64,000 nucleotides of DNA from Synechococcus sp. CC9605. GTDB lineage: Bacteria; Cyanobacteriota; Cyanobacteriia; PCC-6307; Cyanobiaceae. Position 1 is the first letter of the stretch; each line of letters begins with the position of its first letter. Made by a program: the position numbers and the translations under genes. The stretch spans positions 1,922,001 to 1,986,000 of the forward strand of contig NC_007516.1 of assembly GCF_000012625.1 (NCBI RefSeq). Direction: 5' to 3'. This document shows, piece by piece, positions 1-64,000 of this stretch. The notes under the pieces are model-generated. The model made no database searches. It saw only the letters and a list, made by a program, of their open reading frames with translations, and was not told where the DNA came from.

Positions 1-390
1 GATGTGCGGCTGCCGCTGCTGGTGGTGGCCCTCGGCCTGGCGCTGCTGCCGTTGCCTTTCTCCCCCTGGCCCACCTTTGTGGTGGCGCTGTTCGGCCTGT
101 TTCTGCTCATCCAGAGCGCCAGCCTGCGGCTGGAATTCAAGGAAGACGCTCTGATCGTGTGGCAGAACGGCCGCGAGCTGCGGCGTTTCCCCTACGACCA
201 ATGGCTGAGCTGGCGGCTGTTCGCCCCCTGGCTGCCGGGCCTCTTTTATTTCCGCGAAACCCAAAGCATTCACTTTCTGCCAATCCTGTTCAGCCCCAAG
301 GAGCTGCGAGAACAGCTGGAACTGCGGGTGGGAGCGCTGGAAGTGCCGAACGGCGACCCGGAAGACAGCACGAGCAATAGCGCGAAGTAG
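1..390 (+). CDS. DUF3119 family membrane protein (5' end outside window)
   Basis: The frame is open from base 1, so the start lies upstream; a GTG at 4 is the first possible start inside the window. About 128 residues are visible. Two hydrophobic segments lie at roughly residues 3-20 and 24-38. A soluble part follows with the pattern RRFPYDQWLSWRLF and FYFRETQSIHFLPILF, which matches the cyanobacterial DUF3119 family as I recall it. The function is unknown. The next gene, a DUF3086 protein, lies about 107 bp downstream on the same strand. Confidence 0.75.
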   Translation, partial: DVRLPLLVVALGLALLPLPFSPWPTFVVALFGLFLLIQSASLRLEFKEDALIVWQNGRELRRFPYDQWLSWRLFAPWLPGLFYFRETQSIHFLPILFSPKELREQLELRVGALEVPNGDPEDSTSNSAK

Positions 391-497
391 CACGATTTCG
401 ATGCGATTTCGTGCATATATCCATGCAATTCCGTGCAACCCTGTCGCAGTTGTGATGCCACCTGTTTTTCTGCGTTCTGGTCGGCTGGAATGGAGGG

Positions 498-1517
498 ATG
501 GAGAGCACGGCAGCTGACGCAATGCCCGACGACACCGACCTGACCCCCCAGGCGCCTGAACCGGAACAGGCCCCGGCAGAGTCCAGCGGCGAAACCAGCA
601 CTGACCCTGCCAGCACCACCGGTGCCGAGCCCTCCGCCGCAGAAGCCAATCCCGTGATGGAGCTGGCCCTCAAGGATCTGCAGGAGCGCCGCAATGCCCT
701 GCAGGCGGAGATCACCGCCCTCAGCTCCCGCAAACAGCAACTCGAGGCCGAACTGAAGGCCAACTTCGCCGGCCAGTCCGACGCCATCGCCCGCCGCGTG
801 AGGGGCTTCCAGGAGTACCTGGGCGGCGCCCTGCAGGACCTGGTGCAGAGCGTGGAAAACCTGGAGCTGGTGGTGCAGCCGATGGTGGTGCAGCCCTCCC
901 CCCTCGATCAGGCGGCAGACAACCCAGCAGCGCCAGAGAAGACTGGCGAGAGCACTCCGCCGCCAGCGGTGGCCGACACCTTCCGCCCCGATGAAGAGCT
1001 GATCCGCCAGACCCTGGAGCGCTTCCTCAAACAGCCCGACGTCTACGCCGACCCCTGGAACCTGCGGCGCAGCATCGACGCCCGCGACACGGCCCTGCTG
1101 GAGGACTGGTTCTTCAATCAGGGCGGACGTGGCGCCCAGCCCAGCCGCGGCACCCGGCCGCGCAACATCCTGGCGAGCGCGGCTCTGATCGCGGTGATCG
1201 GTGAGCTGTACGGCGATCAGTTCCAGTGCCTGGTGCTGGCCGGCGGCCCTGAACGGCTCGGTGAATGGCGGCGCGGCCTGCAGGATGCCCTGGGCCTGGG
1301 CCGGGAAGACTTCGGCCCCAGCAGCGGCATCGTGCTGTTCGAGCGCCCGGAAGCCCTGGTGGAGCGGGCCGACCGGCTGGAGGAACGGGGCGAAGTGCCC
1401 TTGATCCTGATCGATGCGGCCGAGCGCAGCGTCGACATCCCTGTGCTTCAGTTCCCCCTCTGGTTGGCCTTCGCGGCCGGACCGGGTGAACGCCTCGACG
1501 ACGACGATCTGCTGTGA
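498..1517 (+). CDS. DUF3086 domain protein with coiled coil
   Basis: A 339-residue cytoplasmic protein. Residues 1-50 are acidic, low in complexity and rich in Pro, Glu and Ala. Residues about 52-95 form a probable coiled coil (LKDLQERRNALQAEITALSS). The folded C-terminal part runs from about residue 160, with RPDEELIRQTLERFLKQP and an alpha/beta-looking end. The length and layout fit the cyanobacterial DUF3086 family, whose function is not known. Its last 4 bp overlap the GTG start of plsY, so the two genes are probably cotranslated. Confidence 0.75.
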   Translation: MESTAADAMPDDTDLTPQAPEPEQAPAESSGETSTDPASTTGAEPSAAEANPVMELALKDLQERRNALQAEITALSSRKQQLEAELKANFAGQSDAIARRVRGFQEYLGGALQDLVQSVENLELVVQPMVVQPSPLDQAADNPAAPEKTGESTPPPAVADTFRPDEELIRQTLERFLKQPDVYADPWNLRRSIDARDTALLEDWFFNQGGRGAQPSRGTRPRNILASAALIAVIGELYGDQFQCLVLAGGPERLGEWRRGLQDALGLGREDFGPSSGIVLFERPEALVERADRLEERGEVPLILIDAAERSVDIPVLQFPLWLAFAAGPGERLDDDDLL

Positions 1518-2125
1518 TCCAAACAGCATTCACCGCCCTGCTGCTGCTGGCCATCGGCTACCTGCTGGGAGCCATCCCCAGCGGTTACCTCGCCGGCCGC
1601 TGGCTCAAGGGCATCGATCTGCGCGACTGCGGCTCCGGCAGCACCGGCGCCACCAACGTGCTTCGCAACGTGGGCAAGGGCCCAGCCCTGGTGGTGTTCC
1701 TGATTGATGTGGGCAAAGGCGCCCTGGCGGTGCTGCTGGCGAAAAGCGTCGGCCTCAACGACTGGTTGCAGGTGCTGACGGGCCTGGCGGCCTTGGCCGG
1801 GCACATCTGGCCGGTGTGGCTGGGCTGGAAGGGCGGCAAAGCGGTGGCCACTGGCCTTGGCATATTTCTGGGCCTGGCCTGGCCGGTGGGACTGGCCTGC
1901 TTTGGCCTGTTCATGGCCGTGATCTCGATCTTCCGGATCGTGTCGCTCTCCAGCGTGGTGGCCGCCATCGGACTGCCACTGTTGATGCTGCTCTCTGGTA
2001 GCAGCAGCGCCTACGTAGTGGTGTCGTTGGTGGCCAGCCTGATGGTGCTCTGGCGCCATCGCAGCAACATCGAACGGCTGCTGGCGGGCACCGAACCCAA
2101 GATTGGCGCGAAAGCCAAGGGCTGA
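1514..2125 (+). CDS. plsY: glycerol-3-phosphate acyltransferase PlsY
   Basis: A 203-residue inner-membrane protein that transfers an acyl group from acyl phosphate to glycerol-3-phosphate, the first step of phospholipid synthesis. The family motifs are visible: GAIPSGYLAGRW near the N terminus, then CGSGSTGATNVLRNVGKGPA, and GHIWPVWLGWKGGKAVATGLG. About five membrane segments are present and the length is normal. The start is a GTG overlapping the stop of the preceding gene. It converges on pyrF with about 50 bp between them. Confidence 0.95.
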   Translation: MIQTAFTALLLLAIGYLLGAIPSGYLAGRWLKGIDLRDCGSGSTGATNVLRNVGKGPALVVFLIDVGKGALAVLLAKSVGLNDWLQVLTGLAALAGHIWPVWLGWKGGKAVATGLGIFLGLAWPVGLACFGLFMAVISIFRIVSLSSVVAAIGLPLLMLLSGSSSAYVVVSLVASLMVLWRHRSNIERLLAGTEPKIGAKAKG

Positions 2126-2175
2126 GCTGGCTCCTTGAGCACAACCAGCTCACACAACAGATTGGAGCGCGCCGA

Positions 2176-2901
2176 TCAAAGATCTCCGCAACAGGCTGCA
2201 AAAGCAGCGCTGGGATCCTCGGCCTTGCTGATCGGCCGGCCGATCACCAGCTGACTGGCACCAGCGGCAATCGCCTCAGCCGGCCCCATCACCCGGGCTT
2301 GATCACCAACGGCTGCTCCTCTGGGGCGGATGCCTGGGGTGACCAGCGCGAACGGTTGAGGGTGTTGCGCCCGCAATGCCGCGGCCTCCAGGGGTGAGCA
2401 CACACAACCACCAATGCCGGCGGTCGCCGACAGCTGCGCCAACGCCGGCACCCGTTCGGCGATGCCCTGGGCAATGGCGAGTTCCCGTTGCAGCCGTTGC
2501 TCCTCCCAGCTGGTGAGCACCGTCACCGCCAGCAACGTGGGCGCGGGTTGCCCAGCAGCCTGGGCTCCTTCCTCTGCCGCAACCTTGACTGCCTTGAGCG
2601 CTTCGCTGCCGGCGCAGGCATGCACCGTGATCAGTTCGGCCCCCAGCGCCGCCGCCCTCCGGCAGGCACCGGCCATCGTGGCCGGGATGTCGTGGAATTT
2701 GAGGTCAAGAAACACGCGCAGCCCCTGCTCGCGCAGCTGGGCCACCACTTCTGGCCCCGCCTGCACGAACAGCTCCAGACCCACCTTCACCCAGCGCAGC
2801 CCGTCCACGTGGGCTGCAAAGCGCAGCGCCTGATCCGGCGCCATGCCATCGAGGGCCACGATGATCCGATCGGCGGGGTCAGCGGAGAGCGTCGGAGCCA
2901 A
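2176..2901 (-). CDS. pyrF: orotidine 5'-phosphate decarboxylase
   Basis: A 241-residue TIM-barrel enzyme that converts OMP to UMP in the last step of pyrimidine synthesis. Diagnostic motifs are IIVALDGM near the N terminus, WVKVGLELF, the catalytic [13 protein letters not shown], and [10 protein letters not shown] plus [13 protein letters not shown] near the C terminus. The length is typical of the group 1 enzyme. It is the last gene of a minus-strand run with the phosphotransferase and tyrS, although intervals of 50 bp or more suggest separate transcripts are possible. Confidence 0.96.
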
Positions 2902-2960
2902 GGCAAGCGATTGATCCGGAGACCATCCTGTCGCCTCGGCCAGCGCATCTCAACAGATGT

Positions 2961-3974
2961 TCAGGCTGAGGGCGAAAGCCTGATACCAGTTGCTTGCTTA
3001 ATGAAGCTCAGATAGTCGCGCTGCGATTCAGGCTTTCGCATGAATTCGATGCCACCACCAACAGGACCGGCAGTTAACGCCCCAAAGAGATGAAAAACTC
3101 GACAGGCCTTGATGTGCTTATGGTTCAAAGGCCTTATGGCTTGATAAGCCTGAAGAACCCCATCCATGATCAGTTCCCACAAATGAGATGACATCCCCCG
3201 TCCAATCTGGGGAATAAAAACCAGATAATCATTCATTGTGTGAGCAAGATCAACAGCGGGGTCAGAAATACAAAAAGACCAATCCAGAACCCCGGACAAA
3301 GAACCATTTTTAAACATCAGATTACCGCCGTGATAGTCACCATGAATCACAGCAAGATTCTCAGCATCAAGGGGTAAATGATCCCGCAGCCAAGCCATCA
3401 GATCAGCAGCCCAGGGGGTCTTCTCTTCAAAAAAACCCAATGCCTTTTGACGAACAAAAGGGTCCAAAAATCGCTCATCCGGAACACCAGCCCGTCTGAA
3501 CGACTCAACAATGGGCCTCACATCCAGCTCATGCATGGTGGCCATCGACTCACCCACGGCCTTGGCATGAAGCTCAGGAGCCATCCCAAACACCGTTTGA
3601 CCGGGCACCAGCTCCATCACCGCAAAAACACCTCCCAAGACTGATTTGTCTGCACAAACGTGATGAATCATGGGGGCATTGAGGCCCTGCTGATTCAGGA
3701 TCTGATGCACAACCTGATGATGCAAAAGCTCCGCCACCTCACGGGCTGGACGCAGAATGCGAAGAACCCTTGGCTCCTGGTCAATCAGCTTGTAGCGATA
3801 CAGCCGGGCATCAGCACCACCGGTCAGCCGCGAGGGTTCAACCTCATAGTGGACACGGTCTGACGATTCCGATTGCAGAAAGGCTAAAAAATCGGCCGTG
3901 ATTTGCTGATCGGATCTGAATTCAGGTTCAAGGACTTGCGCTGGCATTGTTCTTCGCTTGGATAAACGCACCAT
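2961..3974 (-). CDS. phosphotransferase family protein (APH/choline kinase fold)
   Basis: A 337-residue protein with the aminoglycoside phosphotransferase-like kinase fold. The catalytic loop is VIHGDYHGGNLMF, where the Asp is the expected base and the Asn binds metal. The second metal site is GVLDWSFCISDPAVDLAH. An N-terminal lobe (SRLTGGADARLYRYKL, RVLRILRP) is also seen. The substrate cannot be read from the sequence; small-molecule kinases, including macrolide, choline and sugar kinases, share this fold. It is visibly poorer in GC than its neighbours, so gain by transfer is possible. An internal Met ten codons in is an alternative start. Confidence 0.8.
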   Translation of the reverse strand: MVRLSKRRTMPAQVLEPEFRSDQQITADFLAFLQSESSDRVHYEVEPSRLTGGADARLYRYKLIDQEPRVLRILRPAREVAELLHHQVVHQILNQQGLNAPMIHHVCADKSVLGGVFAVMELVPGQTVFGMAPELHAKAVGESMATMHELDVRPIVESFRRAGVPDERFLDPFVRQKALGFFEEKTPWAADLMAWLRDHLPLDAENLAVIHGDYHGGNLMFKNGSLSGVLDWSFCISDPAVDLAHTMNDYLVFIPQIGRGMSSHLWELIMDGVLQAYQAIRPLNHKHIKACRVFHLFGALTAGPVGGGIEFMRKPESQRDYLSFIKQATGIRLSPSA

Positions 3975-4024
3975 CGCGCCAGTTCTCTCTTGGCGGATCC
4001 CCCAAAAGGGGGATATCCGGCGGC

Positions 4025-5272
4025 TCAGGCCACCAAGCGCCGGAAGGTCTTCTTGCCCAGCTGCAGCACCTTGCCCTCCAGCTCCGCCGCTGAGGTGAAC
4101 TCCTGGTTGGGATCAGTGATCTTCTCCCCCTCCAGCCGCGCCGCGCCGCCCTTGATCTGGCGGCGGGCCTCACTGCTGCTGGCGCAGATGCCCACAGCGC
4201 TAAACAAGTAAAAGGCCTTGGCCGGGAAGTTCACCTCCGCCAGGGAGGCCTCGGGCACATCAGCGCCGGCATCACCGCTGCCGCCCACCAGGGTGGCGGC
4301 ATCGCTCTGGGCCTTCTGGGCTGCTTCGATGCCGTGGCGGCTGGCGGTCACCGCCAGGGCCATCGCCTTCTGCTTCTCGCGCGGGTTATCCGGCAACGAC
4401 GCCAGATCCAGATCGGTCAGCAACGTGACGTAGTCGTCGATCGCCGCATCGCCGACCTTCTCCAGCTTGGAATACATCGACAGGGGATCCTCCTCCAGCC
4501 CCACCACGTTGCCGAGGCTCTTGCTCATCTTCTGAACCCCATCTAGACCCACCAAAATCGGCAGCAGCAGGCCGAACTGGGTGCCCTTGTTGAAGTGGCG
4601 CTGCAGGTCGCGGCCCATGGCCACGTTGAACTTCTGGTCGGTGCCGCCCAGCTCCACATCCGCGTTCACCGCCACCGAGTCGTAGCCCTGCAGCAACGGG
4701 TAGAGGAATTCATGCAGCGCGATCGGGGTTCCACTGCCGTAGCGCTTGGAGAAGTCGTCCTTGGCCAGCATCTGGCCCACGGTGCCGGTGCCGAGCAGGC
4801 CGATCACCGCCGGCAGATCCATGCCCTCCAGCCACTCGGAGTTGTATCGCACCTCCAGGCGGCCAGGGGTTTCGAAATCGAGCAGCGCCGTTTCCTTGGG
4901 CTGGTCCTGCCCCAACTGGCGCAGATAGGTGGAGGCGTTGGCGGCCACCTGCTCCTTGCTTAGCTGCACCCGCGTGGCGCTCTTGCCGGTGGGATCGCCG
5001 ATCCGCGCCGTGAAATCCCCGATGATCAGCACTGCCGTGTGGCCCCCGTCCTGGAAAGCCCGTAACTTGCGGAACAGGATGCTGTGACCAAGGTGGATGT
5101 TGCTGCCGGTGGGGTCAATGCCCAGCTTCACCCGCAGCGGCCGTCCTTCCTTTTCGGCCTGGGCCAACCGGGCCGCCAGGGCCTGATCCGCATCACTGGG
5201 ATCGCCGGCAGGGAACAGGTCGGCCATGCCCCGAGACAACCAATCCGGCAACGACGGGATGGAGTCCGGCAT
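4025..5272 (-). CDS. tyrS: tyrosyl-tRNA synthetase
   Basis: Class I aminoacyl-tRNA synthetase of about 415 residues that charges tRNA-Tyr. It shows the HIGH-type motif (IHLGHS) after VKLGIDPTG, the KMSKS motif ([10 protein letters not shown]) and a C-terminal S4 RNA-binding domain (residues about 345-415, [18 protein letters not shown]). I chose the Met at 5272 (MPDSIPSL) over the one four codons upstream because the family normally starts near this point. An inverted repeat of CCCCC and GGGGG around AAAA (about 4001-4016) lies just downstream, without a T run. Confidence 0.95.
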
Positions 5273-5332
5273 AGGGAGGCGCAATGAGCAAGCGCTGGCG
5301 ATCGTACGAGTCTTGGCTCAGGTCGAGCTGGT

Positions 5333-5662
5333 TCAGCTGGAAGGGGGCTGCTCGATCTGCGCCTTCATCCGCTCGAGGGTGGAGTTCATCTGATCGAACA
5401 TTTGCTCGGGGGTGATGCCGAACTGGCTGAGCTGGGTGCGCAGCTGCTCCACTGTGAGCTTGGCCTGGAAATCCTCCGAGAGTTCAAAGCGCTTCATGAA
5501 CACCCGGTAACGGCCCATCAGCTCTTCCATCGTCTCGATGAACTTCTTCTTGCCCTCCCGGTCGAACTTGCCGTACTCACTGCCCAGCTGCATCAGCTGC
5601 TGGTAATCGCTGAACAGGCGCTTGGCTTCGTCCTGAACGATGTCGGAATCGAAGAAGGCCAT
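5333..5662 (-). CDS. DUF1825 family protein
   Basis: A 109-residue protein, mostly alpha-helical, beginning MAFFDSDIVQDEAKRLF. That opening is typical of the cyanobacterial DUF1825 family, so I take the Met at 5662 rather than upstream extensions. The sequence is rich in Gln, Glu and Lys with no membrane segment or catalytic motif visible. The function is unknown. It lies 60 bp upstream of tyrS on the same strand and diverges from the LuxR-type regulator at 5837. Confidence 0.85.
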   Translation of the reverse strand: MAFFDSDIVQDEAKRLFSDYQQLMQLGSEYGKFDREGKKKFIETMEELMGRYRVFMKRFELSEDFQAKLTVEQLRTQLSQFGITPEQMFDQMNSTLERMKAQIEQPPSS

Positions 5663-5836
5663 CGTCGGCATCACGCACTGCTTCGGCAAAGTCTGCCAAG
5701 GATTCACCAGTGGCAACGGGGGTGATCGCCGCACCTTGGCTTGGCATCAGCAACAGCGTTTTGTACGGTCTTGCTGACCCGCACCACCCGCTGGTGGCAT
5801 CCGAATTCATGGTGAGTTTCGGGCCGCCTCCAGGAT

Positions 5837-6565
5837 GTGGACTTCACCGCTCAGCTCAGCGCGATGCGTGACCTTCCCCAGCGCCACCGGCCCCTGTTGG
5901 AAGGGCGCCGCATCGTGGTGGCCTCCGCCGATCGCGTGTTGATAAGCGGCCTGGTGCACAGCCTCAACGGCATCGGCTCCCTGGTGGGGGCCGCAAGCAC
6001 CGAAGCGGAAGCCCTCGCCTGTCTCAGCCACACAGCCGCTGATCTGCTGATCTGCAGCGACCAGCTCGAGCGCGGCAACGGCCCCTCGCTGGTGGCGGCT
6101 GCCAAGGCCCAGCAGCCCTCCCTGCGCTGCCTGATGCTGATTCAGCGCCCGTTGCTCAGCACAATTCACGCCGCGGCCAAGGCGCAATGCGAAGGGCTCT
6201 GCAGCCATGAGCGGATCGGCAATGGCGGCCTGCTCAGCGTGCTGCGCGCCATGGAGAGCGATGGCAGCCACATGGATTCAGTGATTGCCGGAGTGGCTAA
6301 CCACGACCGTGGCTCCAGAGACGCCGCCCATCCCCTAAGCGACGTGCTGAGCCTGCGGGAAGAAGACGTGCTGCGCGGGCTCTGCAAAGGCCTCAGCAAT
6401 CAGGAGATTGCCGATCAGCTGCATCTTTCGATTGAAACCACCAAGCACTGCGTCACCGGGCTGCTGCGCAAACTCGATGCCAAAAGCCGCACCCAGGCGG
6501 TGCTGATCGCCTTTCAGCGCAACCTGGTGGATCCACCGCTGCCGATTCCGCGCTGGACCCCCTAG
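5837..6565 (+). CDS. LuxR-type response regulator with atypical receiver
   Basis: A 242-residue protein. The N-terminal part (about residues 23-145) has the rhythm of a receiver domain: RRIVVASADRVLISGL, then ADLLICSDQLERGNG. It lacks the usual acidic pair and the conserved Lys, so phosphorylation is doubtful. The C-terminal 65 residues are a clear LuxR/GerE HTH: LSLREEDVLRGLCKGLSNQEIADQLHLS, then TTKHCVTGLLRKLDAKSRTQAV. It probably binds DNA as a regulator; the targets are unknown. The start is a GTG at 5837, and an ATG nine codons in (MRDLPQ) is equally plausible. Confidence 0.85.
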   Translation: MDFTAQLSAMRDLPQRHRPLLEGRRIVVASADRVLISGLVHSLNGIGSLVGAASTEAEALACLSHTAADLLICSDQLERGNGPSLVAAAKAQQPSLRCLMLIQRPLLSTIHAAAKAQCEGLCSHERIGNGGLLSVLRAMESDGSHMDSVIAGVANHDRGSRDAAHPLSDVLSLREEDVLRGLCKGLSNQEIADQLHLSIETTKHCVTGLLRKLDAKSRTQAVLIAFQRNLVDPPLPIPRWTP

Positions 6566-6608
6566 CCCTGAAGGAGCATCCTGAGGGGACTCCAACGGTG
6601 CAGACGCC

Positions 6609-6923
6609 ATGGTCAAACGCGCCGCCCTTACAGCCCTGGTGGTTCTCAGCGTCAGCAGCCTCGTTCAACGAGCAGGCTTCGCCGCCAGCGAGCGCATCAC
6701 AGCTTTGGTAACCATCGCTGAGGCCAATGCCCGCTGCTTGGTCGAAACCAAGCAAATGAAGGCCGCCAAGGCCCAAGACATCGCCACCCGGTTTCTAATC
6801 AGCAAAGGAATGAGCGACGCCGACCGGAACGAGGTGAAAAGCGCTCCCGGCTACGACGATCTGCTGTACCAATACATCAACGAACAGGGGGGTTGTGAGG
6901 AGCTTGTGCGCCAGCTGCGCTGA
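6609..6923 (+). CDS. small exported protein, unknown function
   Basis: A 104-residue protein with a cleavable signal peptide (MVKRAALTALVVLSVSSLVQ, likely cut after GFAA near residue 26). The mature part is helical, with two Cys (ARCLVET and GGCEELV) that could form a disulphide. No family is recognised with certainty. A gene of the same size class and layout (signal peptide, two Cys, helical) occurs at 32331 in the island, but I see no clear sequence similarity between them. Confidence 0.75.
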   Translation: MVKRAALTALVVLSVSSLVQRAGFAASERITALVTIAEANARCLVETKQMKAAKAQDIATRFLISKGMSDADRNEVKSAPGYDDLLYQYINEQGGCEELVRQLR

Positions 6924-6970
6924 CGCGGCCCTACACCCTCGTTAAGGTCGGCTCATCTCTGCTGAGCAGC

Positions 6971-7540
6971 ATGCCCCGCAGCCACTGGTTGGATCCCCTG
7001 GCCAGGCGGGTGCTGCAGGCCACAGGGCAGCTGCCAGCACGACCCAAGCCGGCGTTGCCGCAGCCTGAACCGATCGCGCCCGAGCCGCCGGCCTGGGTGA
7101 TGGATGTGAACCGGGCCAGCCGCGATCAGTGGCTGCAGCTTCCCGGCTGCAGCCAGGACACAGCCGATCTACTGGTGCGGCTTCAGGGGGGTGGGGTGCA
7201 ATTCGCCAGTGCCGATGATCTGTTCCGGCTGCTGGAGCTGCCGAGCGATCTGGCCAAGCTTTGGACACCCCATCTGCTCTTCCAGTGGCACGGTGATGCC
7301 CCACCGCAGCCGCAGGCCGCTCCCCTGGACCTCAACAACGCCAGCGCCGATCAGCTGGCCCTGCTTGGCTGGCCGGAACAACGGCTGGCCAACCTGATGC
7401 GGGAACGCCGACGCGACGGTTTCAAGGATCTGGCCGATCTGCAGGAGCGGCTCTGCCTGCCCGCCAGCAGCGTGGAAGCCCTGATCGGCCGGGTGAGTTT
7501 CGGCAGCCGACGCTCCGGGCCCAGCCTGCCGCTGCCCTGA
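6971..7540 (+). CDS. helix-hairpin-helix protein (ComEA-like repeats)
   Basis: A 189-residue protein with two helix-hairpin-helix units. The first is VMDVNRASRDQWLQLPGCSQ at residues about 44-63. The second is DLNNASADQLALLGWPEQR at about 120-138, followed by GFKDLADLQERLCLP. Such units bind DNA without sequence specificity, as in ComEA. There is no obvious signal peptide or membrane anchor, so a role in uptake is not shown. Its TGA overlaps the ATG of the next gene (TGATG), a GIY-YIG-like protein, hinting at a shared DNA-related role. Confidence 0.8.
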   Translation: MPRSHWLDPLARRVLQATGQLPARPKPALPQPEPIAPEPPAWVMDVNRASRDQWLQLPGCSQDTADLLVRLQGGGVQFASADDLFRLLELPSDLAKLWTPHLLFQWHGDAPPQPQAAPLDLNNASADQLALLGWPEQRLANLMRERRRDGFKDLADLQERLCLPASSVEALIGRVSFGSRRSGPSLPLP

Positions 7541-8112
7541 TGCAGGGGGATCTCTTCTCGACTGGCGCACTGGCCTTCAGCAATGGGCCCGACCTGCCCC
7601 TGCAACGGGATCAGCTGCTCGCCTGGCAAGAGCGGCTGCATGCCCATCAGGCGCCGCTGTTCCGCGGAGAAAGCGCCGGCGCAGCCCAGGGGGATCTGTT
7701 CGGTGCTAGCCCCGAAGACGCTGCCGCGGCCATCAATCCACTGGCCCTGACCCCCCTGGCGATGAGTTTCTGGCGCTGGCCGGACCCGTCTCACCGCGGA
7801 GCAGCGATCTACCTGGTGATGGACAGGCCAGCCCAGCTGGAGCAGCCGCTTCTGCTGTATGTGGGCGAAACCCTGGCCGCCGAGCGCCGCTGGAAAGGTG
7901 ATCACGACTGCAAGGCCTACCTCGCCGCCTACGGCGAAGCCCTGCACCGCTGTGAGCTGAGCGCCCAGCTGAGCATCCGCTTCAGCTGTGATGTGCCCAA
8001 GGCCACCCGCGCCCGGCGGGCCCTGGAACAACAGCTGATCCAACGCTGGTGGCCTCCGTTCAACAAGGAAACCCGCCAGCGCTGGGCCACCCCCTTCACC
8101 GCCGAGCTCTAA
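7540..8112 (+). CDS. GIY-YIG-like domain protein
   Basis: A 190-residue protein. The C-terminal half fits the GIY-YIG nuclease pattern: GAAIYLV as the GIY strand, LLLYVGET as the YIG strand, an Arg shortly after (AERRWKGDHD), a Glu in a helix (RRALEQQLIQRW) and PPFNKE as the final Asn motif. The strands are further apart than usual. The N-terminal 80 residues repeat short QGDLF motifs (QGDLFSTG and QGDLFGAS). A nuclease or DNA-repair role is inference. It is coupled to the HhH gene before it by a 1 bp overlap. Confidence 0.65.
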   Translation: MQGDLFSTGALAFSNGPDLPLQRDQLLAWQERLHAHQAPLFRGESAGAAQGDLFGASPEDAAAAINPLALTPLAMSFWRWPDPSHRGAAIYLVMDRPAQLEQPLLLYVGETLAAERRWKGDHDCKAYLAAYGEALHRCELSAQLSIRFSCDVPKATRARRALEQQLIQRWWPPFNKETRQRWATPFTAEL

Positions 8113-8167
8113 GGCCAAACCCATCACGCGGGATCGCTACGCTCGTCCTTTGTTGACGCGTCCACCC

Positions 8168-9637
8168 ATGCGCTTCTCCCTGTCCTCCGCCGATTTGCAG
8201 GAGTGGAACGGCGATGTGCTGGCGGTGGGTCTTCCCCAGGGCGATGTCGATGCCACGGCAACGGCCCTGGAACAACGCTTTGCCGGCATCACCGATGCCC
8301 TCAAGCAGCAGGAGTTCAAAGGCAAGCCCGGCGACCAACTGGTGATCACGCCCCTCGGTGGGGGACCGCAACGGCTGGTGGTGCTGGGTCTAGGCGAGAG
8401 CGACGCCATCGATACCGAGCGCCTGCGCGGTGCCGCCGCCCGGGCCGCCAAGGCCGCCATCGGTTGTGAAGGCAGCCTGGGCCTGCAACTGCCCTGTGCG
8501 GGAAGCGATGCCCAAGAAGCTGCCCGGATCTGTGCTGAAGCGGTGCGGCTCTGCCTCTACAAAGACCAGCGCTTCCGCAAGGAGCCGGACCCGCGCCGGA
8601 TCCCTGAGGCTCTGGAGCTGATCGACCTCAGCCCCGCCGCCGAAAGCGGCTTTGCGGCGGTGAATGCCACCTGCGCCGGTGTGGAACTGGCCCGGGAGCT
8701 GGTGGCGGCCCCCCCGAACGTGGTCACCCCGGCCGCCCTCGCCGACACGGCTGCTGGCATCGCCAAGGACCACGGCCTTGAGCTCAAGGTGCTCGAGCGC
8801 AGCGACTGCGAAGCCAAGGGCATGGGTGCCTTCCTGGCCGTGAGCCAGGGCTCCGATCTGCCGCCCAAGTTCATCCACCTGATCTATCGCCCCGAGGGCG
8901 AGGTGAAACGCCGCGTTGCCCTGGTGGGCAAAGGCCTCACCTTCGATTCCGGCGGTTACAACCTCAAGGTTGGTGCAGCCCAGATCGACATGATGAAGTT
9001 CGACATGGGCGGCAGTGCCGCTGTGCTCGGTGCCATGCGCAGCATCGCCGAACTCAAGCCAGCCGGCGTTGAGGTGCACATGGTGGTGGCCTCCTGCGAA
9101 AACATGGTGAATGGATCCGCCGTCCACCCCGGCGACATCGTCATGGCCGCCAACGGCATGACGATCGAAATCAACAACACCGACGCCGAAGGCCGGCTGA
9201 CCCTCGCCGATGCCCTGCTCTACGCCTGTGAGCAGAAGCCCGATGCCGTGGTTGATCTGGCCACCCTCACCGGAGCCTGCGTCATTGCCCTGGGGGATGA
9301 GATGGCCGGGCTGTGGTCCAACAACGACGATCTGGCGGAGGCCCTCGATGCTGCCGCTCAGACGGGCGGGGAAGGGCTCTGGCGCATGCCACTGCGGCAG
9401 TCCTACAAGGATGGATTGAAGTCGTTGCTGGCCGACATGAAAAACACCGGCCCGCGACCCGGCGGTTCGATCACAGCGGCCCTGTTCCTCAAGGAGTTCG
9501 TGGCCAAAGACACCGCCTGGGCCCACATCGACATCGCCGGGCCGGTCTGGAGCGACAAGGGCAAAGGCGTCAATCCCGCTGGTGCCACCGGCTACGGCGT
9601 TCGCACCCTGGTGAACTGGGTGCTGGCCCAGTCATGA
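8168..9637 (+). CDS. pepA: leucyl aminopeptidase
   Basis: A 489-residue M17 metallo-aminopeptidase that removes N-terminal residues from peptides in the cytoplasm. Family motifs are plain: VGKGLTFDSGGYNLK, MKFDMGGSAAVLGA, and the signature NTDAEGRLTLADALLYA, which holds the metal ligands. The Met at 8168 (MRFSLSSADLQEW) fits the family better than the one six codons upstream. The stop overlaps the ATG of the small membrane protein that follows. Confidence 0.95.
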   Translation: MRFSLSSADLQEWNGDVLAVGLPQGDVDATATALEQRFAGITDALKQQEFKGKPGDQLVITPLGGGPQRLVVLGLGESDAIDTERLRGAAARAAKAAIGCEGSLGLQLPCAGSDAQEAARICAEAVRLCLYKDQRFRKEPDPRRIPEALELIDLSPAAESGFAAVNATCAGVELARELVAAPPNVVTPAALADTAAGIAKDHGLELKVLERSDCEAKGMGAFLAVSQGSDLPPKFIHLIYRPEGEVKRRVALVGKGLTFDSGGYNLKVGAAQIDMMKFDMGGSAAVLGAMRSIAELKPAGVEVHMVVASCENMVNGSAVHPGDIVMAANGMTIEINNTDAEGRLTLADALLYACEQKPDAVVDLATLTGACVIALGDEMAGLWSNNDDLAEALDAAAQTGGEGLWRMPLRQSYKDGLKSLLADMKNTGPRPGGSITAALFLKEFVAKDTAWAHIDIAGPVWSDKGKGVNPAGATGYGVRTLVNWVLAQS

Positions 9638-9870
9638 GCCGCTCCCCGGTGCGCTGGTACATCAAGGCTCAGCTAGGGGTACTGCTGCTACCAGTGGGCC
9701 TCTGCCTGTTCGGAGAGGCGGTGAGCCGCAAGGTGGTTCAGATGCTCGGTAAGGACGCAGGCCCCTGGTTCTGGTACGGAACCCTCAGCCTTATCTGCAT
9801 CAACGCAGGCATCGGCCTGATGATCGACAGCGGACTGACCCGAGGATTCCCGGGGCGACGTCAGAGCTGA
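9634..9870 (+). CDS. small membrane protein
   Basis: A 78-residue protein starting MSRSPVRWYIKAQL, with two membrane helices at roughly residues 13-30 and 45-65. The ATGA overlap with pepA implies translational coupling. It ends exactly where the convergent gene at 9871 ends. The function is unknown. Confidence 0.7.
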   Translation: MSRSPVRWYIKAQLGVLLLPVGLCLFGEAVSRKVVQMLGKDAGPWFWYGTLSLICINAGIGLMIDSGLTRGFPGRRQS

Positions 9871-10053
9871 TCAGGAGGCAACCGGCTGCAATTCGAGCGA
9901 ACGATCCGGGGTTTCAAGTGCATGGATCTGCCACCGTGCTCGCTCAGAGCAGGTTTCCAACACACGATCAAGATCGTCCGATGCGTGCTTCGGTGACGCG
10001 TAGGGACCGATATGACGGGTGCCAAGACCATCCTTAATGGTCAGCAGATACAT
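9871..10053 (-). CDS. small hypothetical protein
   Basis: A 60-residue ORF starting MYLLTIKDGLGTRHIGPYAS. It reads like a short alpha/beta domain (two strands, then a helix around HASDDLDRVLETCSERARW). An RBS-like GGAGG stands about 7 bp before the ATG on the minus strand. The function is unknown and the call rests on composition and spacing only. Confidence 0.55.
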   Translation of the reverse strand: MYLLTIKDGLGTRHIGPYASPKHASDDLDRVLETCSERARWQIHALETPDRSLELQPVAS

Positions 10054-10299
10054 ACAACCCTCCTCTCACCACCAAATCGTAAGCGTGGCTCGAAGCTTGG
10101 TCGATGGCCGGAAACCCGTCTGTTCACTGAGAACTTGCTGAATCATTCAGGTTGTCGCGCTTAATCTTTTCAACAGGTTGAGTGTTGGTTTCTTAAGGAA
10201 TTCGACCAGATTTGATCAAGTAACGGCCCACTCCATCCCTTGGAGCGATCTGAAAGCTCTCGCTTTTTTCTTGGGTCCCTCACAGCAGGGATGTTTTGT

Positions 10300-10409
10300 C
10301 GCGATGGCGACGACCAGCCTCAGGAGCCCAGGCCATCCTTCGGTTGCTTCTTTCGGTGAAGGAGCAATGCGTCGAACGCGGGGGTGCCTAGGGAACACCC
10401 CCCTTTTTT
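10300..10409 (+). ncRNA. candidate small RNA ending in a strong terminator (copy A)
   Basis: No plus-strand gene precedes the strong plus-strand terminator at 10380-10409, so a short transcript probably ends here. The sequence just before the hairpin, AATGCGTCGAACGC, recurs before terminators at about 13380 (copy B) and 13910 (copy C). An alternative is a very short peptide gene starting at the ATG within AATGCGTCGA. The 5' end is a guess. I see nothing else in 10054-10299. Confidence 0.35.
10380..10409 (+). terminator. Rho-independent terminator
   Basis: The stem GGGGGTG pairs with CACCCCC around a nine-base loop, followed by six T residues. The T run is on the plus strand only. Confidence 0.8.
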
Positions 10410-10416
10410 ATGGGAG

Positions 10417-10569
10417 TCAGCCCACCAGGACAAGGGCGACATTGAGAATTGCCAGCCCCACCAAGAACACCGCAGCCAACAACGCCGCTTCGGGGAAGAA
10501 TTTGGCAATCACAAATCCCACCCCGAGAAACACCGAGGAAATCACGATGGCGGTGAGGTCCGTTCCCAT
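10417..10569 (-). CDS. small two-helix membrane protein
   Basis: A 50-residue protein starting MGTDLTAIVISSVFLG, almost entirely two membrane helices (residues about 5-22 and 28-48). The upstream extension in the same frame looks non-coding, so I take the Met at 10569. The function is unknown; such short membrane proteins are common in picocyanobacteria. Confidence 0.6.
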   Translation of the reverse strand: MGTDLTAIVISSVFLGVGFVIAKFFPEAALLAAVFLVGLAILNVALVLVG

Positions 10570-10665
10570 CGAAGGGCGCTGACAGGCTGCTTCCCACGAT
10601 GACGAGATCCCGCGCGAACCGTGATCGCCGAACCAGTTCACCCCACAACAAACCCTTGCCTCGAC

Positions 10666-10833
10666 CTACTTGGTGTAGGTGACGCCTCGGTATGTGAGGG
10701 TGCGGCGACCTTCGCGCAGGAGCTCCTGGCGGCAGGTGGTGTAGTGCTCGCGCCGGTAGGTCAACTCAACGCAGACTTTGGGTGCTGATGGTGCTGCTTC
10801 ATAGGTGTGACCTCGATAAAGAAGTGCCGTCAT
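10666..10833 (-). CDS. DUF4278 domain protein
   Basis: A 55-residue protein starting MTALLYRGHTYEA. It has two copies of a LxYRGxxY element, LLYRGHTYEA at the start and LTYRGVTYTK at the end, joined by LTYRREHYTT. This repeat is the hallmark of cyanobacterial DUF4278 proteins, whose function is unknown. The Met at 10833 is chosen because the domain begins there. Confidence 0.8.
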   Translation of the reverse strand: MTALLYRGHTYEAAPSAPKVCVELTYRREHYTTCRQELLREGRRTLTYRGVTYTK

Positions 10834-10990
10834 TGGATGTTCCTCGAGAAAACCCAAGTCCCCGTTCCGTGGCTTGGAGCGTCTGCGCCCCCGCAAGCAG
10901 GGGTGAACGTTTTGTAGCGGTTGCTACAAGCACATTTATAGATCAGTCGCCAACCCCGCGTTGCTCGAGCGGATACACACCACCCCTTGA

Positions 10991-11281
10991 TCAGCACTCC
11001 TCACAGACGGGCGCACTGGCAGGCCATCCATCCATCGACCAGATCACGTCAGAGACCGCACCAGCGTTGATCCACTTGATGACACCGGTGTCCACATCAG
11101 CCACCTGAAATAAGAACGGGAGTCTGGGATGGCGAGCACTCCCCTCACAGAAGATCACTTGCCCCATCCACCAATCCCCCTGATCAAGGTGATCTCCACC
11201 CACAATCACGAAGTGCCCTGGGCGGACATGAAGGAACGGAGCTTCCGCCTTCACCGTGAGATCGCCGTGATCAACCGACAT
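10991..11281 (-). CDS. DUF3104 domain protein
   Basis: A 96-residue protein starting MSVDHGDLTVKAEA. The core FLHVRPGHFVIVGGDH, then GDWWMGQVIFCEGSARHP and FQVADVDTGVIKWINAG matches the DUF3104 family of marine picocyanobacteria, as I recall it. The function is unknown. A C-terminal fragment of a second such gene lies at 13431-13484. The Met at 11281 is preferred over the one at 11398 because the extension lacks domain character. Confidence 0.75.
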   Translation of the reverse strand: MSVDHGDLTVKAEAPFLHVRPGHFVIVGGDHLDQGDWWMGQVIFCEGSARHPRLPFLFQVADVDTGVIKWINAGAVSDVIWSMDGWPASAPVCEEC

Positions 11282-11513
11282 GCACGCCCTCGAGATGGTA
11301 CGCCTGTACTCATAGTCATGGTGACGCTGGTTTGGCAACCAGTGGATGGGGGGCTGGCGCCGGGGTTCAGGTGTGTTGCCAGACTCTGACGTAAGCACTT
11401 TTGCTCCCTAGACGTGGACCGATGGGTGTCTAGGTTTCGACAGACTCCAGTTTTGTAGGCCGCCTTTCGATCGCACAAGGTCCTGACCCTGCCGCTGTCG
11501 AGAACGCCAATCG

Positions 11514-11660
11514 ATGACTGACCGCACCCTCAGCATTTCCAACGCACTGCGCGAAGCGCAGCTGCAGCGCCTGGAAGCCTCCCTGGCCGCTAAGGCGGCA
11601 TCCAAGCCTCATGCCACAACACAGCCAGCCAAAGACAAGGACGCAGAAGCACGCGACTGA
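11514..11660 (+). CDS. small hypothetical protein
   Basis: A 48-residue ORF starting MTDRTLSISNALREAQLQRL. It forms one amphipathic helix (about residues 7-30) and then a hydrophilic tail rich in Lys, Ala and Asp. Codon choice looks like that of neighbouring core genes. There is no recognised family. Confidence 0.45.
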   Translation: MTDRTLSISNALREAQLQRLEASLAAKAASKPHATTQPAKDKDAEARD

Positions 11661-11744
11661 TCGCAACAGTCCTCACGCAATCCTTGATCAGATCGGCATA
11701 TTGATGGAAATCCGGCGCCTGCCGATGTTCTCAAGTGCTGTGCT

Positions 11745-11873
11745 GTGGAGTCACTGCTCTCGATCTTGTTGGGTGTCGCCCTCGCCTGGGCGATCACACG
11801 GGTGATCATCTGGCTGAGCGATCGGGCTCGCTCGCGAGGGCGGTCTGCGGAAGATTTATGCTGCCATCTTTGA
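11745..11873 (+). CDS. small single-helix membrane protein
   Basis: A 42-residue ORF with a GTG start, reading VESLLSILLGVALAWAITRV and then a basic segment (SDRARSRGRS). One membrane helix with a positive C-terminal side is predicted. No ATG is available in the frame. The next small ORF begins 3 bp after its stop, which supports an operon of tiny genes. Confidence 0.35.
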   Translation: MESLLSILLGVALAWAITRVIIWLSDRARSRGRSAEDLCCHL

Positions 11874-11876
11874 GCG

Positions 11877-11963
11877 ATGGACCGATCCCCTGCAGAACAG
11901 GAACTCAATCGCATTGATCGTGAACTGGATGTGAACGAACCGCTCGGAGGGAACCACCCATAA
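11877..11963 (+). CDS. tiny hypothetical protein
   Basis: A 28-residue ORF, MDRSPAEQELNRIDRELDV and a short tail, helical and acidic. It sits between two small membrane-protein ORFs with spacing typical of an operon. Support comes only from context and codon use. Confidence 0.35.
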   Translation: MDRSPAEQELNRIDRELDVNEPLGGNHP

Positions 11964-12013
11964 AGCGAGGTGGTGGTCAGAGTGGAAAGTCAGGCAACCG
12001 ATCCCTTGATGCC

Positions 12014-12169
12014 GTGCTGGTCACAGCGCTGCTGCTGTTCGTTGTTGCAGCAGCATTGGTGTTTGCAGGCCGGCTTAGCCCCACTCAACGGATGCAACTG
12101 ACGGCTGGTTCCGTCAGGGGAGCTGTTGGCCTATTGCTGGGCTATGGCGTCGGAAGGCTGAGGCCTTAA
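12014..12169 (+). CDS. small two-helix membrane protein
   Basis: A 51-residue ORF from a GTG at 12014: VLVTALLLFVVAALVFAG, then a polar turn (RLSPTQRMQLTAG) and a Gly-rich second helix (GAVGLLLGYGVGRL). The frame stays open upstream to 11924 with coding-like, basic sequence. It contains an ATA codon overlapping the TAA of the previous ORF, so translation may start earlier at a non-standard codon. It meets the msrA remnant tail to tail. Confidence 0.45.
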   Translation: MLVTALLLFVVAAALVFAGRLSPTQRMQLTAGSVRGAVGLLLGYGVGRLRP

Positions 12170-12348
12170 GACCACCAGAACTGGGCGCTAGCTCCCCCAG
12201 GCGTTACCGGAGCGAGCGTGTCGCCCCAGACGCTGTCGAGCCTGCGGTCACGACCACAGCTGAACCGGTAGAAGTTGTATTTGACAGCGTTGTTCTCGGC
12301 ATAGTTCTGGTGGGGAGAGTCCGTTAGGCCTCGATCCCCGTGTGGCAT
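12166..12348 (-). pseudogene. msrA 3'-end remnant
   Basis: The minus strand here encodes [20 protein letters not shown], then RDRRLDSVWGD. This is clearly the C terminus of a methionine sulfoxide reductase A; the intact gene at 13984 reads [20 protein letters not shown], then [11 protein letters not shown]. The catalytic N-terminal part is missing. The DNA is roughly 70-75% identical to the intact 3' end by eye, so this is an old or independently acquired copy. It has the same orientation as msrA and lies 1.8 kb beyond its 3' end. Confidence 0.8.
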
Positions 12349-12460
12349 CCGCATCGCTCCAGTGCCACAACACCAACATCGCCACCAACCGCCAGGTGGG
12401 TGAGCTGTGCCAAAGGTTTTCTTAAGGCGCTTCCGTTGCAGCCTTCGCAACTCCCTTGAT

Positions 12461-12474
12461 AGTACATCTGTACT
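12461..12474 (+). promoter_or_regulatory. LexA-type (SOS) operator
   Basis: AGTACATCTGTACT fits the published cyanobacterial LexA box RGTACNNNDGTWCB at every position. A TTGATA at 12456-12461 abuts it and may be a -35 element. It lies 12 bp before the first ATG of the Cys-rich gene at 12487. Confidence 0.6.
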
Positions 12475-12486
12475 TACAGGAAGTCG

Positions 12487-12723
12487 ATGGAGGTAATGGA
12501 GGCGTGGCCACACGCTGATGAGCGGGTGATGTAGCGGTCGTACAACGAACAGGTCTGCATCTCGTGTGCGTGGTTCACCTACGGGATGGATGGTCGCTGC
12601 CACACCGTTGTGGGTTGCACCCTGCAAGAGGCGCAGCTTCAGCAAGGGCAGCACCTGACGCACTGCCGCCGCAACTGGAAGGCAGTGCACCACATGGAAA
12701 CCGGCCCTGCTGTCGCCGCGTAA
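12487..12723 (+). pseudogene. Cys-rich small gene with in-frame TAG, next to SOS box
   Basis: One frame runs from ATG 12487 (or ATG 12496) through MEAWPHADERVM, a TAG at 12532-12534, and on through RSYNEQVCISCAWFTYGMDG, RCHTVVGCTLQEAQLQQGQH to the stop at 12721. The part after the TAG has Cys spaced C-x2-C, x10, C-x5-C, which looks like a metal-binding module. The coding character on both sides of the TAG suggests one gene with a nonsense mutation. A shorter product could start at ATG 12586. The LexA-type box upstream suggests DNA-damage control. The family name is not known to me. Confidence 0.5.
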
Positions 12724-12809
12724 CTACAATCGTGGGTATTAATTCTCATCGTGGGTGCTGAGTCCACAGTCGTGCCAACGGGTTTTTTACATTTTCCATA
12801 CGCATAGTT

Positions 12810-12877
12810 TGCGACTTCTCCAGACAGCTCGACTGGAGATATCAGATCTGGCGGGTAATGCACGACCCGCCTTTTTT
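12810..12877 (+). ncRNA. candidate small RNA with two hairpins (copy D-like terminator)
   Basis: A first hairpin pairs CTCCAG (12818-12823) with CTGGAG (12833-12838). A second pairs GGCGGGT (12850-12856) with ACCCGCC (12865-12871), followed by six T residues, which makes a strong plus-strand terminator. The frame across it (12755-13249) looks non-coding, so a small RNA, or the end of the SOS-box transcript, is the better reading. Confidence 0.4.
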
Positions 12878-13263
12878 ATGCGCTTTTTCGACACCGTTGG
12901 GCGCGCCTGTGAAGGTCTCGCGGTCATCCGTACCTCCGCACCCAGGCTTCGCTTCATAGCTTCGACAATTCTGAATGCAGAGCTGCATCAGGCAGTTGGA
13001 CGGTCTCCAGTTCTGAGGGGTTCTGGAGATTTTTCCTTTCAGACGAAACCACCGGCTAAGCCGACTGATGGTGGTTCCGCTGCCCCAGAGGTCAGTCGTC
13101 CAATGCAGCACATCAGTTGTAGTTCTGTCGAAGCAGGGCGTGACGCATCACCTGCTACCTGCTGGACGGGGGGAGAAGCGGGCCGAGGGAAACCCGCTGC
13201 ATGCATTCAGATCTCCCGATGGCGTTGCAGTGGTGCTCGCACCGACTGAATAATCGGTTACGT

Positions 13264-13276
13264 GAGAACGATTCTC
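13264..13276. promoter_or_regulatory. palindrome GAGAA-CGA-TTCTC, possible Fur/Zur-type site
   Basis: A perfect five-base inverted repeat with a three-base centre, in the context TGAGAACGATTCTCG. It resembles, but does not match exactly, the AT-rich operators of Fur and Zur. It lies about 100 bp before copy B of the sRNA/terminator family. The regulator is not known. Confidence 0.25.
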
Positions 13277-13339
13277 GCTGGGTTGTAATGCCTAATTGGC
13301 CTCGTTTTTGAAGCAGCCCATAACTCCAGTAGCGCCCTC

Positions 13340-13430
13340 GCGTGGTGATGATGAAAAGGAAGGCAGTGGTGCCTTAACGCGTCGTGCATTTATTGAAGGG
13401 GGGATGGCTGATGGGCCGACCCCCTCTTTT
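13340..13430 (+). ncRNA. candidate small RNA with terminator (copy B)
   Basis: The segment GTGGTGCCTTAACGCGTCGT (about 13366-13385) matches copy C (GTGATGCCTTCAATGCGTCGA), and part of it matches copy A. A terminator follows: GGGGG pairs with CCCCC (about 13399-13424), then TCTTTT. The continuous frame 13296-13484 spans the terminator and is unlikely to be a normal gene. Confidence 0.4.
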
Positions 13431-13484
13431 ATGAACGATTGGGTCAACGCTGACCTCGTCACCCACATCGTCCCCAGGGTCTGA
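13431..13484 (+). pseudogene. DUF3104 C-terminal fragment
   Basis: Directly after the terminator, the plus strand encodes MNDWVNADLVTHIVPRV and a stop. This resembles the C-terminal end of DUF3104 proteins, such as KWINAGAVSDVI in the gene at 10991. Only the last 17 residues remain, so this is a gene fragment joined to the terminator. Confidence 0.5.
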
Positions 13485-13516
13485 GTTGAGCCGATAGGGT
13501 CACCTGACTGTTAGGC

Positions 13517-13699
13517 ATGTCTCTCGTGAACCGTCATCCGAACATTGCCTTCTTCGGTGGCACCGTGATCATCGCGATCATGGTCATGACTGCTTTCGCC
13601 AACGTCGCTAACGCTTGCCATCACAACGCCGAGACAGCTGAGCAAACTTCAACAGAGGCTCCTCGGAAGGCTGACGAAAAGACTGAAGTCGAGGCTTGA
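13517..13699 (+). CDS. small membrane or exported protein
   Basis: A 60-residue protein starting MSLVNRHPNIAFFGGTVIIA. A hydrophobic helix covers residues about 10-30 and is followed by NACHHN, which could bind metal, and a hydrophilic tail of Glu, Thr and Lys. It could be a membrane anchor or an uncleaved signal. A terminator follows at 13706. The function is unknown. Confidence 0.6.
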   Translation: MSLVNRHPNIAFFGGTVIIAIMVMTAFANVANACHHNAETAEQTSTEAPRKADEKTEVEA

Positions 13700-13705
13700 G
13701 GAAGT

Positions 13706-13732
13706 CGCGGGTGAGGGGCCCGCGTGTCTTTC
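13706..13732 (+). terminator. probable Rho-independent terminator
   Basis: CGCGGG pairs with CCCGCG around a seven-base loop, followed by TGTCTTTC. The T run is poor, but the position fits the end of the small gene at 13517. Confidence 0.5.
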
Positions 13733-13859
13733 GCCTTCCTGCGACGACGCGTCGAACGGATATAGAGGTCGCTTCAACTTTCTAGACATCGCCACACAGA
13801 ACTTCAACTGAGCCTTAATGCTTAATCCAGATGGTCGGAGCAATCTGTGCAAGCTCAGG

Positions 13860-13954
13860 AATAAATGGTTCAGCTGAGCACAGTGTCCAGCGGAGGCGTG
13901 ATGCCTTCAATGCGTCGAGCGGAGGCAGGCTGAGGGGCCAGCCTCCTTTTTTTT
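13860..13954 (+). ncRNA. candidate small RNA with terminator (copy C)
   Basis: It shares the GTGATGCCTT..ATGCGTCGAGC element with copies A and B. The terminator GGAGGC/GCCTCC (13921-13946) is followed by eight T residues and ATGAGCG. No plus-strand gene precedes it within 150 bp. It ends 30 bp before the 3' end of the convergent msrA gene. Confidence 0.4.
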
Positions 13955-13983
13955 ATGAGCGACTGAGGCTCGTCTGCGGAGGT

Positions 13984-14613
13984 CTAGTCCTTCTTCGACC
14001 AGTCGTTGCCAGTGCGGGCGTTCTCACCCCAGACCTGATCGAGGCGTTTGTCCCGCCCACAGCTGAATCGATAGAAGTTGTACTTAATTGAGTTCGTCGA
14101 GGCATAGTTCTGGTGGTAGCCCTCGGCCGGCCAGAAGCGAGCCGCCTGCCTGAGCTCCACCTTCAAGGCAGACCGTGGTTGTCCCAGCTCGCGGGCCGCC
14201 GCCTGCGCACTGGCCTCAGCAGCCTCAGCCTGATCGACATCGGCCGTGAAGATCACCGGCCGGTAGGAATCGCCGCGGTCGCAGAACTGTCCGCCGCCAT
14301 CAAGGGGATCCACATTGCGCCAGTAGCTGCGCAGTAGCTCCGCATAACTGATCTGATCAGGATCAAAACGCACCTGCACCGCTTCCTGATGCCCAGTGGT
14401 CTCACTGCTCACCTGCCGGTACGTGGGACGCTCCAGCTGGCCGCCGCTGTAGCCGCTGACGGCATCACGCACCCCCGGCAGATCCTCAAGGTCGTGCTCC
14501 AGGCACCAGAAACAGCCTCCTGCAAAGACGGCCGTCTGCAGCTCAGCCATGGCGCGCTGGGGCCAGCTGAACAACATCAGGCAGGTAAACAGCAGCAGCA
14601 GAGTTCGTTTCAA
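13984..14613 (-). CDS. msrA: peptide-methionine (S)-S-oxide reductase, exported
   Basis: A 209-residue enzyme that reduces methionine S-sulfoxide. The catalytic motif GGCFWC ([16 protein letters not shown]) is near residue 34, with the usual [17 protein letters not shown] and [10 protein letters not shown]. Residues 1-23 ([20 protein letters not shown], then AMA) form a signal peptide, so it should act outside the cytoplasm. That fits its place as the last gene of an envelope operon, with a 4 bp overlap with lpxB. A remnant of a second msrA lies at 12166. Confidence 0.95.
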
Positions 14614-15791
14614 TCGATCACCTGATCAAAGATGGCCTTGGCCGCCCGCTCGGTGACCCCAGGAGCCCCCAGGGTGGCCCGCAGTCGGTCATACCCCTCC
14701 AGCATGGCGTGGCGCTCAGGGGTGGCGGTCAACAAGGGGAGCGCCCTCTCCACCAGGGCCTCAGCCGTGAGTTCATCCTGCAGCAGCTCCGGCACCAACC
14801 GCTGCTTGAGCAACAGATTCACCGGGGAGATGTGGTCCACCTGGAAGCGCAGCACGTGGCAGGCAACCCAGGCCGTCAGTCGGCTGACGCGGTAACCGAC
14901 CACCTGGGGAACCCCCTGCAGGGCCAGTTCCAGGTTCACCGTGCCGGATTTGCCCAAGGCAAGATCCGCCGCTGCACAGAGGGTGGTCTTCAGCCCATCC
15001 GCTTCAGCGGCGGGAATCACCCGCCCATGACGGACCCCGGCCTCCTGCAGCGCCGCAGCCAGGGGCGCTTCGAACGCCGCAAGCCCAGCGGGCAGAAGCA
15101 CCTGAAGATCAGGGTGGCGTTGCTGCAACAGAGCAGCCGCCTGGGCCAGAGGTGGCATCAGATAGCGCAACTCCTGGGGCCGCGAGGCTGGCAGCAGCAA
15201 CAGCACCGGGGCCTCTGGATCCAGACCCAGTTGGCGACGGGATCTGGCGCGATCGGGCAGGTTCTGGAAGCTGTCCAGCAACGGATGACCCACCCAGCTC
15301 ACATCCGCACCACGGGCGGCATAAAACTCGGCCTCCGCCGGGAAAATCGCCAGGATCTTGTCGGTGAAGCCAAGCAGACGGGTGGTGCTTCCATCGCCGA
15401 AACGCCAAGCCCACTCCTGGGGGGCGATGTAGTACGTGATCGGCAGCTCGGGTTGCTGGCGCCGCAGCCGAGTGCCCAAGCGCACATTGGCCCCGACGTA
15501 GTCGATCAGCACTACCCCATCAAGGGAATGTTCCGCCAACAGCGCATCCACCCGGGCCTGCAGCCGCAGCGTGGGAAGAATCAACGGAACGGCCTCCCAC
15601 AGGCCGATGGCTCCCATCGGCGCGGTGTCGGCGATCAATGCTGCACCCGCCGCCTCCATGCGCGGGCCACCCAGGGCCAGCAGCTCCAACTCGAGCCCCC
15701 GTCGTTCCGCCTCCAACCGCAAGGCGCGAATCAACAGGCTGCCCTGCAGATCACCGGAAACCTCTCCGGTGCTGATCAGCAGCCGAACCAT
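14610..15791 (-). CDS. lpxB: lipid-A-disaccharide synthase
   Basis: A 393-residue GT19 glycosyltransferase that joins UDP-diacylglucosamine and lipid X to give the lipid A disaccharide. It opens with the family start [17 protein letters not shown]. Other motifs are [38 protein letters not shown] and [12 protein letters not shown]. It overlaps lpxA by 1 bp and msrA by 4 bp, so all are on one transcript. Confidence 0.95.
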
Positions 15792-16615
15792 CAGCGGCCC
15801 TGCACCGGCATCGGTCCCCGTCGGCCCTGACCAGTGGAGGCTTCCAGGAACCGGCAGAAGTGCTCAGCCGCCGGCAGCAAGGGCTGGCTGCGTGCCTGCT
15901 GAAGCGCGTCGGCAATCACCAGGTCAGAGCGATACATCAGGGTCCAGATGTCCTGCAGCTGCTTGAGTTCAGCGCCGTCATGGCTGGCAGCCAGGCCACT
16001 GCGCCGGAGGCCAACGCGGTTCAACCCCCGGACCCTGCCCGGATGCCCTTCCACCAGGCAGTAGGGGGGCACATCCCTGTCGACACGGGTCATGCCGCCC
16101 ACCATCGCCATCCCACCGATGTGCACGAACTGGTGAATGCCCAGACAGCCACCAACTACCGCACGGTCTTCGATCACCACGTGGCCCGCCACCTGAATGG
16201 CATTGGACATCACGATTTTGTTGCCCAGATCGCAGTTGTGGCCCAGATGGCAGTAAGCCATCAGCAAGTTGCCGTTGCCGATGCGGGTCACCTCGCCTTC
16301 TTCGGTGGCGCGATTGATCGTCACGCATTCCCGCAGCGTGTTTCCATCACCGATCAACACCTCGGTGTTGGCACCGCGGTACTTGAGATCCTGTGGCGGA
16401 AGACCAAGGCAGGCGCCCGGATACACTTTGTTGTCACGGCCCAGGGTCAGCCGACCATCCAGGACGGCATGGGGACCGATCCAGGTGTTCTCTCCGATCA
16501 CCACCTCGGGGCCGACCACCGCACCGGGGCCGATCACCACGCCGGCGGCCAGCTCGGCCTTCGGGTCCACCACCGCCGTGGGGTGGATCTGCTGTGACGT
16601 CGTTTGCTGCGACAT
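15791..16615 (-). CDS. lpxA: UDP-N-acetylglucosamine acyltransferase
   Basis: A 274-residue left-handed beta-helix enzyme catalysing the first step of lipid A synthesis. Hexapeptide repeats run from residue 10 ([20 protein letters not shown]) to about 190, including [20 protein letters not shown], where the catalytic His lies in the HLGHN stretch. A helical C-terminal domain follows. It is separated from fabZ by 5 bp. Confidence 0.95.
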
Positions 16616-16620
16616 CCCGC

Positions 16621-17076
16621 TCAGTCCACCAGGGAGAACATCAATTCGCCGGAGCAGGCCAGATCGCCATCCACTGTGGCCTCAGCCTTGACCTTGCCGA
16701 AGCGTTTGCGCTTGAGGCTGAGCAGTTCACAGCGGATCACCAGCTGATCTCCGGGAACCACAGGGCGCCGGAAGCGTACCCCGTCGATGCCGGCAAAAAC
16801 GAACAGACCCTTGGGCAGATCCGGCATCTGGGTGACGATCAGACCACCCACCTGCGCCATCGCCTCGACAATCAGCACCCCGGGCATCAGCGGACGCTCG
16901 GGGAAATGCCCCTGGAACTGGGGCTCGTTCATGGTCACGTTTTTGATCGCCGTGGCCGAAACCCCGGGATCATGGGCGATGACCCGATCCACCAGCGCGA
17001 AGGGGTAACGGTGCGGAAGCAAACCGGCGATCTGCTCGCTGGTCAGCACGACATCTGAGGTGGTGGATTCAGTCAC
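16621..17076 (-). CDS. fabZ: 3-hydroxyacyl-ACP dehydratase
   Basis: A 151-residue hot-dog-fold enzyme of fatty acid synthesis that dehydrates beta-hydroxyacyl-ACP. The catalytic segment [14 protein letters not shown] carries the His. [20 protein letters not shown] carries the catalytic Glu. Its start overlaps the stop of lpxC by 4 bp. Placement among lpx genes links the shared hydroxyacyl-ACP pool, as in many Gram-negative genomes. Confidence 0.96.
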
Positions 17077-17900
17077 AAAGCGGCTGCGAGATCGGTGTGA
17101 AGACCATGGGACCCCTTGTACACAAGAACCTGTGCCTGCGGAAAACCGACGAGGGCCAGGTCGCCGATTAGGTCCAAGAGCTTATGGCGCACCGGTTCAT
17201 CCTCGAACCGCAGCGGTGGATTCATCCACTTATCACCGTCACAGACCAAGGCATTGTCCAGGGCGCCACCCTGGATCAACCCGGCAGCACGAAGCTGCTC
17301 CACCTGCTCCCGGAAACCGAAGGTGCGTGCTGGAGCAATCTCATCAACAAAGCGCTGGGGGGTTAGCTCCAGGGCGAACTGCTGGCGGCCGATGGCCGCC
17401 TGGGGGAAGTCAATGATCCCCACAACGCCAAAGCAATCGGCGGGGGTGGCTGTGATCACACTGTTGCCTCGGGTGCGCAACAAGGGTTGCTCCAACTGCG
17501 GTTGAGCCGGCCGCGGGGTCGCCGCCGGGACCAAACCAGCCGCAGCGATCGCCTCCACCCAGCCCAGGGCCGAGCCATCCAGCAGAGGAACTTCGTGGCC
17601 ATCGAGCACGATCTCCACATGACTCAGCCCACAACCGGCCAGGGCCGCCAGCAGATGTTCGACGGTGGCCACCTTGCTGGAGCCCAGAACCAAGGTTGTG
17701 CACAGCGGGCTGTCGCGCACCTGATCAGGCCGAAGCTGGATCGGCTGATCCATGCCCGGCAAACGCATCTGAAAACCAGGATGGTCTGTCGGCCGAAGTT
17801 CCACGGTGGCCTCAGCACCACTGTGAAGGCCGATACCAGAGAGTGATGTCTCCGCTGCAAGCGTCCAGGCAGCGGAGTAGTCCTGAGGCCAGCTGATCAC
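17073..17900 (-). CDS. lpxC: UDP-3-O-acyl-N-acetylglucosamine deacetylase
   Basis: A 275-residue zinc deacetylase that commits substrate to lipid A. Visible are [10 protein letters not shown] near the N terminus, [15 protein letters not shown] with the first zinc His, [36 protein letters not shown], and [11 protein letters not shown] with the second zinc site. The start is GTG, and the stop of the upstream gene overlaps it by 1 bp (TAGTG). Confidence 0.94.
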
Positions 17901-20083
17901 TAAAACTTCCAGCCCACGCCCAGGTTGAAGCGGTAATCAGAGCTGAAGTCTTTCGTGGCCACCTCAACCCGGATCGGACCAACCGGCGTGGTCACGATCA
18001 CACCGGTACCGAAAGAAACACCGGATCCGTCTTTATCCAACAGCAAGCCAGGCTTGCCAGGCACATTCTTCTGAGTGCCGAAATCGGTGCCGGAATCCAT
18101 GAACACCTCGCCAGAAAAGATGCTGATCAACGGGAAGCGGTACTCGATCGTGAGTTCGCTAAAAGCCGTGGACACCGCCATATCACAGTCGTACCAACCC
18201 CGAATCGAATTGGATCCACCCATACAGAACGCCTCGTACGGGGGCGCTACACCCATAATCGCGCCACCTTTGATTTGCACGCCAATGGCCTGCGGGCAAT
18301 CGGCCTGCTCACCGGCCTTGGGACGGCAACCCTTGTGGATCTTCAGCCAATCCACCGGGAAGAACTGGGTGTAGCTGGCCCTCAGACGGTTGAAGGTGGG
18401 CGAATCATTGTTGATGCCGAGAAACTGCTCGGTTCCGGCGGTGAAGAAGTTGCCGCTGGTTGGATTGCGGGGGTTGTTGAAGTTGTTGTAGGTGGTGGCG
18501 AAACGCATCCCCACCAGGGTGTTGGTGTCGGCGCAGTTGTAGGACACACAGATGACGTCGTCTTTGTTGACCTTGCCCTTGCGGAATTTGTTGTTGGACA
18601 CGCCATAGGGCCTCGTGTCACCGGCAAAGTTGATTGGCCGCACTTCGGCGAAGGACATCCCAGCCAGGACATTCCACTTGCTGTCCTTATAAGGATCACC
18701 ACCATTCAGGGGGCGTGAGAAGGAGAAGTTGCCGCCAACCTTGCGAAGCACAACCGTGTCACCCTCGTAGTCGAACCAGCTGCGGTTGGGGTACTCACTG
18801 TCGGCCTTGTTGACCTCGCCTGGAGCCTTGTCTCCATCGGTGAACCCGTATTTACGACCGGTCTCGTAGGCCTTGTTGGAGCCGTTGTCGGCGTAGTCCT
18901 TCGCGGTGCGGATGTTGCCGTTGTCTTCGCTTTGGAAAACCTGGGGCACCTGCTGGCTCAAGAACACAGAGGTGCGGAAGCTGGTGCGGTGCTTGTCGCC
19001 GTAGATCCAGGGATCCGTGAAGTTGAGGTTGGCCAGTCCGCCGTATTGGCCGTAGGTGATGTTGGTGCCCAGATTCCAGGCTCGGCCGAAAAGATTGCTT
19101 TCCTGCAGCTGCACCTGACCGAAAACACCCTGGCTCTGGCTGTAGCCGAGACCGCCTGAGAGCTGACCGGTGGACTGCTCGACGATGCCAAGCACGATCA
19201 CCACATCGCCAGGCTCTTCCGGCACAGGCCGCAGAGTCACCTTGACATCACTGAACAATTGGGTGGCGTAGAGCCGTTTGATGTCCCGCTCAAGGGCATT
19301 GCGGTTAAACGGATCGCCGGGTTGGATCGAAACCTCTCGGGTGATCACCCACTCCTTGGTCTTGCCGCGGATGGGATTGCCGTTCTCATCAGTGTCATCA
19401 CCCTCTTTGGTGAGGAATTTGACCTCAACGTCAGACACGCTGCCCTGCAGCAGTTTGAGCGTGACCACACCCTCAGGGCTGACCCGTTCCGGACCGGACA
19501 CCCGTGCCAGGGAATAGCCCTGACCGGCCACTGAAGCCTGGAGAGCCTTCATCCGCTGCTGCAGATCGTTGAGGTTCAGCGTGCGCCCGTAATCGGAAGC
19601 AAACGTCTCCTCAATCACCACATCCGAAAGGAGATTTTCATCGTCGCCGCTGATCTCCACTGCACTTAAGGGAGGGAAGGGCTCCACCTGAACAACCACC
19701 TGAACGCCCAGCGGTCCGTTCTGGGGAACGATGCGCACATCCGAGAACCAGCCCGTGGCCTGAATGCCATTCAGGTCGTTCTGAAGCTCCTCGCGGGTGA
19801 CACGCATCCCTGGACGCACCTGCATGGCGTCGTAGGTGGAGATCTGAAGACGTTCCTCTTCAGGGTGGCCATCGATGCCTTCAATCAGCACCTCAGAAAT
19901 CAGAACCCGGGGCTGTTCAACCAAGGTGTCGTCCACCATGACCTCTCCCCCCTCGAGGGGTTGGTCTGCAGGCGTTGCGTCCTGCGCCATCACTGGTGGA
20001 GCCACCAGGGGAATTCCCAGCATCAGGCCCAAAACCGTGCGACGTACTGCAACCGAGGAGCGGCGGGACGAACGGCGGGTCAT
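17900..20083 (-). CDS. bamA: outer membrane protein assembly factor, Omp85/BamA family
   Basis: A protein of about 727 residues that inserts beta-barrel proteins into the outer membrane. A signal peptide ends near VMAQDA. Three POTRA domains follow (for example VLISEVLIEGIDGHPEEE and LSAVEISGDDENLLSDVVIE), then a 16-strand-type barrel. The barrel holds the loop-6 motif CMGGSNSIRGW and ends with a terminal Phe (YRFNLGVGWKF). A roughly 60-residue insert at about 400-460 rich in Lys, Asp and Gly is probably an extracellular loop. I start at the Met at 20083; one at 20110 is possible. Confidence 0.93.
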   Translation of the reverse strand: MTRRSSRRSSVAVRRTVLGLMLGIPLVAPPVMAQDATPADQPLEGGEVMVDDTLVEQPRVLISEVLIEGIDGHPEEERLQISTYDAMQVRPGMRVTREELQNDLNGIQATGWFSDVRIVPQNGPLGVQVVVQVEPFPPLSAVEISGDDENLLSDVVIEETFASDYGRTLNLNDLQQRMKALQASVAGQGYSLARVSGPERVSPEGVVTLKLLQGSVSDVEVKFLTKEGDDTDENGNPIRGKTKEWVITREVSIQPGDPFNRNALERDIKRLYATQLFSDVKVTLRPVPEEPGDVVIVLGIVEQSTGQLSGGLGYSQSQGVFGQVQLQESNLFGRAWNLGTNITYGQYGGLANLNFTDPWIYGDKHRTSFRTSVFLSQQVPQVFQSEDNGNIRTAKDYADNGSNKAYETGRKYGFTDGDKAPGEVNKADSEYPNRSWFDYEGDTVVLRKVGGNFSFSRPLNGGDPYKDSKWNVLAGMSFAEVRPINFAGDTRPYGVSNNKFRKGKVNKDDVICVSYNCADTNTLVGMRFATTYNNFNNPRNPTSGNFFTAGTEQFLGINNDSPTFNRLRASYTQFFPVDWLKIHKGCRPKAGEQADCPQAIGVQIKGGAIMGVAPPYEAFCMGGSNSIRGWYDCDMAVSTAFSELTIEYRFPLISIFSGEVFMDSGTDFGTQKNVPGKPGLLLDKDGSGVSFGTGVIVTTPVGPIRVEVATKDFSSDYRFNLGVGWKF

Positions 20084-20125
20084 CGAGGCGCAGGCTGGCC
20101 GAAGCCACAAAAAGGTGCGCTGACC

Positions 20126-20878
20126 TTACAGGCAGTTACGGGGGTTGGGGCAGTTGCCTTGGACCCGTTTGAGGACCTCCCCGTAGGCCTCCATCACCCC
20201 ACCGAGATCTTTGCGGAAGCGGTCCTTGTCCAAAATCCGGTCTTCGGCGTTGCTATTACGGCGGTCCCAGAGCCTGCAGGTGTCAGGACTGATCTCGTCG
20301 GCCAGCAGGAGTGTTCCATCCGATGCCAGCCCCAACTCCAGCTTGAAATCGACCAGCTGCAGATCAAGTTCGTCAAAAAACGGGAGCAAGACCGCGTTCA
20401 CCCGGCGGGCCAGTTGTTCAATCGCTGACAGTTGTGCGGTGTCTGCCACCCCGAGCAGCTGCACACGAGCCTCGGTCAACAACGGATCGCCGAGGGAATC
20501 GTCCTTGTAATACAGATCCAACAGGGCAGGTTCGATGGCTGTGCCCTCAGCGATCGGCGTCTGACGACACAGCGAACCGGTGGCGATGTTCCGAAGAACT
20601 ACCTCCAGGGGGATGATCCTCACCCGGCGCACCAGCATCCAGGTCTCCCCAGCCAGACCGCAGTAGTGGGTCGGCACCCCCTCACGCTCCAGCAGGTCGA
20701 ACAACCGCGCTGAGATTTGGCAGTTCAGCCGACCTTTGCCATCCAGCTGAGCTTTCTTCTGAGCATTGAAGGCGGTGGCATCGTTCTTGAACTCCACCAG
20801 CACCCGGTCGGGATCCGTGCTCGCGAACACCCGCTTGGCCTTGCCTTCGTACAGCAGCTCTCCGTGATCGGGCATCAT
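20126..20878 (-). CDS. purC: phosphoribosylaminoimidazole-succinocarboxamide synthase
   Basis: A 250-residue SAICAR synthetase of purine synthesis. It begins [20 protein letters not shown], then [15 protein letters not shown]. It has [19 protein letters not shown] and [17 protein letters not shown] near the C terminus, all family signatures. Its start overlaps the upstream gene by 4 bp. It is an unexpected member of the envelope operon, but this order may simply be inherited. Confidence 0.96.
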
Positions 20879-21783
20879 GGCGAAGGTGCAAGGGCTGATG
20901 GTCTTACATCAGCATGGCCTCCGGGATCCCGCGGTGAACGCAGCAGGGGATCGGGTTCGGCCTCAGGCTGCAGCTGCTGGAGCGAATAGCGGTCATCGAG
21001 AACAGTGGCCAGGCGTTGCATCCGCTGACGCGGCCGCTCACCATCACCCCCTGCCGCCAGCTGCAGTTGCAACTGTTGATGCAGCAGGTCCATCGCCAAG
21101 CCCCAGGCCTCCGCTGCCGCCGCTTGATCCAAGGCGGTTTCCAGCAGTTGATCGGCTTGATCGAACTGATCGGCATCGAGCCATTGCGCCGCGCGCGACA
21201 GACGCTGCGCCCCCTGCACACCCGTCAGGTCGCCCAGCAGCTGCACCTCCACAGCCACAGCGTTGCGGCCCAGGGCCGCTTCATGCAAAGCCAACTGATC
21301 CAGCCCATTGCCCTGATCCGGCAACGGCTGATCAGGGAACAGAGGCGCATCCAGGGCCATCAGGTTGCCATCCACCAAACGGCGCAGCGCTAAGGCCGCC
21401 TGGCGGTGATCCAGAGCTGCTGCTGCTGCACGCCAGCGCAACAACAGCCACTGGCGCCGTTCATCGCCAACACGGGGGATGTAGCGATCAAGCACCACGG
21501 CTGCAGCTTCGGGGGCACCGCAGCTCATCAGGGCTTCGGCGTTCGCCAGCACCAGCTCCAAAGAATCGATTACCGGATGCAGCGCCAAAAGCCGATCGCG
21601 CAGGGCCTGACGACGGCCATCGGAGGTCGCCATGCGGGGATCAAAACAGGCCTGCCCCGCCGCGGCCACATCCATTTCAGCGAGAACACTTTGAAAGCGT
21701 TCCTCGCGCATCACCTGCGGATCCGGGGCTGCCGCAATAGCAGCCAGAAGGGTGAGGGCGAAGGGGAAAAGGGAAGTCCCCAT
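20875..21783 (-). CDS. exported TPR-like protein, unknown function
   Basis: A 302-residue protein. It has a signal-like start ([20 protein letters not shown]), and helical repeats rich in Leu, Ala and Gln then fill the rest, like tetratricopeptide units. No catalytic motif is seen. Its position at the head of the purC-bamA-lpx operon, together with export, suggests a periplasmic helper role; this is inference. It diverges from purD. Confidence 0.65.
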
Positions 21784-21841
21784 GGCGGGCTGCGGTCTAC
21801 AAAGGAAAACCTACGAGGCCCAAACCGTTCCTCCCGCAACC

Positions 21842-23149
21842 ATGGCCATTTCGTCCACCCGTCCCAACACGCTGCCTGCCCTCCAACGCGCCCTCGTCGT
21901 CGGTGGCGGCGGCAGAGAACAGGCCCTGACCTGGGCCCTGGCCCGTTGTCCGGGCCTGGAGACGGTCTGGATCACCCCTGGCAACGGTGGCGCTGAAGGC
22001 AGCGCCCTGGCGGTGGGCGAAACCGATCGCGCTGGGTTGATCGCGCTGTGCCAGCAGAACGGCATCGACCTGGTGGTGGTGGGTCCGGAAGCGCCGCTGG
22101 CCGCTGGAGTTGCCGATGCCCTGCGAGAGGCGGGCTTCGACGTGTTCGGCCCTGGAGCAGAGGGGGCCCAGTTGGAGGCGAGCAAAGCCTGGGCCAAGCA
22201 GCTGATGCAAGAGGCGGGGGTGCCCACGGCGGGCCACTGGGCGGTGGCCAGTGAAGCCGAAGCCCTGGCGGTGTTGCAGGAGGTCCAACGTCCTCTGGTG
22301 GTCAAGGCCGATGGCTTGGCCGCCGGCAAGGGCGTCACGGTGGCGGACAGCGTGGAGGAGTCGGAAACCGCCATCCGCGAAGCCTTTGAAGGGCGATTCG
22401 GGGCTGCAGGCTCCCAGCTGGTGTTGGAGGAGCGGATGGAGGGCCCTGAAGTTTCGGTGTTTGCCCTCTGCGATGGGGAGCGGATGGTGCTCTTGCCCCC
22501 GGCGCAGGACCACAAACGGCTCAACGAAGGCGATTGCGGCCCCAACACCGGCGGCATGGGCGCCTATGCCCCCGCCCCACTGCTGGATGCCGAGGGCCTC
22601 GAAGACGTGCGCCGCATCGTGCTGGAGCCCACCCTCAAGGCCCTGCGCCAACGCGGAATCGATTATCGCGGCGTGATCTATGCCGGCCTAATGATCACGG
22701 CCGACGGCCCCCAGGTGATCGAGTTCAACTGTCGCTTTGGCGATCCCGAATGCCAGACGTTGATGCCACTGCTCGGCCCGGAGCTCGGCGCCGTGCTGCA
22801 GGCCTGTGCTCTGGGTCGCCTTGATCTGGCCCCTCAGCTGAGCATCGCCGAACGCTGCAGTGCCTGCGTTGTGGCGGCCGCCGAGGGCTACCCCGAGTCC
22901 CCCCGCAAGGGCGATGCGATCCGCATCGACCTTGCCCCCAGCCCAGACCATCAGCTGTTTCACGCCGGCACCCGCCGAGACAACTCCGGCGAACTGCTCA
23001 CCGCCGGAGGCCGGGTGCTTGCCGTCGTCGCCCAGGGCGATGACTTCGATACCGCCTTCGCCGGGGCCTACGACGGTCTCAATCAGCTCGATTACGCCGG
23101 AATCACCTACCGTCGAGACATCGGCCATCAGGTGCGCTCGGGCGGATGA
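21842..23149 (+). CDS. purD: phosphoribosylamine-glycine ligase
   Basis: A 435-residue ATP-grasp enzyme of purine synthesis. The N-terminal domain is RALVVGGGGREQALTWALAR, and the ATP-grasp domain has VVKADGLAAGKGVTVAD. GPNTGGMGAYAPAP and IEFNCRFGDPECQTLMPLL follow. I choose the ATG at 21842 (MAISSTRPN) because the longer frame runs into the divergent gene. The stop overlaps the start of nblS (ATGA). Confidence 0.96.
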   Translation: MAISSTRPNTLPALQRALVVGGGGREQALTWALARCPGLETVWITPGNGGAEGSALAVGETDRAGLIALCQQNGIDLVVVGPEAPLAAGVADALREAGFDVFGPGAEGAQLEASKAWAKQLMQEAGVPTAGHWAVASEAEALAVLQEVQRPLVVKADGLAAGKGVTVADSVEESETAIREAFEGRFGAAGSQLVLEERMEGPEVSVFALCDGERMVLLPPAQDHKRLNEGDCGPNTGGMGAYAPAPLLDAEGLEDVRRIVLEPTLKALRQRGIDYRGVIYAGLMITADGPQVIEFNCRFGDPECQTLMPLLGPELGAVLQACALGRLDLAPQLSIAERCSACVVAAAEGYPESPRKGDAIRIDLAPSPDHQLFHAGTRRDNSGELLTAGGRVLAVVAQGDDFDTAFAGAYDGLNQLDYAGITYRRDIGHQVRSGG

Positions 23150-25212
23150 GCAGCGGCAGCGGAGCAGCAATCGCTGATTGGGCGCTTCCCCCCAATGGCA
23201 AACCGCCAGGGGAGGACCAGAACCTTTGGGACCGCATCACCGCCTGGTGGGCGGAATTCACCCTCCAGACCAAGCTGCTGGCGATTGCCACCCTGGTGGT
23301 GAGCCTGATGATGACGGGCATCACCTTCTTCGCTCTAAATGGCATTCAGCGCGATGCCGTGATGAACGACACGCGCTACGCCCGGGATCTGGGCCTGCTG
23401 CTGGCTGGCAACGTCACTGAACTGGTGGCGCAGGGGCAGGACCGTGAGCTGGCCAACGTCGCCGAAAAGTTCTGGCGCTCCAGCCGCAGCGTCCGCTACA
23501 TATTCTTCGCCGATCCCGAAGGCGTCGTTTATCTGGGGATCCCGATCAGCGCCACCCCCAGCAGTGGGGATGGGGAGCTTCGTCTCAACCGACGTCTGGA
23601 ACTGCCCGATGAGCTGCGTCGACGCCCACAGAACCCCCTGGTGCGGCAACACCTCACACCCCAGGGTGCCGTCACTGATGTGTTCGTCCCTCTTATCCGG
23701 GGGGGTCAGTACTACGGCGTTCTCGGCCTCGGGGTGAACCCGAATGAGACCGCCCTGGCCAGCGCAGCCCTCACGAGGGAAGTAACGGTGGCCGTGTTCA
23801 TCTCGATCTGGGTGCTGGTGATCCTTGGCGCGGTGTTCAACGCCCTCACCATCACTCGACCGGTGAAGGAACTGCTGCGGGGGGTGCGCTCCGTCGCCTC
23901 CGGCAACTTCGGTGCCCGGGTTGATCTGCCAGTTGGAGGGGAATTGGGGGAGTTGCTCACCGGCTTCAACGCGATGGCCTCCCAGCTCGAGGCCTATGAC
24001 GAGGCCAACATCGAGGAGCTCACGGCCGCCCAGGTGAAGCAACAGTCGTTAATCGCTACCATGGCCGATGGCGCCATGCTGCTGGATGCCGACGGCCGCA
24101 TCGTGTTGGCCAATCCCACGGCGCGGCGTTTGTTCCGCTGGGAAGGGCGCAGCCTTGAAGGCCAGGAGCTGGTGGGGGAACTGCCGGAGTTGCTGGCCAT
24201 CGAACTGCACAGTCCCCTCGATGCTCTGCTCGGTGGCGGCTCTGATAGTGAAGACCTGCGCTGCAGCGTGGGGGAACCGGCCCGCACCCTGCGAATCGTC
24301 CTGCAGGCGGTGCGTGATGCCAGTGGTGAAACCCTCAAGGGCATCGCCGTCACCATCCAGGACCTCACCCGCGAGGTGGAGCTGAATGCGGCCCAGAGCC
24401 GTTTCATCAGCAACGTCTCCCATGAACTGCGCACGCCGCTGTTCAACATCAAGAGCTACGTCGAAACCCTGCACGACCTCGGCGATCAGCTCAGCCCCGA
24501 TGAACAAAAAGAGTTTCTCGGGGTCGCCAACGACGAAACCGATCGACTCACCCGGCTGGTGAACGATGTGCTGGATCTCTCCCGGCTGGAGTCGGGTCGA
24601 ACCCTGCAGTTCGAACCGATCAGCATGCGCCCAGCCATGGAGCAGACCCTACGCACCTACCGGCTGAATGCCGAAGATCGCGAGGTGGAACTGGTTCTCG
24701 ATGTTCCCGAAGATCTGCCTGATGTTTTGGGGAACTGGGACCTGCTGCTGCAGGTGCTCGACAATTTGATGGGCAATGCCCTCAAGTTCAGCCGACCCGG
24801 TGGCCCCCTCGCGCTGCGGGCCTATCCCTGGCCCGACACCTGTTCTGTGGAGGGAACGGCGATCACCGGCACTGACGGACCCACCTGCGCCCTCACCTCA
24901 CCGCTGCCAAAGCTGAGGGTGGAGATCGCCGACACGGGCTGCGGCATCAGCAGCACTGATCAGGAGCGCATTTTCGATCGCTTCTTCCGGGTCGAAAACG
25001 CCGTTCACACGGAAGTTGGCACCGGGCTGGGTCTCTCGATCGTGCGCGGGATTCTCGAGAAACACGGCGCCCAAGTTCAGATGGCGAGTGAGCCCGAGGT
25101 GGGCACCACCTTCTGGTTCGATCTGCCCCTGGCGAAGGCCGACAAGGATGAGCTGCAGCTGCAAGCGGAACGGCGCAGCCGCAACGCCATCGCCGAGGCG
25201 GTCGAGCTTTAG
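23146..25212 (+). CDS. nblS: sensor histidine kinase NblS (Hik33/DspA)
   Basis: A 688-residue membrane kinase conserved across cyanobacteria that controls responses to high light and stress, including phycobilisome turnover. There is a membrane helix near residues 45-65, a periplasmic sensor part, and a second helix near 205-225. Then come a HAMP domain (ITRPVKELLRGVRSVASGNF), a PAS domain (about 300-400), HisKA with SHELRTPLFNIKSYVETL (His 426), and HATPase (NLMGNALKFS, ADTGCGIS, GTGLGLSIVRGI). It ends 1 bp from the end of convergent kaiC. Confidence 0.95.
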   Translation: MSSGSGAAIADWALPPNGKPPGEDQNLWDRITAWWAEFTLQTKLLAIATLVVSLMMTGITFFALNGIQRDAVMNDTRYARDLGLLLAGNVTELVAQGQDRELANVAEKFWRSSRSVRYIFFADPEGVVYLGIPISATPSSGDGELRLNRRLELPDELRRRPQNPLVRQHLTPQGAVTDVFVPLIRGGQYYGVLGLGVNPNETALASAALTREVTVAVFISIWVLVILGAVFNALTITRPVKELLRGVRSVASGNFGARVDLPVGGELGELLTGFNAMASQLEAYDEANIEELTAAQVKQQSLIATMADGAMLLDADGRIVLANPTARRLFRWEGRSLEGQELVGELPELLAIELHSPLDALLGGGSDSEDLRCSVGEPARTLRIVLQAVRDASGETLKGIAVTIQDLTREVELNAAQSRFISNVSHELRTPLFNIKSYVETLHDLGDQLSPDEQKEFLGVANDETDRLTRLVNDVLDLSRLESGRTLQFEPISMRPAMEQTLRTYRLNAEDREVELVLDVPEDLPDVLGNWDLLLQVLDNLMGNALKFSRPGGPLALRAYPWPDTCSVEGTAITGTDGPTCALTSPLPKLRVEIADTGCGISSTDQERIFDRFFRVENAVHTEVGTGLGLSIVRGILEKHGAQVQMASEPEVGTTFWFDLPLAKADKDELQLQAERRSRNAIAEAVEL

Positions 25213-25213
25213 G

Positions 25214-26752
25214 TCAATCCTCGGTGGAGACGCCGCGGGCGATGCGCGACAACTCGCTGCGCTCATCGGTGGTGACCCGATGGGGCACACCGGAGATGAT
25301 CCGCTCGAAGTTGGAGAAGGAATCCTTGATCTGAGGACCATTGCCCGTGATCACAAATTCGCGGATGCCCTTGTCGTGCCATGAACCGCGCATCTTGAAC
25401 ACGTTCAAGGCACGGGCCATCTCGCCGCGGATCTCCACGTACTGCAGCAGCAGGATCGTGTCGGTGATCGTGGAGATGTGAGAGTCCGTGATCGAATGGC
25501 TGCCCATGAACTCCTCGGAGGTGTTCGTGAAGAAGCCGGCGATCTCTTCCTGCTTGGCGTAGCCGGTCACCCCGATCACGAACTGACGGAAGGCGTTGTG
25601 GCTCACACCGCGCGCCAGGGCGGAGAGAGAGTCGATCGCCATCCGCGACGGTTTGAACTGACTGATCTCCGTCTTGATGATCTGCAAGTGATCTTCAAGA
25701 CCCGTGGATTCGGGGTAGGCGCAGATGATCTTGAGCAACCCGTCCTGCTCCATCTGCTCGAAGTCGATGCCCCAGCTGGTGCCGTTGCGCAGCAGTTGGG
25801 CGCGCGACTCCTCGTAGGCGAACAGGATGGCGCGTTCCTTGTTACGGCATGCGTCTTCGATGAATTTGGAGACGAGCATCGTCTTGCCCGTTCCGGTGGC
25901 TCCGGTGGCCAGGATGATCGAGTCCTTGAAGAAACCACCGCCGCACATGTCGTCCAGGCGCGGCACGCCGGAACTGACCCGGACGTTGGATGAGCGCTGG
26001 GTGAGGCGCATGGCCCCAAGCGGGAAGATGCTGATGCCATGGGTGCCCATCGTGAATGGGAACTCGCCCTTCATGTGGGTGGTGCCCCGCAGCTTGAGAA
26101 TCTCCAGGGTGCGCCGACGCCGCTCTCCCTCGAGCACGTTGCGCAAAATCACCACGTTGTCGGACACAAATTCTTCAACGCCGTAGCGGGCGATCGGGCC
26201 GTACTCGTCGATCCGTTCGGTGGTCATCACCGTGGTGACGCCGATTTCCTTGAGCCTCGCGATCAACCGAAAGATCTCACGGCGCACGACGAACACAGCG
26301 TCGTACTGCTGGAACACCGCCGTGATCGAGTCAATGGCAACGCGCTTGGCCTTGTATTTGCGGATGGCGTAGTTGATCCGCTCGATCAAGCCGGAGAGAT
26401 CAAAACTGCCGGCCACGTCCTGACCGTCAGGATCCGGTGAGGCATCAAGAATGAAGAGTTTGTCCTGCTCGACCATCTCCTGCAGATTCCAGCCGAAGCT
26501 GGCGGCATTGCGCAGGATGTCGAGGGGCGATTCCTCAAAGGTGACGAAGATGCCGGGTTCGTCGAACTGTTTGATGCCGTTGTGGAGGAAGTGCAGTGAA
26601 AACACCGTCTTGCCGGTGCCGGACGTGCCGCTGATCAGCGTGCTGCGGCCGATCGGCAGGCCGCCTTGGCACACATCATCAAAGCCCTCGATCCCTGTCG
26701 GGAGCTTTTGAACCTGCATCTGAGGCTGACCGCTGGTCGGAGGGAACTGCAT
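25214..26752 (-). CDS. kaiC: circadian clock ATPase/kinase KaiC
   Basis: A 512-residue double RecA-like ATPase, the core of the circadian oscillator. CI has Walker A GTSGTGKT and CII has GATGTGKT. The autophosphorylated Ser-Thr pair is present in SITDSHISTITDTILLLQ. The C-terminal tail that KaiA binds is recognisable (IKDSFSNFERIISGVP, then SELSRIARGV). I start at MQFPPTSGQ (26752), giving the usual length, rather than 20 codons upstream. It follows kaiB by 65 bp. Confidence 0.97.
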   Translation of the reverse strand: MQFPPTSGQPQMQVQKLPTGIEGFDDVCQGGLPIGRSTLISGTSGTGKTVFSLHFLHNGIKQFDEPGIFVTFEESPLDILRNAASFGWNLQEMVEQDKLFILDASPDPDGQDVAGSFDLSGLIERINYAIRKYKAKRVAIDSITAVFQQYDAVFVVRREIFRLIARLKEIGVTTVMTTERIDEYGPIARYGVEEFVSDNVVILRNVLEGERRRRTLEILKLRGTTHMKGEFPFTMGTHGISIFPLGAMRLTQRSSNVRVSSGVPRLDDMCGGGFFKDSIILATGATGTGKTMLVSKFIEDACRNKERAILFAYEESRAQLLRNGTSWGIDFEQMEQDGLLKIICAYPESTGLEDHLQIIKTEISQFKPSRMAIDSLSALARGVSHNAFRQFVIGVTGYAKQEEIAGFFTNTSEEFMGSHSITDSHISTITDTILLLQYVEIRGEMARALNVFKMRGSWHDKGIREFVITGNGPQIKDSFSNFERIISGVPHRVTTDERSELSRIARGVSTED

Positions 26753-26817
26753 GGCAACCACCTGTGGCTTGACCGTAGTGAGCACGGGATGAACCGTGCT
26801 GGAGCGCACCATGTCGC

Positions 26818-27183
26818 TTAAGGATCTGAAGAAATGGTCGTGTCGGTCTCCTCATCGACCGCATCGATCAAACTCGAATTGAGCGACGTATCGGACAGCT
26901 CGTCGTAGAGCAGATCCAGGCCGATCAGCACCCGCTCGCGATCGGAGAGGTCACCGATGATGCGCCGCACCGGCGGTGGAAGAATCTTGGACAACGTTGG
27001 CGTTGCCAGGATCTTGTCTTCCTCCGCCAGTTGCGGATTTTTGAGCACGTCAATCACCTTGAGGGCATACACCCCCCGGAATTCGGTTTCGAGGATGTTG
27101 CGCAGCGTTTTCAGCGCCCGCATCGAATTGGGCGTGTTGCCCGCCACGTAGAGCTTGAGGATGTAGGTCTTGCGGGGACTCAT
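26818..27183 (-). CDS. kaiB: circadian clock protein KaiB
   Basis: A 121-residue thioredoxin-like fold-switching protein that binds KaiC and sequesters KaiA. It opens [20 protein letters not shown] and has [20 protein letters not shown] and [20 protein letters not shown], the family core. The acidic tail of about 25 residues is longer than in freshwater strains. The start overlaps the kaiA stop (ATGA). Confidence 0.97.
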
Positions 27184-28064
27184 GACGACTCCTCCGAGGC
27201 ATCGAGCTGATCCATCGGGCGACGTACACGGCTAGAGGCCGTGCCCGACAGAGGAAGGTCCGGCGGAATGGACCGCCGGTACATCTCACACAGGTGCGCC
27301 ATCACGTCGAGAAGCGCAAGGCGGTAATCCTGAAGAAAGTCATGTTTGTGGCCCTCAAAACTCAATTGTTTCCAGAATTCATCGATCAGATCCACATGGA
27401 TCTCAACGGTGCGGGTGATCGGTAGATCACTGAAAAAAGCGGTGTTGACAAAGCTTTCCAAGGCCTGATTGGCCGCAGCCGGATCACTGAAGTAACTCGC
27501 CAGCAGGTCCCGATAGGTGCGTTGAAGCGACAGCAGCAGATCCCTGCGTTCCTCGGGGGGCAGGCTGCCCAGGAAGCGGGATGGATCCCGTTTGTAAAAA
27601 ACACCTAGGTAGCCAAGTCGCTCCTGCAGGCGATCGGAGAGGTTGCTGACGGCACGGGAGGAGGAGCTGCTGTCGTCCTGGCGTCCATCGGCGCGCCCCT
27701 GGCGCAGAAAACGCGAAATGGCCGCATCAACGTTGTATCCCAGCTGGGCCAGCTGGTCGTCGGGCAGATGCAGCTCCTCGGGGTGGTAATCCACCTGACC
27801 CTTCACCTCCCCAACGATCACGGCGGGGAAGAGCAGACCCGCCGCCAGCAGTTGCTCCTTGACCTCAGCGTCGAGCAGACTCTGCTCGAGCACCACAGCG
27901 TCAAAATCGTCCTGCCGGGGTCCGAGGACAGCTGCCAGGGTCTCCCCAGGATCAACCGTCAGAACAACCGACTCGTAACGATTGGCCGGCAGCCAGGGGC
28001 GGCAGGCTTCCACCAAAGCTGGGCTGCCCAGCACGAGAGCAACAGTGAGGGCCGGCCTGGCCAT
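27180..28064 (-). CDS. kaiA: circadian clock protein KaiA
   Basis: A 294-residue activator of KaiC autophosphorylation. It has the N-terminal pseudo-receiver part (residues about 5-130, [20 protein letters not shown]) and the C-terminal four-helix domain ([20 protein letters not shown] through to [12 protein letters not shown]). It is full length, unlike Prochlorococcus, where kaiA is lost or shortened. It is the first gene of the kaiABC operon, and the divergent gene is rplU. Confidence 0.95.
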
Positions 28065-28196
28065 CCGGGCATCCGAAGCGTCGAAGTATCTAAATCTTGA
28101 CGATGGGGCGTGTCAGAGACGAAGATCTTTGTTTGTCTTTCGATTGCGGCTCAGGCCTGAATCGGTTCGCCGAGCCTGAACGCGTCCTTTCACCTT

Positions 28197-28562
28197 ATGG
28201 CCGACACGAAACCAGCCGCGGAACAGAGCGGGACCTACGCCATCGTTGAGGCGTCAGGAACCCAGATCTGGCTGCAGCCCAACCGCTACTACGACATCGA
28301 CCGGCTTCAGGCCGAGGTGGATGACACCATCAAGCTTGAAAACGTTCTGCTGGTGAAGGACGGCAAGGGCACCACTCTCGGCCAGCCCTATGTCAAAGAC
28401 GCCACCGTGTCCCTCAAGGTGATGGCCCATCGCCGCGGACCGAAGGTGATCGTTTACAAAATGCGCCCCAAAAAGAAAACCCGCCGTAAGAATGGTCATC
28501 GGCAGGAACTCACCCGGGTGATGGTTGAGTCCATCTCCGTGGGCGGCAAGGCCATCAGCTGA
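28197..28562 (+). CDS. rplU: 50S ribosomal protein L21
   Basis: A 121-residue ribosomal protein. [24 protein letters not shown]-type strands and the basic signature [20 protein letters not shown] are visible. A roughly 12-residue N-terminal extension ([12 protein letters not shown]) is typical of marine Synechococcus. It is followed 44 bp later by rpmA, the usual pairing. Confidence 0.97.
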
Positions 28563-28606
28563 CCTCACCCCCCGCTCCATCAACCGCCCCACCAGCATCT
28601 CCTCTC

Positions 28607-28873
28607 ATGGCACATAAAAAAGGCACAGGCTCAACCCGTAACGGCCGAGACTCAAACGCCAAACGCCTTGGAGTGAAGGCCTACGGCGGCGAAACCGTCA
28701 CCGCCGGTTCCATCCTGATTCGCCAGCGCGGCACCTCCGTTCTGCCCGGCGTCAATGTCGGCAAAGGCAAGGACGACACTCTGTTCGCCCTCACCGACGG
28801 CATCGTGAAGTTCGAATCGATCCGACGCGGCCTGCGCAACCGCAAGCGCATCAACATAACGGCCACTGCTTGA
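28607..28873 (+). CDS. rpmA: 50S ribosomal protein L27
   Basis: An 88-residue ribosomal protein with the family start [20 protein letters not shown], then [20 protein letters not shown] and [20 protein letters not shown]. No N-terminal cleavage extension is seen. It forms an operon with rplU. Confidence 0.98.
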
Positions 28874-28910
28874 CCAGGCAAAGATTGCGTTTGCGTTCAG
28901 CGCCTCGCAA

Positions 28911-29357
28911 TCAACGCAAAACCCGACGGCTGGTTACCACCAGCCCCAGAACTGTGAGCCCCAGGACGACAAACGTTCTGGGGCTTTGTTCGTGCAAGGC
29001 GTGCATGATCTCGAGAGGAAGAGCTAAAGCCAGCAGCGCCACCAATAACCACTCACCCCAGCGACGACCAAACCACGTGCCCCAAGCTGCAACGAGGATC
29101 AGCAGCGCATAAAGGGCTGAGACTACCGCCAACTGGATCAAGCGCGTCGGGCCTAGCACAGCCCCCTGTTGGGCCATGGCTGCCAAAAGCCGGCGATCGG
29201 CCTGGCCCCAGGTGTCGGCGAAGTCCGAAAGCTGTGCGTAATGAATATCGCCATACAAAGCGGCCAGGCTGATCACCAGCAGCACGGCTGCGAGCAGGAC
29301 TTTTTTGATCACGATCAAGCGGATCAGCCAAAGTCCCTTGTCGGCTGCTTTGCTCAT
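28911..29357 (-). CDS. DUF2127-like membrane protein
   Basis: A 148-residue protein starting MSKAADKGLWLIRLIVIKKV, with about four membrane helices. The N-terminal GLWLIRLIVIKKVLLAAVLL resembles DUF2127, a family of unknown function. The Met at 29357 avoids overlap with the methyltransferase gene that ends at 29365, so I prefer it over 29381. Confidence 0.65.
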   Translation of the reverse strand: MSKAADKGLWLIRLIVIKKVLLAAVLLVISLAALYGDIHYAQLSDFADTWGQADRRLLAAMAQQGAVLGPTRLIQLAVVSALYALLILVAAWGTWFGRRWGEWLLVALLALALPLEIMHALHEQSPRTFVVLGLTVLGLVVTSRRVLR

Positions 29358-29364
29358 TGAGGCG

Positions 29365-30129
29365 TCAAACGCTGCCGTCAAGCGAACGGTAAAGCCGGGC
29401 CGTGATCAGAAGGGGGTGGAACACCTCCAGGAACTGAGTCTGCAGGGTGCGGAAAAAACCATCCACCAGGGCCGGATCATCGAAATGGAAGGGGTACTCC
29501 CCCTGATGCCCTTTGAAGAAGTACCAGTTCAGGAGAGCGATGGCCCCGGGCGCCATGCGCTGGTGAAACTCCAGCAGCTGCGCCGAAGGATCCGGCAGAT
29601 GTTCCAGCACATCGAGGCAGACCACCGCATCGAAACGCACATCGCCCGTGCTGCTGAGGTCACGATGCACCGAAAGCTTGTCCGCCAGGCCCAGGCTTTC
29701 CGCCCGTTGCTGCACAAAAGCCTGGTTGTGGGGATTGAGATCCACAAACCAGACCTGGTCAACCTCCGGCAGCGCCGCCGCCGAAAGGGCATGGGTGCCG
29801 ATGCCTCCGCCAAAATCCAGCACCTGGCCCTGCACCGCCATGCCCTGCAGCCGCAGCGTGTCGGCGATGTAGTCCGCACTGGAAAGATGCCAGGCCGCGA
29901 GCTCCAGCAGGTGCCCCGTACCAACCGTGTCTTCATAAAAGGTGGTGGCGTCCTCCGGCCGGAACGCACCAGGGTGCAGATCCGCCAGGTCGTCGGTGCT
30001 GCTGGGCAGACGCTGCTCGAGCTGCTCCAGCGTGAGGTCGAGGTAGCGGCTGAGGTGTTGCTTGATGCCCAAACCGTCCGCCAGAAAAGGGGAGACGTCC
30101 ACATCCGTGCTACTGCGGAGCTGGGGCAT
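29365..30129 (-). CDS. SAM-dependent methyltransferase
   Basis: A 254-residue class I methyltransferase. Motif I is VLDFGGGIGTHALSAAALPE, motif II DQVWFVDLNPHNQAFVQQRA, and motif IV FDAVVCLDVLEHLPDPSAQL. The substrate is unknown. It diverges from truB with only 2 bp between starts, so their promoters must lie within each other's coding sequence or further out. Confidence 0.8.
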   Translation of the reverse strand: MPQLRSSTDVDVSPFLADGLGIKQHLSRYLDLTLEQLEQRLPSSTDDLADLHPGAFRPEDATTFYEDTVGTGHLLELAAWHLSSADYIADTLRLQGMAVQGQVLDFGGGIGTHALSAAALPEVDQVWFVDLNPHNQAFVQQRAESLGLADKLSVHRDLSSTGDVRFDAVVCLDVLEHLPDPSAQLLEFHQRMAPGAIALLNWYFFKGHQGEYPFHFDDPALVDGFFRTLQTQFLEVFHPLLITARLYRSLDGSV

Positions 30130-30131
30130 GG

Positions 30132-31079
30132 ATGGGCATCAGAGAGCGGCCAACCTACGCAGCCGGCGGAATGCAACAGTCAGGGCACCCCGCTCCAGCC
30201 CCGGTGAACGGCCCCTTCGGCTTCGTGGTGATCGACAAGCCCGCAGGCCTCACCTCCCATGCCTGCGTCAGCCGCCTGCGCCGCAGCTACGGCCTCAAAC
30301 GGGTGGGTCATGGCGGCACCCTTGATCCTGCCGTCACCGGAGTTCTCCCCATTGCCCTGGGACCGGCCACCCGACTGCTGCCCTACCTCCCAGGGGAGAA
30401 GACCTACACCGGGGTGATTCAACTGGGTCGGCGCACCAGCAGCGACGATCTGGAAGGAGAGCTGCTGGAGCAGCAGGCCTGGCCATCCTTCAGTGAAGCC
30501 GAGCTCAACAGCAGCCTGGAGGCGTTCCGGGGCGCGATTGAGCAGCATCCGCCGCAGGTCTCCGCCGTCCATGTCGATGGCGAACGGGCCCATGCCAAGG
30601 CCAGGCGCGGTGAAGCCATGGATCTGCCGCCACGGGCCGTCACCGTGCACCGGCTGGAGCTGTTGAATTGGGATGCAGCCCTGGGACAGCTGAGCATCGA
30701 GGTGCACTGTTCCGCCGGCACCTACATACGCTCGATCGCCCGGGATCTGGGGGACCGCATCGGCTGCGGAGGTTGTCTTGCTTCCCTGCGCCGCACCCAG
30801 GCCCTGGGGTTCCACGCGCACCAGGCCCATCCCCTGCCGGAGCGAGACGCTGTGCCGCCCGATCCCCTGTCGCCACTGTTGGCCCTGGGGGACCTGCCCC
30901 GGCGTGATCTCAGCGAAGCCGATCAGATCGACTGGCGCTGCGGCCGACGCATCGCCATGAATCCCGGTGCTGGAGAGGCGGTGGTGGTGTGCAACGCCGA
31001 TGGGAGCATGGCCGGCATCGGCCACCGCGAGAGCGGAGGTTTGCTGCGGCCCAAGGTGGTCTTCGATGCAGCAGGCTGA
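30132..31079 (+). CDS. truB: tRNA pseudouridine synthase B
   Basis: It makes pseudouridine 55 in the T-loop of tRNAs. The catalytic motif [20 protein letters not shown] holds the Asp, and [20 protein letters not shown] and [15 protein letters not shown] flank it. [15 protein letters not shown] is the later signature. The longest frame gives 315 residues; a Met at 30171 gives 302 and would clear the divergent methyltransferase promoter region. Confidence 0.95.
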
Positions 31080-31131
31080 AACCACCCTTCGCTCAGTACT
31101 CTCCGAGCGCATCCCGCACTGCCCTGACGCG

Positions 31132-31875
31132 ATGGCTGGCCACAGCAAATGGTCCCAGATCAAACGCACCAAGGCCGTCGTCGACGCCAAAAGGGGGGCG
31201 GTGTTCACCCGGCTGGGGCGGGAAATCATGGTGGCGGCCCGTGCCGGAGCCGATCCCGCTGGAAATTTTCAGTTGCGTACGGCCATCAGCAAAGCCCGCG
31301 CCGCTGGGGTTCCCGCCTCCAACATCGAGCGGGCCATCGCCAAGGGGTCAGGTCAGGCCGGTGATGGGGCCCAACTGGAGGACGTGCGCTACGAGGGCTA
31401 TGGCCCTGGCGGCATGGCGGTGCTGGTGGAGGCACTCACGGACAACCGCAACCGCACCGCGGCGGATCTGCGGCTTGCCTTCAGTAAGAACGGCGGAAAC
31501 CTGGGGGAAAACGGCTGCGTGGCCTATCTGTTTGAACACCGCAGCGAAGTGATCCTCAACGCCGGCCCCGACGATGAGGAACGGCTACTGGAAAGCCTCC
31601 TGGAGCTGGACGCTGATGGCTATGAACTCCTGGACGGGGCTGTGGTGGTGCACGGCCCGTTCGAGGCCTTGGAGAGCCTTCAGGACGGCTTGCGCCACGC
31701 AGACTGGAATGTGAGGGAGTGGGGCCATCACTGGTCCGCCCAGACGAGCGTTTCGGTGAATGATCCCGAGACCGCCCGCAGCTGCCTCAAGCTGCTGGAT
31801 GCCCTCGATGGGCTCGATGATGTGCGCAGCGTCAGCGCCAACCTGGATCTGGCCGACGAACTGGAGATCGATTGA
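31132..31875 (+). CDS. yebC: YebC/PmpR family regulatory or translation protein
   Basis: A 247-residue protein starting [20 protein letters not shown], then [17 protein letters not shown] and [20 protein letters not shown]. YebC-type proteins were described as DNA-binding regulators and more recently as helping ribosomes at difficult motifs. The C terminus is [14 protein letters not shown]. Its last 52 bp recur at 40060-40111, so the present 3' end may have been supplied by the island that follows. Confidence 0.95.
31824..31875. repeat. left direct repeat (attL candidate) in yebC 3' end
   Basis: The last 52 bp of yebC match 40060-40111 at 47 of 52 positions. The first 21 bp are identical, and the four of five mismatches I placed are at or near third codon positions. 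Both copies end in TGA and keep the same reading frame and orientation. This is the pattern left when an element integrates into the 3' end of a gene and restores it. Confidence 0.75.
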
Positions 31876-31931
31876 TGTCGTTACTTTTAAAGCCGAGTCT
31901 TTGCAAGCAATAGCTGGCGTAGGGCGCAGAA

Positions 31932-32048
31932 ATGCCCAAAGCTCAACTGGAATGGCTCAAAGGAGAAGCAGATGCAAGAGCAATGTCATCAAGGGAAGAG
32001 CGCAGACAACCCGCACAGCCACTCCAGCAGCGTCTTGAGAAACGTTGA
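31932..32048 (+). CDS. tiny hypothetical protein
   Basis: A 38-residue ORF, MPKAQLEWLKGEADARAMSS plus a basic tail. It is charged and helical. In 31876-32330 there is also a minus-strand frame with two hydrophobic stretches (for example IRIGLIATAVLDPIGLCCAS) but no usable start codon, probably a remnant. Neither is a firm call. Confidence 0.3.
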   Translation: MPKAQLEWLKGEADARAMSSREERRQPAQPLQQRLEKR

Positions 32049-32330
32049 GACCTCCGCCCTCAAACAGGGCAACCAAAACCCTTGCAACGCCACCAACTAA
32101 CCAAGGAGGCGCAACACAGGCCAATGGGATCAAGGACTGCTGTAGCGATCAGCCCAATTCGGATAGAGCCCTCAGTTGGGGGATCCGCGATGGCACCACC
32201 TGCAACGACGGTGATCAGAAAGACAAGATGCCTGATGAAACGAAACCTTCCCGCTATTGCCGCGCTGGCGCTAAGCAGGGGCTGACGACCTGGGCCATCG
32301 GCAGCTCGGAGACGATCAAGGTCTGGTGAT

Positions 32331-32654
32331 CTATTGAAATTTCACACCAGTGAGCAGCTCGCAATTGAGCTGGGAGGTTTCAAAAAGTTCCTGCCCAAAT
32401 GGTCTGACTTGTTTGAGATTGAGTTGCTCAGCAACCAAGACGGAAAACCTGGAAGCACTCAGGTCTCCATTCTTTCGGAGAAAGCACAGGTTGAGGATAT
32501 TTGAATCTCTGGCCAAGAATTCACGGATGCGTTCATTGGCTTTGTTCCTGGTGCACATTGCAATCACTTCGTCTGCAACACTTTCAGCTTTTGCCTCTGG
32601 TGTTGCTGCGCCGATGGCAAGAACAGCGACGGCGATGGAGATGAGTCGTTTCAT
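32331..32654 (-). CDS. small exported protein, unknown function
   Basis: A 107-residue protein starting MKRLISIAVAVLAIGAATPE, a signal peptide likely cut after AKA near residue 22. The mature part has three Cys (AMCTRNK, LNLCFLRK, LNCELL) and is largely helical. The function is unknown. The Met at 32654 is chosen because the upstream extension lacks coding character. Confidence 0.6.
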   Translation of the reverse strand: MKRLISIAVAVLAIGAATPEAKAESVADEVIAMCTRNKANERIREFLARDSNILNLCFLRKNGDLSASRFSVLVAEQLNLKQVRPFGQELFETSQLNCELLTGVKFQ

Positions 32655-32729
32655 GGCGCCAGCATCACCGTGATGAGTTGATTGCGCACCCCCCAATCAG
32701 GGGATTCTCAGATCGGATCAGACTGATCG

Positions 32730-33158
32730 ATGCAGCAGCTCATTTGGTCGCTGCCATCGCGTCATAGGAACGGCACTGCACCCCCAGCCGGGGTGATGGT
32801 GTCTTTGGAGAATCCACACTCCATCCAATGGCGTCATGACCATTGGGCGCTGATGACTGAACTGACTCCTTCTCTGACGATGCGGGGAGTCAGATCAGCG
32901 TTAAATCCTCTCAAGATCGCCTTATCACTCGTGTCGAGTCCAACAGAACTTCAACGTCTTGTGATATTGAATTACAAGAATGCCGATGGGGAAGAGCTAG
33001 TTGGGCTCGCTCTGGAGTTAGTAGAAGAATCTAATGGCGGAATTCAAGTACGGGTACTTAGGGATTCAAATTTAGTTAGTTGTGTATCGGTGGTTCCCTT
33101 AATTGAATGCAGAGTGGACGACTCGCAAGACTGCGACCGCTGTGACTCTGCTGAATAA
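32730..33158 (+). CDS. hypothetical protein
   Basis: An ORF of up to 142 residues. The last 90 (LKIALSLVSSPTELQRLVIL, then KNADGEELVGLALELVEE) look coding and end in a Cys-rich tail (DCDRCDSAE). Starts at 32730, GTG/ATG near 32796-32808 or 32862 are all possible. No family is recognised. In 33159-33453 I see only a 32-codon ORF at 33183 and no other supportable feature. Confidence 0.45.
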   Translation: MQQLIWSLPSRHRNGTAPPAGVMVSLENPHSIQWRHDHWALMTELTPSLTMRGVRSALNPLKIALSLVSSPTELQRLVILNYKNADGEELVGLALELVEESNGGIQVRVLRDSNLVSCVSVVPLIECRVDDSQDCDRCDSAE

Positions 33159-33453
33159 CTCTTTACAGCAGATAATCCAAATATGCTAAATTCTAACTAC
33201 CAGGATGTCTATTACAGAGAGGGTGAATATAATGGTGCACCAAAGTATCAAAATGTTCATGGAAATCTATTTATGCAGTGAGCAAAATATGCCTAGTAGA
33301 AGCAGAGTGAGGCACTAAAAAGATTTTGGACTTCAGGGGACAACTGAAAGAGGCTCTGAAGAAGCGGCAAGCCGTCAGTGATATTAAAATGAATTCCAAA
33401 TTCTTGTAATTCTTGATACAGGATTTGCCTGGCTTCATCAGCTATTATAAATT

Positions 33454-33582
33454 ATGGCTTTTTATCTTTTCTTCACTACCATCGCTTCCATTGGAGTAAT
33501 TTATCTCCTGATTTCATGCACCTTTAAAGATAGTAATCAGCAATTTCCAACTCCACCAATAAATTTCAACAATACTCCCTAA
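33454..33582 (+). CDS. small membrane protein
   Basis: A 42-residue ORF starting MAFYLFFTTIASIGVIYLLI, one membrane helix with SC at its end, then a polar tail rich in Asn and Pro. The Leu-Ile-Ser-Cys stretch is lipobox-like but sits after an unusually hydrophobic start. The function is unknown. 33583-33812 shows nothing I can support. Confidence 0.4.
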   Translation: MAFYLFFTTIASIGVIYLLISCTFKDSNQQFPTPPINFNNTP

Positions 33583-33812
33583 TATTAAACAGTGGACGAC
33601 TAACAATACTGCTACTGCTGTGACTAATCAGCAGCAATCACAACTTGAACAACATTGCTCTTCTCCGGCGTGACCATCAGCACAGGGCTGAGAGCAATAA
33701 ATCTTTCAATCTTTCTGAACGGCTTTTTCAGGGTAAACACTGCAGCTGCAGGGCTCACACGCGCATTTCTGGTTTGCGATTGGCATTGATTCGTCGATCA
33801 ACTTCCCTTTTC

Positions 33813-34052
33813 TTAGGACGAACAGACAACCAGTGCAACTCGCAACTGAGGGAGTTGAACTTCACCTGACAGGCGGGGCGGAACGTAGCTGTAGGTCCTG
33901 ATGGCTACCCACTGCGCATGCATGGTCGCCGTGTCAGGCTTGAACTGACAGAGCTTCTGCTGCAGCTCGGAATACAGCCACCCCTCACCACCAGCCTTTT
34001 CTGGCGCCTCGTGAAAGCTGCGGTCCTTGTAACGAAAATGTGAAATAGTCGT
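33813..34052 (-). pseudogene. DUF1651-like gene remnant lacking a start
   Basis: The minus strand reads GEGWLYSELQQKLCQFKPD, AQWVAIRTYSYVPPRLSGE, VQLPQLRVALVVCSS and stop. This resembles, from memory, the picocyanobacterial DUF1651-type pattern of a W(V)xxxTY...PPRL core. No start codon exists between the upstream TGA and the domain, and the C-terminal end looks altered. The overlapping longer frame at 33905-34285 lacks this character. Confidence 0.45.
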
Positions 34053-34202
34053 TCAAACTTTTGACTCGCGGTATGCACAGTGACGACGAAATAATTTGAT
34101 TCAATCCAAATTGATAACACATAAATTCCTAGACGGAATACGTCAGGCTTGGGAGGAGATGATTGACGAATCTGACAATAAAGTTCGCTGACTAAGACCT
34201 TC

Positions 34203-35519
34203 TCAAAAGCCTTCGCAGAAGTAAAGCCAGTCTTTGCGTACCTGTCTGGCATAGCACTGTGCAATCTGGTTGACAAATACTCCAAACTCTTTAGTTCTAT
34301 CGTGGGTGATGCGGTTTAGCGTTGCTTCAAACACATATGGATCTAGGGACCCGTTCAATTTCCGGGCCGCTTTTAAATGTTTTTTAGCCATTATTTCCGC
34401 CCACTGCTTTGCCATAGCTGAGTAAGCTTTTATTGTTGTCAGTTTGAAAGTGGGAAAGTCATTTTTGAATGGCGATCTCTCGCGCACCGAAAAGCAGACT
34501 CCATCAATACTGAGCCAACCGATATGGCAGTCTGGATATTGCGATAAAGCTCGATATGCTATTGCGTGGCGGTGAGCATGATTTTCGAAATTGTAGTTAT
34601 ATTCTTTTATTTCTTCCTCACTCAAATAACTAAATGCCGTTGGCTGCACTTGTTGCTTCACATCAAGGATAACATCATCGTAGGTGCTGTCAGTATTACC
34701 CCTTAATAACCCATAATAACGTTGTAGACCGAGAGAGCCTGTTCCAGCACTTTTCCTAACCGCTAGATCTAACACTTCATAGTGACCCTTGTAGTAGCTC
34801 AGAAATTCCTCAGAGACCGTATCAACATACCCTTTGAATGACTCCATCAACTTCCCATATAATTCTAAATCCTTATCTAAAGGAGTAAGCTTGCCTTTTA
34901 TGTTCTTGAATTGCCTTGTTTCGTTGGCTACAGTCCACTTATTAAGCATTCTGGCACGACTAAATTTCTTCTCAGTTTTAGAAAGAAACTTCATTAATGG
35001 CTTTCCGGTATTGCTCTTATTAAATGAGCTAGAGAATGAATCATCATTCTCAAATGTTGCAATGGTCTCCAAGTAGTGTACACTGAAAGTCTGCACGCAC
35101 TTTGAAATATCGCTTGTGGATAATTTTCCATTTTCTTGACAATCAAGTACCATGCTGATGGCAAATCTCCAAACATCATATTGGTAATCTGCTACCAATG
35201 AATCGTCGTAATCATCGAAGCCATATGAAACAACTTCGATATCATTGAGATAAGCTCCCATATTGTAAACGTGAGCATCTCCCTCGAGCCATGTCCTTGA
35301 AAACGCACTGCCTCCAAAGCGGTGGAGTTGCCAATTGCCAGCGAAATCAGACCAATAAATATGGTTGGATCCCCTGTAAAATGCATAAGGTGAGGCTTTC
35401 ATTTTTTTAAACTTTTCTTCTTTTGCCTTAGCAGAAATATGTTTATTGTGATACTCAATTGACTCGCATACCTTTCCTTTCCTATCATAGCTTCTTGATT
35501 CAAAAATTAAATTCTTCAT
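34203..35519 (-). CDS. DUF2252 family protein
   Basis: A 438-residue protein, intact in an otherwise decayed island. DUF2252 hallmarks are KMKASPYAFYRGSNHIYWSD, then TWLEGDAHVYNMGAYLND and YGFDDYDDSLVADYQYDVWR. These hold the Asp-x-His and Asp-rich residues expected of a kinase-like fold. LDLAVRKSAGTGSLGLQRYY is the usual central motif. The substrate and role are unknown. It has lower GC than its surroundings and no close gene partner; it is likely cargo of the element. Confidence 0.8.
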   Translation of the reverse strand: MKNLIFESRSYDRKGKVCESIEYHNKHISAKAKEEKFKKMKASPYAFYRGSNHIYWSDFAGNWQLHRFGGSAFSRTWLEGDAHVYNMGAYLNDIEVVSYGFDDYDDSLVADYQYDVWRFAISMVLDCQENGKLSTSDISKCVQTFSVHYLETIATFENDDSFSSSFNKSNTGKPLMKFLSKTEKKFSRARMLNKWTVANETRQFKNIKGKLTPLDKDLELYGKLMESFKGYVDTVSEEFLSYYKGHYEVLDLAVRKSAGTGSLGLQRYYGLLRGNTDSTYDDVILDVKQQVQPTAFSYLSEEEIKEYNYNFENHAHRHAIAYRALSQYPDCHIGWLSIDGVCFSVRERSPFKNDFPTFKLTTIKAYSAMAKQWAEIMAKKHLKAARKLNGSLDPYVFEATLNRITHDRTKEFGVFVNQIAQCYARQVRKDWLYFCEGF

Positions 35520-35904
35520 AGAGCAAGATTGGTGAAGGATGATAATGTCGGATCTTGCAAGGCGAACCCAGCTATAGCTACTATGGGCATTGTTAATGTT
35601 TTGAAAAGTGTAAATGCTTACCCTCTTTGACTGAGTATTAGCACTTAGTCGGGTTCGTTAAGCCTCTGCAGCTCCCAAGCAGCACCTCAGTCATTGGCAA
35701 CCATCAAAAAAGATATTGATGAAAATGGTGGATTGGTGACATCGCATGTCAAAGCTTGAATGCTCGTTGTCCAGCTACTGCAATGGCCTACATTTCTTGC
35801 TGCCATTTACTCCCTGTCTCAATAAATTAGCTTGATTTGATTCACTATCGGGAAGCCTTATGCGTATTGGCTGAAAGCTATACAAAACCCGTAATGGAAA
35901 AGCA
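35520..35904. other. non-coding interval in the island
   Basis: 385 bp without a supportable gene. It contains the promoter side of the DUF2252 gene (from 35520 rightwards on the minus strand). I see no repeat, tRNA or clear operator in it. Confidence 0.5.
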
Positions 35905-35981
35905 GGGAGCGCTGATGTTGTTGCTATCCATCTCCCAACAAAACCTCACACACACCCCCGTCAGCAATGGGCGGGGTTTTC
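35905..35981 (+). ncRNA. candidate Yfr1-like small RNA
   Basis: The layout is like cyanobacterial Yfr1. A 5' pair GGGAG (35905) and CTCCC (35932) is followed by an unpaired stretch AACCTCACACACAC. A terminator then pairs CCCCGTC with GGCGGGG and is followed by TTTT. Yfr1 carries the core ACTCCTCACACAC in the same place; here the core is close but not identical, and the 5' loop is longer. It could also be only a terminator. Confidence 0.35.
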
Positions 35982-35989
35982 ATTACCAT

Positions 35990-36315
35990 CTAACTGCCTT
36001 CCAGTAGCCTAGTGAGATGCGCCTGAAGCTTAAGAGCCCCAACTGCATTGCTGTGTTGCTTGCAGCGGATAATGGCTTCGATGATTTCATCCAGCAGGGC
36101 CAGACGCGTGCCAAGGAAATCAGAGAGTTCGACTGAGTAGTCAGCCTTAATGATCTCCCTTGCGCGTTGCAGGTACTTTTCGGCTTGTCGCTTTTGTACT
36201 CCCATTCCTCCGCGCAGAATCGCAGGATGTAGGAGTTTGTTTTGGCGGACGACAACAGTTTGACGACGGCATGAATCCGCCGGTCTATCTCTGCTTTATC
36301 TGATTTCTTCGCCAT
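35990..36315 (-). pseudogene. HTH-like small protein with a one-base frameshift
   Basis: One frame starts MAKKSDKAEIDRRIHAVVKL and runs to RFCAEEW. The natural continuation, GVQKRQAEKYLQRAREIIKA, then ADYSVELSDFLGTRLALLDE, is in the next frame (35990-36205). A single missing G in the run at about 36200-36206 would restore about 107 residues. The joined protein looks like a small DNA-binding protein of the terminase-small-subunit or homeodomain-like type. A sequencing error is possible. Confidence 0.55.
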
Positions 36316-36357
36316 AGCTTCATTCTTACAGAAAACAAATTAGTGGCGAGATATGCA

Positions 36358-36717
36358 TTAGATAAATCCGTCATTGGTTTCGATTGCAGGTGGTCCCGCT
36401 GCAATCAACTGTTTGATCTGAGCGCCGCTGAGGTTGCGACCGGTGGCGGCTTGGAGCTTGTTGGCGATCTGAACCGGAAGGTCGTTGGGGTTGCTGTCGA
36501 CGATTTGCCAGAAGACGTCGGTCTGCCCGTTGAGGGTGGGAATGCACCCCCTCTCCCTGTACGGGGGGTTTTCAGGCTCTGAGTTAACCCGGCAGTCAGG
36601 GACTAGGGCGATTGGGTTAACCGTTCTTTCAGTGCAACCCTCTTCGGCTAACTGTTCCAGAGGTAGTTCACCCTCGTTCATCCCTTGGTTAACCCTTGAA
36701 ACCTCGCGTGATGACAA
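36358..36717 (-). CDS. hypothetical protein downstream of replication gene
   Basis: Up to 119 residues. The C-terminal 50 (QTDVFWQIVDSNPNDLPVQI, then KLQAATGRNLSGAQIKQL) look like a compact helical domain, while the middle is low in complexity. It starts 5 bp after the stop of the DUF3854-AAA gene, so it is likely in the same transcript. No family is recognised. Confidence 0.5.
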   Translation of the reverse strand: MSSREVSRVNQGMNEGELPLEQLAEEGCTERTVNPIALVPDCRVNSEPENPPYRERGCIPTLNGQTDVFWQIVDSNPNDLPVQIANKLQAATGRNLSGAQIKQLIAAGPPAIETNDGFI

Positions 36718-36722
36718 GAGGG

Positions 36723-38651
36723 TTAACTCTTCATCCTTTTCAGCGCCTGACGGGGGAGAGGTTGCTGAAAAGCATCAGGTCGTCTGTCAACGGGCATCCA
36801 ATAAATAGTCGTTTTTCCCGTCTCTTTGATCGCCCAGCGGCGGATGATTGCGGACTTGGCCGCCATCGTTCTCAGGGTTCCGTTGACCTTGGTTCCATCG
36901 GCTGGAAGGGACAACGATTCACCGATCTGACGAAGGGTGCGCGGCTCACTCTGTTGCGCAAGCAAAGCCTCGAACCATTTCATCAGGGGCAGGTCTGGGC
37001 AGTCGTGCTGCTCCATCCCCAGAAGGTTCCATTCACAGTTGCCCTGGCTGCCGTCGTACCCCTCGCAGCGGGTTTTGCTATTGCGCAACACGATGGGGTC
37101 ACCATCACGGCATTTGCCGTCGTGAGCTTCAAGGGATGAGAGGTGAAGCTCATCTGGCCGACCCTCTTCGATGCGGCGCAGCGAGAACAGTCCCCAAACC
37201 GCTGCTTTGATGTCGCCGTTCCCTGCGTACTTGCCGCTATGGCGGCTGTTGTGGTGAATAACGACGGCCGATGCACCGGCGGAGGTGATCAGCTTGCGCA
37301 GGGGACGAACGACCTTCTTTCCGATGTCGGCGCAGTTCTCTTCAATGTCGAGGCTGGAGACCGCACGCAGCGGATCCACCATCACAAAGTCGTAGCCGGA
37401 CTCAATCAGTCGCGTGAGCTGTTGCCGGTGGCGGGGCTTTGCCAGATCAAATGATTGCCCTGCCTCCCAGCCTTCACCGCGCTTGCTCCAGTGATGAAAA
37501 CCAAAGGCTGTGAGTCGAGACGCCATGGTGCGCCCCTCCTCCAACTGAAAGATCAGCACCCGCATCTTGGGGACACTGAACCCCAGCCATTTGTCGCCAC
37601 GGATGAGCGCTCGGCAGAGGTCGTAGGTGAGGAGCGATTTACCCGCGCCGGAATCAGCAGCGATAACGATCAACTCACCACGAGGCAGGACATCAGGAAC
37701 AATCCATTTGCTATCGATGTCGGACTGTTCCAGGTCTTCGTCAGAGCAGAGAAAGCCTCGATCTTCATCACCGGCGCGGTTGTCTTCGACAAGGGCCAGT
37801 AGCTCGTCGTGTTTCCGCCCGATCTTTCTGGAAACACGCCGCAGCGTTGAATCCATCAGTTGGATGTCGGTGATTTTCGAGAGGTGCTCAATTAGCTCCT
37901 GCTCTTCCGTTGCGTCGTAATCACTTCTTAAATCCACTTCACTAGTCAGAAGTGGGGCAGGCAACGGCCAGCCGATCACTTTTGGAGATAACAGCCGTTC
38001 AATTAGCTGCGGCGCACCGTGCCGCACCAGGAAGTCATCAGCGCTGTTTTTGCGACCATCCGGCTCATTGGGCAGGGTGACCTTGTGGGGGAACGCTCCA
38101 CGCTTTCTGGCCCAGTTGGCAATGAACTTGGCGGCCTCAGATACTGATCGGTTGTCGGCGATGTCGGAGTCGAGCAGGACGATCACCTGCCGCCCCTTCA
38201 TCGGGATGGCCTTCAGCTCTGGGAGCACGCGAGTGTCGTTGTCTTCTCTCCAGACCCCGTCATCACCACGCCGATCGACGATGTTCCAAGTACCTGTCAG
38301 ACCGACGAAGCAATAACCAACAGGGATGTGCTTGTAACAGATATCGACCTTGACCGGTCCCTCGATCAGCACCAGCGGGATGGTGATGTCTTCGAGATAG
38401 CCGTCAGGCATTAACGGGCTGAAGTACGGGCGTGAACCACTCTCAAACGGTGCCTTGAACTTCGGTCTGCCGCTGGGGAACATTCGGCAGACGATGTAGT
38501 TCTCGCCCTTGCTGTTTTTGTACGGCTCCCCCTTGGGGTCGCAGTACAGGATGCAAAGGTCTTTGCCTTTGGAGGCGTAGCGCTCCTTCAGTCGCTCGGG
38601 GTTGGTCCCTCGCTCCTTCAGATAACGAAAGTGTTCGGAACTAAGACTCAT
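36723..38651 (-). CDS. DUF3854 / RepA-like AAA ATPase (replication protein)
   Basis: A 642-residue protein. The N-terminal part (about 1-210) is a DUF3854/Toprim-like domain: IPLVLIEGPVKVDICYKH, then MKGRQVIVLLDSDIADN. The C-terminal part (about 310-540) is a RecA/RepA-like ATPase with Walker A AADSGAGKSLLTYD, Walker B YDFVMVDPLRA and VVIHHNSRHSGKY. A winged-helix-like tail follows. Such primase-helicase-like proteins replicate phage satellites and plasmids. The gene is intact while its neighbours are broken. The ATG overlaps the stop of the excisionase remnant (ATGA). Confidence 0.8.
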   Translation of the reverse strand: MSLSSEHFRYLKERGTNPERLKERYASKGKDLCILYCDPKGEPYKNSKGENYIVCRMFPSGRPKFKAPFESGSRPYFSPLMPDGYLEDITIPLVLIEGPVKVDICYKHIPVGYCFVGLTGTWNIVDRRGDDGVWREDNDTRVLPELKAIPMKGRQVIVLLDSDIADNRSVSEAAKFIANWARKRGAFPHKVTLPNEPDGRKNSADDFLVRHGAPQLIERLLSPKVIGWPLPAPLLTSEVDLRSDYDATEEQELIEHLSKITDIQLMDSTLRRVSRKIGRKHDELLALVEDNRAGDEDRGFLCSDEDLEQSDIDSKWIVPDVLPRGELIVIAADSGAGKSLLTYDLCRALIRGDKWLGFSVPKMRVLIFQLEEGRTMASRLTAFGFHHWSKRGEGWEAGQSFDLAKPRHRQQLTRLIESGYDFVMVDPLRAVSSLDIEENCADIGKKVVRPLRKLITSAGASAVVIHHNSRHSGKYAGNGDIKAAVWGLFSLRRIEEGRPDELHLSSLEAHDGKCRDGDPIVLRNSKTRCEGYDGSQGNCEWNLLGMEQHDCPDLPLMKWFEALLAQQSEPRTLRQIGESLSLPADGTKVNGTLRTMAAKSAIIRRWAIKETGKTTIYWMPVDRRPDAFQQPLPRQALKRMKS

Positions 38652-38887
38652 TCCTTAGCTCCACTTGATGGGCGTAAAGGCAACGCACGACGCGCTCTGA
38701 TCGCGTCTTCGATTGCCGAGACATTCCAACGAGTTGGGCTCTAAGGAGTTGCTCCTTGCTTGAAGTGAATGCCCTCCTCTAAGAGACCGTCGTGTTTCCA
38801 GCGATGCAGGGTGCTACGGCTCAGGCCGGTTGCCCGTTAGGCACGGCCAGTCGCCATCCACTCCTCGACAGGGGATTGGGTGGGCAT
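38648..38887 (-). pseudogene. excisionase-like HTH gene with two in-frame stops
   Basis: The frame from ATG 38887 reads MPTQSPVEEWMATGRA, TAA (38837-38839), RATGLSRSTLHRWKHDGLLE, EGIHFKQGATP, TAG (38741-38743), SPTRWNVSAIEDAIRARRAL, and TGA at 38648. It is a MerR/excisionase-type HTH as found next to integrases in picocyanobacterial islands. Both stops fall inside clearly coding sequence. It was translationally coupled to the replication gene by an ATGA overlap. Confidence 0.7.
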
Positions 38888-38902
38888 ATCAGGCTGCGGG
38901 CT

Positions 38903-38977
38903 TCAGTCCCGCTCAGGCCATCCGTATTGATCAACGATCAGCTGCTGCACACGCGCAATCGTACGCGTTAGTTTCAT
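38903..38977 (-). CDS. tiny ORF between two broken genes
   Basis: A 24-codon ORF, MKLTRTIARVQQLIVDQYGW plus four residues, placed 3 bp after the previous stop. It is weakly supported, by spacing only. Confidence 0.2.
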   Translation of the reverse strand: MKLTRTIARVQQLIVDQYGWPERD

Positions 38978-38980
38978 CCG

Positions 38981-39277
38981 TTAATTGCCTGCGATGGTCT
39001 CAGCAATCTGCTGGCGATAAATGGCGGTCACTTGAGGGGCCACCTTCTCCATCTCCAACAAATGCGATTCCGAAGGAACGCGAACAGGGATCTACACCTC
39101 AGGGGTGACGCATGAATTACGCCAGTCCCATGCCATGTCCAGCAACCACTGCTGACTAACGCCCTTAGGAAGCCGACCAATAATCAGTTCTAAGGCGTCA
39201 ACAGGGAGGGTCGCAGGACCTTGCCACCCCTCGGGAGGTGCTGGCTTTTTTGGAGGAGAGATCAGCTGCAAAGCCAA
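38981..39277 (-). pseudogene. small island gene with an in-frame TAG
   Basis: ATG 39277 reads MALQLISPPKKPAPPEGWQG, LELIIGRLPKGVSQQWLLDM, NSCVTPEV, then TAG (39092-39094), then IPVRVPSESHLLEMEKVAPQ, VTAIYRQQIAETIAGN and TAA. Both sides look coding, so this is probably one gene of about 98 codons cut by an amber codon. The 61-residue first half might still be made. The function is unknown. Confidence 0.45.
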
Positions 39278-39408
39278 TCGAATCTCAACGAATGGTGTTC
39301 GTGCTTCCGGGGCAGGGATCGCCTGCGAGCCTTTGCATTGAGTCCAGCTTAACTACCCCATTTAATGCTGCCATGGCCTACCTGAACCCCTTACCACTAC
39401 AGGCAGTG

Positions 39409-39923
39409 TCACCGGGTAGTTACTCGACTCGATAGGGATGCGGTGTTCCGCGCCGCCACAGCAGCAGCGACCGCCGCGGCCACGGATTCGTCATCGCTCC
39501 ATCAGCCGTAATGCTTGAGGTGAGTCTGAGGGTCATGGCCCATCAACTTACTCAGCGTCCGGTGATCGAGGCCCATTCCGGTACGGCGGAAGGTGTACCC
39601 ATGACGGCAGCTGTAAACCGTCAAATGGCCCTGGCCCGCAGCTGAATCAGCTCAGCTGCTCTTGCCAGAGTCAAGCCTTGACCACCTTCGGCCTCCGGCG
39701 CGATGGCTATCGCCAGCCGTTCGACTACAGCCAACAATTTTGGCCCGGATGACCGTTTCCAGGGAATTCGAACCGTGGCGCTGCTACGGCTGTTGTCACT
39801 CCAACGGCGTGTGACCTGCGTAGCGCCCAAACCCTTTTGACGCAGGCTCCAACCCTGCCCATGGGTGTACTTAATCAGACGGCGGAGATTCTTCTCCCAG
39901 TTGACGGCCATGGCAGAAATCAA
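39409..39923 (-). pseudogene. tyrosine integrase remnant (internal deletion, nonsense)
   Basis: The first part (39621-39923) encodes an N-terminal core-binding-like region: NWEKNLRRLIKYTHGQGWSL, VTRRWSDNSRSSATVRIPWK. The second part (39409-39628), in another frame, encodes a catalytic C terminus: CRHGYTFRRTGMGLDHRTLS, KLMGHDPQTHLKHYG, with the His/Arg, His and Tyr of tyrosine recombinases. A TGA follows directly at 39502, but the tail WSDDESVAAAVAAAVAARN continues in frame. Most of the catalytic domain is missing, so the enzyme must be inactive. Confidence 0.8.
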
Positions 39924-40059
39924 GGCGAAATGGCGGGCGCAGAATTGGGCAAAGATGCGCCTAGACGGGATATTTACCCGCAGACTTCAATGAGCCCAAA
40001 AGCCCTCTGACACAGGGATTTATCCAGCTTTAGCAGGCTTCCAAGAGATGTCATGAATG

Positions 40060-40111
40060 GCGCAGCGTCAGCGCCAACCTCGATCTCTCCGACGAACTGG
40101 AGCTCGACTGA
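40060..40111. repeat. right direct repeat (attR candidate), yebC 3'-end copy
   Basis: It encodes [16 protein letters not shown] and a stop, against [16 protein letters not shown] in yebC. No other part of yebC is present. It lies 137 bp from the start of the integrase remnant. Downstream sequence returns to core genes. Confidence 0.75.
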
Positions 40112-40217
40112 CGCCTCCTTGAAGTTTGTCGTCAGCAAATCCGCACCAAAGCTTGAGGCCCTGAGCCCCGATCAACCCCAGCGCTAGGCAGAGGGCATCC
40201 CTTCTGGAGGATTGCCC

Positions 40218-40388
40218 ATGTCCATGAAACAGCTGGAAACGTTCATGTCGCGGGTGCAAAGCAACGACTCGATCCGCGATGAGGTGCAACGCTGCGGCAA
40301 GGACAACTCCTGTCTGGTCAAGGTCGGCGCCAAACACGGCCATAAGTTTTCCCCCGCTCACCTGAGCCGCTGGCAAAGGGAACACTGA
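40218..40388 (+). CDS. Nif11-like peptide
   Basis: A 56-residue protein, too short for usual ORF calling, starting MSMKQLETFMSRVQSNDSIR. The pattern QLETFMSRVQSND, then KVGAKHGHKFSPAHL fits the Nif11-like family, common in marine Synechococcus, where some members are leaders of lanthipeptides and most are orphans. There is no double-Gly leader end or Cys-rich core, so it is probably not a lanthipeptide precursor. A GGAGG stands 8 bp upstream of the ATG. Confidence 0.7.
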   Translation: MSMKQLETFMSRVQSNDSIRDEVQRCGKDNSCLVKVGAKHGHKFSPAHLSRWQREH

Positions 40389-40415
40389 ACACCGAGGAGA
40401 CCGGCGGCCGCCCCC

Positions 40416-40679
40416 TCAGGGAGTCTCGGTCGCCTGGTCAGCCTCGCCATCGGGTTGCTGACGAATCATCTGCGCCAGCATCTCCAACTTGGCGTTTTCC
40501 GATTCAGAGGCCCGGGTGGCCATCCAGGCACTGGCCGCCTTCTGCTGGGCCAACTGCTGCACCAACGCCAGGGCCGTCTCGCGCAACTGCTCAAGGTCCT
40601 GACAGTCCTGAATAAAGCGCGTCCAGCGTTCCGCCTCAAAACTCTGCTCAAGGCGCCGTTCCACGGGATCGATGCTCAT
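40416..40679 (-). CDS. small helical hypothetical protein
   Basis: An 87-residue helical protein starting MSIDPVERRLEQSFEAERWT, then LVQQLAQQKAASAWMATRAS. It has no membrane segment. It looks like a conserved picocyanobacterial gene, but I cannot name a family. It follows nagB by 19 bp on the same strand. Confidence 0.6.
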   Translation of the reverse strand: MSIDPVERRLEQSFEAERWTRFIQDCQDLEQLRETALALVQQLAQQKAASAWMATRASESENAKLEMLAQMIRQQPDGEADQATETP

Positions 40680-40698
40680 CGCCGCTGCTCTCGGCTGT

Positions 40699-41466
40699 TC
40701 AAGCTAAAGCCGCTGCATCGCACCAGAGCCAGAAATTGGGATGGGTCAGCAGCCAACTGGCAGGCAGCCCAGGGTCTGGCTCTTTCAAGGCCAACAAGCG
40801 CTGGAGGATGCCGGCCTTGGCGGCGCCGGTCACCACCAGATGAATCTCAGCAGCCTCGAGGATCTCCCAGAGGCCCAGGGTGATGGCCCGCTGGGGAACA
40901 GCTTCAACGCAACCATCGAAGAGCACCGCGTTCTGCTGCCGGGTCGCAGAGGTCAGCTCCACCTCATGGCAGTGCTGATCAGGAGGACAGGGCGGCTCGT
41001 TGAAACCCACATGACCATTGCTGCCGAGCCCCAGAAGCTGCAAACCGATGCCTCCGCAACGGTTGAGCTGCTGGCCGTAACGCCGCGCAGCAGCCGCACC
41101 GTCAGCAGCGGTGCTGTCGGGAAGATGCACCGCTGAAGCGGGCAGGCCCAACGGTGCAGCGAGGTGATGGGTCATGTAGGCCCGGTAGCCGCGGGGGTCG
41201 TCCGCCGAAAGTCCGAGGTATTCGTCCAGGTTGAAACTGCACCATCGGGCGCGCAGGGACTCCAGCTCATCGGCAGACCACGACAGCAGCCGTTCCACCA
41301 GGGTGCGATACAGCGGCTCCATCGTCCGTCCTGTGGCCAGTCCCAAAGGCTTCAGCGGATCAGGCCCCTGCCAACCGCGCAGATGACACTCCAGATGGGC
41401 CGCCAGCACAGCACAGAGATCCGTGTCACTGGAATGGCGTTGCAGATGACAGGGAAACCGTGCCAA
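40699..41466 (-). CDS. nagB: glucosamine-6-phosphate deaminase family protein
   Basis: A 255-residue sugar-phosphate isomerase/deaminase. LGLATGRTMEPLYRTLVERL is the phosphate loop, WCSFNLDEYLGLSADDPRGY holds the catalytic Asp, and LLGLGSNGHVGFNEPP holds the catalytic His. It would convert glucosamine-6-phosphate to fructose-6-phosphate and ammonia. The 6-phosphogluconolactonase family shares the fold, but NLDEY and GSNGHVGFNEP favour NagB. It overlaps the upstream SpoIID-like gene by 41 bp. Confidence 0.85.
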   Translation of the reverse strand: MARFPCHLQRHSSDTDLCAVLAAHLECHLRGWQGPDPLKPLGLATGRTMEPLYRTLVERLLSWSADELESLRARWCSFNLDEYLGLSADDPRGYRAYMTHHLAAPLGLPASAVHLPDSTAADGAAAARRYGQQLNRCGGIGLQLLGLGSNGHVGFNEPPCPPDQHCHEVELTSATRQQNAVLFDGCVEAVPQRAITLGLWEILEAAEIHLVVTGAAKAGILQRLLALKEPDPGLPASWLLTHPNFWLWCDAAALA

Positions 41467-42835
41467 GGGGCGAAACCGGCATGTCTCTCCAGAGTGGCTT
41501 TGTTGGGGGCTTCAGCGCCAGCGATGGGTCATGGTGCGGCCGGTAGGGAACGACCTCAGCCCCGCGGTAGTAGTGCTGAAGAATCGAGCGGAAGTGGGCC
41601 CCCTGCTCCGCCAGGCCGTGGGCTCCCCACTGGCTCATGCCAACGCCATGGCCATAGCCCTGGCCCTTCACCAGCAGCTGAAGGCCGCCGGCGGACCAAC
41701 GACGCACCGCCGTCTTGCTGACCAGCACCGGCGGAGGGGCCACCAACAGGGGGGGCCGTGCTCCCCTCTGACGAGCCACCGATGACGTGATCCGATCGAT
41801 GCGGGAGCCCGGGCGGGCGGTTGCAGTCACCCGTCGCACTTGAAGCTCCACGGGAGACCGCTGCCGCCCCGTCACCATCTCAAAGTTCACCAGCGTGCTT
41901 TTGAGACCCAACCGTTTGCGCAGCTGACTGCCGCTGAGCACCAGCGATCCGCGGGGGCCGCGCACGCGGGCCTGGCGCACGCGACCGCTGCCGGAACGAC
42001 TCAGCACCTCAACGGCCTGGAGCCCACCGGTTTCGGGCAGCCGTTGACGCAGCCCGGCAGGATCAAACCATTGTTCCCAGCGGTGCACCGGGCTGTGCTG
42101 GTCGTGGTCGGGGACGCTGACCAGATAGGGATGCTGGCGGCGCCAGACCATCCCGCTCGCCTCGGTCACCCCGCCAGAACTGCTGTGAAAAACGGCATCG
42201 ATCAGGCGACCACCGTGCACGAGCACCAGCGAACGGGTGCTCGCCACCGCCTTGCGTGTGCTCGGGGTTTCCGACTCCACTCCGCGATACACCTGACTCG
42301 CCACCGTGGCCTTCACATCCCAGGCACCACCGCGGCTGAGTTGTTTCAATGCATAGGTGCGGGCCGCCACAGCCTGGGCCTGCAAGGCAGCCAGGGGCCA
42401 GCGGTGAGGCATTTCGCTGCCGACAACACTGTTGAGATAGGTCTCAACGCCAAGGCTGTTGATCACCCGCAAGCGCCCGCCTCGGCTGCTGATGCGCAGC
42501 ACACCGCGGTAGCGACGCTCCCCAAGCCAGATGCCCCGTGGATCGTCGTTCTGCACCGTCACCAGGGTGCTGGTGGCCAGCCGCATCGATCGGCCATCCA
42601 CAGTGGCGCTCAGGCGGGTTCCTTGAAGGCTGAGCTGCAGCCGCTGCGGCCGTCGCTCTCCGCCGGGGAGTCCCTGCACCCGCAGCGGCTGTGCACCATC
42701 GGAACGCAGGCTGACCCGGTTGTTCTCCAGCAGCAGCACGCGCATCTGCGGCTCGCGGCCGCGGGCCAGCGCAGCCGGTGATGGAGCGATCACAGCGACG
42801 AGCACCAGCCCGATGGCAACGGAAGCGCGGCGCAC
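41426..42835 (-). CDS. SpoIID/LytB domain protein, exported
   Basis: About 469 residues. The SpoIID domain is plain: VETYLNSVVGSEMPHRWPLA, ALQAQAVAARTYALKQLSRG, then HSSSGGVTEASGMVW and KGQGYGHGVGMSQWGAHGLA. In Bacillus SpoIID cleaves stripped glycan strands, and cyanobacterial relatives may act on peptidoglycan. A GTG at 42835 gives a clean signal peptide (VRRASVAIGLVLVAVIAPSP, cut near ALA), which I prefer to the ATG at 42913. It diverges from rnz. Confidence 0.85.
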   Translation of the reverse strand: MRRASVAIGLVLVAVIAPSPAALARGREPQMRVLLLENNRVSLRSDGAQPLRVQGLPGGERRPQRLQLSLQGTRLSATVDGRSMRLATSTLVTVQNDDPRGIWLGERRYRGVLRISSRGGRLRVINSLGVETYLNSVVGSEMPHRWPLAALQAQAVAARTYALKQLSRGGAWDVKATVASQVYRGVESETPSTRKAVASTRSLVLVHGGRLIDAVFHSSSGGVTEASGMVWRRQHPYLVSVPDHDQHSPVHRWEQWFDPAGLRQRLPETGGLQAVEVLSRSGSGRVRQARVRGPRGSLVLSGSQLRKRLGLKSTLVNFEMVTGRQRSPVELQVRRVTATARPGSRIDRITSSVARQRGARPPLLVAPPPVLVSKTAVRRWSAGGLQLLVKGQGYGHGVGMSQWGAHGLAEQGAHFRSILQHYYRGAEVVPYRPHHDPSLALKPPTKPLWRDMPVSPLGTVSLSSATPFQ

Positions 42836-42918
42836 GCTGGAGATCCACAGGCGTCCCAGTGTGCCGCCTGTTCCGGGGTTCAGCCAGGTGGCAGCATGAG
42901 TCCTGAGGAGCACCGGCC

Positions 42919-43878
42919 TTGCAGGTCACATTTCTCGGTACGAGTTCTGGGGTACCCACCCGGGCCCGCAACGTTTCAGCCGTGGCTCTGCGCTTGCCGC
43001 AGCGCTCGGAGATGTGGCTGTTCGACTGCGGCGAGGGCACCCAACATCAGTTTTTACGCAGTGATCTGCGGCTGTCGCAGCTGCGCCGGGTGTTCATCAC
43101 CCACATGCATGGCGACCACGTGTTCGGCCTGCCTGGTCTGCTCGCCAGCCTCGGCCTCGCCGGCAGCAGCTCCGCAGGGGTGGATCTCTACGGGCCGGAC
43201 CCGCTGGAGAGCTACCTCAATGGTGTGCTGCGCACCAGCTCCACCCGGATCGGCTATCCCCTCGCCGTCCACCGGGTCAGGGATGCAGCCGAGCAGGGCA
43301 CGCTTCTGTTCGAGGACGACGACTTCACGGTGCGCTGCACCCTGCTCACCCACCGTGTGCCGGCCTACGCCTATCGCATCGAACAGAAGCCCCTGGCCGG
43401 TCGCTTCGACATTGAGAAAGCACGGGAACTGAACATCCCGCCCGGCCCCGTGTACGCCCAGTTGAAGCGGGGCGAAACGGTGACCCTGGAGGACGGTCGC
43501 AGCATCGACGGCACCAGCCTCTGCGGTGAGGAACGGCCCGGTGTAAGCGTCGTCTATTGCACCGACACCGTGTTCTGCGAGGCGGCCATCGAGCTTGCCC
43601 GCGGCGCGGATCTGCTGATCCATGAATCCACCTTTGCCCATGGCGAGGCGGAGATGGCGTTCCAGAAACAGCACTCCACCAGCACCATGGCTGCCCAGAC
43701 GGCCGCCGAAGCGGGTGTGGGGCAGCTGGTGCTCACCCACCTCAGCCCGCGCTACGTGCTGGGCAACCCGGTCACGCCCCAGGACCTGTTGAACGAGGCC
43801 AAGGCGATCTTCCCCAACACCCTGCTGGCCAAGGACTTCCTCAGCATTGATGTCAAACCACGCTGCAACAGTTCGTGA
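42919..43878 (+). CDS. rnz: ribonuclease Z
   Basis: A 319-residue metallo-beta-lactamase-fold nuclease that trims tRNA 3' ends. It has [17 protein letters not shown], the zinc motif [44 protein letters not shown] and [10 protein letters not shown]. The length is typical of the short RNase Z. The start is TTG, supported by the family start [10 protein letters not shown]. Confidence 0.95.
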
Positions 43879-43951
43879 TCCGGCCACAGAGGGTCACTTC
43901 CCCGTGATACAAGAGCTTGGTGCGGTGAATGCGTCACACCCCCTTACCTTC

Positions 43952-44464
43952 ATGGCCTCTGTGTTCTCTTCCTTGCGTCGGTCCCTGAAGGGCCTTCTGG
44001 TCCTCATCCCGGTGCTGATCGGTTTGGCCGTTACCTCTCCGGCTCAGGCGGCCCAGTGGGACGCTGAGACCCTGACGGTTCCAGCAGATCCCTCCGGCAC
44101 AGAGGTGACCTTCAGCGATCGCGAAATCGATTCTGGCCGCAAGGTGTTCAACACCAGCTGCGGCACCTGCCACGCCGGTGGCATCACCAAGACCAACCAC
44201 AACGTGGGCTTGGATCCTGAGACTTTGGCCCTGGCCACCCCGGCCCGCGACAACGTTGAGGCACTGGTTGATTACATGAAGGACCCCACCTCCTACGACG
44301 GTGAATACAGCATTGCTGACCTCCACCCGAGCATGCGCGACGCTGAGCTCTATCCCGCCATGCGCGATCTTGATGACGAGGATCTGCGCCTGATGGCCGG
44401 TTACATCCTGGTGTCCCCCAAAGTCCAAGGCAGCGCCTGGGGTGGCGGCAAGATCTACTTCTGA
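43952..44464 (+). CDS. psbV: photosystem II cytochrome c-550
   Basis: A 170-residue extrinsic subunit on the lumenal side of photosystem II that stabilises the oxygen-evolving cluster. The signal peptide ends at SPAQAA near residue 30. The haem motif is NTSCGTCHAGGITKTNHNVG, followed by LATPARDNVEALVDYMKDPT and the C-terminal WGGGKIYF, all PsbV signatures. The Met at 43952 is chosen as it gives a proper signal peptide. Confidence 0.96.
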   Translation: MASVFSSLRRSLKGLLVLIPVLIGLAVTSPAQAAQWDAETLTVPADPSGTEVTFSDREIDSGRKVFNTSCGTCHAGGITKTNHNVGLDPETLALATPARDNVEALVDYMKDPTSYDGEYSIADLHPSMRDAELYPAMRDLDDEDLRLMAGYILVSPKVQGSAWGGGKIYF

Positions 44465-44478
44465 TCAGTTTCCGCCGA

Positions 44479-44901
44479 TCAACTCCGATCAGAATTGTCT
44501 GTCCCCGGCGGCCTCAGGTCGTCCGGGTCTTTTTTTTGGGGACTCACCTGCTCAGGGGCCATGGAGTTGGGATGGCGGCTGTACCACCACTCCTGCAGAT
44601 CTCGGCTGAAACGAACGGAGAACAGGGTCAGCACGGTGGGTGTGGGCCGGCCCCCTGGCTGCAGCAGTTCCACGGCGTAGGAGGGGCAACGCCGCGCCGC
44701 CAGATCGGGAACAAACCGCCGTCCGATCCGTCGCCAGCTTGGCTCCTTGCTGCGCCAGGCCAGACGACAGCAGGGCCAGGGCAGTTCTTCACGATCAAAC
44801 AATCGGCAACAGGGCCCGATGACGCGGAAGCTGTACTGCCCGCCGGGACTGGTGTGAACGCTGCCGGGCTCCAGAAGATCGTCGACTTCGGGGCGGCTCA
44901 C
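44479..44901 (-). CDS. hypothetical protein
   Basis: About 140 residues from a GTG at 44901 (VSRPEVDDLLEPGSVHTS). It has four or more Cys, including IGPCCRLFDREELPWPCCRL, and the end SRDLQEWWYSRHPN. The frame extends upstream through the petF terminator, so the annotated long form is unlikely. It is basic and aromatic, with no recognised family. Confidence 0.55.
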   Translation of the reverse strand: MSRPEVDDLLEPGSVHTSPGGQYSFRVIGPCCRLFDREELPWPCCRLAWRSKEPSWRRIGRRFVPDLAARRCPSYAVELLQPGGRPTPTVLTLFSVRFSRDLQEWWYSRHPNSMAPEQVSPQKKDPDDLRPPGTDNSDRS

Positions 44902-44943
44902 GGCAGGAGAAGACAAGGGACACGCATGGAAGACGACCAGACC

Positions 44944-44971
44944 AAAAAAAACCACCCCCGAAGGGGTGGTT
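44944..44971 (-). terminator. Rho-independent terminator of petF
   Basis: On the minus strand AACCACCCC pairs with GGGGTGGTT around a TTCG tetraloop, followed by six or more T residues. It lies about 30 bp after the petF stop. Confidence 0.9.
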
Positions 44972-45000
44972 GAGGACACGTCCAGTTGTAGGAAAGAGGC

Positions 45001-45300
45001 TCAATAGAGCTCTTCTTCAGCGTGGGTTTTGATGGTGCAGTCGCTGGTGGGGTAGGCGACGCAGGTCAGCACGAAGCCGGCTTCGATCTGGTCGTCGTCC
45101 AGGAAGCTCTGGTCAGACTGATCGACGGTGCCAGCGGTGATCTTGCCGGCGCAGGTGGAGCAAGCTCCAGCGCGGCAGGAGTAGGGGAGGTCGATGCCCT
45201 GCTCTTCAGCAGCGTCGAGGATGTACTGGTCGTCAGGCACTTCGATGGTCTTGTTCAGACCTTCGCTCTCGGAGACCAGGGTGACCTTGTAGGAAGCCAT
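45001..45300 (-). CDS. petF: [2Fe-2S] plant-type ferredoxin
   Basis: A 99-residue soluble electron carrier that takes electrons from photosystem I to FNR, FTR and other enzymes. The cluster ligands are in [20 protein letters not shown] and, further on, [18 protein letters not shown]. The start [11 protein letters not shown] and the acidic surface are standard. It is monocistronic, with a strong terminator and a 155 bp upstream gap that probably holds its promoter. Confidence 0.97.
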
Positions 45301-45455
45301 GATTGATGAATGCGTACAGGGTTCCGGAAAACCCGGTCCTGCAGAACGTCATATTTTTACTTCAAATAGGTGCTCAACCTGACGATTCCGGGGCCACTGG
45401 GGAGGAGGACCAATCGGAGACCCCACTCTGATAAGCCTGGCTTATAGGGCCCGGC

Positions 45456-46343
45456 CTAGCGGCGGCGGATCTCCAACAGCCCCCAGCGGCCCTGCGCCGC
45501 CTCGGCGGTGACCAACCAGCCCAAGCCCCCGAGGACCTCCTTCAGGCGCGGCGCCTGATCCACTAAGAGCCCACTGAGCAGTGCGCATCCATCGGGCTGA
45601 AGCAGCCCCTCAAACCCCGGGGAGAGGGCTTCAATGACCGGAGCCAGGATGTTGCAGAGCAGCAGATCAGCGCGGCGGGGGGCGAGCAGCTCGTTCAGGG
45701 TCTCCACAGAACCAAGAGCCACCTGAAGCTCCGCCTCCGATCGGCCGTTGAGGCCGCGGTTGTCCGTTGTGGCACGAACCGCCAAAGAATCGGTGTCAGC
45801 GGCCACCACCGACTCCGCCCCCAGGCCCAGCGCAGCAAGGCCCAGCACCCCGCTGCCGCAGCCCAGATCGGCCACGAGCGACCCTACCGGAGGCGACTGC
45901 TCCAAAGCTTTCAGGCAGAGCCGGGTGGTGGGGTGGCTTCCGGTACCAAAGGCACTGCCGGGGTCCATCTTGATCACCAGCCGGTCGGCATGCTCCGGCG
46001 GAACCTCCAGCCAGGCCGGAAGGATCAACAGCCCCGTACCGACGGGATCGGCCTGCCAGTGCTGTTTCCAGCTGAGGCTCCAATCCTCGTCCGCCACATC
46101 GTCCCAGTGACCATCGGGCAGGCTGAGTCCAAAGGGCTCCGCCAGCGGCTGCAAGCTGGCGACCAGCTCCTGCCGCTGCGGCTCCGGCCACTCCGGCTTC
46201 GGGAGCCAGACCAACAGCGTCTTGCGATCAGGCGTTTCTGGCGCATGCTGCACCGCATGGCGATGCAGCCCAAGATCCATCAGTTTCCACACCAGCGATT
46301 CCTCCAGCTCCGGAGGACACGGGAGTGTGAGACGCCACCACAT
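45456..46343 (-). CDS. prmA: ribosomal protein L11 methyltransferase
   Basis: A 295-residue methyltransferase acting on ribosomal protein L11. The SAM motif is LVADLGCGSGVLGLAALGLG, preceded by KMDPGSAFGTGSHPTTRLCL, which is specific to PrmA, and followed by DLLLCNILAPVIEAL. Its ATG overlaps the serA stop by 1 bp (TGATG). Confidence 0.95.
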   Translation of the reverse strand: MWWRLTLPCPPELEESLVWKLMDLGLHRHAVQHAPETPDRKTLLVWLPKPEWPEPQRQELVASLQPLAEPFGLSLPDGHWDDVADEDWSLSWKQHWQADPVGTGLLILPAWLEVPPEHADRLVIKMDPGSAFGTGSHPTTRLCLKALEQSPPVGSLVADLGCGSGVLGLAALGLGAESVVAADTDSLAVRATTDNRGLNGRSEAELQVALGSVETLNELLAPRRADLLLCNILAPVIEALSPGFEGLLQPDGCALLSGLLVDQAPRLKEVLGGLGWLVTAEAAQGRWGLLEIRRR

Positions 46344-47929
46344 CAGAGCGTGACCGGATGCGCTTCCTGGATGCCATCGATGGCCGTGATCGTCTGCAGC
46401 AGATCTGCTGGGATCGGATCATCGATGCTGAGCACCATCACCGCATCGCCGCGCACGATTTTGCGGCCCACCTGCATGGAGGCGATGTTGACGTTGTGTT
46501 CGCCCAGCAGAGAGCCCAGGTGACCAATGATTCCGGGCATGTCCCGGTGTCGGGTGAACAGCATGTGGCTGCTGGGGGTCACATTCACCGGGAAGGCATC
46601 GATGCTGGTGATGCGCAGATCGCCATCGGCAAAGACGGCACCGGTGACACTGCGGCTGCCCTGGTCACCACGGGTAGTGATTTGCAGTGAACCACCGGCG
46701 AAGTCGCGGCTGCTCTCATCCTTCACCTCCAGCACCTGAATGCCGCGGGCCTTGGCCTCAAGCGAGGCATTCACGAAGTTGATGCTGTCGCCAAGGCCAG
46801 CACTGAGCAGACCCTTCAGAGCAGCAATCACCAGAGGCTGAGAGGGATGGCTGGCGAATTCACCCTGCAACCGCAGTTCCATCTCCTGCACATGACCACC
46901 AGCCAGCTGACTAACGAGCAGACCAACCGTCTCAGCGAGCTGGAGATGGGGCTTGAGCCGCTCCATGATCTCTGCGCTGAGGCCGGGAATGTTGACCGCA
47001 CTACGGGCCGGCAGACCCAGCAGCACATCGCGGATCTGCTCTGCCACATCAATCGCCACATTCTCCTGGGCCTCTTCCGTCGACGCACCGAGGTGAGGCG
47101 TCAGCACCAGACCACGCTCCACCGCCCGCAGGGGGGAGTCTTCCGCCAGAGGCTCACTGGCGTACACATCAAGGCCAGCGCCGGCGATCACACCGTTGTT
47201 GATCGCTTCAGCGATCGCCGCCTCATCCACCACACCGCCACGGGCGCAGTTCACGATCCGCGCCGTGGGCTTCATCGTGCGCAGCAGTTCTGCATTCACC
47301 AGGTTCTCGGTGTCCTTGGTGCGCGGGATGTGCAGAGTGACGTAGTCGGCGGTGCGGAACAACTCATCCAGCTCCAGCAGCTTCACCTGCATCCGTTGAG
47401 CCCGGTCAGCGGCAATGAAGGGGTCGTAGGCGATCACCTCCATGCCCATGGCCTGGGCAACCCTGGCGACGTGGGATCCGATCTTGCCAAGACCGACCAC
47501 CCCCAGGGTCTTTTTGTAGAGCTCGTTGCCGACGAATTTCTTGCGATCCCACTTGCCGGCCCGCATGCCGCCATGGGCCTGAGGAATGTGCCGCGAGAGG
47601 GTCAGCATCATCGCCAGAGCGTGCTCCGCTGCAGCGATGGTGTTGCCCTCCGGCGAGTTCACCACCAGCACACCCCGCTGGGTGGCCGCAGGCACATCAA
47701 CGTTGTCGACGCCGACGCCGGCGCGGCCGATGATCTTGAGCCGGCTCGCCGCCGCGATCACCGCTGCGGTCACCTGGGTGCCGGATCGGATCATCAATCC
47801 GTCGTACTCACCGATGATCCCGATCAGCTCCTCCTCAGAGAGGCCGGTGCGCTGATCCACCTGCGCCACTTGGTCAAGGATGTCGACCCCGGCCTGGTCG
47901 ATCGGATCGGAGACAAGAACTTTCGTCAT
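46343..47929 (-). CDS. serA: D-3-phosphoglycerate dehydrogenase
   Basis: A 528-residue enzyme of the long (type 1) class that starts serine synthesis. The NAD fold has [20 protein letters not shown], substrate residues are in [20 protein letters not shown], and [19 protein letters not shown] holds the catalytic His. An ASB domain follows, with a C-terminal ACT domain ([20 protein letters not shown]). The Met at 47929 ([14 protein letters not shown]) is the family start. Confidence 0.96.
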
Positions 47930-48018
47930 CGAAAGGCGCAGAACTGCCGCGGTGAACTGTAGAGATCGACATCCACCAACCCCTCCAGTTCGAAGCACAG
48001 GGTTCAGAATTCAGCGCA

Positions 48019-48537
48019 TTGGATCTGAATGCCCCCATGCCCGTCTGTGTGATGGTGATGGCCGATGCCCCCGCGGCGGAAGGCCTGACCCAGCGGCTCC
48101 GGGACACCGATCTGCCGCTGCTGAAGTGTCTGACGATCCCCCCAAATGGGGATGCCATCGACAAGGTTGCCCTGTTGAACCCCAACCTCACGCGCCAACA
48201 GCGGCAGCGCGGCATGGCCCGCTGGCTGATGCCCTTCGGTTTCATGGCAGGGGTCACCTTCACCAAGATCACCACCCTCACCACCTTCGCCAGCTTTGGC
48301 CCCTGGGGTGAAACCCTGATCGGCGGCCTGCTGGGCATGGGCTCCGGCCTGATGGGGAGCTACGCCGCAGCCGCCAGCGTGGATTCAGACAATGATGCAG
48401 GCGTGCGGATCCTGCGCAACCGCCGCGACGAAGGACGCTGGCTGGTGCTGCTGGAAACCCCCAATGGCATCGAGGCCCCCTGGCAGGTGATTCAAAAGTC
48501 GCTGCCGCAGCAGGTGGTTCGCCTGAACGACCTGTGA
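48019..48537 (+). CDS. hypothetical membrane-associated protein
   Basis: A 172-residue protein. A central hydrophobic, Gly-rich stretch (GETLIGGLLGMGSGLMGSYA) resembles a membrane-inserting hairpin, flanked by soluble parts. It is probably conserved in picocyanobacteria, with unknown function. A Met six codons in (MPVCVMVMAD) is an alternative start. It is coupled to the S4 gene by a GTGA overlap. Confidence 0.65.
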   Translation: MDLNAPMPVCVMVMADAPAAEGLTQRLRDTDLPLLKCLTIPPNGDAIDKVALLNPNLTRQQRQRGMARWLMPFGFMAGVTFTKITTLTTFASFGPWGETLIGGLLGMGSGLMGSYAAAASVDSDNDAGVRILRNRRDEGRWLVLLETPNGIEAPWQVIQKSLPQQVVRLNDL

Positions 48538-49313
48538 TGCTGCCCCGAGAGGAGCTAAAGGCGGGGACCCAGAACCCGGAGGAATTGACGCTGCTGGTCG
48601 ATCTCGCGGAGCAGGTGTTGCGCACCTGGCAACCGGCCTGGAGTCCCTTCCTCAGCGCACCGCTGCGGGAGGAAGCCATGGCTCGCCTGGGAAGCCTCAG
48701 TGAATTGACCTGGATGAGTGATGGCGGTTACCCAGGAGCCGAACGCCAACGGCTGCTCTGCCACCGTCGCGACGACAGCCCCGATGCAGAGCCCCCCATT
48801 CAAGGCCTGCTGATCGAAGGCAATTTCCTCTTCGACCCGCTTTCCCCCGAGGACCTGCGTGAAGCGTTGCAGACCATGGGCGTCGATGCAGACAACATCG
48901 GCGATCTCTGGGTACGGGGCGATCGCGGCGGGCAAGGGATTTGCACCCCCAGCGCAGCCAAAGCCCTGCATGGCCGCCTGGGTGCCGTGCGCGAGGTCGA
49001 GATTCGCTGCGAATCCCGCCCGTTGGAGCAGTTGCAACAGCCTGTGCAACGCAGCGTCCGCACCCTGCAAACGGTGGAGGCCTCCTGTCGTCTGGATGCG
49101 ATTGCATCGGCAGGATTCGGGCTGTCCCGGGCCAAGATCGTGACCCACGTCAAAGCCGGGCGCCTACGGCTCAATTGGGGCAACGTGCGTCAAGCCAGCC
49201 GTGAACTGGTGGTGGGCGACCGGCTGCAGCTGCAGGATCGTGGCTCGGTGGAGGTGCTCTCACTCACCCGCACCAAACGGGAGCGCTGGCGCGTTGAACT
49301 GCGCCGCAATTGA
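48534..49313 (+). CDS. photosystem II S4 domain protein
   Basis: A 259-residue protein of the YlmH-like group found in cyanobacteria and plastids. The S4 RNA-binding domain covers about residues 180-245 (VEASCRLDAIASAGFGLSRA, KIVTHVKAGRLRLNWGNVRQ). The central part has VDADNIGDLWVRGDRGGQGI. The name comes from the cyanobacterial family; an RNA-related role is implied by S4, but the exact task is not known. It lies just upstream of tRNA-Val. Confidence 0.85.
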   Translation: MMLPREELKAGTQNPEELTLLVDLAEQVLRTWQPAWSPFLSAPLREEAMARLGSLSELTWMSDGGYPGAERQRLLCHRRDDSPDAEPPIQGLLIEGNFLFDPLSPEDLREALQTMGVDADNIGDLWVRGDRGGQGICTPSAAKALHGRLGAVREVEIRCESRPLEQLQQPVQRSVRTLQTVEASCRLDAIASAGFGLSRAKIVTHVKAGRLRLNWGNVRQASRELVVGDRLQLQDRGSVEVLSLTRTKRERWRVELRRN

Positions 49314-49386
49314 GTTGAGCTGCCCACCAGCTGCTACTGTTCATCCTCGGTCGATGAAATCACAAGATTTCATATTGATCGATGTC

Positions 49387-49458
49387 GGGCGATTAGCTCA
49401 GGGGTAGAGCACTACATTGACATTGTAGGAGTCACTGGTTCAAATCCAGTATCGCCCA
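49387..49458 (+). tRNA. tRNA-Val (GAC)
   Basis: A 72-base cloverleaf. The acceptor stem GGGCGAT pairs with ATCGCCC. The anticodon arm is CTACA-TTGACAT-TGTAG, with anticodon GAC, and the T arm contains GGTTCAAATCC. CCA is not encoded (ACT follows). Confidence 0.95.
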
Positions 49459-49500
49459 CTTTCCCTGTAGGGACTGCGTTCCCGAACTTCAGACCTCGCG

Positions 49501-50886
49501 ATGACACGCACGATTGTCGTTGGCTTGGGTCGTTCAGGTTTGGGTGCTGCGCGTCTGCTCAAGCAGCAGAATCACGACGTTGTTGTGTTCGAACGGGGCA
49601 ATAACGAAGCCCTCCAACACACCTCGAAAACCCTCGCCGAAGAGGGCATTCAGGTTGTGCTAGGGCAGCCCCTGACCCTGCAGAGCTTTGACGCCTGGCG
49701 CGACAACCTGGACGCCGTGGTGATCGGCCCTGGCATTCCCTGGGATCACCCAACCCTGGTCCAGCTGCGATCCGAGGGCGTCCAGGTGCGCGGCGAGATG
49801 GATACGGCCTGGGATGCCCTTCAGCAGATCCCCTGGATCGGCATCACAGGAACCAACGGCAAAACCACGGTCACCCATCTGCTTAGCCACGTACTGGAGG
49901 CCGCAGGCCTCACGGCGCCGATGGGGGGAAACATAGGCCTCTCCGCGGCAGAGCTGGCCTGCCAGATCGGCTCAGGGGCCAAGCCGCGGCCGGATTGGCT
50001 CGTGATGGAACTAAGCAGCTACCAGATCGAGGCAGCACCCGCCGTAGCCCCCAAGATCGGCATCTGGACCACACTGACCCCAGACCATCTCGAGCGCCAC
50101 GGCAGCCTGGAGGCCTACCGGGCCATCAAACGTGGGCTGCTCGAACGCTCGGAGTGCGCCCTCTTCAATGCCGATGATCCAGACCTGCGCCAGCAACGCA
50201 GCAGCTGGAACCGCGGCACCTGGGTCAGCAGTGAGGGCGCGCATCCGGACAACCAGCCCGCCGACCTCTGGATTGATGACGAGGGCATGGTGCGCAACAA
50301 CACCACCCGATTGTTTGCGGCTGATGTCCTGGCGATGCCAGGCCGCCACAACCGCCAAAACCTGTTGCTGGTGACCGCTGCCGCCCTGGAGGCCGGCCTA
50401 TCCCCGCAGCAGATCGCCGACGCCTTGCGCACGTTTCCGGGCGTACCGCACCGCCTTGAGCAGCTGGGCACATTGGCGGGAGCCAGCGTGTTCAACGACA
50501 GCAAAGCCACCAATTACGACGCAGCCGAGGTTGGCTTGCGAGCCGTGCAGGGCCCCGTCGTGGTGCTGGCCGGGGGGCAGACCAAACAGGGCGACGCCAG
50601 TGGCTGGCTGAAGCAGCTGCAAAGCAAGGCCTGCAGCCTGATCCTGTTCGGTGCGGGGGCCGATGAGCTAGCCAGCCTGGCCAAAGCGGCTGGATACCCC
50701 GGCGAACTGCTGCAATGCCCCGAGCTCGAAAGCGCTGTGAACCTGGCTGAAGGGGCCGTGCAGCGGCATCAGGCCTCATCGCTGCTGCTGTCACCGGCCT
50801 GCGCCAGCTTTGATCAATATCGGGATTTCGAGGCCAGAGGGGAACACTTCCGCACCCTGATCAACCCCCTGCTTGACGAAGCCTGA
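49501..50886 (+). CDS. murD: UDP-N-acetylmuramoylalanine-D-glutamate ligase
   Basis: A 461-residue peptidoglycan precursor ligase. It has the N-terminal UDP-binding fold (TIVVGLGRSGLGAARLLKQQ), the ATP loop WIGITGTNGKTTVTHLLSHV, and ELSSYQIEAAP, TLTPDHLERHGSLEAY and VFNDSKATNYDAAEVGLRA further on. It starts 42 bp after the tRNA gene. Confidence 0.96.
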   Translation: MTRTIVVGLGRSGLGAARLLKQQNHDVVVFERGNNEALQHTSKTLAEEGIQVVLGQPLTLQSFDAWRDNLDAVVIGPGIPWDHPTLVQLRSEGVQVRGEMDTAWDALQQIPWIGITGTNGKTTVTHLLSHVLEAAGLTAPMGGNIGLSAAELACQIGSGAKPRPDWLVMELSSYQIEAAPAVAPKIGIWTTLTPDHLERHGSLEAYRAIKRGLLERSECALFNADDPDLRQQRSSWNRGTWVSSEGAHPDNQPADLWIDDEGMVRNNTTRLFAADVLAMPGRHNRQNLLLVTAAALEAGLSPQQIADALRTFPGVPHRLEQLGTLAGASVFNDSKATNYDAAEVGLRAVQGPVVVLAGGQTKQGDASGWLKQLQSKACSLILFGAGADELASLAKAAGYPGELLQCPELESAVNLAEGAVQRHQASSLLLSPACASFDQYRDFEARGEHFRTLINPLLDEA

Positions 50887-50956
50887 GACCAAACGAACGC
50901 AATGGGATGCATCTTGGCCTAACGGTCCGATGATGGTGTGAAACAAGCGTTGTGAC

Positions 50957-51418
50957 GTGACCTTCTGGTTGATGAAAAGCGAACCCGACGCCTATGGGAT
51001 CGATGATCTGCGTCACGAGGGCACCACACTGTGGGACGGCATCCGCAACTACCAGGCCCGCAATTTCATGCGCAGCATGGACGTGGGCGACCAGGCCTTC
51101 TTTTACCACTCGAATTGCAAACCACCCGGGATAATCGGGCTGATGGAGGTGATGGAGACCGGCCTGGTGGACCCCACTCAGTTTGATCCCTCGGCCAAGT
51201 ATTACGACCCAAAGTCAAGCCCCGAGAAACCACGCTGGGACTGCGCACGCCTGCGATTCCTTGGCGAATTCGACGCCCTGCTCAGTCTCGACCAACTGAG
51301 GGAGCTCTACAGCGAAGAGCAGCTGCCCGTAATCAAACGCGGCAACAGGCTCTCGATCCTTCCGGTGCCAACCAACACCGCCAACGACCTCCTTGCACGG
51401 CTTGGCCATCTCCACTGA
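50957..51418 (+). CDS. EVE domain protein
   Basis: A 153-residue protein that is a single EVE domain, related to the PUA/YTH fold that reads modified bases. Marks are FWLMKSEPDAYGIDDL, TLWDGIRNYQARNFMRSMDV and DQAFFYHSNCKPPGIIGLME. The ligand in bacteria is not settled. The start is GTG at 50957 (family start MTFWLMKSEP). Confidence 0.9.
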   Translation: MTFWLMKSEPDAYGIDDLRHEGTTLWDGIRNYQARNFMRSMDVGDQAFFYHSNCKPPGIIGLMEVMETGLVDPTQFDPSAKYYDPKSSPEKPRWDCARLRFLGEFDALLSLDQLRELYSEEQLPVIKRGNRLSILPVPTNTANDLLARLGHLH

Positions 51419-52130
51419 GATCCCACTGGTCACCCTGTTGCCGAGGGCCTGGATCGGCTTCAGCCGGGGGCCCTGGCGCTGTGTTGGCTTGGCGGCACTG
51501 GTGTTGATCAGTGCCAGTGGCCCTGCGGTGATCGGCCACGACCTGCGCCTGGCGGGATCCCCATGGCTGAATCGACTGGGGGACATGTCGGTGTTGATCA
51601 GCCTGGTGCTTCCACTGCTGCCTCTCCTGGCCCTACTGCAGCTGACGGATGGCCTGCTCCCCGATAGACGCGACGACCGACCCCAGCAGAGCTGGAGACA
51701 GCTGCTGCGCCAGGCCTTCACCCTGGTGCTGCTTGAGCTGGTGCTCGTGCTGGGTGGCGTCGGATTGATTCAGTCGTTGAGCTGGGCGCTCGGACGCTGG
51801 AGCACGGCCTTGGCAGGCCTCAGCGTGCTGCTGGGGGGAGTGGTGCTGCTGAGCTGGCTGTTCAGCCAAACCCTGGCCCTGCCGCTGCTCGTGCACGAGC
51901 GCTGCCGCGCCCTCCAGGCGATGGATCACAGCCGCCAACTGGTGCACCGCAATGGGCTCAAGGTGCTGGCTTTGCTGGGAATGCTGCTTGGCCTCAATCT
52001 TCTGGGGCTGATCGGAGCCACCCTGGGACTGCTGCTCAGCCTCCCTTTCAGCGCCCTGGTGCTGATGGCCTGCTGCCGGCCTCAGACCCCATTGATCAGC
52101 GATTCCCGGCGGAACATGTTTCCGACGTAA
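51393..52130 (+). CDS. multi-pass membrane protein, unknown
   Basis: About 245 residues with five or six membrane helices (for example LISLVLPLLPLLALLQLT and VLALLGMLLGLNLLGLIGAT) and few polar residues. It resembles the DUF975/YesL-like layout in a general way, but no motif confirms that. The start is a TTG overlapping the EVE gene, or a nearby alternative. Its 3' end overlaps the convergent DUF2811 gene by 49 bp. Confidence 0.6.
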   Translation: MHGLAISTEIPLVTLLPRAWIGFSRGPWRCVGLAALVLISASGPAVIGHDLRLAGSPWLNRLGDMSVLISLVLPLLPLLALLQLTDGLLPDRRDDRPQQSWRQLLRQAFTLVLLELVLVLGGVGLIQSLSWALGRWSTALAGLSVLLGGVVLLSWLFSQTLALPLLVHERCRALQAMDHSRQLVHRNGLKVLALLGMLLGLNLLGLIGATLGLLLSLPFSALVLMACCRPQTPLISDSRRNMFPT

Positions 52131-52285
52131 ACCCGGGTGATCTCCCGCGATGCCTGGCCGTTCTGCACCAGAAAACCGGCAAGCGCCGCCTGAACCAAAC
52201 GGTATTGATCCCAGTTCGGATGCCCCTCAATGAACTGGGTCATGGCTTGCTGAAGGGGCTGCGGCACTTCCGATTGGAAACTCAC
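52082..52285 (-). CDS. DUF2811 family protein
   Basis: About 67 residues: VSFQSEVPQPLQQAMTQFIE, GHPNWDQYRLVQAALAGFL, typical of the small cyanobacterial DUF2811 family of unknown function. A GTG at 52285 overlaps the stop of the upstream small ORF (GTGA) and marks the start of the domain. An ATG at 52327 would add 14 less conserved residues. Confidence 0.8.
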   Translation of the reverse strand: MSFQSEVPQPLQQAMTQFIEGHPNWDQYRLVQAALAGFLVQNGQASREITRVYVGNMFRRESLINGV

Positions 52286-52440
52286 AACACTGGTTTCAGC
52301 CGCGGCTTGCTCAAGGCCTTCCGGCATCTTTTCACTTCGAAACGAACACTAGTTCTCCACACCACGGCGCCACCGTCAAGGGCCACCAACACGGGGCCAT
52401 TCTCATGAATCTCCAGGCGAGATCCCTGCCAGAAAGCCAC
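52282..52440 (-). CDS. small hypothetical protein coupled to DUF2811
   Basis: A 52-residue ORF with a GTG start: VAFWQGSRLEIHENGPVLVA, LDGGAVVWRTSVRFEVKRCR. It looks like a beta-rich mini domain with a basic tail. The stop overlaps the GTG of the DUF2811 gene by 4 bp, which supports both. The alternative frame 52332-52613 has poor coding character. Confidence 0.5.
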   Translation of the reverse strand: MAFWQGSRLEIHENGPVLVALDGGAVVWRTSVRFEVKRCRKALSKPRLKPVL

Positions 52441-52522
52441 TCCTGCACTGGTCGAAGCGCCGGCCTAGGCGGAACTGCGCAGCCCGCCGCCATCGTCAAG
52501 CAAAAACAACAAAAAACGGGGG

Positions 52523-52575
52523 ATTTCCACAGAAACCCACCAGAACGACATTTACGGCCCATGACCTGTGGAAAA
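52523..52575. other. inverted pair of DnaA-box-like sequences
   Basis: ATTTCCACA at 52523-52531 matches TTTTCCACA at eight of nine bases. TGTGGAAAA at 52567-52575 is a perfect reverse-strand copy. They lie 35 bp apart in a 200 bp intergenic space. Two boxes do not make an origin; they could be a titration or regulatory site, or chance. Confidence 0.35.
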
Positions 52576-52640
52576 GCTGTGCAGAGCAGCAGGGAAAGGG
52601 CGGGAGAAATCAATGACTCAAAAACGATTAGCTGGATTAA

Positions 52641-53012
52641 TCAATGCTGCGAGTCCCACAACGTTCTCAAGGCAGCAACGGCCGCCGCCGCCGCCGGGGC
52701 CGGCCACTCCCCCTCGGCCGCACGTCCTTGCAGCGGGGTAAGCAGGATGCGCAACTCCCATTGGTTGCGATCACCGCTCAAGCATCCCCACCACACGCCT
52801 CGATCCAGCTCCAGCTCAATCGACTCCTCGGGAATCAATTGATCAACCAGACCCCTGTGCTGCTGCTCCAGGGTTGCCACGAGATCCACCAGATCCCGCC
52901 ACTCCGGCTCGGTCAACTCAAATGCCCAGCGTTCTCCTCCGATAAGAACGCAATATTCGCCGCGGGAGGGGTCGTGCGATACCCGCCAACCGTCCCCCTC
53001 CTGCTGGATCAC
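52641..53012 (-). CDS. DUF1818 family protein
   Basis: A 123-residue protein: GDGWRVSHDPSRGEYCVLIG, GERWAFELTEPEWRDLVDLV, then VWWGCLSGDRNQWELRILL. This is the cyanobacterial DUF1818 pattern as I recall it; the function is unknown. It ends in an Ala-rich helix. It follows rpoZ by 9 bp, so the two are probably in one operon. Confidence 0.75.
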   Translation of the reverse strand: MIQQEGDGWRVSHDPSRGEYCVLIGGERWAFELTEPEWRDLVDLVATLEQQHRGLVDQLIPEESIELELDRGVWWGCLSGDRNQWELRILLTPLQGRAAEGEWPAPAAAAAVAALRTLWDSQH

Positions 53013-53021
53013 ACCGATGGA

Positions 53022-53249
53022 TCAACCAGGCAGCAGATCGGGCTGGTCTTGCTCGTCGCTCAATTCGACGATGGCCCGCTGAACCGGCTTAACGCTGGAC
53101 TCCTCCAGAAGACCGTCAAAGTCGTCGAAGCGGCGCTGCTTGGCCCGGAAGGCGATCCGCACCGTTGTCAGATAACGGTTGCTTGATTGGCGAATCAAGC
53201 TTTCGCCACGCTTGGAAAGATCCTTGGAATCGACTCCGGCCGAAAGCAC
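53022..53249 (-). CDS. rpoZ: RNA polymerase omega subunit
   Basis: A 75-residue subunit that helps assemble RNA polymerase. [40 protein letters not shown] and [20 protein letters not shown] match the cyanobacterial omega sequence well. It precedes the DUF1818 gene. Confidence 0.92.
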
Positions 53250-53291
53250 AGACTTCTAGGTCAAACTTCTTGATACTAAGTGGTGGCCGTC

Positions 53292-53576
53292 TCAGGCCAG
53301 CTGGTCGGTGTGAAAAGGCACGTGCATGGGGTATGCCCGTTGACGGGAGCCAGGAACCCGCAACACGATTTGGCGCCCCATCCCCAAGGCCGCCAGGGGC
53401 AAGCGCAGATCAGCGACCAAACCACTCAATTCCTCGAGATGCGCATCGTCGATGCACTCGATGCGGATGCTGCCCCAGCTGCGACGCATGCGACAGCTCC
53501 GCAGCGGCTCCAGCCTGTCCTGCAGGTCAGGCTCTTCCCGGTAGAAGGAGAAGATCAGCTGTTGCAATCGATCCAT
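53292..53576 (-). CDS. hypothetical protein, small alpha/beta
   Basis: About 94 residues from MDRLQQLIFSFYREEPDLQD. It then alternates short strands and helices (SIRIECIDDAHLEELSGLVA, QIVLRVPGSRQRAYPMHV). I do not recognise the family. The Met at 53576 is chosen as a natural start; 53600 is possible. It diverges from the Hsp70-like gene. Confidence 0.6.
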   Translation of the reverse strand: MDRLQQLIFSFYREEPDLQDRLEPLRSCRMRRSWGSIRIECIDDAHLEELSGLVADLRLPLAALGMGRQIVLRVPGSRQRAYPMHVPFHTDQLA

Positions 53577-53638
53577 CGCCGCCAGTCCCCCTAGTCTCAT
53601 CCTGACTTCACCGTGCCCTGAGCACGGTCAGAGATCGC

Positions 53639-55213
53639 GTGGGCGAAGAAAAGCTTCAGCATTCAGACCAACGGGGCGTAACCCTCGCCATCGATTTGGG
53701 CAGCACCACCACGGTGGTGGCTTATCAGGGAGCGACATCCACAACTGCCGATCTGCTGAACCTGCCCGCCATCTGCAGCCGGGCCGGTGAAATTCCCAGC
53801 CTGGTGTGGGAGGCATCGCAACGGCCCCTGATTGGCCGGCAGGTGCTCGAGTCAGGCCTCAATGACTCCGTGGACAGCCGTCTGCATCGCGACTTCAAAG
53901 GCCGCATCGGTCAAGCGGATGCCCCAGAACAGGAAGCAGCCCGCTGGGCTGGAGAACAGTTGCTTCGACAGATCTGGAGCCGGCTCCCCAGCGATCTCCC
54001 GGTCGAGCGGCTGGTGCTGACCGCCCCGGTGGAGTGTTACCGGGCCTATCGCAGCTGGTTGCTGGAGGCCTGCACCACGCTGCCGGTGGCCGAGATCGCC
54101 CTGGTGGATGAACCCACAGCAGCCGCCATGGGTGCAGGGCTTCCGGCTGGTTCCACTCTGCTGGTGGTGGACCTGGGCGGAAGCACCCTGGATCTGGCCC
54201 TGGTGGCTCTGGAGGGAGGAGAAGGTCGTGCCGCACCGATCGCCCAACTGCTGCGGCTGGGGGGGCGCAACCTGGGGGACAACAGCCGGCAGATGCTGCG
54301 CACAGCGAAGGTTCTGGGCAAGGCAGGGCTGCGCCTCGGCGGCCGTGACATCGATCGCTGGATTGTGGACCGCTGTTGCCCGGGTCAAGCCGCCAGCGCC
54401 CCCCTGCTCAATGCCGCCGAAAGGCTTAAATGCCGGCTGAGCGACACCGCGTTGGCCGAACGCGAGCCCCTGATGGAATTGGCGGTGGATGAGCAGGAGC
54501 ATGTGCTCCGCCTGTCGCGCAGCGAACTCAACGCGCTTCTGCTGGAGCGCGGCTTCGGAGACGCACTCGAACAATTGCTGGAGACCTGTCTCGCCGGCGG
54601 TCGCCGCAACAACTGCAGCCTTGAAGATCTCGAGGGCGTGGTGGCCGTCGGAGGCGGTGCCCAGCTGCCCCTCTTGCGCCAGTGGCTCAGCGAGCACACA
54701 GCACCAGCACCCTTGCTCACCCCGCCACCGGTGGAAGCCGTCGCCCTGGGCGCGCTTCAACTCACGCCAGGGGTCGCCATCCGGGATGTGCTGCAACACG
54801 GCGTTTCCCTCCGCTTCTGGGATCAGCGCAGCAACAGCCACCGCTGGCATCCCCTCTTCGTGACCGGTCAACCCTGGCCGAGCCAAGCCCCCCTGGAGCT
54901 TGTGCTGGCCGCCAGCCGGACCGGCCAACGCAGCTTGGAGCTGGTGTTGGGGGAGCCCATCCCCCAAGGGAGCCACAGCGTGGTCTTTGTCGATGGTTTG
55001 CCAACGCTCCAGGAGCAGACCGCCGGGGAGGTCTCCCACCAGCCCTGGCCGGGCACCGAGCTGGTGCTGCCCCTGGAGCCCGCCGGAGAACAGGGCGAAG
55101 ACTGCCTGCGGCTGTGCTGGAGCATTGATCAAGATGCGCAGCTTCAGCTGGAGATCAACGATCTGCGCTCCGGGGCGTCGTGGTCCCATCCAACGCTGGG
55201 GGCTGTTCGATAA
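53639..55213 (+). CDS. Hsp70-like protein
   Basis: A 524-residue relative of DnaK. The actin-like ATPase part has TLAIDLGSTTTVVAYQG, IALVDEPTAAAMGAGLPAG, LLVVDLGGSTLDLALVA and VVAVGGGAQLPLLRQWLSEH. The substrate-binding part (about 370-500) is short and lacks the usual lid. Such divergent copies accompany true DnaK in cyanobacteria, and clients are unknown. A hypothetical TPR-like gene follows on the same strand. Confidence 0.85.
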   Translation: MGEEKLQHSDQRGVTLAIDLGSTTTVVAYQGATSTTADLLNLPAICSRAGEIPSLVWEASQRPLIGRQVLESGLNDSVDSRLHRDFKGRIGQADAPEQEAARWAGEQLLRQIWSRLPSDLPVERLVLTAPVECYRAYRSWLLEACTTLPVAEIALVDEPTAAAMGAGLPAGSTLLVVDLGGSTLDLALVALEGGEGRAAPIAQLLRLGGRNLGDNSRQMLRTAKVLGKAGLRLGGRDIDRWIVDRCCPGQAASAPLLNAAERLKCRLSDTALAEREPLMELAVDEQEHVLRLSRSELNALLLERGFGDALEQLLETCLAGGRRNNCSLEDLEGVVAVGGGAQLPLLRQWLSEHTAPAPLLTPPPVEAVALGALQLTPGVAIRDVLQHGVSLRFWDQRSNSHRWHPLFVTGQPWPSQAPLELVLAASRTGQRSLELVLGEPIPQGSHSVVFVDGLPTLQEQTAGEVSHQPWPGTELVLPLEPAGEQGEDCLRLCWSIDQDAQLQLEINDLRSGASWSHPTLGAVR

Positions 55214-55300
55214 GACCGTCCGATAAGACGTCCGTCCACAGGCCCCTGGAACGGGAGCTGTCACTCCATAAAACAGAACCAATGTTCAGTTCCACCCTTC

Positions 55301-56146
55301 GTGGCGGCACCGCACCAACTGCTGCTACGGCTTTGGGGTGTTGGAACCCTGGGACTGGTGCTGGCGATTGCGACAGGTGCTTACTGGTGGGAACGACAAC
55401 TGCCGGAGCGGCTCCAGAGCGCCCTCGACGCCAACGACTACGAGGCCTGCATCCGCACGAGTGAGCAACTCTCATCCCTGCGATGGTTAGGCGAAGGAGC
55501 ACCGGAAGAACAGGCCTTCTGCCGCCAGAAGCACGCCGAATCTCTCTGGGACCAAGGCGATCAGATCGCTGCCCTCACGCTGCAGCAGCAACTGGTCGCC
55601 TCGGGCTATGGCGATCTCGCCCTCCATCGCAAGACCCTTGAACGCTGGCACCAGGCCCTGATGGATCAGGCGATTGCTCTGTTTCGCGAGGGAGACCTGC
55701 AGCAGGCACTCGAGTTGCTGGATCCCCTCAAAGGCCCCACGCGCAGTTCGATCAGCCAACTCAGTGCAACGCTGAGGGAGATCTGGAACCGCAATCGGTT
55801 GGAACAGGGTCGGCTGGTCCAGCTGGTGGAGCAAGAACGTTGGTGGGAGGCCTTGGACAGCCTCAACAAACTCGACCATCCCTGGTGGCAAAAGCAGGCA
55901 AGCATCACCCGTCAACAGGTGGAGAACGCCATTCAGGCCCTCGATGAAGCCCGGCAACACCAGCAACATCCCGCGGTGCATGCCGACGTGATCAGCGGTG
56001 ACAGGCTGGATGCCGCCGTCAAGGACCAGTTGCTCCGAGGCCTGGACCCCTGGACGGCCTTTTCCGTGGGCTGCAGTCACCTGGGCGGTCGCGTCGAAGA
56101 GGACGGCCCTGAAAGTTTCTGTCGACGCTCGTCCCCAAGCCCGTGA
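55301..56146 (+). CDS. membrane-anchored helical-repeat protein
   Basis: A 281-residue protein. One N-terminal membrane helix (LLLRLWGVGTLGLVLAIATG) is followed by helical repeats of TPR type (AESLWDQGDQIAALTLQQQL, ALFREGDLQQALELLDPLKG). A C-terminal part holds VGCSHLGGRVEEDGPESFC. Anchoring and repeats suggest a scaffold. It may work with the Hsp70-like protein upstream, but this is inference. No family is named. Confidence 0.65.
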   Translation: MAAPHQLLLRLWGVGTLGLVLAIATGAYWWERQLPERLQSALDANDYEACIRTSEQLSSLRWLGEGAPEEQAFCRQKHAESLWDQGDQIAALTLQQQLVASGYGDLALHRKTLERWHQALMDQAIALFREGDLQQALELLDPLKGPTRSSISQLSATLREIWNRNRLEQGRLVQLVEQERWWEALDSLNKLDHPWWQKQASITRQQVENAIQALDEARQHQQHPAVHADVISGDRLDAAVKDQLLRGLDPWTAFSVGCSHLGGRVEEDGPESFCRRSSPSP

Positions 56147-56176
56147 CAAAATGAACCTGTGGATGATTCAGGTGCG

Positions 56177-56398
56177 ATGCAGGCGGGCGACAGGGTGACG
56201 GTGGAGGCATCCGTCGTTGTGTTCAACCATCCCGAACACCGGGGCAAAGCCTTTGATATGAAAGGCCAGACCGGTGAGGTGGCGAACGTTCTCAATGATT
56301 GGAAGGGTCGGGTAATCAGCCCAACGCTGCCCGTAATCGTTGCCTTCGGCCGTTACAAGGCCCATTTCCGCGCCGACGAACTCAAGGCTGCCGACTGA
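56177..56398 (+). CDS. ftrV: ferredoxin-thioredoxin reductase, variable chain
   Basis: A 73-residue SH3-like subunit that pairs with the catalytic FtrC and passes electrons from ferredoxin to thioredoxin. VTVEASVVVFNHPEHRGKAF, DMKGQTGEVANVLNDWKGR and PVIVAFGRYKAHFRADEL are typical. The ATG at 56177 is preferred over an upstream in-frame start. Its 3' end overlaps pyrR, which runs the other way, by 17 bp. Confidence 0.93.
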   Translation: MQAGDRVTVEASVVVFNHPEHRGKAFDMKGQTGEVANVLNDWKGRVISPTLPVIVAFGRYKAHFRADELKAAD

Positions 56399-56933
56399 TT
56401 CGGCTAAGGAAAACCCCCTCCTCACCATCAACATCCCTCAGGCGCAGCTCGATAGTCTCGCTGCGCCGGGTGGGAACAACACGGCCACAGAAATCAGGCT
56501 GAATCGGAAGCTCCCGATGGCCTCGATCCATCATTGCCAACAGCATCACCCGTTGCGGCCGCCCCCAGCTCTGCATCGCTTCCAACGCGGCACGCACCGT
56601 ACGCCCCGTGAAGATCACATCGTCAACCAAGATCACCTGACGATCTTCAATGCTGGTGGGCAGAGTCGTGAGCTGGGGCAGACGGGTGCCGATGCGCTCC
56701 AGATCATCGCGATGGAACGTGGGATCAATGGACCCCTGGGAGATGGCATGGCCTGTCAACCGCTCCAATTCACGTGCCAACACCCTGGACAGCTGAACAC
56801 CACGGGTGGGGATCCCCAACAGCATCAATCGACGGCTGTCTTCGGCACTTTCAAGCACCTGAGACGCCAACCGCGCCAGGGTCAAACCAAGCTCACGCTC
56901 CGAAAGAATTTCGATCCGGTCAGGGTCGGCCAT
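56382..56933 (-). CDS. pyrR: PyrR regulator / uracil phosphoribosyltransferase
   Basis: A 183-residue phosphoribosyltransferase-fold protein. The PRPP motif is VILVDDVIFTGRTVRAALEA. LMLLGIPTRGVQLSRVLARE and AMMDRGHRELPIQPDFCGR are PyrR marks. In Bacillus PyrR controls attenuation of pyr mRNA; no attenuator is visible near pyrF at 2901, so here it may be mainly an enzyme. Confidence 0.92.
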   Translation of the reverse strand: MADPDRIEILSERELGLTLARLASQVLESAEDSRRLMLLGIPTRGVQLSRVLARELERLTGHAISQGSIDPTFHRDDLERIGTRLPQLTTLPTSIEDRQVILVDDVIFTGRTVRAALEAMQSWGRPQRVMLLAMMDRGHRELPIQPDFCGRVVPTRRSETIELRLRDVDGEEGVFLSRISRQP

Positions 56934-57041
56934 GGAGGGTTGAGCAGTGCAAGGGTGTGGGGATTGGGTGAAATTGCAGCTTGAGGGCTGGCGTGGCGTT
57001 AGGTTGATTCTGCAAGAGTCCTTAAGAACCGTCGGTCGCGG

Positions 57042-58679
57042 GTGAACGTGGGGAAAAGCATTACCAACGTTTCAGGACGCACCGGGACAGTCGCACCGGT
57101 CGTTCTCGCCATTCTTGATGGCTGGGGTTATAGGAACGCAAGCGAGCACAACGCAATCCAGCAAGGCGGCACTCCGGTAATGGATGCCCTTTGGCATACC
57201 TATCCACACACCTTGATTGAGGCCAGTGGCTCCCATGTGGGTCTGCCCGATCAACAGATGGGCAACTCTGAAGTGGGCCACCTGACCATCGGTGCAGGCC
57301 GCATCATTCGTCAGGAGTTGGTGCGGATCAGCGACACGGTGCGCAGCAATCAACTGGGCGAAACCCAAGCACTCAAGGAACTGGTGGAACGCACCCAGAA
57401 GCGGGGCGGGACCTTGCACCTGCTTGGCCTCTGCTCCGATGGGGGCGTTCATAGCCATATAAATCATATCTGTGGGCTGATCCAGTGGGCTGCCGACAGC
57501 GGCATCACCGATCTCGCCGTGCATGCCATCACCGATGGTCGCGACACACCCACCCAGAGCGCACCCGGATACATCAGCCAGGTGGAAGCAGCCCTGAGCC
57601 GAAGCGGCGTGGGCCAGCTCGCCAGCCTGTGTGGCCGGTACTGGGCCATGGACCGGGACCAGCGCTGGGAGCGAATCGAAAAGGCTTACAACCTCTACAC
57701 CGATCCGAACTTCTCCGTCGACAACCGGACGGCAGGCCAGGTGCTGACGGACAGCTATGCCGAAGAGATCACCGATGAATTCCTCGAACCGGTGCGACTG
57801 CAGAACAGCGTCATGAAGGATGGCGACAGCGTTCTGGTGTTCAACTTCCGGCCCGATCGCGCCCGCCAGATTGTGCAGGCGCTCTGCCTTCCCGATTTCG
57901 ATGGCTTCGAACGCAGCCACACGCTTGAGTTGGATGTGGTCACCTTCACGCAGGTGGAACAGGACCTCCCCGTTCAAGTTGCCTTCCCTCCAGAACCACT
58001 CGACCAACTATTGGGGCAGGTGGTTGCAGACGCTGGTCTGAAGCAGTACCGCACCGCCGAAACGGAGAAGTATCCCCACGTCACGTACTTCATGAACGGT
58101 GGGATTGAACAGCCACTTTCGGGAGAAGACCGCCACTTGGTGCCCTCGCCGAGGGTCGCCACCTATGACCTTTCACCAGCGATGTCGGCTGAGCAACTCA
58201 CAGACAGCTGTATTTCAGCCATTGAAAGGGCGGAGTATTCGCTGATCGTGATCAATTACGCCAACCCCGACATGGTGGGCCACACCGGCGTAATGGATGC
58301 CGCCAAGGAGGCGATCCAAACCGTGGATTGCTGCATTGGGCGGTTGTTGGATGCGGTAGGTCGTCAGGGCGGAACCATGCTGATCACAGCTGATCACGGC
58401 AATGCCGAGTTGATGCAGGGTGCAGACGGGCAAGCCTGGACAGCCCACACCACGAATCCTGTGCCTGCGATCCTGATTGAAGGAGAACGGCGCAAGCTGC
58501 CTGGCCATGGCAACTCGATCACTCTCCGCGATAACGGGGGGCTGGCCGATATCGCTCCAACCTTGCTGCAGATTCTCGACCTACCACAACCGACGGCCAT
58601 GACCGGCGAAAGTCTGATTGCACCGATGTCCAACATGGACCCCACCCCCAAAACCGCTCGCCTGCCTCTTTCCGTCTGA
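57042..58679 (+). CDS. gpmI: 2,3-bisphosphoglycerate-independent phosphoglycerate mutase
   Basis: A 545-residue metalloenzyme of glycolysis and gluconeogenesis. [20 protein letters not shown] has the first metal Asp, [18 protein letters not shown] holds the phosphorylated Ser, and [26 protein letters not shown] and [13 protein letters not shown] follow. The start is GTG, with about 20 extra residues before the conserved core. Its stop overlaps the start of secG by 1 bp. Confidence 0.95.
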
Positions 58680-58909
58680 TGCTGACCTCAATTTTGTCCT
58701 GGAGCTGGATCGGTACCGGCCTTTTGTTAATCGTCTTGGTGCTCCTGCACAGCCCCAAGGGTGATGGCATGGGTGGCTTGGCCGCCAGCGGCAGCTCCAT
58801 GTTCAGTAGCGCCAGCAGCGCCGAAGCAACGTTGAACCGGCTGACTTGGACCTGCCTTGCATTGTTTTTGACTTTGGCCGTGATCTTGAGTGCTGGTTGG
58901 TTGAGCTGA
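58679..58909 (+). CDS. secG: preprotein translocase subunit SecG
   Basis: A 76-residue membrane protein with two helices (ILSWSWIGTGLLLIVLVLLH and LTWTCLALFLTLAVILSAGW). The conserved cytoplasmic loop is SPKGDGMGGLAASGSSMFSS. It stimulates SecYEG translocation. It is coupled to gpmI by a TGATG overlap, and a terminator follows. Confidence 0.93.
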   Translation: MLTSILSWSWIGTGLLLIVLVLLHSPKGDGMGGLAASGSSMFSSASSAEATLNRLTWTCLALFLTLAVILSAGWLS

Positions 58910-58941
58910 GTAATTCAGATCAAGCAGCAACGACTTCAGAG

Positions 58942-58968
58942 CGGATTATTTCATCCGTTTATTTTTTG
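58942..58968 (+). terminator. terminator after secG
   Basis: CGGAT pairs with ATCCG around TATTTC, followed by TTTATTTTTT. It fits the end of the gpmI-secG transcript. Confidence 0.7.
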
Positions 58969-59646
58969 GATCAGATTATTAAAACGGTGTGATCGAACTG
59001 GCATAAGGCATCTCTCACAACACAGACAGATCCACCAAAACCCTCAAGACCCTACAAATAACCTGGCAACCTGCAAACCAGTCACGGTACCCCTGCCGGA
59101 AAGAAGGCAAAGCACATTCCAGCGCTGTCAATTTTTATTAATTCAAATAATAAATCGAGAAGTCATCCTGGCCAATAATAATCTCACCCCTCCTCCGAAA
59201 CACCATTAACAGCACACAAACTCTGAAGCCTCAGCAGCAATTTTTAACCACGCAATAATAAAACACTATAAAAAAGATTCTTGCTCAAAGTGCGGCCTGA
59301 AATCCCATGAACTGATCTTACCAATAACCCGGCCATCGGCGAACAATAACACACCAACAAGAATATAGAAAAGCACTATAAACTTACTCCAGATCAGCCA
59401 CCAAATCGAACACTAGGCCCCAGCTTTCTCACAAAATGCTTATCAAAAGCAGTAAATCAAAGCCAACGCACAATCACAACCTCCACACGACCAATCAACC
59501 AGGACACGGTTTAAAATATGAATTCCATATTCACATTAAAGGCTAAAAACAAGTCGCAGGAACAGACGGTGATCTGACACTCACACAAATAGGAGAACGA
59601 CAAAGACGGAGCCAATGCTAAAGTCACCTAGAATTGATGGAGTGCA
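58969..59646. other. AT-rich non-coding interval
   Basis: About 680 bp with stops in every frame and a sharp drop in GC relative to secG. I see no repeat, tRNA or recognisable operator. It probably holds the promoter of the sulfotransferase-like gene and marks the left edge of an inserted segment. Confidence 0.5.
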
Positions 59647-60816
59647 GTGAAAAAAACCAAACTTTTCCTGCACATTGGCCACGGAAAAACAGGAACTTCT
59701 GCGATTCAGTCAGCACTGGCAATTGCCTCAGAGGAGCTAGCCAAACGAGGCATCAGTTATCCCATCCAGCCATCTCTGCGAGATCGAGCTTCTCGGCTTG
59801 AAATCACATCTGGCAATTGGCAGCCGAACCCCGAGATAAGCTTGAGCGATCAATTGCTAGAGATCGCAAAAAAGAATCAAAACAACTCAAAAATAATTTT
59901 AAGCTCGGAATCACTTTTTTGGCTCATTCCAGATTTAATTCAAAGAAAAAGTAGCTGGGAAAATTTCATTGATTTGCACATCATCCTTGCAGTAAGAGAT
60001 GTCGACGAGATGCTTTCCTCTGAGTACCAACAACGCGTAAAACGACATGGAGATTCTATGCCGCTAGAGCAATTCATAAGAGCAAGGTTTTTCATCTCGT
60101 CACATCACGCCAAGGCGGCCGAAATTATCGACCTGATGTCTCAATCGAGCATCGAAAATACGATCATCAATTACTCAGCTCACAAACATGATATTACGCA
60201 GCAGGTCTTTAAATCAATAGGAGCAGAAGAGCTCTATCCTGCAGACAATATAAACGGAGCGATTATTAATAGAAGCCTCAGCAAGAAAGAACTTGAGACT
60301 TTAATCACCATCAATGCGCTTTTTTACGGGAAATTCCCATTGATTAGCACAAGAATTTCAGATGCATTGATTAAAAATCAACCCAAGCTTAAAGCCCAGA
60401 AATGTAAAATCACTCAGCAACAGCTCAAGAAAGTCTACGACAAAAATAATATATACCTTCAAACCATTAATTCACGCCTCGAACCAAACGAAAAGTTGAC
60501 CCTGCCCTCAAGTTTCTGCCATGAAAGTGCAGATCCACTGGCACCAGAAGAAGCCGAGAAAATCCGCATCGAAGAATCCATATCTATGGATCTTATTGGA
60601 GACACACTCCAACAATTTTTTGCCGAAAAGTCTCAAAAAAAACTCTCCAATGACACTGTAGATGCGATTATTAAATTAAGCCAATCCGGGAAAGTCTCTA
60701 AAACGACAGAGGTTGAGTTGCTAGAGGTCGCCAAAGAAAACCGGCCGCAAGGACAGAAACTGACCAAACTCCTAGAACGCGCAAGGAAACAACTTTCAAA
60801 CAATCAGAAGAATTAA
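59647..60816 (+). CDS. sulfotransferase-like protein
   Basis: A 389-residue protein whose start KLFLHIGHGKTGTSAIQ is a PAPS-binding P-loop of the sulfotransferase type. A second site typical for the 3' phosphate is near ILAVRDVDEMLSSEYQQRVK, and RISYPIQ-type strands fill the fold. It would sulfate a glycan or other acceptor, but the acceptor is unknown. The start is GTG with GGAG about 7 bp before it. AT-rich codon use differs from the flanking core genes, so it is probably acquired. Confidence 0.7.
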   Translation: MKKTKLFLHIGHGKTGTSAIQSALAIASEELAKRGISYPIQPSLRDRASRLEITSGNWQPNPEISLSDQLLEIAKKNQNNSKIILSSESLFWLIPDLIQRKSSWENFIDLHIILAVRDVDEMLSSEYQQRVKRHGDSMPLEQFIRARFFISSHHAKAAEIIDLMSQSSIENTIINYSAHKHDITQQVFKSIGAEELYPADNINGAIINRSLSKKELETLITINALFYGKFPLISTRISDALIKNQPKLKAQKCKITQQQLKKVYDKNNIYLQTINSRLEPNEKLTLPSSFCHESADPLAPEEAEKIRIEESISMDLIGDTLQQFFAEKSQKKLSNDTVDAIIKLSQSGKVSKTTEVELLEVAKENRPQGQKLTKLLERARKQLSNNQKN

Positions 60817-61054
60817 AATAATGTCAATACATCCAAATAAACTTTTCAACCCAAGACTCATACACAGAAGCCAAAATACTAAAGAAATTTAAAGCAAAAA
60901 TCTCTCAGCAAAGTACAAGCACAATTATTTAATCTAAATTCAAAACCAACAACATTAAACTTACATTGATACCATAAACGTTTTGAACAACACAAGCATG
61001 AGCAGGCTGACGAAGAGAAACCATGTATAGTCGTTGGATGAAGAGAGGAACACA

Positions 61055-62452
61055 GTGAATAAAAATTTGAGTTCTAAAAAACCAATAAAGTACAAATTTC
61101 ATATTCCTTCTAAAAAGCTTCCCAGCTCTCTTGCTCAAAAGATCTGTAGTCCACTATGGAAAAATATAATTCATTCAATTGAAACCGGCAACGTTGAAAC
61201 AATTCAAGCATTAGTCAAATCAATTGACAAGAAGCAGGAAGCAATTTACTTACCTCATCCATTCCTAGAAAATTTAGATACTTTTGTTACTAAAAATATC
61301 CGGCAAGGCATGTGTAACTTTATTTTCTTTAGCGACTCAAACAACCAAAATCAATGGATCCTATGCCAATGCACATCATTTGTTGATGCAATCTTTACAG
61401 AGTCATATTCAGGCAAACATAAGTCTTCTGTTAACGACGATGTAATTTTAAATGCAATCAAAAGACTTTTCAATGGCAAGAATAAGATAAGCTCGAGAAG
61501 GTATGGCACGAAAAAGGCAACATTTTCCGGCTACCTCCTCGATCAAAAAAGACCATACCATCACTTCTACGATCAACTTAAATGGCTTGTCTGGCTAGAG
61601 ACTGACAAGCCAATCATTAGCAACAACTCTTTTTTCATCCCTAGACATTACAAGAAGCTCTCAGTAACCCAAAAAAAACAGCCCACATTTTCCCTCTTTC
61701 CATTGGTCATCGGCTCGAATCAGTTGAAAATGAAGCTTGATCAATATTCCGAAAAAATGGAGAAAGTTGTCTACCTAGACAGTTCCAAAGGCTGGTACAA
61801 CAACATCATATGGAATCGATTGAATCAAGTATTCAACCAAATCAGAAAAGTATTTAATAAAAGCAATACCCTCACTCTTTGGTTTGGTATTTCTGGGCAG
61901 AAAAGGATATGGATCGAACAAGAAGACTTTCTCCCCGCTTTTGTACAACAACTAACGCCTTGGTTTGATTCGTTTGTGTTTATGGTTGATGGTTTTACCG
62001 AATACGAGAATTCAAATCATGCTCGCCTGAGTGGAAGCAAAGCAACCCCAGTCAATCAAGATCTTGAAGTTGTCACTTCGATTAGGCAAAAATTATTACC
62101 TTTTCCCAATGTGTCGGTCGTAAGCCTGGTGGGACAAACGTACCGAGAGAAAATACAACGCTGTCAAGATGTTGATTTCTTTATTGCCAATGCGGGCGCC
62201 GGCCAACTTGTTCCACATCGCTTCTGCAAAAAACCAGGTATTTTGCACTCCAATGAAAAACATTGCGTTTTTCCAACAGGAATTAACAACACTACCGTCA
62301 AAATAGTCGATAAATCTCTGGTCAAGGACGTAGGCAATTTATTTGCAAAAGGGACATCAAACAAAAATCTGGGTGCCGGACTTATTAGCTATAGTATTAA
62401 GACAGAAATTGTTATTAACATGGTCACAGACATGCTAGATCTCGACGATTAA
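61055..62452 (+). CDS. unrecognised protein, possible glycosyltransferase
   Basis: A 465-residue, basic, AT-rich gene with no clear family. The C-terminal third (CQDVDFFIANAGAGQLVPHR, then CKKPGILHSNEKHCVFPTG) resembles the nucleotide-sugar-binding end of GT61/DUF563-type glycosyltransferases, but the similarity is weak. A GTG at 61055 is preceded by GAGAGG at good distance; a TTG at 61034 would add seven residues. Its neighbour is the sulfotransferase-like gene, so a joint role in surface glycan synthesis is inferred. Confidence 0.55.
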   Translation: MNKNLSSKKPIKYKFHIPSKKLPSSLAQKICSPLWKNIIHSIETGNVETIQALVKSIDKKQEAIYLPHPFLENLDTFVTKNIRQGMCNFIFFSDSNNQNQWILCQCTSFVDAIFTESYSGKHKSSVNDDVILNAIKRLFNGKNKISSRRYGTKKATFSGYLLDQKRPYHHFYDQLKWLVWLETDKPIISNNSFFIPRHYKKLSVTQKKQPTFSLFPLVIGSNQLKMKLDQYSEKMEKVVYLDSSKGWYNNIIWNRLNQVFNQIRKVFNKSNTLTLWFGISGQKRIWIEQEDFLPAFVQQLTPWFDSFVFMVDGFTEYENSNHARLSGSKATPVNQDLEVVTSIRQKLLPFPNVSVVSLVGQTYREKIQRCQDVDFFIANAGAGQLVPHRFCKKPGILHSNEKHCVFPTGINNTTVKIVDKSLVKDVGNLFAKGTSNKNLGAGLISYSIKTEIVINMVTDMLDLDD

Positions 62453-62511
62453 GCCATCTTGCCAGTCAACAAGCAAGCATTCAAGACTTTCTTCTGAATG
62501 CATTTATTAGG

Positions 62512-62889
62512 CTATGGGGCCTGCAAGCCTGATTTAAAAAAGGCAAGTTCCTTGTGAACGCGATCCAACTCATACAACGTTTTGGTCTCCTTTTTTTCAA
62601 GAATCTCAACGCGCTTCAACAGATCTTCCAACAACTTGTTTTGAAGAGACTCAACCTGAACCTGCCTTTTCTGCACCCCTTTTGAGGGAACTCCTCCTGA
62701 ATCAACTGCCGAAAGAATTCTTCCATCCGTTTCGACGTACAACCGGGCAAGACGCTCCAAGACTTTGGAATAGGCCTTGTCTTGCTCTCGACAAAGGTCC
62801 TTGAAACGCTGCAGCGTCTCAGGGGCAAACTGAGCAGCAAAAGCTCCGGGTCGCTGGGGCATTTGTCCCGACTCGACAATACTAAACAA
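62512..62889 (-). CDS. hypothetical coiled-coil protein, RHH-like start
   Basis: Up to 125 residues. The N-terminal part APETLQRFKDLCREQDKAYS, KVLERLARLYVETDG looks like a small helical DNA-binding-type module of ribbon-helix-helix kind. A long coiled coil follows (QNKLLEDLLKRVEILEKKET). The Met nine codons in (MPQRPGAFAAQF) may be the true start. The function is unknown. Confidence 0.5.
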   Translation of the reverse strand: MFSIVESGQMPQRPGAFAAQFAPETLQRFKDLCREQDKAYSKVLERLARLYVETDGRILSAVDSGGVPSKGVQKRQVQVESLQNKLLEDLLKRVEILEKKETKTLYELDRVHKELAFFKSGLQAP

Positions 62890-63003
62890 TACATCAGCCT
62901 GAGCACTCCTGAACCCTCATAGATTCATGGACTGCAGCCGAGAGCAAACTCCGCAAAGCACATGTCTTGAAAACCCTAGACATCACAAGACGGTCCAGGC
63001 AAT

Positions 63004-63024
63004 AAAAAAGGCCCCGCAGGACCT
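63004..63024 (-). terminator. Rho-independent terminator after groL
   Basis: On the minus strand AGGTCC pairs with GGGCCT around TGCG (one G-T pair), followed by a T run. It lies about 57 bp after the groL stop. Confidence 0.7.
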
Positions 63025-63047
63025 CTCGGTATGACTTGAATTGGGGT

Positions 63048-63075
63048 GATCGGGTGGTCTCTCGGCCACCCGATC
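63048..63075. other. ten-base-pair hairpin downstream of groL
   Basis: GATCGGGTGG and CCACCCGATC form a perfect ten-base stem around an eight-base loop, right after the groL stop and before the terminator. It may stabilise the mRNA 3' end. Confidence 0.6.
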
Positions 63076-63080
63076 AGCGA

Positions 63081-64000
63081 TCAGTAGTCGAAGTCGCCGC
63101 CGCCCATGCCGCCGCCGGCAGGAGCTGCTTCCTTCTTCTCAGGCAAATCAGCCACGATGCACTCGGTGGTTAGCACCATGCCAGCGATGGATGCGGCATT
63201 TTGCAGACCGGAGCGGGTCACCTTGGCGGGATCGACGATGCCGGCAGCCAGCATGTCGACGTACTCACCGGAGGCAGCGTTGAAGCCTTCGGCACCAGCG
63301 CGAGCCTTGACGTTCTCAGCCACAACAGCACCGTTGGCACCAGCGTTTTCAGCGATCCGCATCAGCGGAGCGGTGAGAGCAGCAGCCACGATGTTGGCGC
63401 CGATCAGTTCTTCGCCGGACAGGCTGGAGGCTGCCCACTGCTCCAGGGCCGGAGCCAGGTGCGCCAGGGTGGTGCCGCCACCAGGAACGATGCCTTCCTC
63501 AACAGCCGCCTTGGTGGCGTTGATGGCGTCCTCGAGACGGAGTTTCTTGTCCTTCATCTCGGTTTCGGTGGCCGCACCCACCTTCACCACAGCCACGCCA
63601 CCGGCCAGCTTGGCCAGACGCTCCTGCAGCTTCTCCTTGTCGTAGGTGGAGTCGGTCTCGTCCATCTGCTTCTTGATCTGTTCGCAGCGGGCGCCGACAG
63701 CCGCCTCGTTGCCCTCGGCAACGATGGTGGTGGTGTCCTTGTTGATTGTGATGCGACGGGCGGTGCCCAGCATCTCCAGCTTGGCGTTCTCCAGCTTGAG
63801 ACCAGCGTCCTCGGTGATCAGCTGACCGTTGGTCAGTACTGCCATGTCTTCCAACATGGCCTTACGGCGATCACCGAAACCAGGGGCCTTCACGGCGGCC
63901 ACGTTCAGCACACCGCGCAGGCGGTTCACCACCAGAGTGGCGAGGGCTTCCTTCTCGATGTCCTCTGCAATGATCAGCAGAGGCTTGCCGGTGCGGGCGA
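63081..64000 (-). CDS. groL: chaperonin GroEL (5' part outside window)
   Basis: The C-terminal 306 residues or so of a chaperonin that folds proteins in an ATP-driven ring. [57 protein letters not shown] and the end [11 protein letters not shown] are visible. The frame is open at base 64000. The tail with GGM repeats and a final DFDY, rather than a plain GGM tail, fits the groES-linked copy of marine Synechococcus, which I state from memory. Confidence 0.95.

Follow-up and report, generated by a model that had tools for sequence, protein, structure and literature searches.

A probable phage satellite, now decaying, in the 3' end of yebC of Synechococcus sp. CC9605

An 8.2-kb element at the 3' end of yebC

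The window, that is, the whole stretch of 64,000 nucleotides of Synechococcus sp. CC9605 analysed here, contains two 52-bp repeats of the 3' end of yebC, which enclose 8.2 kb of DNA. Between them lie, from right to left, integrase remnants, a small ORF, an excisionase-like gene, the replication gene rep, the severed tail of rep, a gene that most likely encodes a small terminase (TerS) and a DUF2252 gene. The features, with their positions in the window, are the following.

31132..31875, plus strand: yebC, host gene present in 32 of 34 genus genomes; its 3' end is the integration site
31824..31875, no strand assigned: left attachment repeat of 52 bp, the copy of the yebC 3' end brought in by the element; it shares 90% identity with the right repeat
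34203..35519, minus strand: DUF2252 gene, 438 aa, open, low G+C (Pfam E 1e-61)
35990..36315, minus strand: candidate TerS gene, 108 codons with a one-base frameshift, otherwise stop-free; family phrog_34910
36358..36540, minus strand: C-terminal tail cut off from rep and lying in a different frame; 59–61% identity over 56–57 aa to 759-aa homologues
36723..38651, minus strand: rep, DUF3854 (Toprim-like) plus AAA_25/RepA-type helicase; 642 codons open, 3' end frameshifted
38651..38863, minus strand: excisionase-like (HTH) remnant interrupted by two in-frame stops; 57 aa align to L014:10519-10761 at 40% identity
38981..39277, minus strand: remnant of a small ORF, interrupted by one in-frame stop
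39490..39642, minus strand: C-terminal integrase remnant, 46% identity over 54 aa to residues 363–416 of the RCC307 integrase
39687..39908, minus strand: N-terminal integrase remnant, 45% identity over 74 aa to residues 17–82 of the RCC307 integrase
40060..40111, no strand assigned: right attachment repeat, displaced original 3' end of yebC, contiguous with the flank in empty-site relatives

The host gene, which we take to be yebC from its membership of the YebC family, was compared with 29 other yebC loci fetched from 32 matches in other genomes. Nine of the 29 loci have an uninterrupted site at 84.6–96.1% identity and three more at 67–73%, and alignment with these relatives identifies the right repeat as the original end of the gene and the left repeat as the copy that arrived with the element. 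Several other genomes hold different DNA at the same site. In G216 a broken N-terminal integrase remnant (42% over 62 aa) lies at yebC by the right end; tblastn searches of six other yebC regions (L051–L056) turned up no open relative of the integrase, excisionase or TerS. Rfam revealed no RNA gene within positions 31000–41500, and the sole tRNA found in the 64-kb window is located at 49387. The 3' end of yebC is now mapped as a protein-gene integration site, and the literature matches listed by our search contain no mention of yebC. Islands in CC9605 have been predicted, according to the accessible portion of PMC2441476, and the region of the element may already be on that island list. Elsewhere in the window, a short ORF with a Nif11 domain (40212–40388, plus strand; Pfam E 1e-6) lies just right of the element, and the G+C content falls to 37–45% with strong skew at 59000–63000, giving this stretch a foreign look.

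The integrase has been gutted, with two surviving stretches that match a 443-aa homologue and lie in different frames; the best relative of the N-terminal remnant is 51–57% identical. The integrases of related elements match phrog_1/phrog_216 in PHROGs and, weakly, the Pfam family Phage_integrase, with one exceeding the cut-off; the RCC307 integrase has no Pfam match and owes its label to PHROGs alone. The stop of the excisionase-like gene overlaps the start of rep. The small ORF at 39277–38981 has no homologue in the relatives by tblastn and is therefore doubtful as a gene. The sequence-only reading had counted the integrase, the excisionase and two small genes as broken; these lesions are confirmed, the two small genes being this ORF and the gene after rep. 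The DUF2252 gene, with a G+C content of ~41% against ~62% around it, is probable cargo of the element; it is found in seven of the 34 genus genomes, CC9605 included, and its nearest relative, in G273, is 85% identical.

The rep gene and its 3' end

Pfam recognizes two domains in the rep product, DUF3854 at residues 86–213 (E 5e-17) and AAA_25 at residues 306–469 (E 2e-26), and chance cannot explain a 642-codon frame with two such domains. Residues 335, 425 and 466 mark a Walker A motif, a Walker B-like motif and an HHN motif, respectively; E97, D161 and D163, which we take to be the motifs typical of Toprim domains, are kept in the window copy. A profile built from four rep homologues matches the RSF1010 RepA helicase (PDB 1G8Y, E 3e-4). 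The predicted structure of the rep product, with a mean pLDDT of 41, was left out of the analysis.

Matches to rep at E 1e-20 or better occur in 12 of 400 family genomes, CC9605 included, and three full-length homologues of 735, 759 and 759 aa were found outside this genome. The DUF3854 half of rep is 62–69% identical to homologues and the helicase half 45–47%, whereas the helicase halves of the homologues at loci L014 and L015 are 83% identical to each other. The helicase half of rep would thus appear to be either fast-evolving or taken from an unsampled donor, and the difference in divergence between the two halves confounds a count of private substitutions in rep. No relative of rep closer than 42% was found. 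Repeated scans of viral contigs returned no relatives; genome contigs returned none with a single sequence as query and three with an alignment, and phages and plasmids, among the matches listed, reach 24–33% identity over one domain. A search with the AAA_25 family is uninformative on rep, as it matches 192 of 196 genomes, many of these matches probably being DnaB- or RadA-like housekeeping proteins.

The gene had initially been described as encoding an intact replication protein. The open 642-codon frame, both domains and the Walker motifs are indeed present, but the gene is not whole. Residues ~700–755 of both 759-aa homologues match window positions 36540–36370 with 59–61% identity, past the 642-codon stop and in another frame. 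As the counterpart of the tail lies out of frame downstream, the 3' end of rep is frameshifted, and the last dozen or so residues of the window ORF seem to be out-of-frame. The RCC307 Rep (735 aa) is without the C-terminal tail, and loss of the tail therefore need not abolish Rep. In some elements the tail might be a separate protein, a reading with which the 130-aa ORF between rep and TerS at locus L094 may be compared. Inspection of the 3' end of rep by eye revealed no canonical slippery heptamer that would suggest programmed frameshifting; the one-base frameshifts in this region could be sequencing errors.

Truncated relatives, which the earlier reading would have counted against retention if seen in sister strains, do exist as open frames of 221 aa (G071) and 300 aa (G301), although in other species. 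In G071 the open 221-aa frame is the first part of a split rep, with the tail match (44% over 48 aa) ~11 kb off, just before TerS. The intervening ~11 kb (L017, L092) shows on inspection by eye genes of the Nif11-type peptide and porin kinds, together with long internal repetition.

The candidate small terminase and the nature of the element

Adjacent terminase genes usually run small then large. In cyanophage MED4-117, the phrog_34910 gene (E 4e-72) overlaps the start of the large terminase gene by 4 bp, and the same 4-bp overlap is found in genome G163 (phrog_34910 E 1e-22); the second gene of MED4-117 is a large terminase (TerL) according to both Pfam and PHROGs, and G163 has the same gene pair. 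Because phrog_34910 lies directly before the large terminase in these two genomes, it is most likely TerS, although PHROGs annotates it as of unknown function. MED4-117 is described as a dwarf myovirus in the section of PMC3861242 consulted. The window gene is 83% identical at the nucleotide level to an open homologue over 372 bp, or 86% over ~340 bp in another comparison, and the genes of its relatives match phrog_34910 with E 3e-13 and 1e-10. The same gene lies directly downstream of rep in the window and in all three full-length relatives. By synteny and family, the window gene after rep is most likely a small terminase.

The AlphaFold model of the putative TerS consists of an HTH followed by a long helical hairpin (pLDDT 91). 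In a fold search, the small terminase 4xvn ranks first with a weak E of 0.54; a second fold comparison gave Z 5.4 for 6ejq and 5.2 for 4xvn, not above unrelated entries, and viral models named terminase small subunit (E 0.27–0.68) rank behind unnamed or DNA-binding proteins. A TerS profile yielded no TerS match in the PDB at E 10. Viral contigs scanned with one close TerS contained no relative, and tblastn against phages found no match for the TerS of L015 and six records for that of RCC307, five of which represent one phage type. Adjacent to the gene, a block with a terminator-like inverted repeat was noted by eye at 35840–36000; parts of it recur at 71–90% identity in several loci, and two of the recurrences lie elsewhere in the CC9605 genome.

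The presence of TerS without TerL, together with an integrase, an excisionase and a replication gene, points to a phage satellite. The element is small, retains an integrase remnant, attachment repeats and its own replication gene, and has TerS, as assigned by synteny, but neither TerL nor virion genes; no structural protein was matched when ten ORFs from the region were compared with Pfam and ten with PHROGs. According to PMC10803314, terS is one of the genes that characterize other families of satellites. We consider it probable, with good confidence, that the 8.2 kb are a phage satellite in the 3' end of yebC that is now decaying, with rep damaged too and its core open mainly because the insertion is recent. 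The gene originally flagged, rep, is the ordinary replication gene of this decaying satellite.

In its active form, the tyrosine-type integrase would insert a circle at yebC and supply a replacement 3' end, and the excisionase-type protein would favour excision. Rep, with its Toprim-like primase domain and RepA/DnaB-type helicase, would replicate the excised circle, an activity predicted from its domains. The element's TerS would then steer the large terminase of a presumed helper phage onto satellite DNA for packaging, with DUF2252 riding along as cargo. In CC9605 the element is very probably immobile.

A sibling in RCC307 (L014/L129) occupies 10.4 kb between 48-bp repeats at tRNA-Val and has open genes for an integrase of 443 aa, TerS of 107 aa, Rep of 735 aa and an excisionase-like protein of 80 aa. 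It shares with the window element the integrase type, the HTH excisionase, the DUF3854-AAA_25 Rep (49% identity), a phrog_34910 TerS and attachment repeats, and differs in its open genes, its tRNA-Val site, a Rep without the tail and other cargo. A second element in the CC9605 genome itself (L019, G000:C1:2380000-2397000) has an open 447-aa integrase, an excisionase-like gene and a replication gene of the DUF3854-D5 type that contains a single in-frame TAA; within this genome, phrog_34910 is confined to the window element. Window stretches 32747–33145 and 33591–33786 are 76–79% identical to L019:11040-11448 and L019:11416-11611, with shorter related copies elsewhere in L019; these stretches common to both elements may be shared cargo or a repeat family.

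An integrated plasmid or integrative mobilizable element (IME) with a CyRepA-like replication gene, unconnected with phages, would explain the presence of DUF3854, which in the plasmid Rep proteins CyRepA1/CyRepA2 forms the N-terminal domain (PMC10079941). The helicase half of rep is nonetheless of the AAA_25/RepA type rather than DEXDc, TerS follows rep directly in the window and its full-length relatives, and no relaxase or Mob appeared among the matches of the ten ORFs scanned per library; we regard this origin as improbable. Even less credit is due to the view that the element is what is left of a full prophage after deletion of its structural genes. TerS and integrase also occur in prophages, and G163 has a TerS-TerL pair, but the open RCC307 sibling carries the same gene set in 10.4 kb between its attachment repeats, and tblastn with one query TerL detected TerL in one of 32 loci and none in the other 31, the loci being neither all complete nor all proven satellites. 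A prophage origin is thus very improbable, and a phage satellite remains the preferred identity of the element.

Genes of phrog_34910 were found in 92 of the 400 family genomes, and 20 neighbourhoods were fetched, hand-picked among the stronger matches and mostly from less fragmented genomes. In four of these (L099, L101, L102 and L103) TerS is 81–84% identical to that of the window over 325–372 bp, with one at 86% in another comparison, while the replication genes are DUF3854-D5, VapE, D5 plus DNA polymerase A, and AAA_25 alone; the distances from replication gene to TerS in the four are 7, 223, 467 and 4 bp. Similarly close TerS genes (80–82%) are present at L069 and L080, and further replication genes beside TerS among the 20 include VapE (L095, L098, L105) and AAA_25 (L094). 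RNA genes near the 20 loci include tRNA-Pro, tRNA-Thr, tRNA-Ala and tmRNA. Insertion sites were mapped for the window and RCC307 elements. The five elements with nearly the same TerS apparently occupy different sites, the window's being the mapped one of the five. It is quite conceivable, if a little short of an even prospect, that satellites in marine Synechococcus form a large and modular class linked by a single exchangeable TerS, with packaging specificity rather than replication in common. If true, packaging specificity would bind these satellites to common helper phages, perhaps dwarf cyanomyoviruses like MED4-117. As a likely TerS, phrog_34910 can serve as a marker in searches for satellites and related prophages within a family whose phototrophs are globally abundant.

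Recent decay, retention of rep and known systems

Two explanations had been offered for an open rep amid broken genes, and the first, recent decay, agrees with the data: the site is empty in the closest relative searched, and the private changes of TerS comprise 13 synonymous and 6 nonsynonymous substitutions (at 78 and 246 sites, respectively), indicative of constraint until shortly before the gene broke. The closest empty-site relative is 96.1% identical over 1,549 bp, with a dS of 0.068 in two flanking genes. Applying half of this dS to the rep core, on the assumption that the insertion followed that split, gives a neutral expectation of 2.25 nonsense changes and a probability of 0.105 that none occurs; this probability rises to 0.33–0.57 if neutrality held for half or a quarter of that period. 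As neutral escape has a chance of ~10%, the open frame argues only weakly for retention, and there is little surprise in its persistence while the element decays. Comparison of rep with five homologues (L014–L018) gave pS values of 0.71–0.79, and with synonymous sites thus saturated, dN/dS yields no verdict on recent selection.

The second explanation, that rep is kept for a reason such as interference with phage, for instance by titrating phage replication factors or by firing a phage-like origin on infection, fared less well. Both catalytic domains are open with their motifs, and the five disabling lesions counted all lie outside the core of 627 codons (P 0.011, or 0.027 counting one per gene), a result that, on a small count made by hand, mildly favours longer constraint on rep. 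Yet rep itself carries the 3' frameshift, its core is compatible with neutrality (P ~0.10), and the upstream excisionase gene that overlaps its start contains stop codons. The matches of rep to PADLOC models are weak and at the level of the P-loop (AbiO, E 3e-4; Nhi, 8e-4; 46 residues). Moreover, the pattern is inverted in the second element of this genome, whose integrase is open and whose rep has a stop; which gene is struck therefore looks like luck. Selection for rep is accordingly a quite improbable account; retention is unproved and unlikely, and the core still appears open mainly through the recency of the insertion.

Among known systems, RSF1010 RepA resembles the helicase half of rep in the profile match described above; unlike rep, it has, to our knowledge, no fused Toprim-like domain. 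CyRepA1/CyRepA2 share the N-terminal DUF3854 with rep and differ in their C-terminal half, which is DEXDc in the portion of PMC10079941 consulted; the AAA_25 domain and RepA profile where DEXDc would be expected set rep apart from a CyRepA-type Rep. The PICMI satellites of Vibrionaceae are likewise small, with an excision and replication core and no capsid genes, and the passages of PMC10803314 examined place their insertion next to fis and report that PICMI115 is without a terS homologue; the terS remnant and the yebC site set the CC9605 element outside this family. Tycheposons and VEIMEs, as mentioned in passages of PMC10803314, PMC11389934, PMC10872708 and PMC10187409, are also marine, integrase-bearing and satellite-like and carry cargo. 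Tycheposons have an XerD-type tyrosine recombinase, with which the integrase remnant of the CC9605 element and the phrog_1/phrog_216 integrases of its relatives may be compared. They insert at particular tRNA genes, according to the passage of PMC10872708 concerned, whereas the element described here sits in a protein gene, yebC, and is not classed as a tycheposon.
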